DNA from: a virus
DNA length: 45,611 bases
Virus record (IMG/VR): IMGVR_UViG_3300028920_000112
Span: 1-45,611 of that record
Reading direction: 5' to 3' (one strand)
Shown here: one piece after another, positions 1 to 45,611 of the stretch
Numbering within the stretch: the first letter of the stretch is position 1
How the letters are laid out: each line of letters begins with the position of its first letter
Notes under the pieces: generated by a model
The model's input: only the letters and a program-made list of their open reading frames with translations
Databases searched by the model: none
Told to the model about the DNA's origin: nothing
Made by a program: the position numbers and the translations under genes

Positions 1-127
1 TTAGCTGTAGGATTACCTATCTCTGCTAATTGTTCTTTAGTTAACTCTCTATATTCAGATTCTTTTTCAAGTGTATTAAAAGGCTTTAAAGCATAAGCCC
101 ATTCGTGTTCATAAGGAACTGTCAAAA
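1..127. repeat. terminal direct repeat, left copy (circular junction)
   Basis: These bases are identical to 45485-45611. The copy lies inside a single open reading frame that runs through the junction without a break, so the window is a circular or circularly permuted molecule written with a 127-base overlap. An overlap of exactly 127 bases is the size expected when a de Bruijn assembler run at k=127 closes a circle (inference). It need not be a biological terminal repeat. Confidence 0.95.
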
Positions 128-2720
128 CAATGCTCTTAGAAACTCTACGAGCTTCTTTAAGAACTTGTATAGGGTCTTTAGTATGCTCAACAATTTCCGC
201 CAACAACGCAACATCAAAGTTATTATCTGCGAAGGGGAGTTTTGAGGCATCTGCTCTAACAAAATTAGGCAGGTCATAACTATCAATATCCACACTAACA
301 ATTTTATCTCTATTCCATCCATCTAATACAGCCCCATTATTACATCCTATGTCAACAATTCTTTTAGTAGGATTCAATGTTTTTCTAATCCAATCAATCC
401 GGTGTATTATCTCAGTTGGAATTTCTGCTCTTAGTACATTAAGACTCCAGTCTTCAGCTATTGTTTTCCAAGAGTTATCATTTATATATTGGAATCTAAG
501 TACAGGAGATACTCTCTTTTCTTTTAATGCTTTTATCCAATTCTCTTTGAATGTCTTTAAATCTTTTGCTGTAGTACCCTTTGTGTTTCTTTCATTCATT
601 ACCGCAAATTCATTAGTTACAGGGAAACAACCTGCTGCTATTGCCTTGGTAAGTGCTATACAGTTTATTTCACCTGCATATGTGCAAAAATAGGAGAACA
701 CTCCTGATTTAGCATACTGTTCTACCAGTTCCCTATGACCTATTCTTCCGTGTTCAAAGACATTGGGTTGTTTAAGAAGTTGTTGCATCCTTGCTTTCCA
801 ACCATCATCTTTAGCCCAACCTCTTTTAACATAAGCATCATATACTTCCCAACCATAATAAATGTGCAGTTCTGCCTCTGGCACTTCCTTATTAACCTCA
901 CCCCATACAGTTAGCATCTCCTCCAGCCCTCTATTATAAGAACTTGCATATATACATCTCAATGGTTCCCTCTTAACAGACTCTAAATATTTAAAGTCTT
1001 CCGGGATAATACCATTACTTGATATATATATCTTTTCCTTAGGGACGCAAGGTGGTAATAAGGAAGCGTGGTATTTAGAAAGAACTACTATTTTGTCAAA
1101 GAACTTTACTGATTCATCATCTAAATTTAATGTAATAGGTAGGTCGTGTACCCATACTACCTTGTGCTTTGCTTGTATAGAATAATTAAAAATATTACTA
1201 CGCCAACTAACAAGTACGTTAAAATGGTCTCTCGGATTAAACTTAATCCAATTAACATACTCCACTCCTTCATAGTTGCCTTCATCGTCTCCACAATCAT
1301 TGTATACAGTTACCTTCCAACCTATCTTTGTTAATTCCTTAGAAAGATAAATTACTGCTTCTTCAGAACCGCCAACACCTTTTAATGTTGATTTAGGTGA
1401 CCAATGTTCTGGTGCTCCTCCACAGAATATAGCTAATTCTTTATCCTTCCAGACACGTGGCTCTTGATACATATGTATTATCTTAGCTAACAATGCGTGT
1501 TCGTGAAGTGTTTTAGGTATTGATTTGACTAAGTCTTTTACCCTATCAGGAGCCTTATCTTTAAGGAACTCTAATAACCAAGTAAACTTATCTACATACC
1601 TTTGTCTTTCTACTGCTTCACGGTAAACCTTTTCATTATCCTTAACAAAATCTAATGTAGGTACATATTTTTTAGCAGTTAAGAATATCTGCCAAGCCCT
1701 TTCATAATCACCTAACTGTGCATAACACTCTGCAAGTGATAACATAGGTCTCCAAGTGTATAGTGCAGGGGCAGTAGGTATATTCGTTTTAGGAACAGGC
1801 TTAGAGAATCCCATCTCAGCCCATTCTTTAGCTTTCTGCCACTTTTCTTCCATAAAATATATATCGTGGATAAGAAAATAAGCATCCGGATAATCTGGCT
1901 TCTCGTGTAGTGCTTCAAATGCAGCTGCTACAGACCTGTCTTTATCACCCATTCTATTAAATATATCAGAGAGCAAACACCAAGAGGAATATCTATCTTC
2001 ATCCCAACCTGATGTATTTATATGTTTTTCTAAAAAGTAAACTGCTTTAGCATATTTACCAAGACCAGCATAAGTTCTGCCAAGGTAAGCTATAGTTCTT
2101 GGGTCAGTATGACTACCATCCCTTTCAAATTCTTCTAATAAATAAGCTAAGTTTCTTTCTGTTGATTTCTTACCGTGTTCTTTATCTATATTATGTACTA
2201 TCCTTATATCATCGCAAACTTCCATTACAAAGCCTTGAAGTTTTTTAGGTATAATACATTCGTGTATCGGTTTATTCCAAACTAAATTTATATCATTACG
2301 TATTATTGTTTCTCTATAATGAGCATTGTCTATATTGCCCCACTCATCTTTGGAGTATTCATAGTAACAGGTTAATATAGCTATACCATTCTTATCAGCG
2401 TACTCTAAAACATCTTTAATCTTGTCAGGATTTGATATTATATCGTCGGTATCTAATCTAAAGTAATAATCTGTTTTACACTGTTCTGCTAAAAAATTTC
2501 TTTTATCCCCGAAACTTATCCTGCCTGATTCCATTCTTTCACCATAGCAGAAGAATCTTATTTTGCTTTCACTTTTATATTTTCTTACAAGACCGTGAAA
2601 TGTTACATCATCATCAATAGCAAAATCTAATTTATCAAAGTAGGCTTTATACTTTTCTATTATCTGTTCTATTTTTTCTTTTTCATCATTTGCTATACAG
2701 TGTAAAGTTATTGTAGCCAT
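1..2720 (-). CDS. multidomain glycosyltransferase-TPR-glycosyltransferase-methyltransferase (N-terminal 906 residues; continues at the window end)
   Basis: Read across the circular junction, this gene runs 2720 to 1 and on to 45322 and encodes about 960 residues. The ATG at 2720 follows an AAGGGGAGG ribosome site. Visible domains are: a GT2-like nucleotide-sugar glycosyltransferase (about residues 1-150, with RLDTDD at 88-93 as the DxD metal site); a TPR-like helical linker (about 160-330); a GT4-type glycosyltransferase (about 425-735, GVGGSEEA near 445, and an AL-K-IAAG segment near 680-690); and a class I SAM methyltransferase (from about 785, VDIGCNNG near 790, EIVEH near 840). Such fusions are known in polysaccharide and methylated-glycan loci. 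It is the first gene of the glycan cassette, directly after the capsid gene group. Acceptor and sugar are unknown. Activity of the first domain is the least certain point. Confidence 0.85.
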   Translation of the reverse strand, partial: MATITLHCIANDEKEKIEQIIEKYKAYFDKLDFAIDDDVTFHGLVRKYKSESKIRFFCYGERMESGRISFGDKRNFLAEQCKTDYYFRLDTDDIISNPDKIKDVLEYADKNGIAILTCYYEYSKDEWGNIDNAHYRETIIRNDINLVWNKPIHECIIPKKLQGFVMEVCDDIRIVHNIDKEHGKKSTERNLAYLLEEFERDGSHTDPRTIAYLGRTYAGLGKYAKAVYFLEKHINTSGWDEDRYSSWCLLSDIFNRMGDKDRSVAAAFEALHEKPDYPDAYFLIHDIYFMEEKWQKAKEWAEMGFSKPVPKTNIPTAPALYTWRPMLSLAECYAQLGDYERAWQIFLTAKKYVPTLDFVKDNEKVYREAVERQRYVDKFTWLLEFLKDKAPDRVKDLVKSIPKTLHEHALLAKIIHMYQEPRVWKDKELAIFCGGAPEHWSPKSTLKGVGGSEEAVIYLSKELTKIGWKVTVYNDCGDDEGNYEGVEYVNWIKFNPRDHFNVLVSWRSNIFNYSIQAKHKVVWVHDLPITLNLDDESVKFFDKIVVLSKYHASLLPPCVPKEKIYISSNGIIPEDFKYLESVKREPLRCIYASSYNRGLEEMLTVWGEVNKEVPEAELHIYYGWEVYDAYVKRGWAKDDGWKARMQQLLKQPNVFEHGRIGHRELVEQYAKSGVFSYFCTYAGEINCIALTKAIAAGCFPVTNEFAVMNERNTKGTTAKDLKTFKENWIKALKEKRVSPVLRFQYINDNSWKTIAEDWSLNVLRAEIPTEIIHRIDWIRKTLNPTKRIVDIGCNNGAVLDGWNRDKIVSVDIDSYDLPNFVRADASKLPFADNNFDVALLAEIVEHTKDPIQVLKEARRVSKSIVLTVPYEHEWAYALKPFNTLEKESEYRELTKEQLAEIGNPTA

Positions 2721-2730
2721 TATCCTCCCC

Positions 2731-3120
2731 TTATACTTTTTCCGGTACGCTGAATACAGGAAACTTCCTCATAAATTGATTTCTTTCTTTATCGTTTTCA
2801 AAGAGCTTTCTACCTTGATTAGCAAAGTATTGTTCTAATAAAGCGAACAAACGTTTTGGTAATTTTATAGTAGTACGAAATGTCATTTCTTTGTTAGAAG
2901 CATATTCATTAAGTTGGACTTTTCTTAAGTCCTTAATCGCTTCCATAATATCTTTACAATGTTTTGCATTAGTTCCCAGTGCTGGGTCTTTACAACACGG
3001 GAATGTAGCTGGATGATAATTCTCATCACAATTACCACAATACATTGTTCGGTCTCTTAACCAGTCATTAATGATGTCTTTCACCATTAACCATTTATCT
3101 GCTGTATTTAAGTTTGCCAT
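2731..3120 (-). CDS. hypothetical protein, cysteine-rich N-terminal half
   Basis: A 129-residue protein between the capsid gene and the glycan cassette. Residues about 27-55 hold five cysteines plus histidines (CGNC, then PCCKDP and HCKD), which could bind zinc. The C-terminal half (TTIKLPKRLFALLEQYF) is basic and helical. No clear ribosome site precedes the ATG; instead a G/C hairpin lies 10-35 bases upstream, so translation may be weak or coupled to the capsid gene. I do not recognise the family. Position suggests a minor head protein or a protein serving the adjacent cassette; both are guesses. Confidence 0.6.
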   Translation of the reverse strand: MANLNTADKWLMVKDIINDWLRDRTMYCGNCDENYHPATFPCCKDPALGTNAKHCKDIMEAIKDLRKVQLNEYASNKEMTFRTTIKLPKRLFALLEQYFANQGRKLFENDKERNQFMRKFPVFSVPEKV

Positions 3121-3128
3121 AATTTAGT

Positions 3129-3154
3129 GGGGGATTAATTATGGGTAACCCCCC
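3129..3154. other. G/C-rich hairpin after the capsid gene
   Basis: GGGGG-A-TTA pairs with TAA-CCCCC around an 8-base loop, with one bulged base. It lies 20 bases past the major capsid stop codon. There is no U-tract on the minus-strand side, so it is not a standard intrinsic terminator. It may stabilise the capsid mRNA 3' end or reduce read-through into the downstream genes. Confidence 0.35.
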
Positions 3155-3173
3155 AAACCCCGTGAGTTACAGC

Positions 3174-4073
3174 TTATAAATGAGCTGCACCCCAAGCACC
3201 GGCATTGTAGTGTAAATTCTCAAGTGTTAATTCAGTTACGATATTACCACCAGAGAAATCTCCACCCGTACCGTCTTCTTCTTTAATCATTGGCTTACGT
3301 AGATACGCTACTTTGAACATATCTTCGTTAATAGCTAACAAGTCGTGATTTGTATCTGTACCAGAAATAGTTACATATCTGTGTGCAAATAGTTTAACAT
3401 TACTTGCAGCATCTGCCTGATAAACATCAATAGCGTTAATCAACCTTCTGTCATCCTGTGCAAAATTCTTAGTAGCACCGGCTGTGAAAGCAGATATTTT
3501 ACGCTTCATATACATATCAGCATATATAGCGTTAACTTCTGTTGATGTATTATCCCACACTAATTGGAAATAATCATTAAGTATAGCTTCAGTTAATGAT
3601 ACACCTGATTGTGCGGTAATTAAAGAAAGAGATGCCTTTACACCACGAAGTTGACGTGCTGTGGTTGTCTGACCAGACGCTAAAGAACCTCTCATTAAAG
3701 AGTATTCCATATCGTTTTTGATTAACTTAAGAGCTTTTACTCTCTCATAGTTATATCTGTCATCAAAACCAGCCATATCAACTGCTCTTTCCGTATCAGA
3801 TACTTTATACCCTTGTTTGAAGATCTGGGTATAGTTGTACAATCTTGACGGATTGGTTACAGAATGATATGTGATTGCTGCACCTTCTGTCTGTGCGTTT
3901 AACTTCACAGCATTAAGTGTATCAATCAACCATTCGTGACGTATAGATTTGGCAGTACTTGTACCTAACCCTGATACTAATTGGGTTTCGGTTGGTGAAA
4001 GGTTAGTTAAGACGTTTAATAGGTCTTCACGTAACGCCCCACCGACATCGGTATAAGTTAATGCGTTTGCCAT
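3174..4073 (-). CDS. major capsid protein, SU10 family (HK97 fold)
   Basis: A 299-residue head protein. The pattern YNYTQIFKQGYKVSDTERAV (near residues 78-97), followed by a long charged helix with RVKALKLIKNDMEYSLMRG and a later TVSGTD-like strand region (VTISGTDTNHDLL), is typical of the SU10-type major capsid proteins (DUF5309), which form HK97-fold shells. The length fits this family. The ATG has an AAAGGAAG ribosome site. It follows the putative scaffold gene by 3 bases, the usual scaffold-capsid order. No protease gene is visible nearby, and no cleaved delta domain is obvious. Confidence 0.9.
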   Translation of the reverse strand: MANALTYTDVGGALREDLLNVLTNLSPTETQLVSGLGTSTAKSIRHEWLIDTLNAVKLNAQTEGAAITYHSVTNPSRLYNYTQIFKQGYKVSDTERAVDMAGFDDRYNYERVKALKLIKNDMEYSLMRGSLASGQTTTARQLRGVKASLSLITAQSGVSLTEAILNDYFQLVWDNTSTEVNAIYADMYMKRKISAFTAGATKNFAQDDRRLINAIDVYQADAASNVKLFAHRYVTISGTDTNHDLLAINEDMFKVAYLRKPMIKEEDGTGGDFSGGNIVTELTLENLHYNAGAWGAAHL

Positions 4074-4076
4074 CTT

Positions 4077-4985
4077 TTATACTTCCTTTGGTTTATGTGC
4101 CTCAAAAATAGCATTTAATGCTTTCTCGGCATCTTTTAGTGAACCTGTTTGTTTAAGTTTTTCAATCGCAGCACGATGTTTAGGAACACCTTGTACTCCT
4201 TGGCGACCTCCGCCTTCAACCAAAGTCTGTTTCTGAAGTTCTTTAACTTCTTGTTTCAACTTTTGCTCCTTTTGCATTGTAGCAGGTTTTTGCATACGTG
4301 CATAACGTGCATACGCTATGTCCGATGCAGCTGCTAATCCCTCAGGGTCATTAAGGAATCTGGGATCTTTCATAATCCTACCTATTTCTTGTACCATAGG
4401 ATGGGAATTATTCCAGTTACCTATCTGACCATTAGGAGTTTTTTGAAACGCTTCAGGATAAGTATTCATAACATACTGGAGTGCTTGTTGTCTTTTTACA
4501 GTTGCCTGACGTTGTTTCTCAGTAGCCTGTAACCTGTTATCCATCTCCGCTGTTAATTTCCTTAACCTAAGTTGTTCTTTTTGCTCCTCAACCCAAGGTC
4601 TATGCTCTGGGTTTTGAATAGCGAAAGCCTCCAATTCAGCAATAGTATATTCCTTCTGCTGTGATTGGTTTCCGTATTGTTGAAAAGCCTCTTTGAGTTT
4701 CTCATCCAACATAGTTGGGAGTCTCTCAGCTAAATCTTCAGCTTTTCTTTTCCACTCCGCAGCCCTATTTTTATAGGGTACACCAAACTCATCAAGTAAT
4801 TCATCCGTCTTACCCTCGGATAGGGGTTGAGTCTGTGTCTCCTCTTCGGGAGTTGCCTCTGTGGTTACTTCTTGTGAGGATTGCTCCTCTACCTGTTCGG
4901 TTGCATCAGGCTGTTCTTTTACAACCTCTTGGTTTTCTACAGGGGCTGATTCTGTAGTATTTACAGCCTCTTTTACTTCGTCCAT
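4077..4985 (-). CDS. putative scaffolding protein
   Basis: About 302 residues, rich in Glu and Gln, with an acidic disordered N-terminus (residues 1-60) and long predicted coiled-coil stretches (about 75-175 and 225-300). This composition, and its place immediately upstream of the capsid gene, is typical of tailed-phage scaffolds. I place the start at ATG 4985 because GAGGTG lies 5 bases upstream; a GTG at 4991 in the same frame is the alternative and would add two residues. No sequence motif proves the role, so it is inferred from composition and order. Confidence 0.75.
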   Translation of the reverse strand: MDEVKEAVNTTESAPVENQEVVKEQPDATEQVEEQSSQEVTTEATPEEETQTQPLSEGKTDELLDEFGVPYKNRAAEWKRKAEDLAERLPTMLDEKLKEAFQQYGNQSQQKEYTIAELEAFAIQNPEHRPWVEEQKEQLRLRKLTAEMDNRLQATEKQRQATVKRQQALQYVMNTYPEAFQKTPNGQIGNWNNSHPMVQEIGRIMKDPRFLNDPEGLAAASDIAYARYARMQKPATMQKEQKLKQEVKELQKQTLVEGGGRQGVQGVPKHRAAIEKLKQTGSLKDAEKALNAIFEAHKPKEV

Positions 4986-5036
4986 AGTCACCTCTGGAGA
5001 TAACGTTCTCCTTTACGTTTTAGAGGATTCTAAAAT

Positions 5037-5444
5037 CTATTCTTCTATATCACCTAATTCTGAAAAAAATGTATGTGCACCTATCTTGCCTGTCTTCTTA
5101 TATTCTTTTGCCCAAGATGGGTCTGCTATATCTAAATTAACATAGTGGTCTGCACCACCCGTTGGATCATCTACAGCACCTTGCAAATAGGCATTAGATA
5201 TTTGTAACATATTCTTATATATACTTTCTTCTTCCGGAGTAAAGTTCTTCGTCGCTGCTTTTTCCCACTCAGGAGAATTAACACCACTAAATTGATGTGG
5301 CGCAAAAACAACTTCTTCTAATGTGCCGCCAAATCTCTGTGGTCTTTTAAGACGATTACCTATTACACTAAGTATTGCCGCTGCTTCTTCATAATCTTTT
5401 GTTTCTGAAAATAATAAATTTGCTAATAATTCAGCTCTGCTCAT
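5037..5444 (-). CDS. cell-wall hydrolase, SleB/Hydrolase_2-like
   Basis: 135 residues from the ATG at 5444, which has an AAGGGG ribosome site; a longer reading upstream would read through the neighbouring small gene in another frame and is rejected. The pattern AELLANLLFSETKDYEEA, then VIGNRLKRP, then APHQFSGV matches the SleB/CwlJ cell-wall hydrolase fold, where the early Glu is the catalytic residue and N-R-V/QFS are conserved. It probably cleaves peptidoglycan, as a lysin or a virion-borne hydrolase. Its place beside scaffold and capsid genes rather than the holin-like group favours a virion-associated role, but either is possible. Confidence 0.75.
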   Translation of the reverse strand: MSRAELLANLLFSETKDYEEAAAILSVIGNRLKRPQRFGGTLEEVVFAPHQFSGVNSPEWEKAATKNFTPEEESIYKNMLQISNAYLQGAVDDPTGGADHYVNLDIADPSWAKEYKKTGKIGAHTFFSELGDIEE

Positions 5445-5445
5445 A

Positions 5446-5586
5446 TCATTCCCCTTTAGGTTTCCAACCGGACTTGCGCATAGTGCCATACACATAAGCA
5501 CGACCACGCTTAGTAAGTTCACCCTTTTTCCACCACCCCTTTTTCTTTGCTGCTTTTATTAGTGCTTGTTCCATCTTTTTTGGCAT
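5446..5586 (-). CDS. small basic protein with YGTMRKxGWKP tail
   Basis: A 46-residue gene. The ATG at 5586 follows AAAAAGGTGA, a good ribosome site, and the TGA is one base from the start of the hydrolase gene. The protein is Lys/Arg/Gly/Trp-rich and ends in RAYVYGTMRKSGWKPKGE, a pattern I associate with small phage head-region proteins of unknown function. It overlaps the end of the next upstream small gene by 68 bases in another frame. Reality is supported by the ribosome site, tight spacing and the conserved-looking C-terminus. Confidence 0.6.
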   Translation of the reverse strand: MPKKMEQALIKAAKKKGWWKKGELTKRGRAYVYGTMRKSGWKPKGE

Positions 5587-5746
5587 TGTTCACCTTTTTA
5601 AATATTCCTATGTTTCCTTTAATTCTTTCTTTCTCGGGTCTTGTTTTTAAACCTAAGTCTTTTCTAATCGAAGTTTTGTTTTTAATACCTTTGCTAATCC
5701 ATTTCTGTTTCTTAGCTTGTTCAACCATTCCTTCAACGTTAATCAT
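5519..5746 (-). CDS. hypothetical basic protein
   Basis: 75 residues, about a third Lys/Arg, no cysteines, no membrane segment. The ATG at 5746 overlaps the stop of the 26-residue frame upstream (ATGA) and has GAGG ten bases before it. The C-terminal third shares DNA with the 46-residue gene in a second frame, so one of the two readings may be non-functional at that end. Function unknown. Confidence 0.45.
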   Translation of the reverse strand: MINVEGMVEQAKKQKWISKGIKNKTSIRKDLGLKTRPEKERIKGNIGIFKKVNNAKKDGTSTNKSSKEKGVVEKG

Positions 5747-5823
5747 TTCTTCTTAACCTCTTTTTTCATTTGACCGAACGTCTGTTTGTTTTTTTTATGG
5801 TCTTTTTTCTTTCTCTTTCCCAT
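5743..5823 (-). CDS. possible 26-residue Lys-rich peptide
   Basis: Begins MGKRKKKDHKKNKQTFGQ and is preceded by AGGGAAAG. Its stop overlaps the next start by ATGA, which suggests translational coupling. It lies inside the end of the 51-residue cysteine frame at 5766-5921. Low complexity makes coding hard to judge; it could be a chance frame. Confidence 0.25.
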   Translation of the reverse strand: MGKRKKKDHKKNKQTFGQMKKEVKKK

Positions 5824-5921
5824 ATTCTTTCCCTGTACTCAGGACATTCATAAATGTCTCTTTCTAAAAAACAACTCTCTACACAAGTGTCACATAGACT
5901 CTGTCGTGGTTTCAACGTCAT
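5766..5921 (-). CDS. small cysteine-rich protein (possible zinc-binding)
   Basis: 51 residues. Cysteines lie as LCDTCVESC near residues 9-17, with another at about 26 (YECPEY), followed by a highly basic tail. The ATG at 5921 overlaps the end of the 123-residue gene, with AAGGAG about 13 bases upstream, longer than ideal. The Cys pattern argues for a real zinc-binding peptide; function unknown. Confidence 0.5.
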   Translation of the reverse strand: MTLKPRQSLCDTCVESCFLERDIYECPEYRERIWERERKKTIKKTNRRSVK

Positions 5922-6261
5922 AGTCTTTTACCATCTCCTTATCAGTGTTCTGTAATTTATTTAATTCCTGCTGGGCATTTTCTAAGTCCATCTCATATTG
6001 ACCTTCAATGTTTTTTAGGTGCATAATGGCGAACTTAGTTACCCTAAACTCCTGAAGTATCTTATCATCCATTGTTGTATGCCATTTGTTATCAACTTGT
6101 TTTTCTGACCTTTCAAGGTCTTGAATGATTATTTTCCAAGCAGGACATTCCTTAAGATGACTTAATACTTCTTTACACTCTGTTACTCTTTTGGCTAACT
6201 CATCCTGTAAATCTGGTGCATAGTTTTTTACAAACGGTGCTTTTTTACGTGGTCTCGCCAT
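5890..6261 (-). CDS. hypothetical helical protein of the head module
   Basis: 123 residues with a basic N-terminus (MARPRKKAPF) and a mostly alpha-helical, charged body. The start has an excellent AAGGAGGGGG site and sits 9 bases after the portal stop. Small helical proteins at this place are common in podovirus head modules, but I do not recognise the family and assign no function. Confidence 0.65.
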   Translation of the reverse strand: MARPRKKAPFVKNYAPDLQDELAKRVTECKEVLSHLKECPAWKIIIQDLERSEKQVDNKWHTTMDDKILQEFRVTKFAIMHLKNIEGQYEMDLENAQQELNKLQNTDKEMVKDYDVETTTESM

Positions 6262-6270
6262 TCCCCCTCC

Positions 6271-8412
6271 TTATTGTGCTCCACCTTCCTTTGTTCCACC
6301 AATAGTATTTAAAGTCCTAACTGTCTTCTCTATTGCTTCGGCTTCCAGCTTTTCCTGTTCTGCTCCTTTTTCCTGTATTTTAGCCTTTGATTTTAAAGCC
6401 CTACCTTGTACATCAGGTTGTATACCTTGTTTAGCTAATACCTGTGCTTGTTCAGCATCAGTCATATTATCCATATCCAACTTTACATTAGGTTGTGGTT
6501 TCGGCGGTTGTGGTTGAGAAACTAATTCTTCCCAGTTAGGTATATCAAGTTCCTGATAGAATCTCTTTAATCCATTAGCTATGTTAACAGGAGTTATTAC
6601 TCCAGTTTGTATTGCCATCTGGTTTTGTTGAGCCATAAGTATCATTTGTGCTTTTTGTATTCTTACCTGTGGATTAGTATTTTGATCATTACCACGGACT
6701 GTGATTTTATATTTACCTTGTATTTCTTCTTTAGAAAGTTTTATAGGTTCCCAACCTTCTTTACCAAAATACATAAACTCATATTCATCATCACCGTATT
6801 GGCACCATAAATCCCAAATCCAATTAAACAACTGCTCGTGTGCAGTCCTACACATATCTGCATCTAAGGAAAATACCTGTTGTGCTGAATTAGCTTGTAG
6901 ATTAACCTCACCTAAAGTTCTCGGCTGACGTTTGTTAATCATTGATTGTAATGTATAATCAACCTGACCTAATAATTCTTCAACCTTTGATTCTAATAAC
7001 ATCTGTTCTTTCTCATAAGAGAATTCAACATTAGGATTATTATTGTTTATAGGTGCTATTAAATCATTAAGAGGTTGTAAGCCTTGTGCAGGTAATCCCT
7101 GTCCGAAAATAAACTGAACTGTATTTTTGTTAATCATACCAGCTCTATATACATACATAGGACTATTACGCATAGTCTGCTGGTCTAACTTCTGGTTATG
7201 TTGCATATCTATCTCTTTGACAATATCTTCTATCATCTCAGGGATTCCACGATGTGCAAACCATCTATCATCCTTTAACTCATAGAATAATTTTACAAAA
7301 GGATATTCACCAGAATAAAATGGTAATGATATTTTCCTGAGTGTCTTGTCAAAATCAGGAGCAAGTGTAATAACACATTTCTGCTGTACACCGTTGCCTT
7401 TTAAATCATACCATCCATAAAACTCCCATATTTTAATCTTTCCTGTTTTTTCTAATACAGAAATACCTTCATAAATATCTTTTTCACTATCTATGTCTTT
7501 ATCCCTTGAAGTTCCACCGACGGTAACTGGCTTCTTTGTTCTCGCTTCTTCTTCAATATCAGTAATATCACCAACTGACCAATTCTTATACTTGGCATTC
7601 ATCTTCACAGTTTCTATGGGAAGCATAAACTCGTGAATTATCCAAGAACAAGTTTGCGGGTCATAACCTGCATCTGTAGGAACATAAGTTCTTTCAGGTT
7701 CTGCCAAAGCAATATCAGGTGCGTTGTATAAGACATCTTCAAATTCTACAACTATTTTCTTTTTACCTGACAATAGTGCAGAAAGTACCTTCTCCACTGA
7801 TTCCTGATTCTTTTTAGAAACCAATGGATGCATATCTACATTTAATCTTTCTACAATAGCTTGTTTATGTTCATCAGGTGTTCTTCTTTCATCAAAGAAC
7901 CACATTGCTTCTTCTAAGGATAAATCTTCCACATCTAAAGTTTCTGTACGGGTGATTATATCAGTATTCCAAAATGGTTTTAATAAGTAGAAACCTTTTT
8001 CCAATGCTTGGTCTATGGCTATTACAGATTTCGGTTTAGCTTTTACTACGTCCATAATCATATGGTCTAAGAACTTTTCTACCTTCATAGCCGTTGTCCA
8101 ATTACCTTTTGGCGAAGGGATTACTTGAACTACCGGTCTAATACCATATATAACATTAGTTAACCCTGATTTTAATTTACGAATCTTTGTTTCTAATGTA
8201 GGCATACGTATATTAGCACATCCAACAAATGGGAAGTTCTTTTGCTTCTTTATACGCATACGCATCTTATACCACTTGAGGTTATTCTGTTCCCAAGTAG
8301 TAGTAAAACCAATAGCATCGTCAACCATTGTTTTTACTCTCTTACACAATGTTTCTTCTGCGGTAGCTGGTTTTTTATATGAATCTTTTAATTTTGCTTT
8401 TTTCTTAGGCAT
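6271..8412 (-). CDS. portal protein
   Basis: 713 residues, the size of podovirus-type portals, which form the dodecameric vertex through which DNA enters and leaves. It directly follows the large terminase gene, and scaffold and capsid follow, the standard order. The N-terminal region (MRMRIKKQKNFPFVGCANIRMP, read in part) and the later segment with a membrane/stem-type helix and LGEVNLQANSAQQVFS resemble known phage portals. The C-terminus (about 620-713) is Gln/Lys-rich and probably forms the barrel or a disordered tail. No catalytic motif is expected. Confidence 0.85.
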   Translation of the reverse strand: MPKKKAKLKDSYKKPATAEETLCKRVKTMVDDAIGFTTTWEQNNLKWYKMRMRIKKQKNFPFVGCANIRMPTLETKIRKLKSGLTNVIYGIRPVVQVIPSPKGNWTTAMKVEKFLDHMIMDVVKAKPKSVIAIDQALEKGFYLLKPFWNTDIITRTETLDVEDLSLEEAMWFFDERRTPDEHKQAIVERLNVDMHPLVSKKNQESVEKVLSALLSGKKKIVVEFEDVLYNAPDIALAEPERTYVPTDAGYDPQTCSWIIHEFMLPIETVKMNAKYKNWSVGDITDIEEEARTKKPVTVGGTSRDKDIDSEKDIYEGISVLEKTGKIKIWEFYGWYDLKGNGVQQKCVITLAPDFDKTLRKISLPFYSGEYPFVKLFYELKDDRWFAHRGIPEMIEDIVKEIDMQHNQKLDQQTMRNSPMYVYRAGMINKNTVQFIFGQGLPAQGLQPLNDLIAPINNNNPNVEFSYEKEQMLLESKVEELLGQVDYTLQSMINKRQPRTLGEVNLQANSAQQVFSLDADMCRTAHEQLFNWIWDLWCQYGDDEYEFMYFGKEGWEPIKLSKEEIQGKYKITVRGNDQNTNPQVRIQKAQMILMAQQNQMAIQTGVITPVNIANGLKRFYQELDIPNWEELVSQPQPPKPQPNVKLDMDNMTDAEQAQVLAKQGIQPDVQGRALKSKAKIQEKGAEQEKLEAEAIEKTVRTLNTIGGTKEGGAQ

Positions 8413-8421
8413 TTCTACTCC

Positions 8422-9867
8422 TTAATAATCCATTCCGTAATTTGCCATTCCGGCTATTTTTTTATTATCTAATGGTTCTTCTACAAAATCCTTGTTATCT
8501 ATAAATACTGGCTGTAGTAATTGCTCGCCATAAGCCATTGTGTCCACTATATCGTCCCAGCGGCTTGAGCCTATGGTTAAGAGCTCATCACGTGCTTCTA
8601 TATGGTTTGGGTGTATAAAATAACGTCCCTGCTCAAATAAAGGCTGTAAAGCTGCGATAATCCTTTGTTTCTTGTTTCTCTTTGTTACATTAGTGCCTGT
8701 CTGGGTAAATGTGTTCTTCAGGGCTACTATCGGTATTCCGATATTCTTTTCTGCACAATATTTGACAAAGCTATCATAAAAGCTCTTTTCCACCCCAGCA
8801 TCAGGAATTCCCACAGCAGTTGTGGTATTTCTGTTAGACTGCCATAGGTTTATAATAAGATTGAAGAATTCTGCCTGTGGTGCGTGTGTCCTTATATATG
8901 AAGCCAGATAGCGTTTCATCCCCTGATCCATAATAATATGGCTGGCAACCTTATAATCTGCTTTCTCATCTTCCGAATAGGCAGGGTCAATAGCCAATAC
9001 TCCCGTATAGACTTCAGGTAATGTCTTCCAGTATCTTATGTTTTCGTCCTTAATCGGTGCAGTTTCATCAGAAACAGGGTCGTTCATATATTCTGCTGCA
9101 AATGCCCACGTACCTATTTCCCTTTTCCTGTCCTGTAACCTTTCGTGAAACCAAAGGTCTTTCCAGAGCTCGTGTCCCTTTTCTTGTTTACCATCTATGT
9201 AGGCTTGGTATTTTCTTTTCTTCCAGCCGTTATCAATAGCCAGAAGGTCTGATAGCACGGAAAGGGGATGTATAATCGTGCCTATCATTATGAATTGACC
9301 CTCTGGCATCAATGTATTCAAACAATCCTTAAATATCCACGCTTTTAGCTTTTTGCGTTGGTCTTCTGATTCTACTGACTCGTTGGTCTCCAAATCGTCA
9401 CAAATCAGCGTATCAGGTCTAAAACCACGTATCTGACCTCCTGCGCCTCTTGCTCTTATGTTTACATACCTGTCGTTTCCGAGAATGATGTGGTTTTCTG
9501 TCCACTTCCCAGACCTTAAGTCCCCGAAAAACGCCAGTACCTTCTGATTTTGTTCCAATTCCCTCTTAATCTTACGTAACCACTCTATTGCAAGTGTCTC
9601 TGAAGCTGAAATTATAGTAATATCTTGTCTTTTTTGAAAAAGAGCCAACCATAAAGGATAAAAAACACTGCAAATGGTTGATTTCCCGTGTCCTCTGGGT
9701 GTTGCCAATATAATTCTTTGTTCTTTTGGCAGAAGATTATATATTTCTAAGTGGAATTCAGGTATCTTACTTGTCAAATAGTGTCTTAGGAAGTATTTTG
9801 AGAACTCCAAGAAGTCACTTTCAAACAATTTGTAATATTGTAGTACCTGTTCCTTAGTTAATTCCAT
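8422..9867 (-). CDS. terL: terminase large subunit
   Basis: 481 residues: an ATPase that drives DNA packaging plus an RNase H-like nuclease that cuts the concatemer. Walker A is TPRGHGKS (56-63), Walker B is LICDDLE (154-160), with the SAS coupling-type segment near 88. The nuclease half starts with LAIDPAYSEDEKADY (D294) and has a late acidic patch WDDIVD near 440. It is followed by the portal after 9 bases. Its start overlaps the end of a small zinc-ribbon gene. Close to Terminase_6-type large subunits. Confidence 0.95.
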   Translation of the reverse strand: MELTKEQVLQYYKLFESDFLEFSKYFLRHYLTSKIPEFHLEIYNLLPKEQRIILATPRGHGKSTICSVFYPLWLALFQKRQDITIISASETLAIEWLRKIKRELEQNQKVLAFFGDLRSGKWTENHIILGNDRYVNIRARGAGGQIRGFRPDTLICDDLETNESVESEDQRKKLKAWIFKDCLNTLMPEGQFIMIGTIIHPLSVLSDLLAIDNGWKKRKYQAYIDGKQEKGHELWKDLWFHERLQDRKREIGTWAFAAEYMNDPVSDETAPIKDENIRYWKTLPEVYTGVLAIDPAYSEDEKADYKVASHIIMDQGMKRYLASYIRTHAPQAEFFNLIINLWQSNRNTTTAVGIPDAGVEKSFYDSFVKYCAEKNIGIPIVALKNTFTQTGTNVTKRNKKQRIIAALQPLFEQGRYFIHPNHIEARDELLTIGSSRWDDIVDTMAYGEQLLQPVFIDNKDFVEEPLDNKKIAGMANYGMDY

Positions 9868-10034
9868 AATTCAGGCTTATCATATTTCTTTATTGATTCC
9901 AACATACCCTTTTTTAATTGTTCTAATTTGATTTTACTAACATCTTCTCCACATTTACAAATATATTGGAATTTCTTGGGTGTAGTAAGATTAACCATTG
10001 TTTTTATGTCTATTTTACAATTAGGACATTTCAT
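9858..10034 (-). CDS. small zinc-ribbon protein
   Basis: 58 residues with CPNC at 3-6 and CKCG at 26-29, a zinc-ribbon layout, followed by a charged helix. Its ATG overlaps the stop of the 54-residue gene upstream (ATGA), and its own end overlaps the terminase start by 10 bases. No separate ribosome site is seen, so translation is probably coupled. Possibly a DNA- or terminase-associated accessory protein; function unknown. Confidence 0.6.
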   Translation of the reverse strand: MKCPNCKIDIKTMVNLTTPKKFQYICKCGEDVSKIKLEQLKKGMLESIKKYDKPELWN

Positions 10035-10195
10035 AATCTAATTAGGGCTGGCAGTTGGCTGTTGTATAACAAAATTATTGTAACCGGCTTCGGAAATACA
10101 CACAGGTCTGCAATACAATAACAGTCATAGCCACCTTCATATTCGACTATGTCTAATGATTCACTTTTGCAACTGGGACAAAATTTAGGCTTCAT
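10031..10195 (-). CDS. small cysteine protein with zinc-knuckle N-terminus
   Basis: 54 residues: FCPSC near 5-9 and CYC near 25-27, then a hydrophobic C-terminal stretch. The C-terminal residues ALIRL are encoded by one copy of the repeated CTAATTAG element found three times in this gap. The start lacks a good ribosome site. It may be a remnant or a recombined gene rather than a functional one. Confidence 0.4.
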   Translation of the reverse strand: MKPKFCPSCKSESLDIVEYEGGYDCYCIADLCVFPKPVTIILLYNSQLPALIRL

Positions 10196-10368
10196 TTAAG
10201 TTGTCGATTATGTTGTCGTTTAGGTTGTCGATTATCGTTCAGTAAACGATTATCGTACCATAATCTAATTAGGGTCAAACATAATACCCTTTAATTGACC
10301 AGTTAAAAACAACCAAGCATCTCTCTCTATTTCTTCGTAATAGTAATAATTCACCATAATCTAATTAG
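10035..10368. repeat. dispersed AATCTAATTAG elements (three copies here, one at 13891)
   Basis: AATCTAATTAG occurs at 10035-10045, 10262-10272 and 10358-10368, each preceded by CAT and followed by GG; a fourth copy is at 13891-13901. The core CTAATTAG is a perfect 8-base palindrome. Two copies also share the following GGGCTGGC. Flanking pieces such as GCAATACAATAAC recur near 10112 and 10491, so this gap (to about 10563) looks like duplicated and decayed small-gene or operator sequence. I see no convincing gene in 10256-10563. Confidence 0.6.
10200..10255. repeat. 12-bp tandem repeats plus CGATTATCG pair (iteron- or operator-like)
   Basis: Three consecutive 12-base units read GTTGTCGATTAT, GTTGTCGTTTAG, GTTGTCGATTAT (10200-10235), followed by a spaced pair of CGATTATCG (10229-10237 and 10247-10255, start to start 18 bases). 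No gene crosses it convincingly. Such clusters bind repressors, replication initiators or packaging proteins. Its place between the two terminase genes makes a packaging start site worth considering (inference). Confidence 0.55.
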
Positions 10369-10563
10369 GGCTGGCTATCGTGAGCCTTCTACAAATTCTT
10401 CTCGTAATATGCTTTGGGCTATTTCTTCCCTTATCAATGCATAGCACTTACGCCCGTATTAGAGAAGTTATTAGGGCTGGCAGTTGGGGCTGCAATACAA
10501 TAACGGTATCTACCCAAGGTTTTCCTTTCTTGTATCAGGCTACCACGCCACAGCCCATATAAT

Positions 10564-10704
10564 CTATTTACCCCAGCCGTATCTGAGCCTGCGTCCTCTG
10601 CCTGCCCTGCCACGTCCTCTGCTGCCGCCTGCCCTGTCTGCCTTGGCTCTTGCGTTACAGTTTTTTCCTCTGCCTAATCTTCCAGTTCCATCTCTGTTTG
10701 GCAT
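10564..10704 (-). CDS. small Gly/Arg-rich protein resembling DUF5320
   Basis: 46 residues beginning MPNRDGTGRLGRGKNCNARA and ending in RGRRLRYGWGK. The ATG has an ideal AAAGGAG site. The MP-x-x-DGTG opening and Gly/Arg tail recall the DUF5320 family of small anaerobe and phage proteins of unknown role. The coding DNA is markedly more GC-rich than the surroundings and contains short internal repeats, which suggests acquisition or repeat expansion. Possibly nucleic-acid binding because of its charge (inference). Confidence 0.55.
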   Translation of the reverse strand: MPNRDGTGRLGRGKNCNARAKADRAGGSRGRGRAGRGRRLRYGWGK

Positions 10705-10753
10705 CTTCTTCTCCTTTACCCTTTAGAATTGCCCTTCTTTTGCGTTTTAAAGC

Positions 10754-10888
10754 CTATTTAAGCCTGTTTCTGGTGTTAAATGGCATCCTATGCCTATTTC
10801 TCAATTCCTGCACAATATCTTTTATAAGTAGTGTCCCCCAGATTGTCAGAGCTAACAGCCAGATATATCTAAAAAGTAAGTTTAGCAC
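10754..10888 (-). CDS. small single-span membrane protein
   Basis: 44 residues from a GTG at 10888 that has AGGGGT 5-6 bases upstream. One hydrophobic segment (about residues 3-22, rich in Leu, Trp, Ile) is followed by a basic tail (RNRHRMPFNTRNRLK), giving an inside-positive orientation at the C-terminus. It sits between the terminase genes. Function unknown. Confidence 0.4.
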   Translation of the reverse strand: MLNLLFRYIWLLALTIWGTLLIKDIVQELRNRHRMPFNTRNRLK

Positions 10889-10945
10889 TTGTTACCCCTA
10901 TTTGAAAACTGCATAGAATTTAGTTTGTGGTATTATACTATTAAT

Positions 10946-10982
10946 GGGGCGTGAGGTGGGGGTTCGCCTACCCCTATGCCCC
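10946..10982. other. GC-rich imperfect hairpin at the small terminase stop codon
   Basis: GGGGC (10946-10950) faces GCCCC (10978-10982), with further GGGG/CCCC pairing inside, ending in the stop codon of the small terminase gene. No U-tract follows on the minus strand. It could pause transcription or protect the mRNA end; a packaging signal is also possible. Confidence 0.35.
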
Positions 10983-11398
10983 TATAAATCAGGTAAGTCT
11001 TCCTTGATACCCCCAGTTGCTTCCTGTTTTGTAACACTTTCCCTGTTAAGCTGGGGTAAATCTTCCTTTATACCGCTAAATATTGACACTTGTTGTGTAT
11101 TGGTGTCCTTGAGTAAGCCCTGTATCTTAGCTAATACCTCTAAAGCCCTGACCTGATTGCTTTCCTTTTTACCTGATGTTGCAATCTGCCCAAGTCTCTG
11201 CCTTATGGTAGTATCAGTAAGTTCAAGCTCCTTTAACTTCTCTTGGATTGCTCTGTTAATCTCTACCTTATGAAGTAACTTATAGGCTTGACGGTCAGCA
11301 TACTTCCTACTGTAACCTGCCATTATACAGGCTTTAGTGCCATTGTAATTAGCTTCTGTTAGATAATAATGAATAAATAGTCTTTCCTTAGTAGTCAT
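10982..11398 (-). CDS. terS: terminase small subunit
   Basis: 138 residues. The N-terminal part (LFIHYYLTEANYNGTKACIM, then AGYSRKYADRQAYKLLHKVEI) is the classic Terminase_2 pattern, a helix-turn-helix-like DNA-recognition domain with N-x-T-K-A-x-x-x-A-G-Y-S. The middle is a helical oligomerisation segment and the C-terminus is polar. It recognises phage DNA and recruits the large subunit. The ATG has AAGGGA upstream. More than 1.1 kb of small genes and repeats separates it from terL, which is unusual, since the two are normally adjacent. Confidence 0.9.
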   Translation of the reverse strand: MTTKERLFIHYYLTEANYNGTKACIMAGYSRKYADRQAYKLLHKVEINRAIQEKLKELELTDTTIRQRLGQIATSGKKESNQVRALEVLAKIQGLLKDTNTQQVSIFSGIKEDLPQLNRESVTKQEATGGIKEDLPDL

Positions 11399-11712
11399 TG
11401 TGTCCCTTTGTCTTCTTTCCCGCGGATTTTAGTTGAATGTATAAAATTTTAGGTTCAATATGTAACAATATATACTTTAATTGACTCATTACAGCTTTTT
11501 TAATAATCCTGTGCCCCTTTCACTATTACCCCCCTAAATTGACATATTTAGAGTATTCACAGGAAGTTAAGCATATTTTTTTAGTTTTAAGGTATGTTAC
11601 AGGCACTATTGTTAGTCAAGGTATATAATATCATAGGGTAGTTTATGCTTTAATGCTTCTTTATCCGCGAAAAATAAATCTCTGTTTTAAAGGAAATAAT
11701 AAAAAAAACTTC
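11399..11712. promoter_or_regulatory. divergent intergenic region between terS and the amidoligase
   Basis: No gene is visible on either strand. ATATCATAGG (11628-11637) is an inverted copy of CCTATGATAT (11729-11738), which overlaps the -10 of the plus-strand promoter; the pair looks like two sites for one dimeric regulator. A weak plus-strand TTGACT also occurs near 11480. I could not identify a convincing minus-strand promoter for terS. Confidence 0.45.
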
Positions 11713-11741
11713 TTGACAATAAGAGTATCCTATGATATATT
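11713..11741 (+). promoter_or_regulatory. sigma70-type promoter for the amidoligase island
   Basis: TTGACA (11713-11718), a 17-base spacer, then TATATT (11736-11741): close to the sigma70/SigA consensus. The amidoligase ATG is 36 bases past the -10 and carries an AAAGGGGGT ribosome site. An inverted-repeat operator candidate overlaps the -10. A host-type promoter would allow expression outside the late phase. Confidence 0.75.
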
Positions 11742-11777
11742 TTAGGTAACATTAAAAAACAAAAAAGGGGGTAAAAA

Positions 11778-13040
11778 ATGAACCGTAAGCAAACAAAAAA
11801 ACTAAAAAAGAAAATCATTCAAATGCTTCTGCAAAATTTTTCACGCTATACCATAGAGCAAAACATCAAAGCAATAATAGAAACAAATCATTTGACTTGG
11901 AATAGAAGTTTAACCCTTGAACGTTGGATATATTTTGTCATATATAGATATTTAAAAAATTCATACTGTATTCTATGCAATAATGATTTAAATATCAATC
12001 ATTATAGAGTTGTTGGACAACAATTATATTGCGAAAGGTGCTTCCACGATAATTTTTTTGTTTGTAATGATTGCAGAGGTACTTTTAATATCGACTACCG
12101 ATTTGAAGACCCCTCAGGAAATTATTATTATTGCGACGATTGCTACAATGAAAATTTTGAAAGATGCGTATCTTGCGAGGGTATTTTCAACAGAGAAGAC
12201 ATCAATGAAGACGGATATTGTTATAATTGCAATTCAGAAAATTCAGTTATTAGTGGATATTTAACACGACCGCGATTAGTCTTTAATAAACTACCTTATG
12301 AAAATACTACTTTTTTAGGCGTAGAGTTGGAAGTTGAACCCCCAAAAGATGAAGACGATAATTGCAATATTACTGACTATGCAGAAAACTTTCAGATGTT
12401 TTTATCCTCTAACGGATTGGAAGACCATTTTATTCTAAAAGACGACGGTTCAATTCAGGGATTTGAAATAGTTTCAAGTCCATTTACGCTGAAATTTGCC
12501 CATCAAAAATTAAAATTTTACAAGATGTTGAAATATCTTCGAAACAATGAATATACTTCTCATAACAATGGTAGATGCGGAATGCATATACATATAGGTA
12601 AAAATTGCCTGACACCTTTAGATATTAAAAAGTTAAGAATTATATTCAGTAAATGCCAAGTAGAGTTATATAAATTATCTAATCGTAGAGGCAAAAATAC
12701 ATCTTATTGTCAATATGAAGCCTTTAATCTTAAAGCAATTTTAAGAGGTTACAACCAAGAGGGAAGATACCACGCTTTAAATTTGAATACTTCTGCGACT
12801 TACCCTAAAAATACGATTGAATTCAGAATATTCAGAGGGACATTAAAATATTCACGCTTTATTGCTAATCTTCAATTTTGTGATGCCATTATTGATTTTG
12901 TTAAATGTATAGGTATAAATTTTTTAATCCTTAACCCCACAAATGTTATTTGGAATACTTTCATAAAACATTCAAAGTTGAAAAATAGGTATAACAGTTT
13001 ATTAAAACACTTAAAGAGGGAGAATTTGCTATGTGTTTGA
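11778..13040 (+). CDS. amidoligase (Amidoligase_2-like) with six CxxC zinc knuckles
   Basis: 420 residues. The N-terminal part (about 62-152) has six CxxC pairs (C64/67, 85/88, 96/99, 119/122, 130/133, 148/151), enough for three zinc sites of LIM or RING-like layout. The C-terminal part has the marks of the glutamine-synthetase-fold carboxylate-amine ligases: GVELEVE (181-187), CGMHIHIG (267-274), RYHALNLN (330-337) and EFRIFRGT (348-355), which form the ATP/Mg site. These enzymes join an amine or ammonia to a carboxylate. The next gene, a class II glutamine amidotransferase, overlaps by 10 bases and could supply ammonia. The target (protein, peptide or peptidoglycan) is unknown; the zinc domain may recognise it. 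Confidence 0.85.
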   Translation: MNRKQTKKLKKKIIQMLLQNFSRYTIEQNIKAIIETNHLTWNRSLTLERWIYFVIYRYLKNSYCILCNNDLNINHYRVVGQQLYCERCFHDNFFVCNDCRGTFNIDYRFEDPSGNYYYCDDCYNENFERCVSCEGIFNREDINEDGYCYNCNSENSVISGYLTRPRLVFNKLPYENTTFLGVELEVEPPKDEDDNCNITDYAENFQMFLSSNGLEDHFILKDDGSIQGFEIVSSPFTLKFAHQKLKFYKMLKYLRNNEYTSHNNGRCGMHIHIGKNCLTPLDIKKLRIIFSKCQVELYKLSNRRGKNTSYCQYEAFNLKAILRGYNQEGRYHALNLNTSATYPKNTIEFRIFRGTLKYSRFIANLQFCDAIIDFVKCIGINFLILNPTNVIWNTFIKHSKLKNRYNSLLKHLKRENLLCV

Positions 13041-13882
13041 TAATAGTCAAAAAATCAGGCGTAAATTTGCCACCATTAGAGCATTTGACAAATGCAGAAA
13101 AAACAAATTCTGATGGCATAGGTATTTGTTACAAAAAAAATGGTAATATGGTAAAAATCAAAAAAGATTTTAAAAATGCTCAAGAATTACATCAGTTTTT
13201 ACTTGCTAATATAGAGATAAGCGACCCTCTGATAATACATTTTAGATTTGCTACTCACGGATTAAAAGACATCGGAAACAGACACCCATTTCCAATAACA
13301 AAAAACAAAAGTTTGTTAAGGAAACCATTACTGAATTGCTCCGTTGCTTTGGCTCATAATGGTGTATTAACACAGTTTAATAACCACCATAAATTTAGCG
13401 ATACCCAAAAATTGATTTTGAATGTGTTAAGCGAACCGTCAATTAAAAATAACCTTGAAAATAAAGCAATACAAACACTTATTGAGAATTTTATCGGAAG
13501 CGATAAATTAGCGATATTGAATAGTAAAATCATAATGTTTGGAAAATATATTGAAGACAAAGGTATATACTATTCGAATACAAGTTATAGAGCAAGTGTT
13601 ATAGGTTATCAGCAGAATAATAGCAATTTAGACTATTTTCATACTTGCGATGGGTGCAAGAAGACAAAATCCGTTGACTATGTGCAAGTTGACGGAATGT
13701 ATAGCGATTATCTGTTGTTATGCAAAAAATGTCAAAAGAAACTTGAAAAAGATAAATTGTATATATTAGGTGATGAAGATGAGCAATGTGAGAATTGTCT
13801 CCAATTCTTTAAGCCTAACACCTTAAAATTGACTCATTATGGTAAGCTATGCCCCAAATGCGAAAGAGAATACATCTATTGA
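13031..13882 (+). CDS. class II glutamine amidotransferase-like Ntn hydrolase with C-terminal zinc knuckles
   Basis: 283 residues. Cys2, exposed after Met removal, is the expected N-terminal nucleophile. NSDGIG (26-31), HFRFATHG (70-77), HPF (85-87) and AHNG (108-111) match the glutaminase domain of class II amidotransferases, which release ammonia from glutamine. The C-terminal part (about 206-277) has four CxxC pairs. GAGGGAG precedes the ATG. The overlap with the amidoligase implies joint expression and probably a shared reaction. A protease-like or regulatory role for the Ntn domain is the main alternative. Confidence 0.85.
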   Translation: MCLIIVKKSGVNLPPLEHLTNAEKTNSDGIGICYKKNGNMVKIKKDFKNAQELHQFLLANIEISDPLIIHFRFATHGLKDIGNRHPFPITKNKSLLRKPLLNCSVALAHNGVLTQFNNHHKFSDTQKLILNVLSEPSIKNNLENKAIQTLIENFIGSDKLAILNSKIIMFGKYIEDKGIYYSNTSYRASVIGYQQNNSNLDYFHTCDGCKKTKSVDYVQVDGMYSDYLLLCKKCQKKLEKDKLYILGDEDEQCENCLQFFKPNTLKLTHYGKLCPKCEREYIY

Positions 13883-13898
13883 GTAAAACAAATCTAAT

Positions 13899-13915
13899 TA
13901 GAAGGCGAACCTTCA
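13899..13915 (+). other. small hairpin after the amidotransferase gene
   Basis: GAAGG-CGAA-CCTTC forms a stable tetraloop hairpin, flanked by TTAG and CTAA that can extend it. It starts within a copy of the AATCTAATTAG element. No U-tract follows, so it is more likely an mRNA end or regulator site than a terminator. Confidence 0.35.
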
Positions 13916-13965
13916 ACGGCTAATTGTTACATATTTAGAAGACATATTTTTTTTAACCACTTTTT

Positions 13966-13990
13966 AAAGACCTTTATAAAGTCTTTTTTA
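13966..13990 (+). terminator. intrinsic terminator of the amidoligase operon
   Basis: AAAGAC (13966-13971) pairs with GTCTTT (13981-13986), the inner TTTATAAA can extend the stem, and a run of Ts follows. The stem is AT-rich, so strength may be moderate. It lies 84 bases after the amidotransferase stop and before the second plus-strand gene group. Confidence 0.6.
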
Positions 13991-14016
13991 ATCAGTTTAT
14001 AAATAGCTTTATAAAG

Positions 14017-14044
14017 TTGCTTAGGAAGTGTTGCATAATAAAAT
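14017..14044 (+). promoter_or_regulatory. possible promoter for the small plus-strand genes
   Basis: TTGCTT (14017-14022), 16-base spacer, TAAAAT (14039-14044), about 90 bases before the next gene and downstream of the terminator. Matches are moderate (4 or 5 of 6 at each box), and AT-rich DNA gives such hits by chance. Confidence 0.35.
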
Positions 14045-14135
14045 CAAAATATGGCTATATACAGTAATTCAAGAAGTCCAAATTTATTTAACAAACAGTT
14101 AAAATCGCTTGAACAAACGAAAGGGGGTGAAAATT

Positions 14136-14459
14136 ATGAGATATGAAGTAAAGGAAGACAAAGTTTCCCATTCTTTCCCAGTATATTATGTCTATGATAA
14201 GCAAGGGGGTGAAATCGTTTTTGAACATTTTCTAATGGATAAAACCCAGCAAGAATGTAACAAATTAAACGATATATGGGAGAACCCACGCTGTGAACAC
14301 TGTGGAGAAGAAACAGACAAGTTGGTGGGAGCAAGGGTAATTGAAAGCCCAAAAGACGCTGAAATCGGAGGACTACCCATCAAAGTGTGCTTAAAATGTT
14401 ACAAATCGTTCTATGAAGGCGAATATGACCCAGATGACCCAGACCACGAAAGGAGTTAA
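14136..14459 (+). CDS. hypothetical protein with CxxC pairs
   Basis: 107 residues from the ATG at 14136, chosen because AAAGGGGGTG lies just upstream; a TTG at 14109 would extend it but places the ribosome site inside the gene. CEHC near residue 50 and CLKC near 86 could bind one zinc. The first half is beta-rich (SHSFPVYYVYDKQGGEIVFE). The C-terminus is very acidic. Unknown function; first of four tightly spaced small genes. Confidence 0.6.
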   Translation: MRYEVKEDKVSHSFPVYYVYDKQGGEIVFEHFLMDKTQQECNKLNDIWENPRCEHCGEETDKLVGARVIESPKDAEIGGLPIKVCLKCYKSFYEGEYDPDDPDHERS

Positions 14460-14460
14460 A

Positions 14461-14673
14461 ATGAAAGCATTAAAAGACTATACCGACCAAGAACTAAAGC
14501 AAACTTTTGCTGACCTTGAAGATAGCATATTCAATATAGAATGCTATGGCGTAAGAGATATGTTAATGTTACTGGGTATTGGAGCAGAGTTAGAAAAAAG
14601 AGGATATGAAGCAGAAAAACAAAAAACTTTAACCGAATGGATAAAAGAAAGCGAGGAAGGAGGTGTAAGGTGA
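14461..14673 (+). CDS. hypothetical small helical acidic protein
   Basis: 70 residues from the ATG at 14461, which has AAAGGAG seven bases upstream and sits one base after the previous stop. Mostly helical, charged, with a hydrophobic MLMLLGIGAELEKRGYE segment. Its stop overlaps the GTG of the next gene. Unknown function. Confidence 0.6.
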   Translation: MKALKDYTDQELKQTFADLEDSIFNIECYGVRDMLMLLGIGAELEKRGYEAEKQKTLTEWIKESEEGGVR

Positions 14674-14780
14674 GTAATTTAGATGTATTTTGTGGATTTT
14701 GTTTGTGTATGTTTCTATGTGCAGTAATAGTATTTAAACTTTATGAACCCATATTCAACGATTACAGGAGAAAAAAATGA
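14670..14780 (+). CDS. small single-span membrane protein
   Basis: 36 residues from GTG 14670, overlapping the previous stop and preceded by GGAGGTG. A Cys-rich hydrophobic segment (FCGFCLCMFLCAVIVF, about 7-22) is followed by a short basic tail. It probably spans the inner membrane once. Its stop overlaps the next ATG. Confidence 0.5.
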   Translation: MSNLDVFCGFCLCMFLCAVIVFKLYEPIFNDYRRKK

Positions 14781-14932
14781 CCAAACCAAAATACCAAAAA
14801 TTAGCTTCATTAAACCAAGAAGACTTAGACAGATTTGAGAAACTGAAAGCCAAAGGAATTAAATTCATAGAAGTAGTAAGAAGGGGAATTCAAGAGATGG
14901 AAAAACAAACTCAAAATGTAACAATTTTATAA
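14777..14932 (+). CDS. small protein, possibly ribbon-helix-helix DNA-binding
   Basis: 51 residues. The order of a short strand-like start (KYQKLASL), then a helix (NQEDLDRFEKLKAKG), then a second helix (KFIEVVRRGIQEMEKQ) resembles ribbon-helix-helix regulators of the Arc/CopG type. ATG 14777 has AGGAG upstream and overlaps the previous stop. If it is a regulator, the palindromic elements in this genome are candidate sites. The assignment is tentative. Confidence 0.5.
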   Translation: MTKPKYQKLASLNQEDLDRFEKLKAKGIKFIEVVRRGIQEMEKQTQNVTIL

Positions 14933-14955
14933 AACCACCTATAATAGTTTAGTTT

Positions 14956-15348
14956 TTAATCATTTGCTTCCCAGTTGTCATCATAATGGGTTGGTTTCTT
15001 ACGGACGCCATATTTTTTTGAGGTAAGGGTTACTTTGTCTAAAAGCTGATTATCAAAAATAATCTCTTTCTTATTACGTCCAGTTGTTTTCTTAGGTAAT
15101 AAGTAGGCTTTTTTAGTAATTCGACCAGTCCCCTCACAGAGAGAACATTTCTTAGGGGGATTACTCAAATCCTCACCTGTTCCACAACATACTGGGCAAT
15201 CCAATTCCACTTCTTCCATATGTGCTTCAAGTTCCTTGCAAATCTCCTTGCAGTAGGGCTTCTTGTTACATTCTAAACAGAATAAGGGGGTGTTCTTTAC
15301 TATTTTCTCCGCTTCTTTGACAACCGTGGCTTCTTTTTTTGTCTGCAT
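14956..15348 (-). CDS. DnaJ-like zinc-finger protein
   Basis: 130 residues. FCLECNKKPYCKEIC (about 23-37) and the pair CPVCCGTG and CSLCEGTG (about 51-77) follow the CxxCxGxG repeat of DnaJ-type zinc fingers, which bind unfolded protein or nucleic acid. The C-terminal half is basic. It is the last minus-strand gene and converges on the plus-strand island. Function in phages unknown. Confidence 0.65.
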   Translation of the reverse strand: MQTKKEATVVKEAEKIVKNTPLFCLECNKKPYCKEICKELEAHMEEVELDCPVCCGTGEDLSNPPKKCSLCEGTGRITKKAYLLPKKTTGRNKKEIIFDNQLLDKVTLTSKKYGVRKKPTHYDDNWEAND

Positions 15349-15473
15349 TTTTTGCCTTCTTTCTCATCCCCGTACCTTTCCCAAATAATATCAATAAACT
15401 TCTTTGGTGTTAAACCAAGTCCTATTATTACGCAGACTAATAATAAGAATATTGCTACTACAAAGACCTTCAT
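15300..15473 (-). CDS. small membrane protein with basic cytoplasmic tail
   Basis: 57 residues. A hydrophobic span (about 2-21) is followed by KKFIDIIWERYGDEKEG and a strongly basic C-terminus. The ATG has an ideal AAAGGAGG site and overlaps the NinG-like stop (ATGA). Its end overlaps the start of the DnaJ-like gene by 49 bases in another frame. Function unknown. Confidence 0.55.
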   Translation of the reverse strand: MKVFVVAIFLLLVCVIIGLGLTPKKFIDIIWERYGDEKEGKKCRQKKKPRLSKKRRK

Positions 15474-15880
15474 TTTATCCTCCTTTCATCTAAGTCTTTT
15501 ATTCTTATGGTGTAGTATTCTATTAAGTCTTCATATTCTTGTATGGTAAGTTTATAAGGTTTTTTATCTCTTTCCGCCTCAATTCTGCGTAGTCTCATAA
15601 GGGCGTCTTCTCCATATTCAGCAATAAGTCTTTCAGCATATACCCCAAGATTGCCGTGTAAAAATCTGTTACACCGATTACATTGACAATTTATATTCAT
15701 TAAAACAAAATCCATTGATTTTTTATGTATGTAGTGTCCGGCGTCTGTATCTTTCCAATGCTTATGTGTGCCACAAGTAAAACAAATCCCTTTGGCAGAC
15801 CTGCGAATATATATACTCTGTAAATCCCAAGCCTTTTTATGTAGTGCCTTAGTAGATTTATGTTTTACTTTTACTCCCAC
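15470..15880 (-). CDS. NinG/Rap-like recombination endonuclease
   Basis: 136 residues. CFTCG (33-37), DTDAGHYIHKK (44-54), NCQCNRCNRFLHGN (64-77) and the final helical part match lambda NinG (Rap), a zinc-containing HNH-like nuclease that cuts branched DNA during phage recombination. It starts at GTG 15880 inside the end of the upstream gene, with GGAG about 10 bases before. Lambda NinG is longer, with an extra N-terminal region. The zinc ligands and the D/H/N set are present, so activity is plausible. Confidence 0.85.
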   Translation of the reverse strand: MGVKVKHKSTKALHKKAWDLQSIYIRRSAKGICFTCGTHKHWKDTDAGHYIHKKSMDFVLMNINCQCNRCNRFLHGNLGVYAERLIAEYGEDALMRLRRIEAERDKKPYKLTIQEYEDLIEYYTIRIKDLDERRIK

Positions 15881-16158
15881 TGTATCACATCTCCTTCGGC
15901 TATGGCTCTGGCTAAATTAAAACAATCTATTCTATCTAATGTATTTCCATTAGTTTTTTGAATAATATCTACTAATTTATCTCTATCCACCTTAGCCAAT
16001 GCTTTGATTTTATTGGCTATATATCTATCAATGCTTTTTTGTTCTTCATTAAGGTCATCATAAGGTCTATCTGCTGATGTATTAAAATTTTCTCCTGATA
16101 AATGTGTAATTGCTTCTAAATACCATTCGTGTAATTTTCTTGCTAATTTCTCACTCAT
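15871..16158 (-). CDS. hypothetical helical protein
   Basis: 95 residues, mixed charge, no Cys cluster. It starts at ATG 16158 with GAGGTG upstream, overlaps the previous stop, and its end overlaps the NinG-like start. The N-terminal half (LARKLHEWYLEAITHLSG) and the middle are helical. Probably co-translated with the recombination genes; function not recognised. Confidence 0.6.
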   Translation of the reverse strand: MSEKLARKLHEWYLEAITHLSGENFNTSADRPYDDLNEEQKSIDRYIANKIKALAKVDRDKLVDIIQKTNGNTLDRIDCFNLARAIAEGDVIQWE

Positions 16159-16316
16159 TCTTTCACCTCTTTTTTATTATCCTCTCTTATAGCTTTTTCT
16201 ATATCTTCTGAACATTTTTCTATATTAACACAAGTCCAGCCCTCTGGTAAAAAGGCAGATTTAAACTTGCAGTGGTTACGGCTTCTCTGTAGGACTTCCT
16301 TTATAATCTGTTTCAT
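16155..16316 (-). CDS. hypothetical small protein
   Basis: 53 residues with three Cys (NHCKFKS, TCVNIEKC). ATG 16316 has GGGAGG upstream and lies 0 bases after the stop of the 25-residue gene; its own stop overlaps the next start by ATGA. Conserved-looking operon packing supports it. Function unknown. Confidence 0.55.
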   Translation of the reverse strand: MKQIIKEVLQRSRNHCKFKSAFLPEGWTCVNIEKCSEDIEKAIREDNKKEVKE

Positions 16317-16394
16317 TTAATTCCTCCCTATTACTATCCCAACTAAAATTAGTCCAATACTTATGAGTATTACTATTATTTCCCAATTTTTCAT
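16317..16394 (-). CDS. 25-residue single-span membrane peptide
   Basis: Consists of MKNWE, a hydrophobic run of Ile/Leu/Val (about 6-22) and a short GRN end. AGAGGGAG precedes the ATG and the start overlaps the previous stop by ATGA. Size and layout fit a small inner-membrane or toxin-like peptide. Confidence 0.45.
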   Translation of the reverse strand: MKNWEIIVILISIGLILVGIVIGRN

Positions 16395-16651
16395 AGCTTC
16401 TCCCTCTGTGCCTGTGCTATGGCTCTGGCAGTTGTTTTTCTTAACATTTCATCAACATCTCCATATAGTGTATCAGACAAAGCAGGAACATCAGTAATTA
16501 CATTATATATCTCCTCCTCACTCAAAAACAACTGGGTGATTTGGGAGATGGCTTGGTCAACTGTTAATTTATTTTTATCATTAACATAAAAATCAACATA
16601 ATTATGAACAACTTTTTCTAATATCTCCCTCAACTTATCTTGTAGTGTCAT
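16391..16651 (-). CDS. hypothetical helical protein
   Basis: 86 residues, acidic N-terminal helices (LQDKLREILEKVVHNYVDFY) and a helical C-terminus ending AQAQREKL. ATG 16651 has AGAGGTG. Its composition resembles that of the 95-residue protein at 15871-16158 (both end in an ARAIA segment: ARAIAQAQ here, ARAIAEGD there), perhaps a distant paralogue. Function unknown. Confidence 0.6.
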   Translation of the reverse strand: MTLQDKLREILEKVVHNYVDFYVNDKNKLTVDQAISQITQLFLSEEEIYNVITDVPALSDTLYGDVDEMLRKTTARAIAQAQREKL

Positions 16652-16663
16652 TCTTTCACCTCT

Positions 16664-16966
16664 TTAGGTAATATGTTCTTTCTCTGACCAGTAACGATTA
16701 GATACTTGCTTTAATCCTGCATTTATTTGAACCTTAGCACTCTCTGCCTTGATTACGGCTTGGTCTATTTCGTTCTTGCTTTGTTTAAGAATAGCTATCT
16801 GATGATCTAACCCTGCTATTTCTTTCTGTAGGGCTTTCTTCTGGACTACAAAATCTGCTATCTGTTTATGGAATATGCTTTGTTTGGTTTTAACTTCTTC
16901 CCAGCTTTTTTCAATAGCTTTCTTTTCTTCTAATAATTTATATTCGTCATCGTGTAAATTTGTCAT
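16664..16966 (-). CDS. coiled-coil protein
   Basis: 100 residues that form an almost continuous coiled coil (about 8-90, heptads of Leu/Ile/Ala with Lys/Glu/Gln). No other domain. Start overlaps the previous stop by ATGA. It may oligomerise or act as a spanin- or Nun-like accessory; no specific function can be assigned. Confidence 0.6.
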   Translation of the reverse strand: MTNLHDDEYKLLEEKKAIEKSWEEVKTKQSIFHKQIADFVVQKKALQKEIAGLDHQIAILKQSKNEIDQAVIKAESAKVQINAGLKQVSNRYWSEKEHIT

Positions 16967-17175
16967 ACTACCCTCCCATCAAAAAAATCTATTGCTCGTT
17001 TGATTTCTGTTGGTTTCCCATCTTCTGGGATGTCTTCTTTGCAAGTTCTGACAAGCTCATCGGTTGAGATTTTCCTTGCCAAGTAGAGTTTCCAGAGTCT
17101 TCTTGATTTAGTGTAATCATCTTCTTTAACTTCTCCTTCTCGTTCAGAACCTTGTGCATTGCTTTCTTTCCCCAC
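16963..17175 (-). CDS. hypothetical protein, overlaps another frame
   Basis: 70 residues from GTG 17175 (AGGTGA three bases upstream). The C-terminal half (RRLWKLYLARKISTDELVRTCKE) looks globular. Its stop overlaps the coiled-coil gene by ATGA. It shares about 190 bases with the 84-residue gene at 16989-17243 in another frame: either both are real, or they form one product by frameshifting. Confidence 0.45.
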   Translation of the reverse strand: MGKESNAQGSEREGEVKEDDYTKSRRLWKLYLARKISTDELVRTCKEDIPEDGKPTEIKRAIDFFDGRVV

Positions 17176-17243
17176 AACTCACCTGCTTTTCTCGCCGCTA
17201 TTTCTGACTTCCATAATTGTTCTTTGGCTTCTTCTTTAGTCAT
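16989..17243 (-). CDS. hypothetical protein, overlaps another frame
   Basis: 84 residues. ATG 17243 has AGGAG at a normal distance. The N-terminal half (MTKEEAKEQLWKSEIAARKA) is a good helix, while the second half is polar and low in hydrophobics, as expected if only the first part is under selection. A frameshift near the KLKK/MIT segment would join its N-terminus to the more globular half in the other frame. Confidence 0.45.
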   Translation of the reverse strand: MTKEEAKEQLWKSEIAARKAGELWGKKAMHKVLNEKEKLKKMITLNQEDSGNSTWQGKSQPMSLSELAKKTSQKMGNQQKSNEQ

Positions 17244-17262
17244 TTTACAGTTCTCCTAACCT

Positions 17263-17287
17263 GTTACTGGGATAGGCTCTCAGTAAC
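17263..17287. other. perfect 7-bp hairpin
   Basis: GTTACTG (17263-17269) and CAGTAAC (17281-17287) pair around an 11-base loop, upstream of the 84-residue gene. No U-tract. Possibly a regulatory or mRNA-stability structure. Confidence 0.35.
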
Positions 17288-17294
17288 CTTAAGA

Positions 17295-17322
17295 ACTTAG
17301 ACTAAGTATTTAACTTAGTTAA
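17295..17322. promoter_or_regulatory. two adjacent palindromes with CTTAG cores
   Basis: ACTTAGACTAAGT (17295-17307) and TTAACTTAGTTAA (17310-17322) are each self-complementary around one central base and lie 15 bases apart, centre to centre. They sit in the 200-base stretch between 17243 and 17444 that has no strong gene. Looks like an operator for a small dimeric regulator. Confidence 0.4.
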
Positions 17323-17355
17323 GAAAGAATAATGTTAGCTTTTATCAGCCCTACT

Positions 17356-17475
17356 TTATCGTAAGTAGCCAACGCTGGTTAGAAATGGCGTAGCAAGCAT
17401 AAGGTTACCCTTATTTAACTGCTTTAACAGTTCATTTATCCTCTTACGAGGGCTCGCCACATTTACCACTATCAT
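17356..17475 (-). CDS. possible 39-residue peptide
   Basis: Starts MIVVNVASPRKRINELLKQL at ATG 17475, with AAGGGA eight bases upstream. Composition is protein-like, but it overlaps the 51-residue gene in another frame by 32 bases and has no recognised family. A chance frame is possible. Confidence 0.25.
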   Translation of the reverse strand: MIVVNVASPRKRINELLKQLNKGNLMLATPFLTSVGYLR

Positions 17476-17599
17476 ATTGTCTATCCCTTTTTGGCTGTTT
17501 ATTCTTCGACATTTCAAAGACGGGTAGGTTAAACCCGAGGTCATCGTTCTTTTCTATCATCTTGAGTAAGTCAAGAACTCTTAGAACACTTTTAATCAT
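17444..17599 (-). CDS. hypothetical small protein
   Basis: 51 residues. The ATG at 17599 overlaps the stop of the previous gene (ATGA). N-terminal helix MIKSVLRVLDLLKMIEKNDD, polar C-terminus. No motif recognised. Preferred over the competing frame because of the start coupling. Confidence 0.45.
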   Translation of the reverse strand: MIKSVLRVLDLLKMIEKNDDLGFNLPVFEMSKNKQPKRDRQYDSGKCGEPS

Positions 17600-17865
17600 T
17601 TTACACCTACTACTGTAAATTCTTCTTTAGGAATAAGATTTGGTAGTTTTCCACCCATTAGCATATATTTATTACCAAGTTCTAATGCTTTTTCTTTTGA
17701 TATTTCATATATATTACCTTTAATTTTAAACCTAAAGACTGGCTCATTCATAGCTTTAAAATCTTTGAAATTCATACCAATAGCTAATCTTGAAGGATAT
17801 TCCCAAGTTGGAAATAGTCTGGAAACTGCATAAAAGAATTTATCCTTTTTCATATAGTTTTTCAT
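17596..17865 (-). CDS. hypothetical protein
   Basis: 89 residues, basic and aromatic-rich N-terminal half (KDKFFYAVSRLFPTWEYPSR) then a beta-strand-like part (VFRFKIKGNIYEISKEKA). Overlaps neighbours on both sides by 4 bases, so it belongs to the same translational unit as the zinc-ribbon protein and nuclease upstream. Function unknown. Confidence 0.6.
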   Translation of the reverse strand: MKNYMKKDKFFYAVSRLFPTWEYPSRLAIGMNFKDFKAMNEPVFRFKIKGNIYEISKEKALELGNKYMLMGGKLPNLIPKEEFTVVGVK

Positions 17866-18173
17866 CTCTTTAAGATCTCCAACATTTCAGTATATAAATC
17901 TAACAGACTTTTTGTCTTATCGTTAATATATACTTGTGTAGCATTGTTCATAGCATTACATTTGTACATACTATCACTATCGGCTGGTTTCTGTGCCATA
18001 TTGTTTTTAATAACTGCTTCTGCTTTATCCATTTCATTGTCTATCCATACACCTGTTACAAAACCCTTTTCATCTACACAGTTCTTGTCTTTACATTTAT
18101 AGTCTGGTGCTTTTGGGTTCTTCTTACTTGTTGTATTATCCCACATTTCTCCGCCACATTTTGGACAATTCAT
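17862..18173 (-). CDS. zinc-ribbon protein
   Basis: 103 residues from the ATG at 18173, which has AAAGGGGG and overlaps the nuclease stop. CPKCGGEMWDN (3-13) and KCKDKNC (26-32) form a ribbon like that in topoisomerase or single-strand-DNA binding accessory proteins. The following region is helical and acidic. It probably binds DNA alongside the PD-(D/E)XK nuclease (inference from coupling). Confidence 0.65.
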   Translation of the reverse strand: MNCPKCGGEMWDNTTSKKNPKAPDYKCKDKNCVDEKGFVTGVWIDNEMDKAEAVIKNNMAQKPADSDSMYKCNAMNNATQVYINDKTKSLLDLYTEMLEILKR

Positions 18174-18820
18174 TTTTGTCCCCCTTTCTTGTTGTATCGC
18201 CAGTTCCAAATACCAAGAGCTTTTAAGAATATATTATAGTGAAGCTCTAAATCAAGGTGGTAACTACCAATTGAGAACTGCTTTACGGTTAATTTGCCTG
18301 TTTCCTTGCTGAAATGTAAAACATATGCTTCGTCAATTCTGGTAGGGTTGTGTAATTCGTAGGCTTTCCAATAAGCTGAGAGTTGTAGCCATACTGTATC
18401 GTAGATCTGACCTGAAGTTTTATAGTCAAGTAGGGCTACTTTCATATCCTTTTTTAAGACGAGGGAATCTAATGTGCCAATATAGCTCTCTGAATAAACG
18501 GTTTTCTCACTTTCAATGAACTTTTCTATATTAGCATCTTTCCATTTTAAGAACTCTGTTGTCCATTTCTTGTTTAGTCCTTTGAGTTTACCCGTGGCTA
18601 TTTTTTCCCCTTTTGCAATCTTCTCTAAGATGTTGTGTAAACCCGAGCCAATATCACCGGCTTTTTTCATAATAACATCAGCATTAGAACCCTCTTTTTT
18701 AAGCCAGTTATAGAAACCCTCGCCTTTGTCAATAATATTGAGTATATGAGTTACTCTCGGTAGGTATTTTCCTGTTTCTGGATTGAGTTTGTATTTTCCT
18801 TGATTAACTCTTTTCTGCAT
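18170..18820 (-). CDS. PD-(D/E)XK nuclease, Cas4/RecB-like
   Basis: 216 residues from ATG 18820, chosen for its AAGGAAAG site. The fold marks are GSGLHNILE (58-66), IGTLDSLVL (114-122, D118), ALLDYKTS (129-136, D132 and K134) and WLQLSAYWKAYE (144-155, Q146), the motif order of RecB-family/Cas4-like exonucleases. No four-Cys iron-sulfur set as in Cas4 is visible. It likely trims DNA ends for recombination or replication, together with the DEDD exonuclease and NinG-like protein nearby. Confidence 0.85.
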   Translation of the reverse strand: MQKRVNQGKYKLNPETGKYLPRVTHILNIIDKGEGFYNWLKKEGSNADVIMKKAGDIGSGLHNILEKIAKGEKIATGKLKGLNKKWTTEFLKWKDANIEKFIESEKTVYSESYIGTLDSLVLKKDMKVALLDYKTSGQIYDTVWLQLSAYWKAYELHNPTRIDEAYVLHFSKETGKLTVKQFSIGSYHLDLELHYNIFLKALGIWNWRYNKKGGQK

Positions 18821-19019
18821 TTGCTTTCCTTGCATAGCTCTCGTATTCTGAGTCCACAATATGTTCAATAACATCTAACTTAGCATATAGTATTTCAAAA
18901 ACACTATTAACTACACTATCAGAATACTCATCGTCAGGTGTAATTTCTTTTTTCATAAGGTCTATAAATTTCCTTATGTTAATCATATCCCAAGGTGAGA
19001 ACTCTTTAGCATATTCCAT
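18804..19019 (-). CDS. hypothetical acidic helical protein
   Basis: 71 residues, ATG 19019 with GGGAGG upstream. Acidic helices (ITPDDEYSDSVVNSVFEILY) and a short basic end. It overlaps the nuclease start by 17 bases and starts 2 bases after the small Cys protein. Possibly a partner of the nuclease; unproven. Confidence 0.6.
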   Translation of the reverse strand: MEYAKEFSPWDMINIRKFIDLMKKEITPDDEYSDSVVNSVFEILYAKLDVIEHIVDSEYESYARKANAEKS

Positions 19020-19021
19020 TG

Positions 19022-19177
19022 TTACCTCCCCTTTCTACGTGGACAACCTGTTGCAAAACAATAATCATAATCCCACGCATTTCTTGTCTTTGCTACTTTA
19101 TAGATGTAACATTCTTCACCATCAATCTTTTTACCACAGAATTTCTCTGGTGGCAAGTGTGGTTTTTTAGGTGGCAT
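19022..19177 (-). CDS. small Cys-containing protein, first gene after the structured leader
   Basis: 51 residues with Cys at about 14, 23, 40 and 45 (FCGKK, ECYIY, YCFATGC), likely one zinc site. The pattern resembles the small phage proteins with a C...C...YC...C layout found near replication genes. The ribosome site GGAAGGAGG is nearly perfect and lies inside a sequence (GGTCTC) that can pair with the upstream leader, so it may be regulated by RNA folding. First gene of the operon that holds the nuclease. Confidence 0.65.
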   Translation of the reverse strand: MPPKKPHLPPEKFCGKKIDGEECYIYKVAKTRNAWDYDYCFATGCPRRKGR

Positions 19178-19178
19178 A

Positions 19179-19300
19179 GAGACCTCCTTCCAAATAAAAA
19201 AGGCAGACCGGTCTCGCCATTACTGGCACGGATTTACACCGTTTTAAGTCTGCCCAATGTTTATTAAGTTTTTTTTGAGACCACATATTTACCTGCCTTT
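19179..19300 (-). ncRNA. candidate structured leader RNA (riboregulator) upstream of the Cys protein
   Basis: From the predicted start site near 19300, the leader holds a three-way-junction fold at 19254-19202: closing stem GGCAGAC/GTCTGCC (7 bp), hairpin ACGG/CCGT with a 7-base loop, and hairpin GCCA/TGGC capped by a GTAA (GNRA) tetraloop. Six Ts follow directly (19201-19196), as in a terminator. GAGACC inside the fold (19215-19210) can pair with GGTCTC upstream (19282-19277) or with GGTCTC at the ribosome site (19184-19179), giving competing folds. The segment GGTGTAAATCC resembles a cobalamin-riboswitch core stretch, but the rest of that fold is absent, so no class is assigned. Confidence 0.55.
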
Positions 19301-19306
19301 TCATAC

Positions 19307-19335
19307 ATATTATCAAAACTGTCCTTGTTTGTCAA
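19307..19335 (-). promoter_or_regulatory. strong sigma70-type promoter
   Basis: TTGACA (19335-19330), 17-base spacer, TAATAT (19312-19307), reading on the minus strand. This is the best promoter match seen in the minus-strand run. It drives the structured leader and then the Cys-protein, nuclease and recombination genes down to about 14956, so these are probably early genes. Confidence 0.75.
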
Positions 19336-19381
19336 GCATTATTTTATTTTTCTTTCCACCACTTGCATTGTTTACAAAGCA

Positions 19382-19501
19382 TTATACACCTAAAAATCTT
19401 GTTGTCAACCACCAGACATCATCTTGTTCGTAAATAAGAAATCTGGCTACCCTTAGATTTCCTAATTCAGGAGTCCTCTCGTCAATAATTATCTTTCTCA
19501 T
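19382..19501 (-). CDS. hypothetical small protein
   Basis: 39 residues, beta-rich (MRKIIIDERTPELGNLRVAR), with a WWLTTR end. GGAG precedes ATG 19501, which overlaps the stop of the upstream 41-residue gene. It lies before the promoter, so it ends the upstream unit. Function unknown. Confidence 0.45.
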   Translation of the reverse strand: MRKIIIDERTPELGNLRVARFLIYEQDDVWWLTTRFLGV

Positions 19502-19623
19502 TTTATCTCCGCAGGACAGATAAAGCAAATTTCAGAAATACAAGTTTTACAAGGGGGTATCTTTGACTTTTTTGATAATTTTTGAGATTTGGCTTTCTGT
19601 TTCCTTTTCGTGTTTTTTATCAT
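19498..19623 (-). CDS. small zinc-binding protein overlapping another gene
   Basis: 41 residues with a Lys-rich N-terminal half and CKTCISEICFICP near 25-37 (two CxxC pairs). ATG 19623 has GGAG eight bases upstream, and its stop overlaps the next gene by ATGA. It shares 77 bases with the 68-residue gene in another frame, a compact overprinting arrangement. Confidence 0.5.
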   Translation of the reverse strand: MIKNTKRKQKAKSQKLSKKSKIPPCKTCISEICFICPAEIK

Positions 19624-19753
19624 TATAGCACTCCATACAAAAATAGCCATCTTGAGTTGCAATATATGTTCTTCCTTTTCTTAAACATATTTGGCATTGA
19701 GGCTCAAACTGACTACTCGCATATACATTAAAACTTTTATTTAGATATTTCAT
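19547..19753 (-). CDS. small zinc-finger protein
   Basis: 68 residues. CQICLRKGRTYIATQDGYFC followed by MEC (about 20-42) gives a CxxC...CxxC finger, and the remaining helix is charged. Its start overlaps the TSCPD gene by 17 bases; a weak GGAAATTGG stands before it. Possibly nucleic-acid binding; unknown role. Confidence 0.55.
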   Translation of the reverse strand: MKYLNKSFNVYASSQFEPQCQICLRKGRTYIATQDGYFCMECYNDKKHEKETESQISKIIKKVKDTPL

Positions 19754-20096
19754 CCAATTTCCTTTTTATTGCTTCTAATATTATTTTGCTACATCCCCCG
19801 AGTCCTACTTCCTCTCTGGGGAGTTTTTCATTCCTCATCCTTGAGGTCGGAGCAGAGCAAGGTTTAGTGGCATCTAAAACATCTATTATGCAGGTAGGAT
19901 CTATATTACATTCACAAAGCAAAGTTATCAGCCTTCCTATCAACTGGAGATTGCACTCACACCCACCTTTTTTGGGTAAAAGAATAACTTCTTCCAGTCC
20001 ATTATCTTTAGATGCCTTTACATCAACCCTCAGCTTACCTGAGCAGTTATATTTCTCAAAACGAGGAACTCTTTTAGTTGGTTTAATCTTTGTCAT
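19737..20096 (-). CDS. stand-alone TSCPD-domain protein
   Basis: 119 residues. GKLRVDVKASKDNGLEEVIL, then KKGGCECNLQLIGRLITLLC, ending with CSAPTSR and GGCSKIILEAI, follows the TSCPD domain found at the C-terminus of B12-dependent ribonucleotide reductases and in some free-standing phage proteins. Cysteines near 47, 49, 61, 63, 69, 80 and 102 could bind metal. No ribonucleotide reductase is present in this genome. It might regulate a host reductase or bind DNA (inference). It overlaps the exonuclease gene by 4 bases. Confidence 0.75.
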   Translation of the reverse strand: MTKIKPTKRVPRFEKYNCSGKLRVDVKASKDNGLEEVILLPKKGGCECNLQLIGRLITLLCECNIDPTCIIDVLDATKPCSAPTSRMRNEKLPREEVGLGGCSKIILEAIKRKLDEISK

Positions 20097-20770
20097 AAAC
20101 TTGTCTTTCCCATTTTTGTGTATTTAGATATTTTCTTCCAAAGTTTCTCCAGAGAGATAACATCTTCCTTGTTGTGAGTAAGTATATAGTCAAGGGCATC
20201 CTTCATATAAACAGGATTACCTGTAACCATCTTGAGCCATACATCTGGTTTAAGTTTGTGTTTCTTGGAAGGTATATCAAAAAAATCACAGGCTGTTTCT
20301 AAGCGGTTTGAGTGTAACTTAAACTTATTCCTTAAAATAACCTGTGTATCTGATACATAATGAAACTTATACTCTGGAAAAGGTAATTTCCATTTAACTG
20401 CCCGTGTTCTTAAGAATGGTAAGTCAAACTTTCTGTCTATACCATAGTGAAGAACTAACCTTGTAAAAGGCTTTATATCCTCTATAAACTGGGACAGTAA
20501 TGGTTTATCATATCTTCCTGAATATAAGTCTTCAAGATTAATTGCTCTGGCGATTATGTCGCCGTCTAATTCTTTTATACAGTAGGTGTAGCATATACCA
20601 AAGGTGGCATTTAGATTGGATGCTTCTATATCTACAAACCCTACTTTTTCAATTAAACCATTAGCGTGGTCGTAACAGCGTGGATGGTCTAATCCATTGT
20701 GTCCGTGGGAACATCTGAACTTTATCCTGCGGTTTATTTCGGCTTTGCTTAGTGCTTTGACATTAAGCAT
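20093..20770 (-). CDS. DEDD 3'-5' exonuclease / RNase H-like protein
   Basis: 225 residues. FVDIEAS (45-51) gives D47 and E49, GIDRKFDLPFL (110-120) gives the second acidic site, and HNKEDVISLEKLW (199-211) gives the last, as in the YprB/RNase_H_2 group of DnaQ-like nucleases. Two Cys/His clusters precede the domain (CSHGH and HPRCYDH, about 20-35), perhaps a zinc knuckle. AAGGGGG precedes the ATG. It is the largest DNA-processing protein of the early region and likely acts with the nuclease and NinG-like protein. Confidence 0.85.
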   Translation of the reverse strand: MLNVKALSKAEINRRIKFRCSHGHNGLDHPRCYDHANGLIEKVGFVDIEASNLNATFGICYTYCIKELDGDIIARAINLEDLYSGRYDKPLLSQFIEDIKPFTRLVLHYGIDRKFDLPFLRTRAVKWKLPFPEYKFHYVSDTQVILRNKFKLHSNRLETACDFFDIPSKKHKLKPDVWLKMVTGNPVYMKDALDYILTHNKEDVISLEKLWKKISKYTKMGKTSL

Positions 20771-20919
20771 TATACCCCCTTACCACTTAAAACTCAATTT
20801 GAAACCGTAGTAATCGGTTCCGTCGGGCGTCTTAAGCCAACCTACCTCTGTATGTCTTATCAAAAACAACAAGAGACTCTGGTGTCTTAAGATAAAGAAG
20901 AATAGTCTTCCCTTTATGG

Positions 20920-21153
20920 TTAAACGCCCACCTTTAATAAAAAACTTTTTACTTTTTCCACTCCAGCATCAGCTTTATCAACAAATCCTCTGATTGCTAT
21001 AATAACATCATCAAATTTGTCGCCGGGAATCACGGGTAAAAGAATATCAACTACCAGTGTTAGAACTTCCTTCAATATTTTTATTACAGCCTGTACTATC
21101 CCCAGTACACCCGCAATATTCTTTGGTAACCATTGTAGTAGTTTCGCTAACAT
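20920..21153 (-). CDS. holin-like membrane protein
   Basis: 77 residues. The N-terminal half (about 9-45) is strongly hydrophobic with one or two membrane helices (AGVLGIVQAVIKILKEVLTLV and VDILLPVIPG), followed by an acidic and a basic helix. The ATG has AAGGAGG. Its position beside other small membrane and coiled-coil genes fits a holin that opens the inner membrane at lysis. There is no endolysin directly next to it, so this is only likely. Confidence 0.5.
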   Translation of the reverse strand: MLAKLLQWLPKNIAGVLGIVQAVIKILKEVLTLVVDILLPVIPGDKFDDVIIAIRGFVDKADAGVEKVKSFLLKVGV

Positions 21154-21343
21154 TTTTACATTCCTCCTTGTCCATAAGGACTAACAACTCATTACGTAAT
21201 CCATCTAACCTTTTAGAAATATCTTTAAGCACTTTAGGTTGTATATGCAGACTCTGATTGCGAGAAAGCTCTATGTGTGCTTTTAGAGATTGCTGTATAG
21301 GTAGAAGTATATTATGTAAGAAGTTGTTTATTAGTTTATCCAT
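21047..21343 (-). CDS. hypothetical helical protein, overlaps the holin-like gene
   Basis: 98 residues, amphipathic N-terminal helices and a Cys/Ser/Thr-rich C-terminus (EECKNVSETTTMVTKEYCGC) that overlaps the holin-like gene by 107 bases in another frame. The start overlaps the previous gene. The first 65 residues look like a membrane-associated lysis accessory; the rest may be non-selected read-through. Confidence 0.45.
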   Translation of the reverse strand: MDKLINNFLHNILLPIQQSLKAHIELSRNQSLHIQPKVLKDISKRLDGLRNELLVLMDKEECKNVSETTTMVTKEYCGCTGDSTGCNKNIEGSSNTGS

Positions 21344-21612
21344 TTTCGTAGTAGCAGTATTTCTTCTGTATTGGTTTCTACATTTTTCTGTATTCTTCCA
21401 AACAGATTAGAAATTATAACAATATTAATAAATAGGGTTGCTATAATCCCCAGTATAGCTATTCTCCAGATATGCCCTTGATTTACGTGTTTATCAAGAA
21501 TATCTAAAGAACCATTCATACGCTTATCCAAGCTACCTACTTTTGCTTTGAGATAAGCAACGCCTTCTGATACTTCTGTGATTTTTTCTTCATATTTGCA
21601 CTCGTGGGTCAT
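21331..21612 (-). CDS. XhlA-like membrane protein (lysis accessory)
   Basis: 93 residues: N-terminal coiled coil (MTHECKYEEKITEVSEGVAY onward, about 8-40) then one membrane span (RIAILGIIATLFINIVIISNL, read in part, about 50-70) and a polar tail. This matches the general plan of XhlA-type holin partners and some tail-associated proteins. Overlaps its neighbours by 4 to 13 bases. Confidence 0.55.
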   Translation of the reverse strand: MTHECKYEEKITEVSEGVAYLKAKVGSLDKRMNGSLDILDKHVNQGHIWRIAILGIIATLFINIVIISNLFGRIQKNVETNTEEILLLRKWIN

Positions 21613-21779
21613 TTTTTTTCTTCCTTTTTTTCTTCTTTTGGTGCTTCCTGAACCTTGGGTGCTAATTGCTGGTTGTTTAATGCTTGTGCTACCTGTTTCT
21701 TTACTTCAACTATCTTGTTGTTCAAAATCTCGGCTTGTATTAATAACTCACCGTACTGCCTGTAAAGTTGTTCTAACAT
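21609..21779 (-). CDS. small coiled-coil protein with Lys/Glu tail
   Basis: 56 residues from ATG 21779, preceded by AAAGGAGGTG. Helix from about 1-40 (MLEQLYRQYGELLIQAEILN) with an acidic-basic tail rich in Glu, Lys and Pro. It overlaps the next gene by 4 bases. Probably an oligomeric accessory of the lysis or baseplate region; unproven. Confidence 0.55.
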   Translation of the reverse strand: MLEQLYRQYGELLIQAEILNNKIVEVKKQVAQALNNQQLAPKVQEAPKEEKKEEKK

Positions 21780-21792
21780 ATTCTCACCTCCT

Positions 21793-21972
21793 TTAGCCTT
21801 CAAATACTCCTGTTATTGTTATATGTAATTTTCCGTCAGCTGGTAAGGTAACTCCACTTGCTCCGCCTATAAGCTGGTTATCATTTAGTTTTATCTCAAA
21901 TTTATCATCTTTCGTAATAGCTACATCTTGGTCTATATGATAAGTTATTTCTTTTTTAATTGTAAGAGGCAT
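21793..21972 (-). CDS. small beta-rich protein
   Basis: 59 residues, beta-strand-like (MPLTIKKEITYHIDQDVAIT and LIGGASGVTLPADGKLHITI). ATG 21972 has AAAGGAG. It lies between the fibre and lysis-like genes and resembles small tail or capsid decoration proteins in composition. Not a recognised family. Confidence 0.55.
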   Translation of the reverse strand: MPLTIKKEITYHIDQDVAITKDDKFEIKLNDNQLIGGASGVTLPADGKLHITITGVFEG

Positions 21973-21973
21973 A

Positions 21974-22099
21974 TTATTCTCCTTTAGCTATTGCTATTAA
22001 ACAATCCTCACAAACTGATTCATTGTTTTCTTTCGTTACTACCATTCTAATTTCAGCATTAGTTTTGCCACATTTTACACAAGTAGGTTTATCTGCCAT
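21974..22099 (-). CDS. small zinc-binding protein
   Basis: 41 residues with CVKCGK (about 7-12) and CEDCLIA (about 30-36), a two-pair zinc ribbon. ATG 22099 has AAAGGAG and the stop is 1 base before the next start. Unknown function; one of many such small zinc proteins in this genome. Confidence 0.6.
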   Translation of the reverse strand: MADKPTCVKCGKTNAEIRMVVTKENNESVCEDCLIAIAKGE

Positions 22100-22110
22100 A
22101 GTATTCTCCT

Positions 22111-23571
22111 TTAGGTTCTATCTTGCCATATTTTATAGTAGTCAATCTCAAATACAAACGGTGTATTATTCTGGTCTGTAACGCCTATAATCAAAGGCAC
22201 TAAATTATCTGTCGGGACATTAGATGTAATACTTCCCTGTGAAGCATTATCTATAAACCATTCTACCGAAGTATCTGTCTTAAACTCAAACCTTAATACT
22301 ACTTCTGTATTTGCGGCAGCTGCTGCACCTGAATCTGTAGTTGAAACTCCATCAAGCTGACAATGCAGATGCCAGTTAGTATCGGCATAGATAGTATGGC
22401 TCATCTGTATCATTATAAAGTCCTCATTACCGCCACCGAGATTCTCTGCCATTTCTGACCAGCCAGTACCGATATTTGAGTTGACTAATCCGATAGCGAA
22501 GTTGGTATCATTGTCTACCGTATTTAATCTCAACCTTACTTCCATAGTAGGTCTGCGTGTATTATTAAAAGCATATATTGCTGAACCAGAATACCAATAA
22601 TAAGATATTTCATCTCCTGCCACACCAGTTCCACCATTAGAACACTCAGTTGCTTGCCAACCATTAAGTTGTGTTGTAGGTGTATAAGACATATCTGACC
22701 TTCCACCTGTATTGGTGCGTGTTGACCAAGGGTCGCCACCGCCACCCATCTGTTGTGCCCAAAAATCATTATAATAATAGGCAGCACCTTGTTCTATACG
22801 ACCTGATTCTGTTCCTCTGTCATTAGCATCAAATGCTACTGAACGACCAGTAGGAACTTGTGCCTTAAAAGCTATTGCTTTATATCCATCATCGGTAATA
22901 TTATTTTGTATATCAACATTCATTGCTATAGTTTGCCCTGTGAGTGTTGTAGCATTATTCCAGCCAAAATCCCAAGCAAAACCACTATCTTGTGTTGAAT
23001 TAGCCTCACAACCATAAATACTAAACAACCAATGACGAGTTGTATTCATATCAATGGCAAATATCTTACTAGCACCCAGTTGTGCTACCATATCATTGTT
23101 ACCCTGTATTTCTAAATAAGGATAGGTATCAGTTGAGTTAGCATAAAGATATAAATCATCAGCAGTAGTATCTCCACCATAGATAGTCAATGAATCAGCA
23201 GCAGCTACAGCATAACCACCACTTGAAGTAAAAGTTAAGGTATCTTGTAATTGCATATCATCTGTTGATGTTACCTGCTCAGCCTGTAATGTTCCAGTTA
23301 ATGTAACAGAACCTGATTTGTTTGTAGTGAAACCAGCATCTGCTCCAAAAGCACCTGAATCATTATACTGTACTTGTGTATCTGCACCTCCCGGACTTGC
23401 ACCTGCACCATTTGCTGCTAATGTAATACGACCATTACCATCAACTGTTATGTTTGCGTTAGTATACGCACCGGGAGTAACAGCAGTGTTTATAAGGTCT
23501 ATAACACTGTCTGACACACCTGTTGTTACTGATATATTTCCTGCCGTTCCTACTAATTGTCTTGCCATCAT
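22111..23571 (-). CDS. tail fibre/receptor-binding protein with lectin-like C-terminus
   Basis: 486 residues. The N-terminal part is a beta-rich spacer (VTPGAYTNANITVDGNGRIT, ADTQVQYNDSGAFGADAGF) and includes one copy of the IYGGDTTADDLYLYANSTDT module near 127-150. The C-terminal 200 residues (about 287-486; SDMSYTPTTQ, then ECSNGGTGVAGDEISYYWY, RFEFKTDTSVEWFID) look like a concanavalin-type beta sandwich, a usual receptor-binding fold. It shares modules with the 1931-residue fibre upstream, so the two are paralogous in part. AAGGAGTAA precedes a doublet ATG. Confidence 0.75.
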   Translation of the reverse strand: MMARQLVGTAGNISVTTGVSDSVIDLINTAVTPGAYTNANITVDGNGRITLAANGAGASPGGADTQVQYNDSGAFGADAGFTTNKSGSVTLTGTLQAEQVTSTDDMQLQDTLTFTSSGGYAVAAADSLTIYGGDTTADDLYLYANSTDTYPYLEIQGNNDMVAQLGASKIFAIDMNTTRHWLFSIYGCEANSTQDSGFAWDFGWNNATTLTGQTIAMNVDIQNNITDDGYKAIAFKAQVPTGRSVAFDANDRGTESGRIEQGAAYYYNDFWAQQMGGGGDPWSTRTNTGGRSDMSYTPTTQLNGWQATECSNGGTGVAGDEISYYWYSGSAIYAFNNTRRPTMEVRLRLNTVDNDTNFAIGLVNSNIGTGWSEMAENLGGGNEDFIMIQMSHTIYADTNWHLHCQLDGVSTTDSGAAAAANTEVVLRFEFKTDTSVEWFIDNASQGSITSNVPTDNLVPLIIGVTDQNNTPFVFEIDYYKIWQDRT

Positions 23572-23578
23572 TTACTCC

Positions 23579-26500
23579 TTAATTAAAATCTATGTTATAA
23601 AGTGTTTCGTTATTCCCATTGTATGTAACATATAAATCATCTGCACCTGCGTTTACCTGTAATCTGTGGACATAGTTATTTAATGAATTAAATGCTGTCC
23701 AGCTTCCTCCAGAGTCCTTATATTCCATAGCTCCAGAATTATCTCTGAAACCATAGCCACCTGAACCTGAAGTTGTACCCCAGTTATGGTAAGTATCTGC
23801 GTCTTGTAATAAGTTACCACCTTTTAACTCAAGGTCGTAGTAAGTACCACCATTTAAATTATAAGGCGTTGTATCATTTATATGATTTCCATAAATAAGA
23901 CTTCCCGTACAAGAAGCATCTTCATTTATACCTTCTGTATCGTGTCCTGTGCTATAATTACCTGATACTGTGGTATCAGCACAGTTAATTAATTCTAATA
24001 ATCTCTCACTATCGCCTGCACCTGAAATTCCACTATTGTTAGTAAATATGTTTCCAGTTCCACCACTAATATAATAATCGCTATAAGTATTACCTGCGTC
24101 ATGACAAACATTAGCATTGATTACGTTATAATAAGGATTATTCCAAATATATATACCACTCTTACCGGGATTATGGGCAATGTTAGCACTAAAACTATTA
24201 TAACTTCCCTGTGAAATAATAGTATGAGCACCATTATTGCGACCTGTATTACCATTTACAAAATCATAATTACCTTGTATGTAAATACCTGATTGAGTTC
24301 CACCATAAGTTGTATTTGCTATAACAGAAACATTAGATGCATATACATAAATACCATATTTATCGTCATCAACAATATTGTTTGCTATAACACTATAATT
24401 ACAATTAGTCCATAAAGCTATGCCTTCATTTACATTATCTAAGGTATAATTGTTTACTACTCTGCAAGAAAGACAACTATTAAGCCATATACCTGCATAA
24501 TCACAATCAATGGCTATATTATCTCTTATGAGTGATTTATTAGAACCACTTACTAATTCTATACCCTGATCATCTGAATCCTCTAACCAACATCCAGCAA
24601 TAGTTGTATAAGTACACCCAGAACCATATATTAAACTCTTATCATTACCACCACCGGCATTACCAAGTATTTTTAAATCTTTGACTTGACAATAATCACA
24701 ACCATTTAAATTAATAATGTGGTCGGTAGACCAACCGCTTGCATCAAGAACAGTTCCCCATCCTTCGCCCCTTATAACTGTATAATCATAATCAACAGTA
24801 ATTGTTCCATCTATTGTATAAGTCCCCTCAGGTAATATAACTACACCACCTTCAGTACCTAATTGGTCTATGGCTGCATTGATTCCAGCAGAAGTAAATG
24901 TAGTACAATAAACTATCTTATCTGTTCCACCAATAGATAATTTCCCAGAACCACTTGCTGTGATAGAACCTACTGTCCCACCTGTAAAATCCAACACACC
25001 TACAGCTTCATCTATGGCTATATCACCTGCTGTTAAGTTATCATTAATGTCAGCATCATCTGTTGAGGTGAGTTGTTCTGCTTGGACTGTGCCTGTAGCT
25101 GTTAAATATCCATCAACGGGTGAATTAACTACATTTACCGTAGCACCGCCTGCGTTATTTATACCTGCTGGAGCAATCATATCCTCAAATTGAGAATTAA
25201 GAGTTGCAGCACCGCCTAAGTAATATGAATAATTATTAGTAGCACCTGTAACGTGAATATGATTAAACATACCTCTTACATTGGGTGTTCCTGCTATATA
25301 AACCCCATAGGCATTGGTTTGTCCACCTGTAACGTGTAATAAATTATAAGCAAACTCTCCCGAGCCACCTCCACCAATATAAAATCCTGCTGGAATTGTA
25401 GTATCAACATCATCTATATAGCCAACGCACTCATTTACATCTATTGTAGCATTACCCGTTCCATAACCTATTGTGATGGCAGTAGAAGCTCCTGAACCAT
25501 TAACATCTATATTTACTCTTTTTAAGTCATAAGCAGGAGCATTAGCAAACCAGCAAATTGCAGATTTAATCTCTGCTACTACGCCTGTATGGTTATATTC
25601 TATAGTGCCTTCTGATATATTTACAGTTCCATTACCTATTGAAGCATAACAGCAGGGTTGCTGACCTGCGGTGGTATAAGCTGTAGTCATAACAATATGA
25701 CATTGTTTAAAGTTACAACTTCCGCTTGAACCTATAACTGTAGAAACCAATGATGTTGCTGCAGTTACCTCTGCTTTAATTTTATAAATTTTACAACCTG
25801 TATAAGTAGAATAATCTATAAGGTTAGCATTATCGGCGGTTAATAGGCAGTCTTTAGGTGCAGCACCCATTCCACGGACTATTTGGTTATTAGCAGTAAA
25901 ATGGATAGTATTATTATTATCTACATCATAATCATAAGTACCGGGATAAACAAGAACAAGAGTATTTGCACCTGATGCATCAAGTGCTTCTTGAACGGTA
26001 GTATAATCACCACCAGATTTAGCTACGGTTACGGTGTTAGCATAGGGAGTAACAAATGTCCCAAAATCGCCTGTGCCTGTGGTGGTTAAATTAGCAGCTC
26101 CAAAGTCAATAGTACCGGCTGGAGAATTGGTTATGGTTTCTCCATTCTGTAAGACTATGTCATAAGTTAGAGTAGCTCCTGACATAGTAATACCATTGGT
26201 TGCTAAAGATCCTGTTAAATCAATAGCATCAGTATAACTACCGTCTATTTTTATGCCTTTTGTATCGCTAAAGGTAATTACATCTCCCATTGCTGGATTG
26301 ATAGTAGTAGATAAACCACCAGTAAGTCCAATATAAGGATAGGAATCCGAAGAATTAGCATATAAATTAAGTATATCACTTGCTGTATCTCCACCGTATA
26401 TATTTGTTAATGTTGCAGCTGAGGTAATTTTTCCAGCACTTGCACTAAAGACTATATCACTTGTTAGGTTAGCTCCTGATAAGTCAATCCCGTTTAACCA

Positions 26501-29374
26501 AGTTCCTGATAGATAGTATCCGTATGCTCCTGACTGACTGCCTGTATTAGAAACATTAACTCCTATCGCAGTTGCACCAGCTATATTTGGTACTAAATTA
26601 AGGTTTGCTCCTATTATATTACCTGCTGGGTTAGTTCCATTAGTAAGAGAACATTGAAATCCAGTTAAATCCCCTGTTCCACCAATATCATTTATTATCC
26701 CGAAGAAGCCTATCTTATCGCCAGTTGATTGTATGTTCGCACCGCCGTAAGCAACATCCCAAACTAAAAAATTACCGAACCAGTTTGCTGCACTTCCTGC
26801 TGCTGAACCACCCGTATTTAATATACCTAACCCACCAACAATGGTATCAGCGGCATCAGAAGCATTATCAGCTATTAAAGAAGCAAAAGAAAGGTTATTA
26901 TCAAACGCTGTTGTCATACCACCACTTGCTATTTGGGATAAAACACCATACATCCCAGTATAATCACCTTGACTTGTAGCGGTTATATGCATTCCTCTTA
27001 CATCATCAGCTGCCGCATCTATATCTAAATCAATTACACCAGCTGTATCGGTATGGTCGGTGGTAGTAGCGTCTATAAATAGTTTCTCATCAGCTCCAAA
27101 AGTAACATCTATATCACCTGCTGCAATATTTATCGCCTTCTCTGCATCTCCTTGAATATCTATTCCATAACTTGTGCCTGTGCCATTTGCTACTTTACCT
27201 GTGATTTTAAGTCCTGTTGAACCTTTGTTAGCTCCAAAAGTTAAATTGGTTGAAGCGTCTATTTCTTGACCTACTACATCATTAGTGGTCGTAGTAGTTT
27301 GCCAATGAGTTTTAAATGCACTTCCTGTAGTTTGTCCTGTAAGATAATAAGAGGTTGTTTTACCGAGATCCCAAGTGCTACTACCTGCTACAGTAACATA
27401 GAAATTATTCCCATTAGGGACATTAAACCCTGCATTAGAATTCCCATATAATCCTAATACTGGGTAGGAATCTGTGGAATTAGCATAAATAAATAAATCA
27501 TTTCCAGAAGTTGTCCCACCGTAAATATTATGATTAGCATTAGTATTAAAATAAATATTGCCACCAAGATTTAACGCACTTGCTGCTGTTATACCGCCTG
27601 CTGACAAGGTTACGTTGCCATCGCTGTCTACTTGGAATTTCTCGGTTGTTATATTATACCCTCTGATTAAATAAGATTGCCCTGAGCCATTAGCAGCTTT
27701 GGTTACAAGGCGCAAAGCATTCCCGCCTTTGTTAGTCCCATAGGTAACACCACTTGAGACATCTAAATCAAGCATAGTAATATCGCCAGATGTAGTTACT
27801 CCTGAATCATATCTAAAATCTACTGCGTAGCCGGTGGGGTCTGAAGTATTAAAAACTATATTTTCCTCATCTACCATAAAGGTAGCATCGCCATCTAAGC
27901 TGAATTGGTAGTTATCCCCTTTGTCTATATCAAAGTCTATACCACCATCACCAAGTAAATGAATTGATGATTGAGTTCCGTCTATTGTGTTGGCGTGTAA
28001 GTAAAGGTCGTCGCCTGTGGTATCTCCACCATATATATAACAAGGGTTAGTCCCTGTATACCAGTAAGAACCTGAATTATATATCCCATCCGTATAAACA
28101 GAACCTGTGGCTGTTAAAGAAGAAGCCTGTAAAGAGCCTGATAAAGTTACACTACCTGCTTTATCTGTAGTAAAACCAGCATCTGAACCAAAAGAACCAC
28201 CATCATTATATTGAACCCAAGTATCATTACCTGAAGATGAAATAGAAGCAGAAGTATGAGTATGTCCGGGATCTGTCCCACTTGTAACATTTGCTCCATA
28301 AATAGCAGAGCCACTTATAGCAAGACTGGCTGTAATGCTTCCTAAATTTTCTATATCTCCATCTTCATTAACAGTAAAAACTGAGGTAGCAGAAGCAGAG
28401 CCTGATAAAACTCTTATAGCATTTCCTGTTGTTACATTATCAGAATCTAATCTTATCTTTAGAGCATCGCCAGAAGTAATACCTACACCATCTATTTGTA
28501 CACAAGTCCCTGAGGTTACGCTATCAAAATCAAAAAGACCAGCTACACCTGTAATTTGGACAGTTTCAAAAACAGATTGGGCATCATCGGTGTAAAAAGA
28601 CTTAGTAGTTCCTGACCTAACAATAAAATTATCCCCACTATCTACATAAACAGTAACATCATCTGTAGTATCATCTACTAATATATAAGGGTTTGTAGAA
28701 CCTGAATTAGCTCTTAAATATAGTTTGTCCCCTGATGTATTACCGCCAGTTAAAGTAATAGACGCAGCTGTTTGGGTAATAGCACCACCGGAAGAAGAAA
28801 AAGTTATGTTGGCAGGTGTAGTTAATGTAGTAGTAGTAATATCTAATAGATTAGTACCATTAACAACAAGACCTATATTGTCAGCACCAATTCTATATAG
28901 ACCAGAGTCTAAATCATTAAGGAAAGTAAAGGCAGGACGTGCTAAAGTACCATCACCAATACGTAGCTCCCCACCATCAGATATTTCTAATGCAGTTGTA
29001 AAAGACGGAGTAGCACCTGCACCTGAAAACTGTAAATTCCATTTAGCGTATGTAGTAGTAGATTCTGCGTGGAATCTGGTAGCATAACGTGTAGCATCAT
29101 AAGCATTCCAAGAACCATCATAATAAGCATTGTGGGTAATATCAAATATATCATCGTTACCCTGCTTACTAAGTGAAATCTTTGCAGTGCCATTATCAGC
29201 TATAACTAATCTATCATATGCAGCATTACCTATTTCTAAATGCCCTTGAATAACTAAATCATCAGTTAAGGGATCATTAGAACAATCTAACTTTAGATAA
29301 CGTGCGTCTAAAGAAGTTAAAGTATTACCATTGGCATCAAATTTGCCTGTGAATGGATTTAATGTATAAGCCAT
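23579..29374 (-). CDS. giant tail fibre with repeated modules and two beta-helix domains
   Basis: 1931 residues. A short anchor (MAYTLNPFTGKFDANGN) is followed by a long repetitive beta region in which a GG-x-T-x-x-D-x-L-x-x-x-A-N module recurs near 205, 446, 613 and 991. Around 1110-1420 lies a pectin-lyase-like domain (GGDYTTVQEALDASG), and around 1486-1830 a right-handed beta helix of the NosD type (GINAAIDQLG, then many N-x-I rungs). Such proteins bind or cut surface polysaccharide. No catalytic residues are certain by eye. AAGGAAT precedes the ATG. Its size and repeats suggest modular exchange. Confidence 0.85.
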   Translation of the reverse strand: MAYTLNPFTGKFDANGNTLTSLDARYLKLDCSNDPLTDDLVIQGHLEIGNAAYDRLVIADNGTAKISLSKQGNDDIFDITHNAYYDGSWNAYDATRYATRFHAESTTTYAKWNLQFSGAGATPSFTTALEISDGGELRIGDGTLARPAFTFLNDLDSGLYRIGADNIGLVVNGTNLLDITTTTLTTPANITFSSSGGAITQTAASITLTGGNTSGDKLYLRANSGSTNPYILVDDTTDDVTVYVDSGDNFIVRSGTTKSFYTDDAQSVFETVQITGVAGLFDFDSVTSGTCVQIDGVGITSGDALKIRLDSDNVTTGNAIRVLSGSASATSVFTVNEDGDIENLGSITASLAISGSAIYGANVTSGTDPGHTHTSASISSSGNDTWVQYNDGGSFGSDAGFTTDKAGSVTLSGSLQASSLTATGSVYTDGIYNSGSYWYTGTNPCYIYGGDTTGDDLYLHANTIDGTQSSIHLLGDGGIDFDIDKGDNYQFSLDGDATFMVDEENIVFNTSDPTGYAVDFRYDSGVTTSGDITMLDLDVSSGVTYGTNKGGNALRLVTKAANGSGQSYLIRGYNITTEKFQVDSDGNVTLSAGGITAASALNLGGNIYFNTNANHNIYGGTTSGNDLFIYANSTDSYPVLGLYGNSNAGFNVPNGNNFYVTVAGSSTWDLGKTTSYYLTGQTTGSAFKTHWQTTTTTNDVVGQEIDASTNLTFGANKGSTGLKITGKVANGTGTSYGIDIQGDAEKAINIAAGDIDVTFGADEKLFIDATTTDHTDTAGVIDLDIDAAADDVRGMHITATSQGDYTGMYGVLSQIASGGMTTAFDNNLSFASLIADNASDAADTIVGGLGILNTGGSAAGSAANWFGNFLVWDVAYGGANIQSTGDKIGFFGIINDIGGTGDLTGFQCSLTNGTNPAGNIIGANLNLVPNIAGATAIGVNVSNTGSQSGAYGYYLSGTWLNGIDLSGANLTSDIVFSASAGKITSAATLTNIYGGDTASDILNLYANSSDSYPYIGLTGGLSTTINPAMGDVITFSDTKGIKIDGSYTDAIDLTGSLATNGITMSGATLTYDIVLQNGETITNSPAGTIDFGAANLTTTGTGDFGTFVTPYANTVTVAKSGGDYTTVQEALDASGANTLVLVYPGTYDYDVDNNNTIHFTANNQIVRGMGAAPKDCLLTADNANLIDYSTYTGCKIYKIKAEVTAATSLVSTVIGSSGSCNFKQCHIVMTTAYTTAGQQPCCYASIGNGTVNISEGTIEYNHTGVVAEIKSAICWFANAPAYDLKRVNIDVNGSGASTAITIGYGTGNATIDVNECVGYIDDVDTTIPAGFYIGGGGSGEFAYNLLHVTGGQTNAYGVYIAGTPNVRGMFNHIHVTGATNNYSYYLGGAATLNSQFEDMIAPAGINNAGGATVNVVNSPVDGYLTATGTVQAEQLTSTDDADINDNLTAGDIAIDEAVGVLDFTGGTVGSITASGSGKLSIGGTDKIVYCTTFTSAGINAAIDQLGTEGGVVILPEGTYTIDGTITVDYDYTVIRGEGWGTVLDASGWSTDHIINLNGCDYCQVKDLKILGNAGGGNDKSLIYGSGCTYTTIAGCWLEDSDDQGIELVSGSNKSLIRDNIAIDCDYAGIWLNSCLSCRVVNNYTLDNVNEGIALWTNCNYSVIANNIVDDDKYGIYVYASNVSVIANTTYGGTQSGIYIQGNYDFVNGNTGRNNGAHTIISQGSYNSFSANIAHNPGKSGIYIWNNPYYNVINANVCHDAGNTYSDYYISGGTGNIFTNNSGISGAGDSERLLELINCADTTVSGNYSTGHDTEGINEDASCTGSLIYGNHINDTTPYNLNGGTYYDLELKGGNLLQDADTYHNWGTTSGSGGYGFRDNSGAMEYKDSGGSWTAFNSLNNYVHRLQVNAGADDLYVTYNGNNETLYNIDFN

Positions 29375-29383
29375 CTATATTCC

Positions 29384-29695
29384 TTAACTGTAAACAGCAG
29401 TTGTACTTCTATTATCCCAAGCATCAAATGCAGATTGTCTTAGAGTACACTGCCTATTTGCATCATATGTATATTTTTGTAATAACCAACCATCTGTACC
29501 TGTTCCTAAGCCTTGAGGTGCATATCCTACATAATCAGGCAGACCATCTGTTGAAGAATATTCTGCTCTCATCTGTAATGTAGTTGGTATTTCTGTGATC
29601 CTTGCAGCAAATAAATCCTTCTCGTAACTATCAGCTTCTATAGCAGAAGGTTTAGTCGCCCCACTTAATTGAGTAGAAGTTCCTAATGTTGTCAT
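29384..29695 (-). CDS. hypothetical virion-region protein
   Basis: 103 residues, no membrane segment, Thr/Ser/Ala-rich (MTTLGTSTQLSGATKPSAIE). Overlaps the gene upstream by 4 bases and directly precedes the giant fibre. Possibly a fibre-attachment or chaperone protein; function not recognised. Confidence 0.55.
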   Translation of the reverse strand: MTTLGTSTQLSGATKPSAIEADSYEKDLFAARITEIPTTLQMRAEYSSTDGLPDYVGYAPQGLGTGTDGWLLQKYTYDANRQCTLRQSAFDAWDNRSTTAVYS

Positions 29696-30072
29696 CGTTT
29701 CTTCCTCTCATAAATACTTTGTTCTTTTTTTAAAGATTTTATGTTATTCTGTACAACCAACCAGTTGTATAGTTTTGTATATCTTCTTTCGTCTAATCTC
29801 GGTGATCCGAGTTTCCTTGATAGCCTATCTATGTATGTAATTATATTAGACTGATTTTTTTCTTTAACATTTTCTAATGCGTGGTTCCATATATAATTAA
29901 GTTCTCGTTGTGATTTGTCATCAAACTCAACAGTTTCCCAATCAGTATTAAAGTAGTCATAGAACCTTTGTGATAAGGGACGACCTTCTTCCCCCATAAT
30001 AGAACGAGGTTCTTTTTCTGTCTTTGTCGGTTCAGCTACTGTAATTGGTGTTGCTGTTCTTGCTAAAGGCAT
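29692..30072 (-). CDS. hypothetical helical virion-region protein
   Basis: 126 residues, N-terminal Pro/Thr-rich arm, then a charged helical body ending in a basic tail (SLKKEQSIYERKKR). Overlaps the gene upstream by one base and the next by 4 bases. Part of the ejection/tail module; role unknown. Confidence 0.55.
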   Translation of the reverse strand: MPLARTATPITVAEPTKTEKEPRSIMGEEGRPLSQRFYDYFNTDWETVEFDDKSQRELNYIWNHALENVKEKNQSNIITYIDRLSRKLGSPRLDERRYTKLYNWLVVQNNIKSLKKEQSIYERKKR

Positions 30073-31271
30073 TATTGTCCTCTCTCACTACTTCCACCAC
30101 CACTAATATTACCTATTGCTTTTTTAATCCCCATTCCTGCTCCAATGAGACCACCACTAACAATAAGGTTCATAGGGTTTGTTAAAGTTTTAATAACTTG
30201 ATGTACAGTTCTATAACCACCCATTTGGTTGATTAATTTCTGTGGTAGTATTTTTCTAATCGCCATTTGTACTTCTGGCTCTTTCCAATTCCCACCTTTT
30301 ATTAACTTGGTTATCCTGTTAAATTTCATAAAGTTCTTTATATCATTATATGGTTTTATACCTTTTGCATATTGAGTACTAACATCCTTCATCTCAGGAA
30401 AAGCATCCATTCTCGCAGCTTTTATATCAGTAAGTGTATCTAAGTAATCTACATCAGTTGCATTTATTTTACCGGGTTTTACTCTCGTATTCAAATCAGA
30501 TATAACCTTGTTAGCTTCTTTTATAGTTAAATCTGTACCCTTTTGCCCTTTTGATTGTATCCACTTTTTAATAGTTGGATTTTTCAATAATTTTGATTTA
30601 GTTGAAGTAGAAAAATCATCCCAAGAGTTTAGTAAACCATCTACTACATTCCTGAAGGAAGCAACTTTGTTAGGATATTTCCGAGCAAGTGCTTCAACTG
30701 CTTCATCCCATTGGTTCATTAACCCTTGTTTGTATTTAAAGAAATTAGTTCTAATAGTGTTTGTAAACTTTGCTCCTGCCTTAGGTACAAAATAATTCTT
30801 TAATTGACCTAATCCTTGCAGTGCTTTACCAGTTCCATAAGAAGCTGCTGCTACAAGAGGTGCACGCATAGCTGTATCTCCAAGTTTATTAGCATATTCT
30901 TGGTAGGCTTCTTGAGAAACATCAGGGGAAGGTAACATAACTTGGGCTAATGAACTACCTATGCCCTGCATACCACCAGCTAAACCCATACTCACAATGT
31001 TCTGACGAGTAGGTGGAACAGCATTAGGTTTAGCATAAAGGTCAGCCTGTCCTAATTGTGCACGACCTACAACAGTACCTGCTCCTGCACCAATATTAGG
31101 ATGTCCAACAGTACTGCCTAAACCATAACCTATAATACCACCTGCAGTTTCGCCTATATCACCAAAAGATACAGATTCACCAGAAGCCTTTCTTTTTTTT
31201 ACAGCTTCTTCGGTATATTCTTTCTCTTTTATTTCAATTATTTCACCAGTTTTTTTATCTTTGATTTTCAT
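30072..31271 (-). CDS. putative ejection (internal virion) protein
   Basis: 399 residues. A basic N-terminus is followed by a Gly/Ala-rich hydrophobic stretch (about 40-120, GGIIGYGLGSTVGHPNIGAG and similar), a charged helical middle and a second hydrophobic segment near the C-terminus (LIVSGGLIGAGMG). This is the layout of internal proteins that podoviruses eject to form a channel across the cell envelope. It lies in the block of four similar proteins. No enzymatic motif. Confidence 0.6.
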   Translation of the reverse strand: MKIKDKKTGEIIEIKEKEYTEEAVKKRKASGESVSFGDIGETAGGIIGYGLGSTVGHPNIGAGAGTVVGRAQLGQADLYAKPNAVPPTRQNIVSMGLAGGMQGIGSSLAQVMLPSPDVSQEAYQEYANKLGDTAMRAPLVAAASYGTGKALQGLGQLKNYFVPKAGAKFTNTIRTNFFKYKQGLMNQWDEAVEALARKYPNKVASFRNVVDGLLNSWDDFSTSTKSKLLKNPTIKKWIQSKGQKGTDLTIKEANKVISDLNTRVKPGKINATDVDYLDTLTDIKAARMDAFPEMKDVSTQYAKGIKPYNDIKNFMKFNRITKLIKGGNWKEPEVQMAIRKILPQKLINQMGGYRTVHQVIKTLTNPMNLIVSGGLIGAGMGIKKAIGNISGGGSSERGQ

Positions 31272-31273
31272 TA

Positions 31274-32125
31274 TTACTCCACTATTTCATATTGATTTGG
31301 GTCTAAACCTAACTCTTGCAGTTTGACTGCGTTTTCTATTCTATCCTTTAGTTTTTTATCCCTGAACAGTTTTGGTTCAACCTTATAGATAGCTTTATAT
31401 AAACCCATTTCATATTGGTCTTGTAGTTTATCTAAAACTTCTCTTTTTCTCTGGGATTTTTTAACTGTATCTAAAGATTTAAAGTCACTACCCAATAAAT
31501 CAAGATAATCATTTGGGTTAGTAGCAATATCTTTACTGATAGCTGACCTAAAAGAAAGAGCTGAATTATAAACACCACTTTCTACAGTAGACCAATCAGA
31601 AGGTGCGGTTTGTTTAAAGGTATCTATAACTCTTGCAGCTCTGATACCGGGCATAGCTATTCTTGCAATAGCAGCACCGTATTCAAGCGTAGAACCGTGA
31701 AATCCTTCCCAATATGGGTTCTTTCTTGTAATACCAGTAATTTTTGATTTTAAACCACCAACCACACCTCCGGGTTTAAACCCATAAGTATCATAATTCC
31801 AAGATATATTATCTAACCAACCTCTAAATGTGTTACTTAATGCAGCATCTGCTCTTTCTACATCTTGTTGCATTTTAGATATATCTTTTGCTTTTTGAGC
31901 ACCAACTTCTTTTTGAACCTGTATATTAGCAGCTTGTTGTTGTTGTTGTATGGGGTCTATTCCAAGAGTAAAGTCACCTATTTTTGCCCCCTTGATAGAT
32001 AATGGAGAACCAAAAGCAGTAGGTTGTACACCCATAGCAGGAGCAGCAGTTGTTACCTGTCCTGTTTCAGGAGTAGCTACTTCCTCTTGTTGTGATAAAA
32101 AATCTTTTACATTAACCCAACCCAT
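31274..32125 (-). CDS. putative internal virion/tail protein
   Basis: 283 residues, Gln- and Lys-rich, helical (QQQQQAANIQVQKEVGAQKA near 58-80 and a later helical half). Between two proteins of similar style and 2 bases from the ejection protein. Family not recognised; assigned by position and composition. Confidence 0.5.
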   Translation of the reverse strand: MGWVNVKDFLSQQEEVATPETGQVTTAAPAMGVQPTAFGSPLSIKGAKIGDFTLGIDPIQQQQQAANIQVQKEVGAQKAKDISKMQQDVERADAALSNTFRGWLDNISWNYDTYGFKPGGVVGGLKSKITGITRKNPYWEGFHGSTLEYGAAIARIAMPGIRAARVIDTFKQTAPSDWSTVESGVYNSALSFRSAISKDIATNPNDYLDLLGSDFKSLDTVKKSQRKREVLDKLQDQYEMGLYKAIYKVEPKLFRDKKLKDRIENAVKLQELGLDPNQYEIVE

Positions 32126-32595
32126 TATTTACCTCCAATGTATCTCATATCACCAGTTTCATCGTTGATTTCCCATAATGATTGTTGTTCTTCTGGTATT
32201 TGACTCAAAAATCCTTTATATAAATTAAGTTTCGTAGGTGTATCTAATTTATTGAAATCTAAACCACCTGTCCCCTGTGTCGCTTCACCTGCTAAGCTAT
32301 TTACATATTGTGATGGATTAGCGGGTTGTACTACTCCTGTTTCCACTAAAGCCCTATAATTTGCCATAGCCTTTTGTTTTAAAAAGTCAGGGTCTGCTTC
32401 TCTTTCAGCTTTCCATTCTTCAAATCGTTGTTGTGCTTTTGCAGCCTGTTGATTATAATAATTACCTAAAAAGTTCTGACCAGTCATTCCCTGTCCATAA
32501 CCCATAGCACCAACAGCTAAACCCTGACCTAATCTTTGTAACATTCCGGGTTTTTTCTGTGCTGCTAAATAATCGTTATATCCTAATCCAGCCAT
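32125..32595 (-). CDS. putative internal virion protein, small
   Basis: 156 residues. Begins MAGLGYNDYLAAQKKPG and has a Gly/Tyr/Gln-rich stretch (VGAMGYGQGMTGQNF) then a charged helix (QQRFEEWKAEREADPDFLKQ). Resembles small ejected proteins. Overlaps the next gene by one base. Role inferred from context only. Confidence 0.5.
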   Translation of the reverse strand: MAGLGYNDYLAAQKKPGMLQRLGQGLAVGAMGYGQGMTGQNFLGNYYNQQAAKAQQRFEEWKAEREADPDFLKQKAMANYRALVETGVVQPANPSQYVNSLAGEATQGTGGLDFNKLDTPTKLNLYKGFLSQIPEEQQSLWEINDETGDMRYIGGK

Positions 32596-32603
32596 TATTC
32601 CTC

Positions 32604-32939
32604 CTAAAAGATAAATGGTATTAACATCTTTGTTCTTTTCATATATTCCATATACTTATCACCGAAGTGCATTAGTAAAAAACTTTCTTCTTTATCTATT
32701 CTGGAAAGTATAAACTGGATAGATATATATGTTAAACATATTGTTATCTTCCAACCTGCTAATACACTGTATACACCGATACTTGATATTAAACCACCCA
32801 AATACATAGGGTGTCTAACATATCTGTATATTCCTGTTGTGATTAATTTTGGGGGTGGTATTATTCTCCAAAAAGGTTTGACTTTATTTTGTAACAAAGC
32901 AAAAAGTCTTATTAATAAACCTATGAAGATCAATATCAT
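32604..32939 (-). CDS. isoprenylcysteine carboxyl methyltransferase (ICMT)-like membrane protein
   Basis: 111 residues, three or more membrane spans. The signature GIYRYVRHPMYLGGLI (about 37-52) and the C-terminal EESFLLMHFGDKYMEYMKRT region are those of the ICMT/PEMT group of SAM-dependent membrane methyltransferases, which methylate lipid or prenyl-cysteine groups. A short form with the binding residues H-P and E-E present. It sits among virion genes, which is unexpected: possibly it modifies host lipid or a virion lipopeptide. Overlaps the next gene by 4 bases. Confidence 0.75.
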   Translation of the reverse strand: MILIFIGLLIRLFALLQNKVKPFWRIIPPPKLITTGIYRYVRHPMYLGGLISSIGVYSVLAGWKITICLTYISIQFILSRIDKEESFLLMHFGDKYMEYMKRTKMLIPFIF

Positions 32940-33781
32940 ATCAACCCACCAACCATACTCCCTATTCCACCAACGAGAGAACCAATCATTTGATTTTGAT
33001 TCTGTTGTTGACCTAATTGATAATTAGCATTGGTGTTGTACATATTAGAGTATGCTTGTGAGTAGTTTCCATAGTTTGTACCCATTTGTCCCATTACAGC
33101 ATTAGGATTAAATCCCTGACCGTATTGTAATTGTTGTTGATACATAGGTGTATTAATCTGTGGTGTCCCTACTGTACTTGGTTGCGTTAATGGTTGTCTA
33201 CCCGTCATAGATAAACCTAAGTTCCTATAATAGTTTTGCCAATCCTGTTCCTGTTGCATTAAACCTCTTGACATATAATCAGCACCGATACCTCCAGCTA
33301 CATTAGTTCCAAGCTGTGCAGCCATATCACTACGGTATTGTTTTTTCATCCAATCAGGAACAGAAGAAGTCATACCTTCTCTTGCCTGTTGTGCTAAATT
33401 CTCTTGCAACCCAGCAGTCTCAGGATAAAGGCTTTGTGTAATATCCCTTTGCAACGCAGCATATTCTGGTGCATATTTCTGCTGAATCTCATACTGCTGT
33501 TCAGCTTGTTCAGGAGCATACTCCATCTGCATCCTGTTTTGCAAATCCAATAACTTCTCAGCATATGGAACAGCCAAATCTAACTGTTGCTGCATAAGTT
33601 GTGGTTCATATTGCATCTGAGTTTCATATACACTTGGTAATGATTGCTGCCAAGCCTGTATAGCATCAGCTGTACTCGGTTGTGGAGGTGGAGTAGGTTG
33701 TTGAATACTTACTTCACCTTTCTGTAAACCTAATAAGCCAAAACCACAGATAAATTTTATTAACCTATTTAATAATTGCAC
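32936..33781 (-). CDS. Gln-rich virion protein with Gly-rich C-terminal hydrophobic segment
   Basis: 281 residues, very Gln/Tyr/Met-rich (QMQYEPQLMQQQLDLAVP near 55-72; repeated Q-N-Y elements) with a hydrophobic end (GSLVGGIGSMVGGLI). An N-terminal hydrophobic start (LLNRLIKFICGFGLLGL) could be a signal or membrane anchor. Probably ejected or tail-associated, part of the same module as the three genes downstream. Not a recognised family. Confidence 0.55.
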   Translation of the reverse strand: MQLLNRLIKFICGFGLLGLQKGEVSIQQPTPPPQPSTADAIQAWQQSLPSVYETQMQYEPQLMQQQLDLAVPYAEKLLDLQNRMQMEYAPEQAEQQYEIQQKYAPEYAALQRDITQSLYPETAGLQENLAQQAREGMTSSVPDWMKKQYRSDMAAQLGTNVAGGIGADYMSRGLMQQEQDWQNYYRNLGLSMTGRQPLTQPSTVGTPQINTPMYQQQLQYGQGFNPNAVMGQMGTNYGNYSQAYSNMYNTNANYQLGQQQNQNQMIGSLVGGIGSMVGGLI

Positions 33782-34217
33782 CTTTTTCTCCTTTTCCTAA
33801 CCCTCTGTGTCTTAAAAACCTTTCTATACTATAAGTCTTTAATGGTTTTTCGCAGGGTTGTTTGTTATCATATCCTCTCTCAAAGCTGATATATTTAAGT
33901 TTAGGGAATGTCCATAATGCTTTTGTTAATAGTTGTCTCATAAGATTTTTGTTGCGCCAATCTTCCCTAATTATTAAATCCAAAACTGTTGCTACTGTTC
34001 CTGATGGACTCACATTCCATCTGCACACTGCTGCTATTTCATTATTTGCATCATATACTACAAATGCAGTTTTATATTGCCAGTGTTGTTGTATATATTC
34101 TGCTATGGTTTCTCTATCGGTATACGTAGAGTATTTCATAACAAAATCTACAATCTTCTTTAATTCCTTATCCTGTAATAGCACTGAACACTGGTATGTA
34201 ATAAGCAGTTGTTCCAA
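33765..34217 (-). CDS. GNAT-family N-acetyltransferase
   Basis: Up to 150 residues. AFVVYDANNEIAAVCRWNVS, VLDLIIREDWRNKNLMRQLL and the later F-E-R-G strand follow the GNAT fold, with the R-N-K-N-L-M segment at the acetyl-CoA pyrophosphate loop (usually R-x-x-G-x-G/A; here the Gly are replaced, so binding may be unusual). The start is uncertain: the TTG at 34217 overlaps the upstream gene; an in-frame GTG about 30 bases downstream is the alternative. It acetylates an amine or protein; target unknown. It lies in the tail region, not in the glycan cassette. Confidence 0.65.
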   Translation of the reverse strand: MEQLLITYQCSVLLQDKELKKIVDFVMKYSTYTDRETIAEYIQQHWQYKTAFVVYDANNEIAAVCRWNVSPSGTVATVLDLIIREDWRNKNLMRQLLTKALWTFPKLKYISFERGYDNKQPCEKPLKTYSIERFLRHRGLGKGEKGAIIK

Positions 34218-34464
34218 TGTATACTTTTATAAAGCCGTCACTATTTCTGCTTGTTGCTCCTTTGAACAAAATAGTTCCTACACCAACGCCATTAGCTGTA
34301 ATATTACTTACATTAGATAAACCTATCTGACTGGCTACACCACTATCATCTGCGGTTGCATATATAGTTCCAGTTAGTGTGGCACTATCTACAAGTGTAT
34401 GTAGTTTAGTGTTAGTAACTAATTCTGTTGCTCCGAATGTATATCCTTTTGTAATTGTTGACAT
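34168..34464 (-). CDS. small fibre-like protein sharing an N-terminal domain with the glycine-rich fibre
   Basis: 98 residues. The N-terminal part (KGYTFGATELVTNTKLHTLVDS) is closely similar to that of the 394-residue fibre upstream. This is probably a tail-attachment domain used twice. The remaining beta-rich part ends YIPVFSAITG. Starts with AAGGAG, 9 bases after the upstream gene. Confidence 0.65.
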   Translation of the reverse strand: MSTITKGYTFGATELVTNTKLHTLVDSATLTGTIYATADDSGVASQIGLSNVSNITANGVGVGTILFKGATSRNSDGFIKVYIGTTAYYIPVFSAITG

Positions 34465-34473
34465 TTAAACTCC

Positions 34474-35658
34474 TTAATAATAAACTATAACGTAACCACC
34501 TGCACCAGCTCTTGCAGCATTATCGTGATCTCCACCTGCTCCACCACCACCGGGAAAACAACCATCTCCACCAGCGTCATTACCACGACCAGCGGTTGAA
34601 CTTCCACCAAAAGGAGAGGATCCACCAGCACCACCATCTTGTGAACCGGCTGCGTGTTTAAAGTCAGGAGATGCACCACTTGAACCATTTATTTGTATAT
34701 CACCAGCACTTGCAGCTCCACCAGCACCACCAGTATTTGTATTACCACCAACACCACCAGCGGCTACAGCAGATGTTCCAAAACTACTTGTTCCACCAGT
34801 TCCACCTAAAGTAGAACCAGCAGCACCAGCAGTACCTACAGTAACTGTTACATTACCAGAAGTAGCTACTATGGCTTCAGCATAACCTCCGCCTCCGCCA
34901 CCACCTCCAGCAGTTCCACCACTATTGCCACCACCACCACCACCAGCTCCCCATACTTTAACCCAAACTCGTGAAGGTGAACCAGCGGCAGACCAGTCCC
35001 AAGTATCAGTAGAAGTAAATACTTCTATAGCAGAAGGCACCCCAATAGTAGATACTGATTGCCAAGATTGGTCTCCTCTTAAATAAGTTGAAGAAGATGC
35101 TGAACCAGAACCAAGCCTTGCAGTCCCTACAGTGCCTGAAGCTAAATTAGAAGCATTTAGATTTGTAAGATTTACTCCACTAACAGCTGGGAGTTGCGAA
35201 GAACCATTTAAAACTACAACACCATTAGCCGCATTAGCTGCCGCAGAACTATTTGTTCCGCCATAAGTTGTAGATAGAGTTCCAGTGGCAGAACTAAAAG
35301 CATTCAATGTAGTAGGGTCTGTAGTACCATCTCCTATAACTATTGCTCCATCTGTTGTTAATGGTAATGGAGTAACAGCAGATGTCCCTGAACCTAACAT
35401 TATTGCACCATCTGTAATACTTGATAAACCACTTCCACCATTTGCTACTGGTAAAATTCCTGCACCAGCAGGTGTAGTAGAAAGGTCTGTTAATTTAGCA
35501 CCAGCAACAGAACTTATCTGCGTATTAGTAATAGTTCCTGATGTAATATCAGCTGCAACAATACCAGTAATAGAACCACTATCTACTAATGCGTGTAATT
35601 TAGCAGCCGTTACTGTTTCTGTCGCACCGAATGTATAACCTCTTGCTAATGTAGCCAT
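34474..35658 (-). CDS. tail fibre tip with polyglycine C-terminus
   Basis: 394 residues: the KGYTFGATE-type N-terminal attachment domain, a middle with repeating Thr/Gly/Ser strands, then a C-terminal third (about 250-390) of Gly-rich runs separated by short hydrophobic loops (for example GGGGGGYAEAIVA and VTVTVGTAGAAGS). This composition is that of the receptor-binding tips of gp38/S16-type adhesins, which form polyglycine-II helices with variable loops. It probably decides host binding. AAGGAGT precedes the ATG. Confidence 0.75.
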   Translation of the reverse strand: MATLARGYTFGATETVTAAKLHALVDSGSITGIVAADITSGTITNTQISSVAGAKLTDLSTTPAGAGILPVANGGSGLSSITDGAIMLGSGTSAVTPLPLTTDGAIVIGDGTTDPTTLNAFSSATGTLSTTYGGTNSSAAANAANGVVVLNGSSQLPAVSGVNLTNLNASNLASGTVGTARLGSGSASSSTYLRGDQSWQSVSTIGVPSAIEVFTSTDTWDWSAAGSPSRVWVKVWGAGGGGGGNSGGTAGGGGGGGGYAEAIVATSGNVTVTVGTAGAAGSTLGGTGGTSSFGTSAVAAGGVGGNTNTGGAGGAASAGDIQINGSSGASPDFKHAAGSQDGGAGGSSPFGGSSTAGRGNDAGGDGCFPGGGGAGGDHDNAARAGAGGYVIVYY

Positions 35659-35660
35659 AT

Positions 35661-35921
35661 TTACTCCTTAAAAATCTTAGTAGCTTCTACCTCAGCATCA
35701 TATATACATTTCTTATCGTGAGTTGTTCCATTATATTCTACAGTAGCTACTCTTGTAAGACCATTTTTCATTTGGTCTTGTAAAATTATTTCTTTCCCAC
35801 TTTTTATTAATTTTATTTGGTAAGTATTTCTATCAACATACCGATAATAAACTTGTGGTCTAATACCGTGCATTTCTTGAAAAGCATCCTCTAAATTTGA
35901 TTTTCTAACCCAATCACTCAT
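35661..35921 (-). CDS. hypothetical tail-region protein
   Basis: 86 residues from the ATG at 35921, chosen because GAGGAG lies 7 bases upstream; longer forms would enter the upstream gene. Contains a Tyr-rich strand (RPQVYYRYVDRNTYQIKLIK). Overlaps the previous stop. Perhaps a tail completion or fibre-connector protein; not recognised. Confidence 0.55.
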   Translation of the reverse strand: MSDWVRKSNLEDAFQEMHGIRPQVYYRYVDRNTYQIKLIKSGKEIILQDQMKNGLTRVATVEYNGTTHDKKCIYDAEVEATKIFKE

Positions 35922-37479
35922 TCTCATACTCCTCTGCAAAGGTAATAATGTTATACCCATAAACTACTATTGGATCTGTATTAGTGTCAGTGTTTGTAAA
36001 TTTTATCTGTATAGTTCTAAAAGACCCTAAGGTATCTAAATGAAACTTCTTCCTGACAATATAACTATCTGAAAGAGAAAACGGTAATGCAACCGGTAAT
36101 GTGGGTGCAGTAGAACTGGTTAAATCAACTGTTCCTAAAGACTGAAATGATTGTCCATCTAAAGAAACACTTACCGATAAACTATCTCCACTACCTGCAA
36201 CATCTGCTTCTATTTCTATTTCTCCACCATTCTTCTCAACTAATGGTTGTCCGAAGTTTTCTTCCTTACCAATAAAGGTAGCAGATACTGCCGTGCTATT
36301 GTCTGTAGTAGAATCCAACACTCTATAAATTTTAGCATCAGTTGAATCTATTGCATATAATCTTTCTTCTCCACTAATTGTTATTTTAGAAAATGCTGCT
36401 ATATTCCAATCATCAAATATTGTCCAAGCCTGTTGTGCAGGATAATATACCCATACCTGATTATTATAAGAAGAAGAATTAACTGGTAATGACAAAAAGT
36501 ATTTATTATCCCAGTATACTGCATTAGCTTTACTTATATATCCCCAAGAAATAGTATTATATTCATCTTTCAATGGGTAACTTAAAGGATATGAAACACC
36601 TAATTGTAACTTATCCTGTTGGCTTCTAAATACAGCCCTTACTCCATCTTTTGCCAAAAAGTAAATATCATCACCAACCTGAGCTACCGTATTACCACAG
36701 ACACAACCTATATCAAGTATCTTTTCAGGTAAGTCTGTAGCTGTTGGTGTAGCAGATGGGTTAATACCCCATACTTGATCTGCCCCTATAACAACTAAAC
36801 CTGTATCTCTTAAACCTAATATTGCTCTTTCAGTACCTACTGGTATTCTAAAATTATTACTAACAGTATCAAATGCTGAAGAATAATCCGCTGGAAAAGC
36901 ATCAGACCAATATAATAAATTAGATTTTAATACCCATACCCTATTTCTGTAATAAGTTCCTACTGTTGATTTAGGGGGGCTATCACTCCCGGTACCAGCT
37001 GTATTTCCTAAATCCTGCATAGTATGAGATTGGTTCATACGAAACCAGTTATCAGTCCCATTACCAACAAATACTACATCTCCTTCACCACTTTCACCTG
37101 CCTTAAACATCGTTGTTAATAACCCAGTAGTAAAGTTTGTCTTGTGTTCTACAAAAGAACCAGAACCAACCCAACCCTCTAATTTAGTTGAGTGAGTTAT
37201 TAATAGTTCTGGTGTCCCACCATCAGGCTCAAAACCAAAAGCTCCAGTACCAGTAGTGGTGCCTACATCTTCTACAAGACTTAGACCACTTCTTTTACGC
37301 ATTTCACCCATAACCCCTATATCCCAGTTGCTTAAATCTTCGGCTTGATTATCTCCTAAGTTAGATGCGTGTTGTCTTGTATTAATACCACCACTGAAGT
37401 CGTGTCTAATAACAAACAATCTCTGATCATCTGGTGCTTGTGTTGAATTAACTATATATTTGAATTTAGCTCTATCCAT
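35914..37479 (-). CDS. putative tail nozzle/tubular protein B-like beta-propeller
   Basis: 521 residues. RHDFSGGINTRQHASNLGDN near 25-44, a Lys-Arg-Ser-Gly turn (RKRSG) near 60, and a repeated strand pattern fit the beta-propeller nozzle proteins (tubular B-like) of podoviruses. It follows the adaptor gene by one base, the same A-then-B order as in T7-like tails. Sequence similarity by eye is general, so the name is by fold and order. Confidence 0.65.
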   Translation of the reverse strand: MDRAKFKYIVNSTQAPDDQRLFVIRHDFSGGINTRQHASNLGDNQAEDLSNWDIGVMGEMRKRSGLSLVEDVGTTTGTGAFGFEPDGGTPELLITHSTKLEGWVGSGSFVEHKTNFTTGLLTTMFKAGESGEGDVVFVGNGTDNWFRMNQSHTMQDLGNTAGTGSDSPPKSTVGTYYRNRVWVLKSNLLYWSDAFPADYSSAFDTVSNNFRIPVGTERAILGLRDTGLVVIGADQVWGINPSATPTATDLPEKILDIGCVCGNTVAQVGDDIYFLAKDGVRAVFRSQQDKLQLGVSYPLSYPLKDEYNTISWGYISKANAVYWDNKYFLSLPVNSSSYNNQVWVYYPAQQAWTIFDDWNIAAFSKITISGEERLYAIDSTDAKIYRVLDSTTDNSTAVSATFIGKEENFGQPLVEKNGGEIEIEADVAGSGDSLSVSVSLDGQSFQSLGTVDLTSSTAPTLPVALPFSLSDSYIVRKKFHLDTLGSFRTIQIKFTNTDTNTDPIVVYGYNIITFAEEYENE

Positions 37480-38396
37480 TAGTATAAATTATCCTTATTA
37501 TATGTAGCTGGGGAAAATTGTTGTACTTTGTTTGGTTTATTCTCCATATCCCAGATATAATCACTTAATCCACTTGCAAACTGTGCTTCAAAAACAGATG
37601 CTTTTTGGAATTGTCTTTTATATCTCCAAGCGTCTGCTGTTGCACCTTTTTCTATTAAATCTGCTACATCTATTAAAGGATAATCATAATCCTCTGTCAT
37701 AGGCATAGGTTTAATAATATAAGGTATTTTAATACTTAAAGCAGTTGATGGTACATAATGAAAACCTATCTTTTTATAAAACGCTGTATTTCTTGTAGGC
37801 GCAAGAGTAGCTACAGTAACTGCACCACTATTTGTAGTAACAGTAATTGTACCTGTAGTATCTGCACTCTTTGCTACATTCAATATTCTTGTCCACTGTG
37901 CAGTAGTTGTTACTGCTGATGTTCCTGTTAATGTCTGTGTTTCTGTAATCTCAACATTACTTGCTACACCTCTTATTGTAACAGTCTGTGTAGTATCTGA
38001 AGCTGAACTTGAAACTATACTTGCTACGCTTGCTGAAGTAGGTTGTGTATTTATTGTGTCATCATATAAATAGTAACTTCCTACATCGCCATTATCAGAA
38101 AAAGAATCTGGATATGTACTAATAAGTTTTTGTAAATCAGATTCTGCTAATTCATTCTCATTAGTTGCATCCCTAACTGATAAAGGTTTATAAAAATCAT
38201 CAGGCAATACGTATTCCTGTTGACTCGCTGTAGTAGTAAAGCTATAGTCTGGTCTTATTTTATTCCAGTTTGTAGCTCTTAGTATTTGAAAATATCTATT
38301 GTTGAGATAGACACCAATAATAGATGCCATAGAGGTATCTGTGTCTTGTATCTCATTCCCAACATTAGTTTTCATTGTAACAAATGGTTTATTCAT
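37479..38396 (-). CDS. putative head-tail adaptor (tail tubular A/SU10-type)
   Basis: 305 residues. N-terminal helical part with YLNNRYFQILRATNWNKIR (about 30-48) and FTTTASQQEYVLPDDFYKP, and a C-terminal helix (WRYKRQFQKASVFEAQFASG) are typical of adaptor or tail tubular A-like proteins; the middle (about 110-200) is a Thr/Ser/Val-rich Ig-like insertion. Because the capsid is also of the SU10 type, an SU10-like adaptor is the natural reading. It is the last structural gene before the cassette, overlapping it by 8 bases. Confidence 0.65.
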   Translation of the reverse strand: MNKPFVTMKTNVGNEIQDTDTSMASIIGVYLNNRYFQILRATNWNKIRPDYSFTTTASQQEYVLPDDFYKPLSVRDATNENELAESDLQKLISTYPDSFSDNGDVGSYYLYDDTINTQPTSASVASIVSSSASDTTQTVTIRGVASNVEITETQTLTGTSAVTTTAQWTRILNVAKSADTTGTITVTTNSGAVTVATLAPTRNTAFYKKIGFHYVPSTALSIKIPYIIKPMPMTEDYDYPLIDVADLIEKGATADAWRYKRQFQKASVFEAQFASGLSDYIWDMENKPNKVQQFSPATYNKDNLY

Positions 38397-39036
38397 TTAA
38401 TAGCTCCAATAATTCTTTTGGCGGTGTGCAGTCTTCTAATGGTTGATTTAATATATTCTGTATGTTCTTTTCATCAACACCATACCATTGTTTGTTTTTA
38501 AGTTTCCAATTAATCTTATCCTGAGTGAAAGCATAACCCATATGGTGCATATAACCTTTATGGAAGTAGCCTTCTCCGACGATATTTCTTATCTCATAAA
38601 AGTGGACGTGTGGTCTTACAATTACAGCAGGTCTATGTGTGCGTATAGGATAACGCTTATTAATATCCTGTGAATAATCAATAACGTTGATATACCCCAC
38701 ATCAGCTTTCTTCTTTTTTATTCCCCTGATTAATCCAATCTGGTCTACAGGGAGTAAAAATTCATCAGCATCATTAATAAAGACATAATCATAGTCATAG
38801 AATATCTTTAAAGCATCGTTGAATACTTCGTGCTGTTGCTTATCTAAAAAAGTATAAGTATCAACGTTGTTGTAAGCTAATTGCTTGACTATCTCAACAG
38901 TCCTGTCATTTTGGACATCGCTATTGCTTGGATAAGAATGAGCAACTATTACTCTATCTAACCAAAACAGATTTTTTAAAACTCTCTCTAAATAATCCGT
39001 CAAATAAAAACATCTTACTATTGCACCTAATCTCAT
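38389..39036 (-). CDS. GT2-like glycosyltransferase
   Basis: 215 residues. LGAIVRCFYLTDYLERVLKN, RVIVAHSY and NDADEF (88-93, a DxD metal site) follow the short GT2-like group (glycosyltransferase family 2_4/92 type). Later HTxxxRPxV-like segments (RTHRPAVIVRP) are also usual in this group. It transfers a sugar from a nucleotide donor. Overlaps the radical SAM gene by 4 bases. Acceptor unknown. Confidence 0.75.
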   Translation of the reverse strand: MRLGAIVRCFYLTDYLERVLKNLFWLDRVIVAHSYPSNSDVQNDRTVEIVKQLAYNNVDTYTFLDKQQHEVFNDALKIFYDYDYVFINDADEFLLPVDQIGLIRGIKKKKADVGYINVIDYSQDINKRYPIRTHRPAVIVRPHVHFYEIRNIVGEGYFHKGYMHHMGYAFTQDKINWKLKNKQWYGVDEKNIQNILNQPLEDCTPPKELLELLNE

Positions 39037-40103
39037 ATCCAGTTAACGTGTGGCGGATTATCCTTTATTAAATAACTTATAAATTTATTTTTATTATCAA
39101 ACCAACAGGGATTCTTATTGCATACAGCTGCTAAATGGTCTATTTTGAGCCAATTCTTTCTTCTATCCCCAAACCACACTTCCTTAAATGTGTTTCCTAT
39201 AATACTCCCAAAATCTATTGAAGCATTATATTTTAATGTACAACAAGGATATACCCTACCATCTGCTCCTATGATAGCTGTAAAATGTTGGTAGCCGCAG
39301 AAATCATATCCTTTATGTTTGTAATCTAAATTATCAAGGTGTGAAGTGATAAAATTAAATACCTTAAAATTTTTATCTTCTAATTGCTTAGTTTCTCTGG
39401 ATATTTTTTCTACATCATCCCAAATATCTTTATAGAGTCCTATACCCTGTGGTGTATAAGCTATCGTAAGTCTTATATTCGCTACCCCTAAATCTTTTAA
39501 CATCTTGGCGCAATCCAAAGTCTCTTTATAATTTAATGGATTAACCATATAAGAAACACCAATGACTGTCTTCTTAAAATCATTAACACAAGTCTTTAAA
39601 TTACTAATTGCTCTATCAAAATTATTTGGTGGTGTTGAATGAACTTTAGAATATGTCTCTTTAGTAAAAGCATCTAAAGAAATCCTTAACCAAACCAATG
39701 AACTTAAAAGACCGTGTTCGTGGTACCCAAATAACTTACCTAACAAAACACCGTTTGTTACCAAAGATGTTTGTAACATATTTCTATTTGCAAGTCTTAG
39801 TATCTCTGCAAAATATGGGTGCATCAATGGTTCACCACCACCGGTAAACTCTACAGCCTTAATTCCTTCTCTTACAAATTCTTCAAATAATGATTCAAAC
39901 CTTTCTAATGGCAATTCGTCTTTTTCATTAAAAAGGGCATTTAATTTATTATTCCTACAAAATCTATAAAAGCAATATACACACTTATGGTTACAATGAT
40001 TAGTCGGATCTATTTGCACTGAGGTGGGCATTATCAGTTCGCCCTTCCTGAGTTTCTCTAATCTGTCTAAATGGTGTGCTGCTTTAAATGGTGAATAAAT
40101 CAT
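39033..40103 (-). CDS. radical SAM enzyme with SPASM-like C-terminus
   Basis: 356 residues. CNHKCVYC at 37-44 (C37, C41, C44) binds the [4Fe-4S] cluster, TGGGEP near 87-92 binds SAM, and a C-terminal auxiliary set (FCGYQHFTAIIGADGRVYPC then CNKNPC) resembles SPASM/Twitch domains. Such enzymes modify peptides, or act in cofactor or sugar chemistry. It lies among glycosyl- and methyltransferases. GGG-EP and MoaA-like spacing are intact, so activity is likely. Substrate unknown. Confidence 0.85.
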   Translation of the reverse strand: MIYSPFKAAHHLDRLEKLRKGELIMPTSVQIDPTNHCNHKCVYCFYRFCRNNKLNALFNEKDELPLERFESLFEEFVREGIKAVEFTGGGEPLMHPYFAEILRLANRNMLQTSLVTNGVLLGKLFGYHEHGLLSSLVWLRISLDAFTKETYSKVHSTPPNNFDRAISNLKTCVNDFKKTVIGVSYMVNPLNYKETLDCAKMLKDLGVANIRLTIAYTPQGIGLYKDIWDDVEKISRETKQLEDKNFKVFNFITSHLDNLDYKHKGYDFCGYQHFTAIIGADGRVYPCCTLKYNASIDFGSIIGNTFKEVWFGDRRKNWLKIDHLAAVCNKNPCWFDNKNKFISYLIKDNPPHVNWI

Positions 40104-40711
40104 TTTGTTATATGTACTCCATACCAGCGAATATTAAATTTAGGATAATCGTCTATAAGAAAAATATTCTTTACTTTTCCACCAGATTTTCTGATAATAA
40201 TATCCATATCACTTATATGTCTGCAAAATTGTAAACCTAATCCATCAATATATGTTTCATTATTTATTAATGTTGTCGGTTTTATATATTCAGAAAATTG
40301 TATAGCAAACAAACCGTCATCTTTTATGCTACGTATAACATTGGTCATCTGCCTTGTTAAATCTTCAGTATTCATATGTTGAGCAACTAAATGAGAAATA
40401 GCAAGATTATATGTATCTGGTGGTAAATCCTGAATCTGATTATCTAAATAAGTTCTTTCAGTCCATTCTTTTACTTTTTCAAGTGCATTAGGAACAATAT
40501 CTAATGCAGTCACTATCATTCCTTTATCAAATAAATCTTTTGTGCAGTAACCAAAACCAACACCTATATTAAGAACTTTATTACCTTGTTTAATTCTATC
40601 TTCTATTTTAAGTTCCTTCCATACTGTTTTACCATTATAACCACTAAGATTTTTTAAATTACTTGTTTTATGCTGTTCTTCCCAGAATTTTAAAATCCAT
40701 TCCTTTGTCAT
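40100..40711 (-). CDS. class I SAM methyltransferase
   Basis: 203 residues from the ATG at 40711, which overlaps the previous stop (ATGA); a TTG five codons earlier is a weaker choice. KVLNIGVGFGYCTKDLF (45-61) is motif I, ALDIVPNALEKV gives the acidic motif II, and AISHLVAQH is motif IV-like. Methyltransferase_11 type. Probably methylates a sugar or glycan of the cassette product. Confidence 0.8.
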   Translation of the reverse strand: MTKEWILKFWEEQHKTSNLKNLSGYNGKTVWKELKIEDRIKQGNKVLNIGVGFGYCTKDLFDKGMIVTALDIVPNALEKVKEWTERTYLDNQIQDLPPDTYNLAISHLVAQHMNTEDLTRQMTNVIRSIKDDGLFAIQFSEYIKPTTLINNETYIDGLGLQFCRHISDMDIIIRKSGGKVKNIFLIDDYPKFNIRWYGVHITK

Positions 40712-41865
40712 TTTACCGTCATCCAATAAAACTTGCGTTGTGGGATAAGATATTCTCCAAGATATTCCAAGTTAAAATATTCTTTGGCTGCCTTTAATAT
40801 CTTCTCTTTAGTATATTCCTTAGCAAACCACTTGCTACTTTCAGCTAATTCTTTTGTTGTCGGATCAGTAATATCAAGTGGGAGTTCTATAAATAAGTTC
40901 TTGGTTAATAATGATAATATATTAAATATCTTTCCGTGGCTCTTGACCATCATAAAGATGTGGTGATATAAAGAACAGACTGTAACTATGTCAAATTTAG
41001 GGAACCTTAATAACTTCTCAGAAAACTGTTCACATAAGAACTCAACATCAAGATTTAAAAATTTACTAACATCGGTCGCTAAACGTATATCAGAGTATTC
41101 TAAGTCAATGCCGATTGCCTTACTTGCCCCTGCTTGTTTAGCTTTTAAAACATAAAATCCTGCACTGCATCCTATATCTAAGAACCTCTTACCACCCATA
41201 GCATTCATAAACTTCTGGTTCATAAAACCTAATTTACAGTTCTGTGATTCCGTCGGGATTAATTTTTTATTGCTGTCTATTGAATATCTGTGCCTTATTG
41301 TCCTGAAATATCTTAACCTGTTTAACAGTTCATCTCTTGTTCTGTCATTCTTGCTCCATTTTGTATCATCGCAATACCATTTGATAAACCTTAGAAAGCA
41401 TTCCCCCATCCATCCTATATGAATTGAATTAAGATTTTCTATCTTCACAAAATTAAGATAATCAATCATCTTGATTATCCCTGCTGGATTAATCATAAAA
41501 TTCTCAATAGACGCATCCCCATTGACTATTCCCTGTCTATATAGCTTTTCCAAAATATCAAAGACTTTGACAAAAGTTATATGCTTATTCTGTTTTTCGT
41601 TAATTAATGGTGTATAATCTGCAAGGTATTCCATTAAAATATATACCTTATTGTTTTCTTCCCACAAATCATATATCGGAACTAAATCTATTTTGTCTTG
41701 TAATGTCTTATATATTTCATAAGAATTCTTTAAGTCTTCTGCCTTAACCCCATAACTTGGCAACCATTCCTTAAGGATAAATTCCTTACCGCCGATTTCT
41801 ACCAAATCAACATTAGAAAATTTACTTTTATATATATTCTTTTTTACTGTTAAAGATTTTTCCAT
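40708..41865 (-). CDS. kinase-methyltransferase fusion
   Basis: 385 residues. Residues 1-200 look like an aminoglycoside-phosphotransferase or lipopolysaccharide-kinase-type domain: a Lys strand (FILKEW, 29-34), catalytic loop NGDASIENF (115-123; D117, N122, with Asn where His is usual) and MIDYLN (133-138; metal Asp135). Residues 225-385 are a SAM methyltransferase (RFLDIGCSAGFYVLKAKQAG near 227-246, then GIDLEYSDI and CSLYHH). One protein could phosphorylate and methylate the same glycan, as WbdD-type chain terminators do. This parallel is inference. Confidence 0.8.
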   Translation of the reverse strand: MEKSLTVKKNIYKSKFSNVDLVEIGGKEFILKEWLPSYGVKAEDLKNSYEIYKTLQDKIDLVPIYDLWEENNKVYILMEYLADYTPLINEKQNKHITFVKVFDILEKLYRQGIVNGDASIENFMINPAGIIKMIDYLNFVKIENLNSIHIGWMGECFLRFIKWYCDDTKWSKNDRTRDELLNRLRYFRTIRHRYSIDSNKKLIPTESQNCKLGFMNQKFMNAMGGKRFLDIGCSAGFYVLKAKQAGASKAIGIDLEYSDIRLATDVSKFLNLDVEFLCEQFSEKLLRFPKFDIVTVCSLYHHIFMMVKSHGKIFNILSLLTKNLFIELPLDITDPTTKELAESSKWFAKEYTKEKILKAAKEYFNLEYLGEYLIPQRKFYWMTVK

Positions 41866-42377
41866 ACTAATAAAGCCCCACCTTTTGGCGAACCTGAACC
41901 TTTGTGAAAGAACGGAAATATTATTTCCTCATATCCCATATTATTAAACTCATCTGGTATCCATCCACACTTATGTTCTAAATAAATATTTTCGTGATTT
42001 GGATAGTTTATATAACCCAAAGTAGTAAAAATTACAACTTTATGTATTGCAATACGTTGTGCATTCTTTAAAAACTCATACCCTTCTTCTTTATTAATAT
42101 GTTCTATAAAATCAGTAGCCATTACTACATCAAAACTTTTGTGTCCTATATTAACCAACTCCTTATAAGACATTACTCTGGTTTCAATGCCGTTAAAATT
42201 AGGATTATCTTTAAATACTTTAGGATCTATGTCAGTAGCCACAATACTGTTTTTTAATGTCTTTAATTGTGATATGACATTCCCTTTTCCAGAGCCAACG
42301 TCTAAAATCGTTACATAATCATTTATAAGTAATTTGAGGTTTCCTATATAAGAATCTATTATTCTTGCCATATCCAT
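41850..42377 (-). CDS. class I SAM methyltransferase
   Basis: 175 residues. TILDVGSGKGNVISQL (23-38) is motif I and ATDIDPKVF gives the acidic residue, then MATDFIEHI. Overlaps the kinase fusion by 16 bases and abuts the previous gene by one base. A compact Methyltransf_11/23-type enzyme; probably acts on the same glycan as its neighbours. Confidence 0.8.
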   Translation of the reverse strand: MDMARIIDSYIGNLKLLINDYVTILDVGSGKGNVISQLKTLKNSIVATDIDPKVFKDNPNFNGIETRVMSYKELVNIGHKSFDVVMATDFIEHINKEEGYEFLKNAQRIAIHKVVIFTTLGYINYPNHENIYLEHKCGWIPDEFNNMGYEEIIFPFFHKGSGSPKGGALLVWKNL

Positions 42378-44071
42378 TAGACTAAGCTCTCGTAATATTT
42401 ACCCCACATATCGCATATTCTTTCTGGGGAATAGTATTTTTCCATCCACTTGCGCCCTTCTTTCTTAATATCTTTTACTTGTTGTGGGTGGTTTAATAAC
42501 CATATCGTATTTTTTGCCAATTCATCAACACCACGACAATTAATTATCGGTGGTGGAGTTCCATTACCAAATTCTTTATAGGCTTCTGCAACTACTGGAT
42601 CTAATCTTGCCAAACATACCTGTTCTTGACATAATGTTTCCCAACCAACCATTCCTATAAAACCCTGTGCCATATTATCTATACAAACATCAAACATCTT
42701 CCTGTTGTTAAGACAATCTTCTGGAGAGTAACGATTAATCCAAGCCTCATAATCTAACTTATATCCATCTTTTAATAACCATTCAAAAACCATATCTACA
42801 GCATCTTTGCCTTTGTTGTAAAGATAATTAGCTAAGAATAAAAACCTCATCGGGTCGTTATTACGGGATATAGGTAAATATAATGAATTATTGATTGGAA
42901 TGGGATTGACCATCCATTTAACAAACTTATAAATATCTGCTACCAACGGGCTACAACTTAATATCTCAACACCCTTATGATGTAATGTTTCAAGTTCTTC
43001 TGCTCTAAAACTCCATTCTCCACCGTGTAGATGAAAGATTAACTTCTTATTTTTAGTATATTTCTCCCAATCAAACTGTGGCAAATAATAAGCCTTTCTG
43101 TTAACATCTGACAACCAAAACGTATTAAAATGAAGTATATCAGCCCATTCAAGAACTTTTATTACTTCTTCTTTTTGGGTAGGTAAAAATAAATCAATTT
43201 TAGATGTTAGATTAGTCTTACCCCCGAGAATATGCCTGATGTGGATATTAGTCATACCATTCATTAGTTCAGTGAAATACATTCCTACTGAAGCACTATC
43301 CCACCAAGGATGTATGTGTGCAACTTTAACCTTAGAATCTTTCTTGATTATCTCAACCTTGGGTAATGGCTTTTCTATTTTTATATCTCTGCGTTTTTTA
43401 GCATCTTTCTTGCATCTATCTGAATCAGCCCAATTAGTAGGAACTGAATGACGATTTGTAAGATTATCCTTATGATTACGCCAAAATGCTAATTGTTTGT
43501 TAATATAAAAGAAATCAGTATGTTCTGACATTCTTAAAAACATATCATAATCTTCACAAGGTCTTTCATCATATAGACCTACTTTATCTTTCAAAGAACG
43601 GCGATACATATAAGCTATGCCAATATAACACTCTTTTAATAACCTATCTTTACTATATTCATTGTTATTATATAGAGGATAGATCTTACCATCCATCTGA
43701 AGGGCACTTGTATTAGCATAAACAAATTCTACTTCTTGATGTTTACAAAGCACATCAACTAAATCAAATAACCAAGTTGGTTCATACCAGCAGTCTGAAC
43801 TTGCTATGGTTATTAATTCACCTGTAGATATAGAATATCCTGCATTTATTGAAGCCCCTATACCCATATTCTTTAGTTGCTTTAAATATCTTACCCGAGA
43901 ATCCTTAGAATACTTTTCTCTAAGTATCTGCTCTGTGTTGTCTGTGCAGCCATCTAAAACTACTATTAACTGCCAATTCTGATAATTCTGTTTAATGATT
44001 GAATTAATTGATTGTTCAATAAACTTACCATCGTTATAACTGGGCATTATTATTGATACACAAGGCGTCAT
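42377..44071 (-). CDS. two-domain glycosyltransferase (GT2 + GT4-like)
   Basis: 564 residues from ATG 44071, which has AAAGGGG and overlaps the previous stop (ATGA); upstream Met codons lie in the formyltransferase gene. Residues 1-200: SIIMPSYNDGKFIEQSINSI, VVLDGCTDNT and ASSDCWYEP (the DxD place), a GT2 fold. Residues about 245-560: KVAHIHPWWDSASVG, a Gly/His-rich loop (FHLHGGEW) and a C-terminal E-x-LCQEQV, a GT4-like fold. It likely adds two sugars in sequence. Donors unknown. Confidence 0.8.
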   Translation of the reverse strand: MTPCVSIIMPSYNDGKFIEQSINSIIKQNYQNWQLIVVLDGCTDNTEQILREKYSKDSRVRYLKQLKNMGIGASINAGYSISTGELITIASSDCWYEPTWLFDLVDVLCKHQEVEFVYANTSALQMDGKIYPLYNNNEYSKDRLLKECYIGIAYMYRRSLKDKVGLYDERPCEDYDMFLRMSEHTDFFYINKQLAFWRNHKDNLTNRHSVPTNWADSDRCKKDAKKRRDIKIEKPLPKVEIIKKDSKVKVAHIHPWWDSASVGMYFTELMNGMTNIHIRHILGGKTNLTSKIDLFLPTQKEEVIKVLEWADILHFNTFWLSDVNRKAYYLPQFDWEKYTKNKKLIFHLHGGEWSFRAEELETLHHKGVEILSCSPLVADIYKFVKWMVNPIPINNSLYLPISRNNDPMRFLFLANYLYNKGKDAVDMVFEWLLKDGYKLDYEAWINRYSPEDCLNNRKMFDVCIDNMAQGFIGMVGWETLCQEQVCLARLDPVVAEAYKEFGNGTPPPIINCRGVDELAKNTIWLLNHPQQVKDIKKEGRKWMEKYYSPERICDMWGKYYESLV

Positions 44072-44712
44072 ATCTTCCCCTTTGTTAGATATACCTTCTT
44101 GCCATCCCCACATACCATAAAAGCATTTGGATAAGGATTTTGCAAAGAACGGATTTTGTTATAAATATATTCTGCTGGTTTAGTCTTTAATTCTTCTATG
44201 GTTATTTCGCTTTCTTCGGGTTTTCTTCGTTTATAGGTTGTAGATTTCCCAGTTTGTTTATAGCGTTTATAATAAGCCGGGTAACAAAATAATAAATCAC
44301 GGATTAATGATATACCACAAGCTGTTATTCTTTTAAATATATCGTCTAAATCACCATCAAGCGAAAATGTCATCTGATTTACTATGTCTCCAGTATCAAT
44401 ACCCTCATCCATCCTGAATAACGTAACTGCACTTATCTTTTCTCCATTTAATATCTGGTGCTGTAAAGGAGAACCACCCCTGTATTTAGGGAGTGGTGAT
44501 GGGTGCAAACATATACAGATATAATCATTAACTATATCTTTAGGGACTATCCAAGACCAACCTAAAAAAAATATTAAATCTGGTTTTATAGAATGTATGA
44601 GGTGTATCTCTTGATTAGTTTCTAATAAAACAGAATTTGTTGACTTAGTAGCTTTGTATATTTCTTTTGCCCAATCCCTATAACAACAATAGACTATTTT
44701 CATAACACCCAT
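44068..44712 (-). CDS. formyltransferase-like protein (sugar amine N-formylation)
   Basis: 214 residues. HPSPLPKYRGGSPLQHQIL near 70-88 and GIDTGDI near 104-110 are the folate-binding and catalytic loops of the formyltransferase fold, using 10-formyl-THF. The catalytic triad is Asn-x-His...Asp in PurN, Fmt and ArnA; here His70 and Asp106 are present, but the Asn place holds Cys68 (ICLHPS). The short C-terminal domain differs from Fmt. Next to a PIG-L deacetylase, it probably formylates a freed sugar amine. Activity with Cys68 is untested. Confidence 0.8.
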   Translation of the reverse strand: MGVMKIVYCCYRDWAKEIYKATKSTNSVLLETNQEIHLIHSIKPDLIFFLGWSWIVPKDIVNDYICICLHPSPLPKYRGGSPLQHQILNGEKISAVTLFRMDEGIDTGDIVNQMTFSLDGDLDDIFKRITACGISLIRDLLFCYPAYYKRYKQTGKSTTYKRRKPEESEITIEELKTKPAEYIYNKIRSLQNPYPNAFMVCGDGKKVYLTKGKI

Positions 44713-45329
44713 CTTAATACCTGAAATGCTTCTGCGTATTCACAATTACTCTGACTTCCCCTTAAATAAGCTAAACTCTTGATAGCCTTTATACTTCTAT
44801 GTTCTCTGACCTGACTTTTATAATAAGAATATAATTCAATTTTCTTTTCTATATCTATCGGTGTAAATACTAACGGTTTAAATCCACTGCATACTCCGAT
44901 ACTTTGTTGTGTTTCCGGCTGTTCATATATTAATATCTTTTTGACAAAGAAATTAACATCGTGTGGTCTGGCTGCTGTGAGGGATGCTTGGTATATCTTT
45001 CTATGGTCTTGATTATATGAAGGATATGGTATCAATAAAGTATCTGGCTTCAAAATATTAATTAAATTCTCTATTTCGTAGATTATCTTTAATATAGGGA
45101 CTTCATCTAATCTATTAACCACGAATTTGTTTGAGAAAGAACAGGCGCAACCTACTGCATCTAAAAGTTTTCCATTTTCTTCACTATAAATCTTATCATC
45201 TACAGTTGCGTGTTTTTTATTAAAATAGTGTATATGCAGATTATCTTTATTGGTTTTACTTATTAACCCACCACAACCAAGAACCTCATCATCCATATGA
45301 GGACTAAGGATAAGTATCTTATTAAGCAT
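44700..45329 (-). CDS. PIG-L/LmbE-family deacetylase
   Basis: 209 residues. SPHMDDEVLGCGG (9-21) and QDHRKIYQ (107-114) give the zinc-binding His-Asp-Asp...His set of the PIG-L family, which removes acetyl from N-acetyl-amino sugars such as GlcNAc conjugates. Length and the motif order fit family members. It overlaps the fusion gene by 8 bases and the formyltransferase by 13, so a deacetylate-then-formylate sequence is natural. Substrate inferred from family. Confidence 0.85.
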   Translation of the reverse strand: MLNKILILSPHMDDEVLGCGGLISKTNKDNLHIHYFNKKHATVDDKIYSEENGKLLDAVGCACSFSNKFVVNRLDEVPILKIIYEIENLINILKPDTLLIPYPSYNQDHRKIYQASLTAARPHDVNFFVKKILIYEQPETQQSIGVCSGFKPLVFTPIDIEKKIELYSYYKSQVREHRSIKAIKSLAYLRGSQSNCEYAEAFQVLRWVL

Positions 45330-45611
45330 CTGCTGTAGCCCCCAACCAAGTCCAACCAGACTTTCTTATACGTGTTATTTTAATATTCTTAAACCCTACC
45401 TTTTCTAAATGTTCTTTTAGAAGTTCTGGTGTATAAAATGTTTCGTGATATAAATGATCTAACCCATCAGCTTTATGAAAGTCTTTAGCTGTAGGATTAC
45501 CTATCTCTGCTAATTGTTCTTTAGTTAACTCTCTATATTCAGATTCTTTTTCAAGTGTATTAAAAGGCTTTAAAGCATAAGCCCATTCGTGTTCATAAGG
45601 AACTGTCAAAA
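45322..45611 (-). CDS. C-terminal end of the glycosyltransferase-methyltransferase fusion
   Basis: This is the 3' end of the gene that starts at 2720; 45485-45611 repeats 1-127. It encodes the last part of the SAM methyltransferase domain, from TVPYEHEWAYAL to SGWTWLGATADA, and stops at 45322, overlapping the deacetylase start. Alone it would read as a short frame, but the upstream sequence across the junction is open without a break. Confidence 0.85.
   Translation of the reverse strand, partial: LTVPYEHEWAYALKPFNTLEKESEYRELTKEQLAEIGNPTAKDFHKADGLDHLYHETFYTPELLKEHLEKVGFKNIKITRIRKSGWTWLGATADA
45485..45611. repeat. terminal direct repeat, right copy (circular junction)
   Basis: Exact copy of 1-127. 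The non-redundant circle is 45,484 bp. The joined reading frame (2,883 bases, no internal stop) confirms the junction independently. Confidence 0.95.

Follow-up and report, generated by a model that had tools for sequence, protein, structure and literature searches.

A capsid-linked glycosyltransferase fusion with a variable gene slot as a probable virion-protein glycosylation module of SU10-type phages

SunS, ThuS, GmaR, SPINDLY and OGT all glycosylate polypeptides, SunS being a peptide S-glycosyltransferase and GmaR a flagellin GlcNAc transferase. SunS and GmaR present a GT2 domain followed by TPR repeats, while OGT and SPINDLY show the order TPR and then GT-B. To our knowledge, glycosylation of phage virions is known from a few mycobacteriophages. 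It is established for Che8 and others, whose capsid and tail tube proteins bear glycans and whose genomes encode glycosyltransferases (Freeman et al. 2023, through PMC12619734 and PMC11256854). As far as the accounts compared here go, these systems are not described as having a variable slot of several genes next to the capsid gene, and the transferases of the F1 phage Maravista lie near the 3' end of its genome, unlike the capsid-adjacent cassette described below. Among the flagellin-modifying enzymes, GmaR has an N-terminal GT2 domain of ~180 aa and then a TPR domain (PMC9638930), and in FlmG the flagellin acceptor is bound by the TPR domain (PMC7591256).

The window analyzed here is the whole 45,611-nucleotide viral record IMGVR_UViG_3300028920_000112. 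An exact 127-bp repeat at both of its ends (1-127 = 45485-45611) indicates a circular genome of 45,484 bp, in which the gene spanning the junction forms one intact 960-aa ORF. This gene, which codes for a GT2-TPR-GT4-methyltransferase fusion, begins at 2720 on the minus strand and crosses the junction to 45322 (45322-45484, the C-terminal end, joined to 1-2720). It opens a cassette of nine minus-strand genes that extends across the junction from 2720 to 38389, occupying 9,816 bp or 21.6% of the circular genome, with neighbors overlapping by 1-46 bp. The original prediction of about 9.8 kb of overlapping genes, a fifth of the genome, agrees with these measurements, except that it counted eight genes while its own list named nine. 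It also correctly placed the cassette between the capsid group and the adaptor and tail genes: the flanking minus-strand genes code for a major capsid protein (3174-4073; Pfam SU10_MCP, 8.1e-60) and a head-tail adaptor (37479-38396; Pfam SU10_adaptor, 1.5e-9), and the capsid, portal and adaptor families are all of the SU10 type by Pfam. Sigma-70-like sites are in no excess (38 observed versus 53 +/- 7 in shuffles), in keeping with its remark that the cassette has no visible promoter of its own, and an Rfam search of the window gave no matches. The stretch from the fusion to the adaptor gene (hereafter the slot; 6.9 kb in the window) has a lower GC content than any other segment of equal length in the genome, 31.9% versus 37% in the structural genes.

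To characterize the fusion we combined domain, profile and structure searches. Pfam recognizes a GT2 remnant, TPR repeats, a GT4 remnant and a Methyltransf_11 domain. The DxD of the GT2 domain lies at residues 90-92, in an LDTDD stretch starting at residue 89, and D90, D92 and D93 are invariant in 25 fusion sequences, corresponding to the DxD metal site in the GT-A domain of SunS/GmaR-type enzymes; the TPR domain directly after GT2 likewise reproduces their domain order. The motifs of the other domains are also present, with the GT4 domain having E-x7-K where E-x7-E is usual, and the C-terminal methyltransferase is absent in about half of the relatives. Against solved GT2 enzymes a profile of the fusion matched, among the best 60 matches, only GmaR (1.2e-17) and SunS (2e-13), in its N-terminal half. 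The first structural matches of its AlphaFold model (pLDDT 86) are SunS, ThuS, SPINDLY and OGT, the best being SunS (294 columns, 3.6 A, TM 0.68 by target); the OGT and SPINDLY matches rest partly on the TPR repeats and domain order and superpose poorly (~20 A). The phage protein looks like both halves, the SunS/GmaR type and the OGT/SPINDLY type, sharing one TPR scaffold. SunS and ThuS, from the SPbeta prophage and its relatives, share with it a GT-A domain with DxD and a following TPR-like domain, but SunS, with ~420 aa and a bacteriocin peptide as its substrate, has neither GT4 nor methyltransferase, whereas the 960-aa phage enzyme is tied to the capsid operon. GmaR of Listeria, which O-GlcNAcylates flagellin, differs in ending in an antirepressor domain. 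When genomes were scanned for bacterial copies of the fusion, the only locus recovered was a weak one in Flagellimonas (33% over 61 residues).

We then examined gene contexts in relatives. Searching viral contigs with the capsid alone, ignoring the cassette, recovered 12 contigs at a capsid identity of ~60% or more (L002-L011, L013, L014). In all 10 of those reaching past the capsid gene, it is followed by the gene for a small protein and then by the fusion. Together, capsid and fusion searches found this order in 25 contigs besides the window (a few near-identical), and the fusion is seen in none of 47 more distant capsid-scan loci, many of which are partial; a scan of viral contigs by pattern for the adaptor protein found no relatives. 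The pairwise identities of the fusion correlate with those of the portal (0.77), the small protein (0.73), the terminase (0.65) and the capsid (0.63), values reached by none of 2,000 permutations and similar to the capsid-portal correlation of 0.70. Since its identities track those of portal, terminase and capsid, the gene behaves as part of the structural core. A second arrangement, in L088, L091, L093, L097 and MW202497, has the fusion preceding the portal gene, between terminase and portal, which indicates that the link is to the structural operon and not strictly to the capsid gene. The original prediction had named as evidence against itself relatives that lack the cassette at this place, with clean structural synteny, and the cassette alone on plasmids or host islands; MW202497 provides the first part, its capsid and tail genes being joined without the cassette, but not the second, the fusion standing between terminase and portal.

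The slot itself varies widely. It measures 0.65 kb in L008, 1.3 kb in L005 and L078, 1.9 kb in L083, 6.0 kb in L077, 6.4 kb in L103, 7.2 kb in L076, 7.3 kb in L070 and 7.7 kb in MW202524, and its contents, for the most part sugar-nucleotide and transferase genes, change from phage to phage. For instance, the L072 slot codes for a GT10, a GT7/GT2, a GDP-mannose dehydratase (Gmd) and a DegT aminotransferase, the latter two being an apparent GDP-perosamine-type pair; that of L070 for two radical SAM enzymes, a split transketolase, a LicD-methyltransferase, an epimerase and a cytidylyltransferase; that of L076 for a radical SAM enzyme, a B12 radical SAM enzyme, an aminotransferase, thiamine-enzyme halves and glycosyltransferases; and that of L083 for a formyltransferase (a formyltransferase plus glycosyltransferase being among the slot fillings). 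Singletons make up 25 of the 89 slot proteins. The window shares with other slots only the small GT2, whose family is the most frequent one in slots (9 phages, 11 members), the radical SAM enzyme, with homologs in five other slots, and the formyltransferase. Related phages share the placement, but as a conserved anchor gene with a variable slot rather than as one conserved order. L070 and L103 share all their slot families though their capsids are 55% and their fusions 48% identical; in the middle of the slot most genes reach 62-87% identity, more than most core genes do, which suggests that the slot is exchanged as a unit between backbones. The locus of MW202524 (Podoviridae sp. ctKR88, Manatee Spring) resembles that of the window in having capsid, small protein, fusion (31%), a glycan slot, adaptor and a stabilization protein, and differs in that its fusion lacks the methyltransferase and its slot carries other genes.

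In the window the slot starts with a PIG-L type N-deacetylase (209 aa, PHMDDE motif; 44700-45329; Pfam 4.7e-10), whose nearest solved structure is diacetylchitobiose deacetylase, followed by a formyltransferase (214 aa; 44068-44712; Pfam Formyl_trans_N/C, 1.5e-16), which matches PDB 1zgh at 1e-29 and also ArnA and sugar N-formyltransferases, and lacks the usual active-site Asn, as does its nearest solved relative. These two genes overlap here and adjoin each other in four other viral contigs (40-48% identity), where no other window protein finds a match at that threshold; their adjacency suggests that an amino sugar is first N-deacetylated and then N-formylated. Next come a 578-aa enzyme made of a GT2 half and a GT-B-like second half (42377-44113; Pfam GT2, 2.5e-29; chondroitin synthase match, 2.6e-24), a SAM methyltransferase (175 aa; 41850-42377; Methyltransf_11, 1.3e-9), a 385-aa kinase-methyltransferase fusion (40708-41865; Pkinase, a weak 2.5e-5, and Methyltransf_25, 1.1e-7), a second SAM methyltransferase with a TTG start codon (208 aa; 40100-40726; Methyltransf_11, 2.6e-9), a radical SAM/SPASM enzyme (356 aa; 39033-40103; Radical_SAM, 2.2e-18, and SPASM, 9.9e-9) and a small GT2-like transferase with an NDADEF motif (215 aa; 38389-39036; PHROG 13126, 5.7e-4). 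Pfam thus recovers most of the domains originally called, apart from the GT4 half of the 578-aa protein, which has no Pfam match at 0.01 and was called from sequence resemblance, and the 215-aa GT2, also without a Pfam match, which is supported by the weak PHROG match and by homologs that do match GT2. The kinase retains FILK (lysine), GDxxxEN (catalytic Asp/Asn) and IDY (metal Asp), and searches of viral contigs and phage records gave no relative of the whole protein. WbdD, the O-antigen chain terminator, also unites kinase and methyltransferase, and the methyltransferase parts are weakly alike (8e-4); however, the phage protein has the kinase first, the opposite of the WbdD order, and no sequence match links the two kinase parts, and membership of the WbdD family was therefore dropped. 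By analogy with WbdD, the kinase may still add a phosphate cap to the glycan. The nearest solved relative of the radical SAM enzyme is cytosylglucuronate decarboxylase, which acts on a sugar nucleoside.

No clear membrane helix was found in the nine cassette proteins, and five records gave no match to the initiating sugar-phosphate transferase (PF02397), GtrA (PF04138) and tyrosine integrase (PF00589) families. The locus therefore displays neither the polyprenyl-linked initiation nor the GtrA/flippase membrane protein of O-antigen, capsule or serotype-conversion systems, nor, by the PF00589 search, the integrase of a temperate, lysogenically converting phage. These absences, the protein-type core enzyme and its constant association with the structural operon speak far more for glycosylation of virion proteins, with an outer glycan that can be exchanged, than for an O-antigen or capsule locus, and we consider the cassette to be probably a virion-protein glycosylation module of an SU10-type phage. 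The sugar-building idea of the original prediction is thereby supported, while its O-antigen analogy appears weak. The same evidence makes it unlikely that the target is the host envelope, with the cassette producing or changing a lipid-linked or surface glycan on infected cells so as to block superinfection or the binding of progeny to debris, even though the cassette's mix of GT2, GT4, PIG-L, formyltransferase and WbdD-like kinase-methyltransferase is also typical of O-antigen loci, one of the PHROG matches of the 578-aa protein is to GtrB-like enzymes, and the Gmd and DegT enzymes of a relative are common in such loci.

Another alternative accepts that the core fusion glycosylates virion proteins but regards the slot as mixed auxiliary genes of unrelated function and not one pathway. 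The scarcity of homologs of most window slot proteins in other slots fits this, but we find it rather improbable given that the assignable slot genes of relatives are for glycan or small-molecule modification, that slot genes overlap, that the PIG-L and formyltransferase pair recurs, and that a full slot is common to two diverged backbones.

The small protein between the capsid gene and the fusion (129 aa; 2731-3120, minus strand) is present at this place in every core-clade relative and contains the invariant C28, C31 and C42 (CxxC..CC). This raises the question of a peptide natural-product-like system, in which it would be the acceptor, matured by SunS-like glycosylation, the radical SAM/SPASM enzyme and the methyltransferases: the substrates of SunS and ThuS are Cys-rich peptides, peptide maturation is a typical role of radical SAM/SPASM enzymes, and the identities of the small protein track those of the fusion. 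However, its C-terminal half is also found in post-capsid proteins, most of them without Cys, of phages where the fusion lies elsewhere, the Cys pattern reads as a putative zinc site, the model is helical with good confidence (with no significant structural match), and several slots lack the radical SAM enzyme; we therefore hold this very unlikely. DNA hypermodification is hardly credible: phage glycosyltransferases can glycosylate modified bases (reported in PMC12619734), but this genome and four relatives (two partial) lack a thymidylate synthase-type enzyme and the nearest structural relatives of the fusion glycosylate proteins.

Under virion-protein glycosylation, the GT2 domain of the fusion, held by the TPR repeats, would act in the host cytoplasm and attach the first sugar to a virion-protein side chain, with the major capsid protein as the leading candidate acceptor. 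The GT4 domain would add a second sugar and the C-terminal domain methylate the product, a stub that the exchangeable slot enzymes would extend and finish. In the present phage, further sugars would come from the GT2-GT4 enzyme and the small GT2, PIG-L would take off an N-acetyl group and the formyltransferase put N-formyl in its place, the kinase-methyltransferase and the two other methyltransferases would cap the glycan, and the radical SAM enzyme would alter a sugar or residue. Certain Ser/Thr columns are specific to the capsids of fusion-bearing phages (S34, S130, T201 and others); as acceptor sites they were set aside, as ancestry explains them equally well. As in the mycobacteriophages, the glycosyltransferases are phage-encoded, a point on which Pfam and the relatives agree; in the accounts compared, the glycans themselves are demonstrated there, and here they are predicted from the genes.

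Swapping of the slot would give each lineage a different, serotype-like surface glycan, with shielding or changed adhesion as the possible benefit. Accordingly, we tentatively propose a capsid-serotype locus in an uncultured SU10-type clade, in which a conserved, capsid-linked two-transferase enzyme may lay down the stub and a horizontally exchanged slot diversify the surface glycan in an O-antigen-like manner. No earlier description of a capsid-linked slot of this kind was found in the literature searched, most subscription papers being outside its scope. The fusion, which combines a SunS-like transferase with a GT-B transferase on a single TPR scaffold and also carries a methyltransferase, would, if correctly interpreted, be a new compact glycoprotein-building enzyme. 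A whole lineage appears to devote as much as a fifth of its small genome to apparent virion glycosylation, relying on one constant enzyme plus accessory genes that can be exchanged. Should this be true, phage particles would have glycan serotypes, which would bear on phage adhesion, immune recognition and environmental persistence.

Examination of the capsid genes in related viral contigs revealed that two of them are interrupted (L014:9053-10753 and L013:7013-8110), each by an insert of about 0.8 kb. The insert site is the same codon in both, directly after the motif SIRHEW, and both inserts encode an ORF of 215-221 residues with LAGLIDADG-like motifs (LFGSLLGDAG and LATWFMDDG). An Rfam search recovered no match; the insert is probably a self-splicing intron. 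In some relatives (contigs L096, L097 and L062:35151-39470) the GT2-TPR-GT4 fusion gene is likewise interrupted, within its GT4 domain, by an insert of 1.6-1.8 kb, which in the related phage MW202497 carries a groeL annotation and is possibly an intron or a mobile gene.

In the window itself, the genes for the large and small terminase subunits are separated by 1.1 kb (9868-10981), with no ORF of at least 80 residues on the coding strand of this interval and two short cysteine-rich ORFs (9858-10037 and 10031-10195). Adjoining the packaging genes on the opposite (+) strand is a pair coding for an amidoligase and a class-II glutamine amidotransferase-like protein (11778-13882). A small ICMT/PEMT-type membrane methyltransferase lies within the tail genes (32604-32939, - strand), and a GNAT acetyltransferase is encoded at 33765-34217.

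In phages that carry the fusion gene at another place, most homologues of the small post-capsid protein (2731-3120, - strand) contain no cysteine; the protein's N-terminal CxxC..CC module is confined to the core clade, in which capsid, small protein and fusion genes occur in that order.
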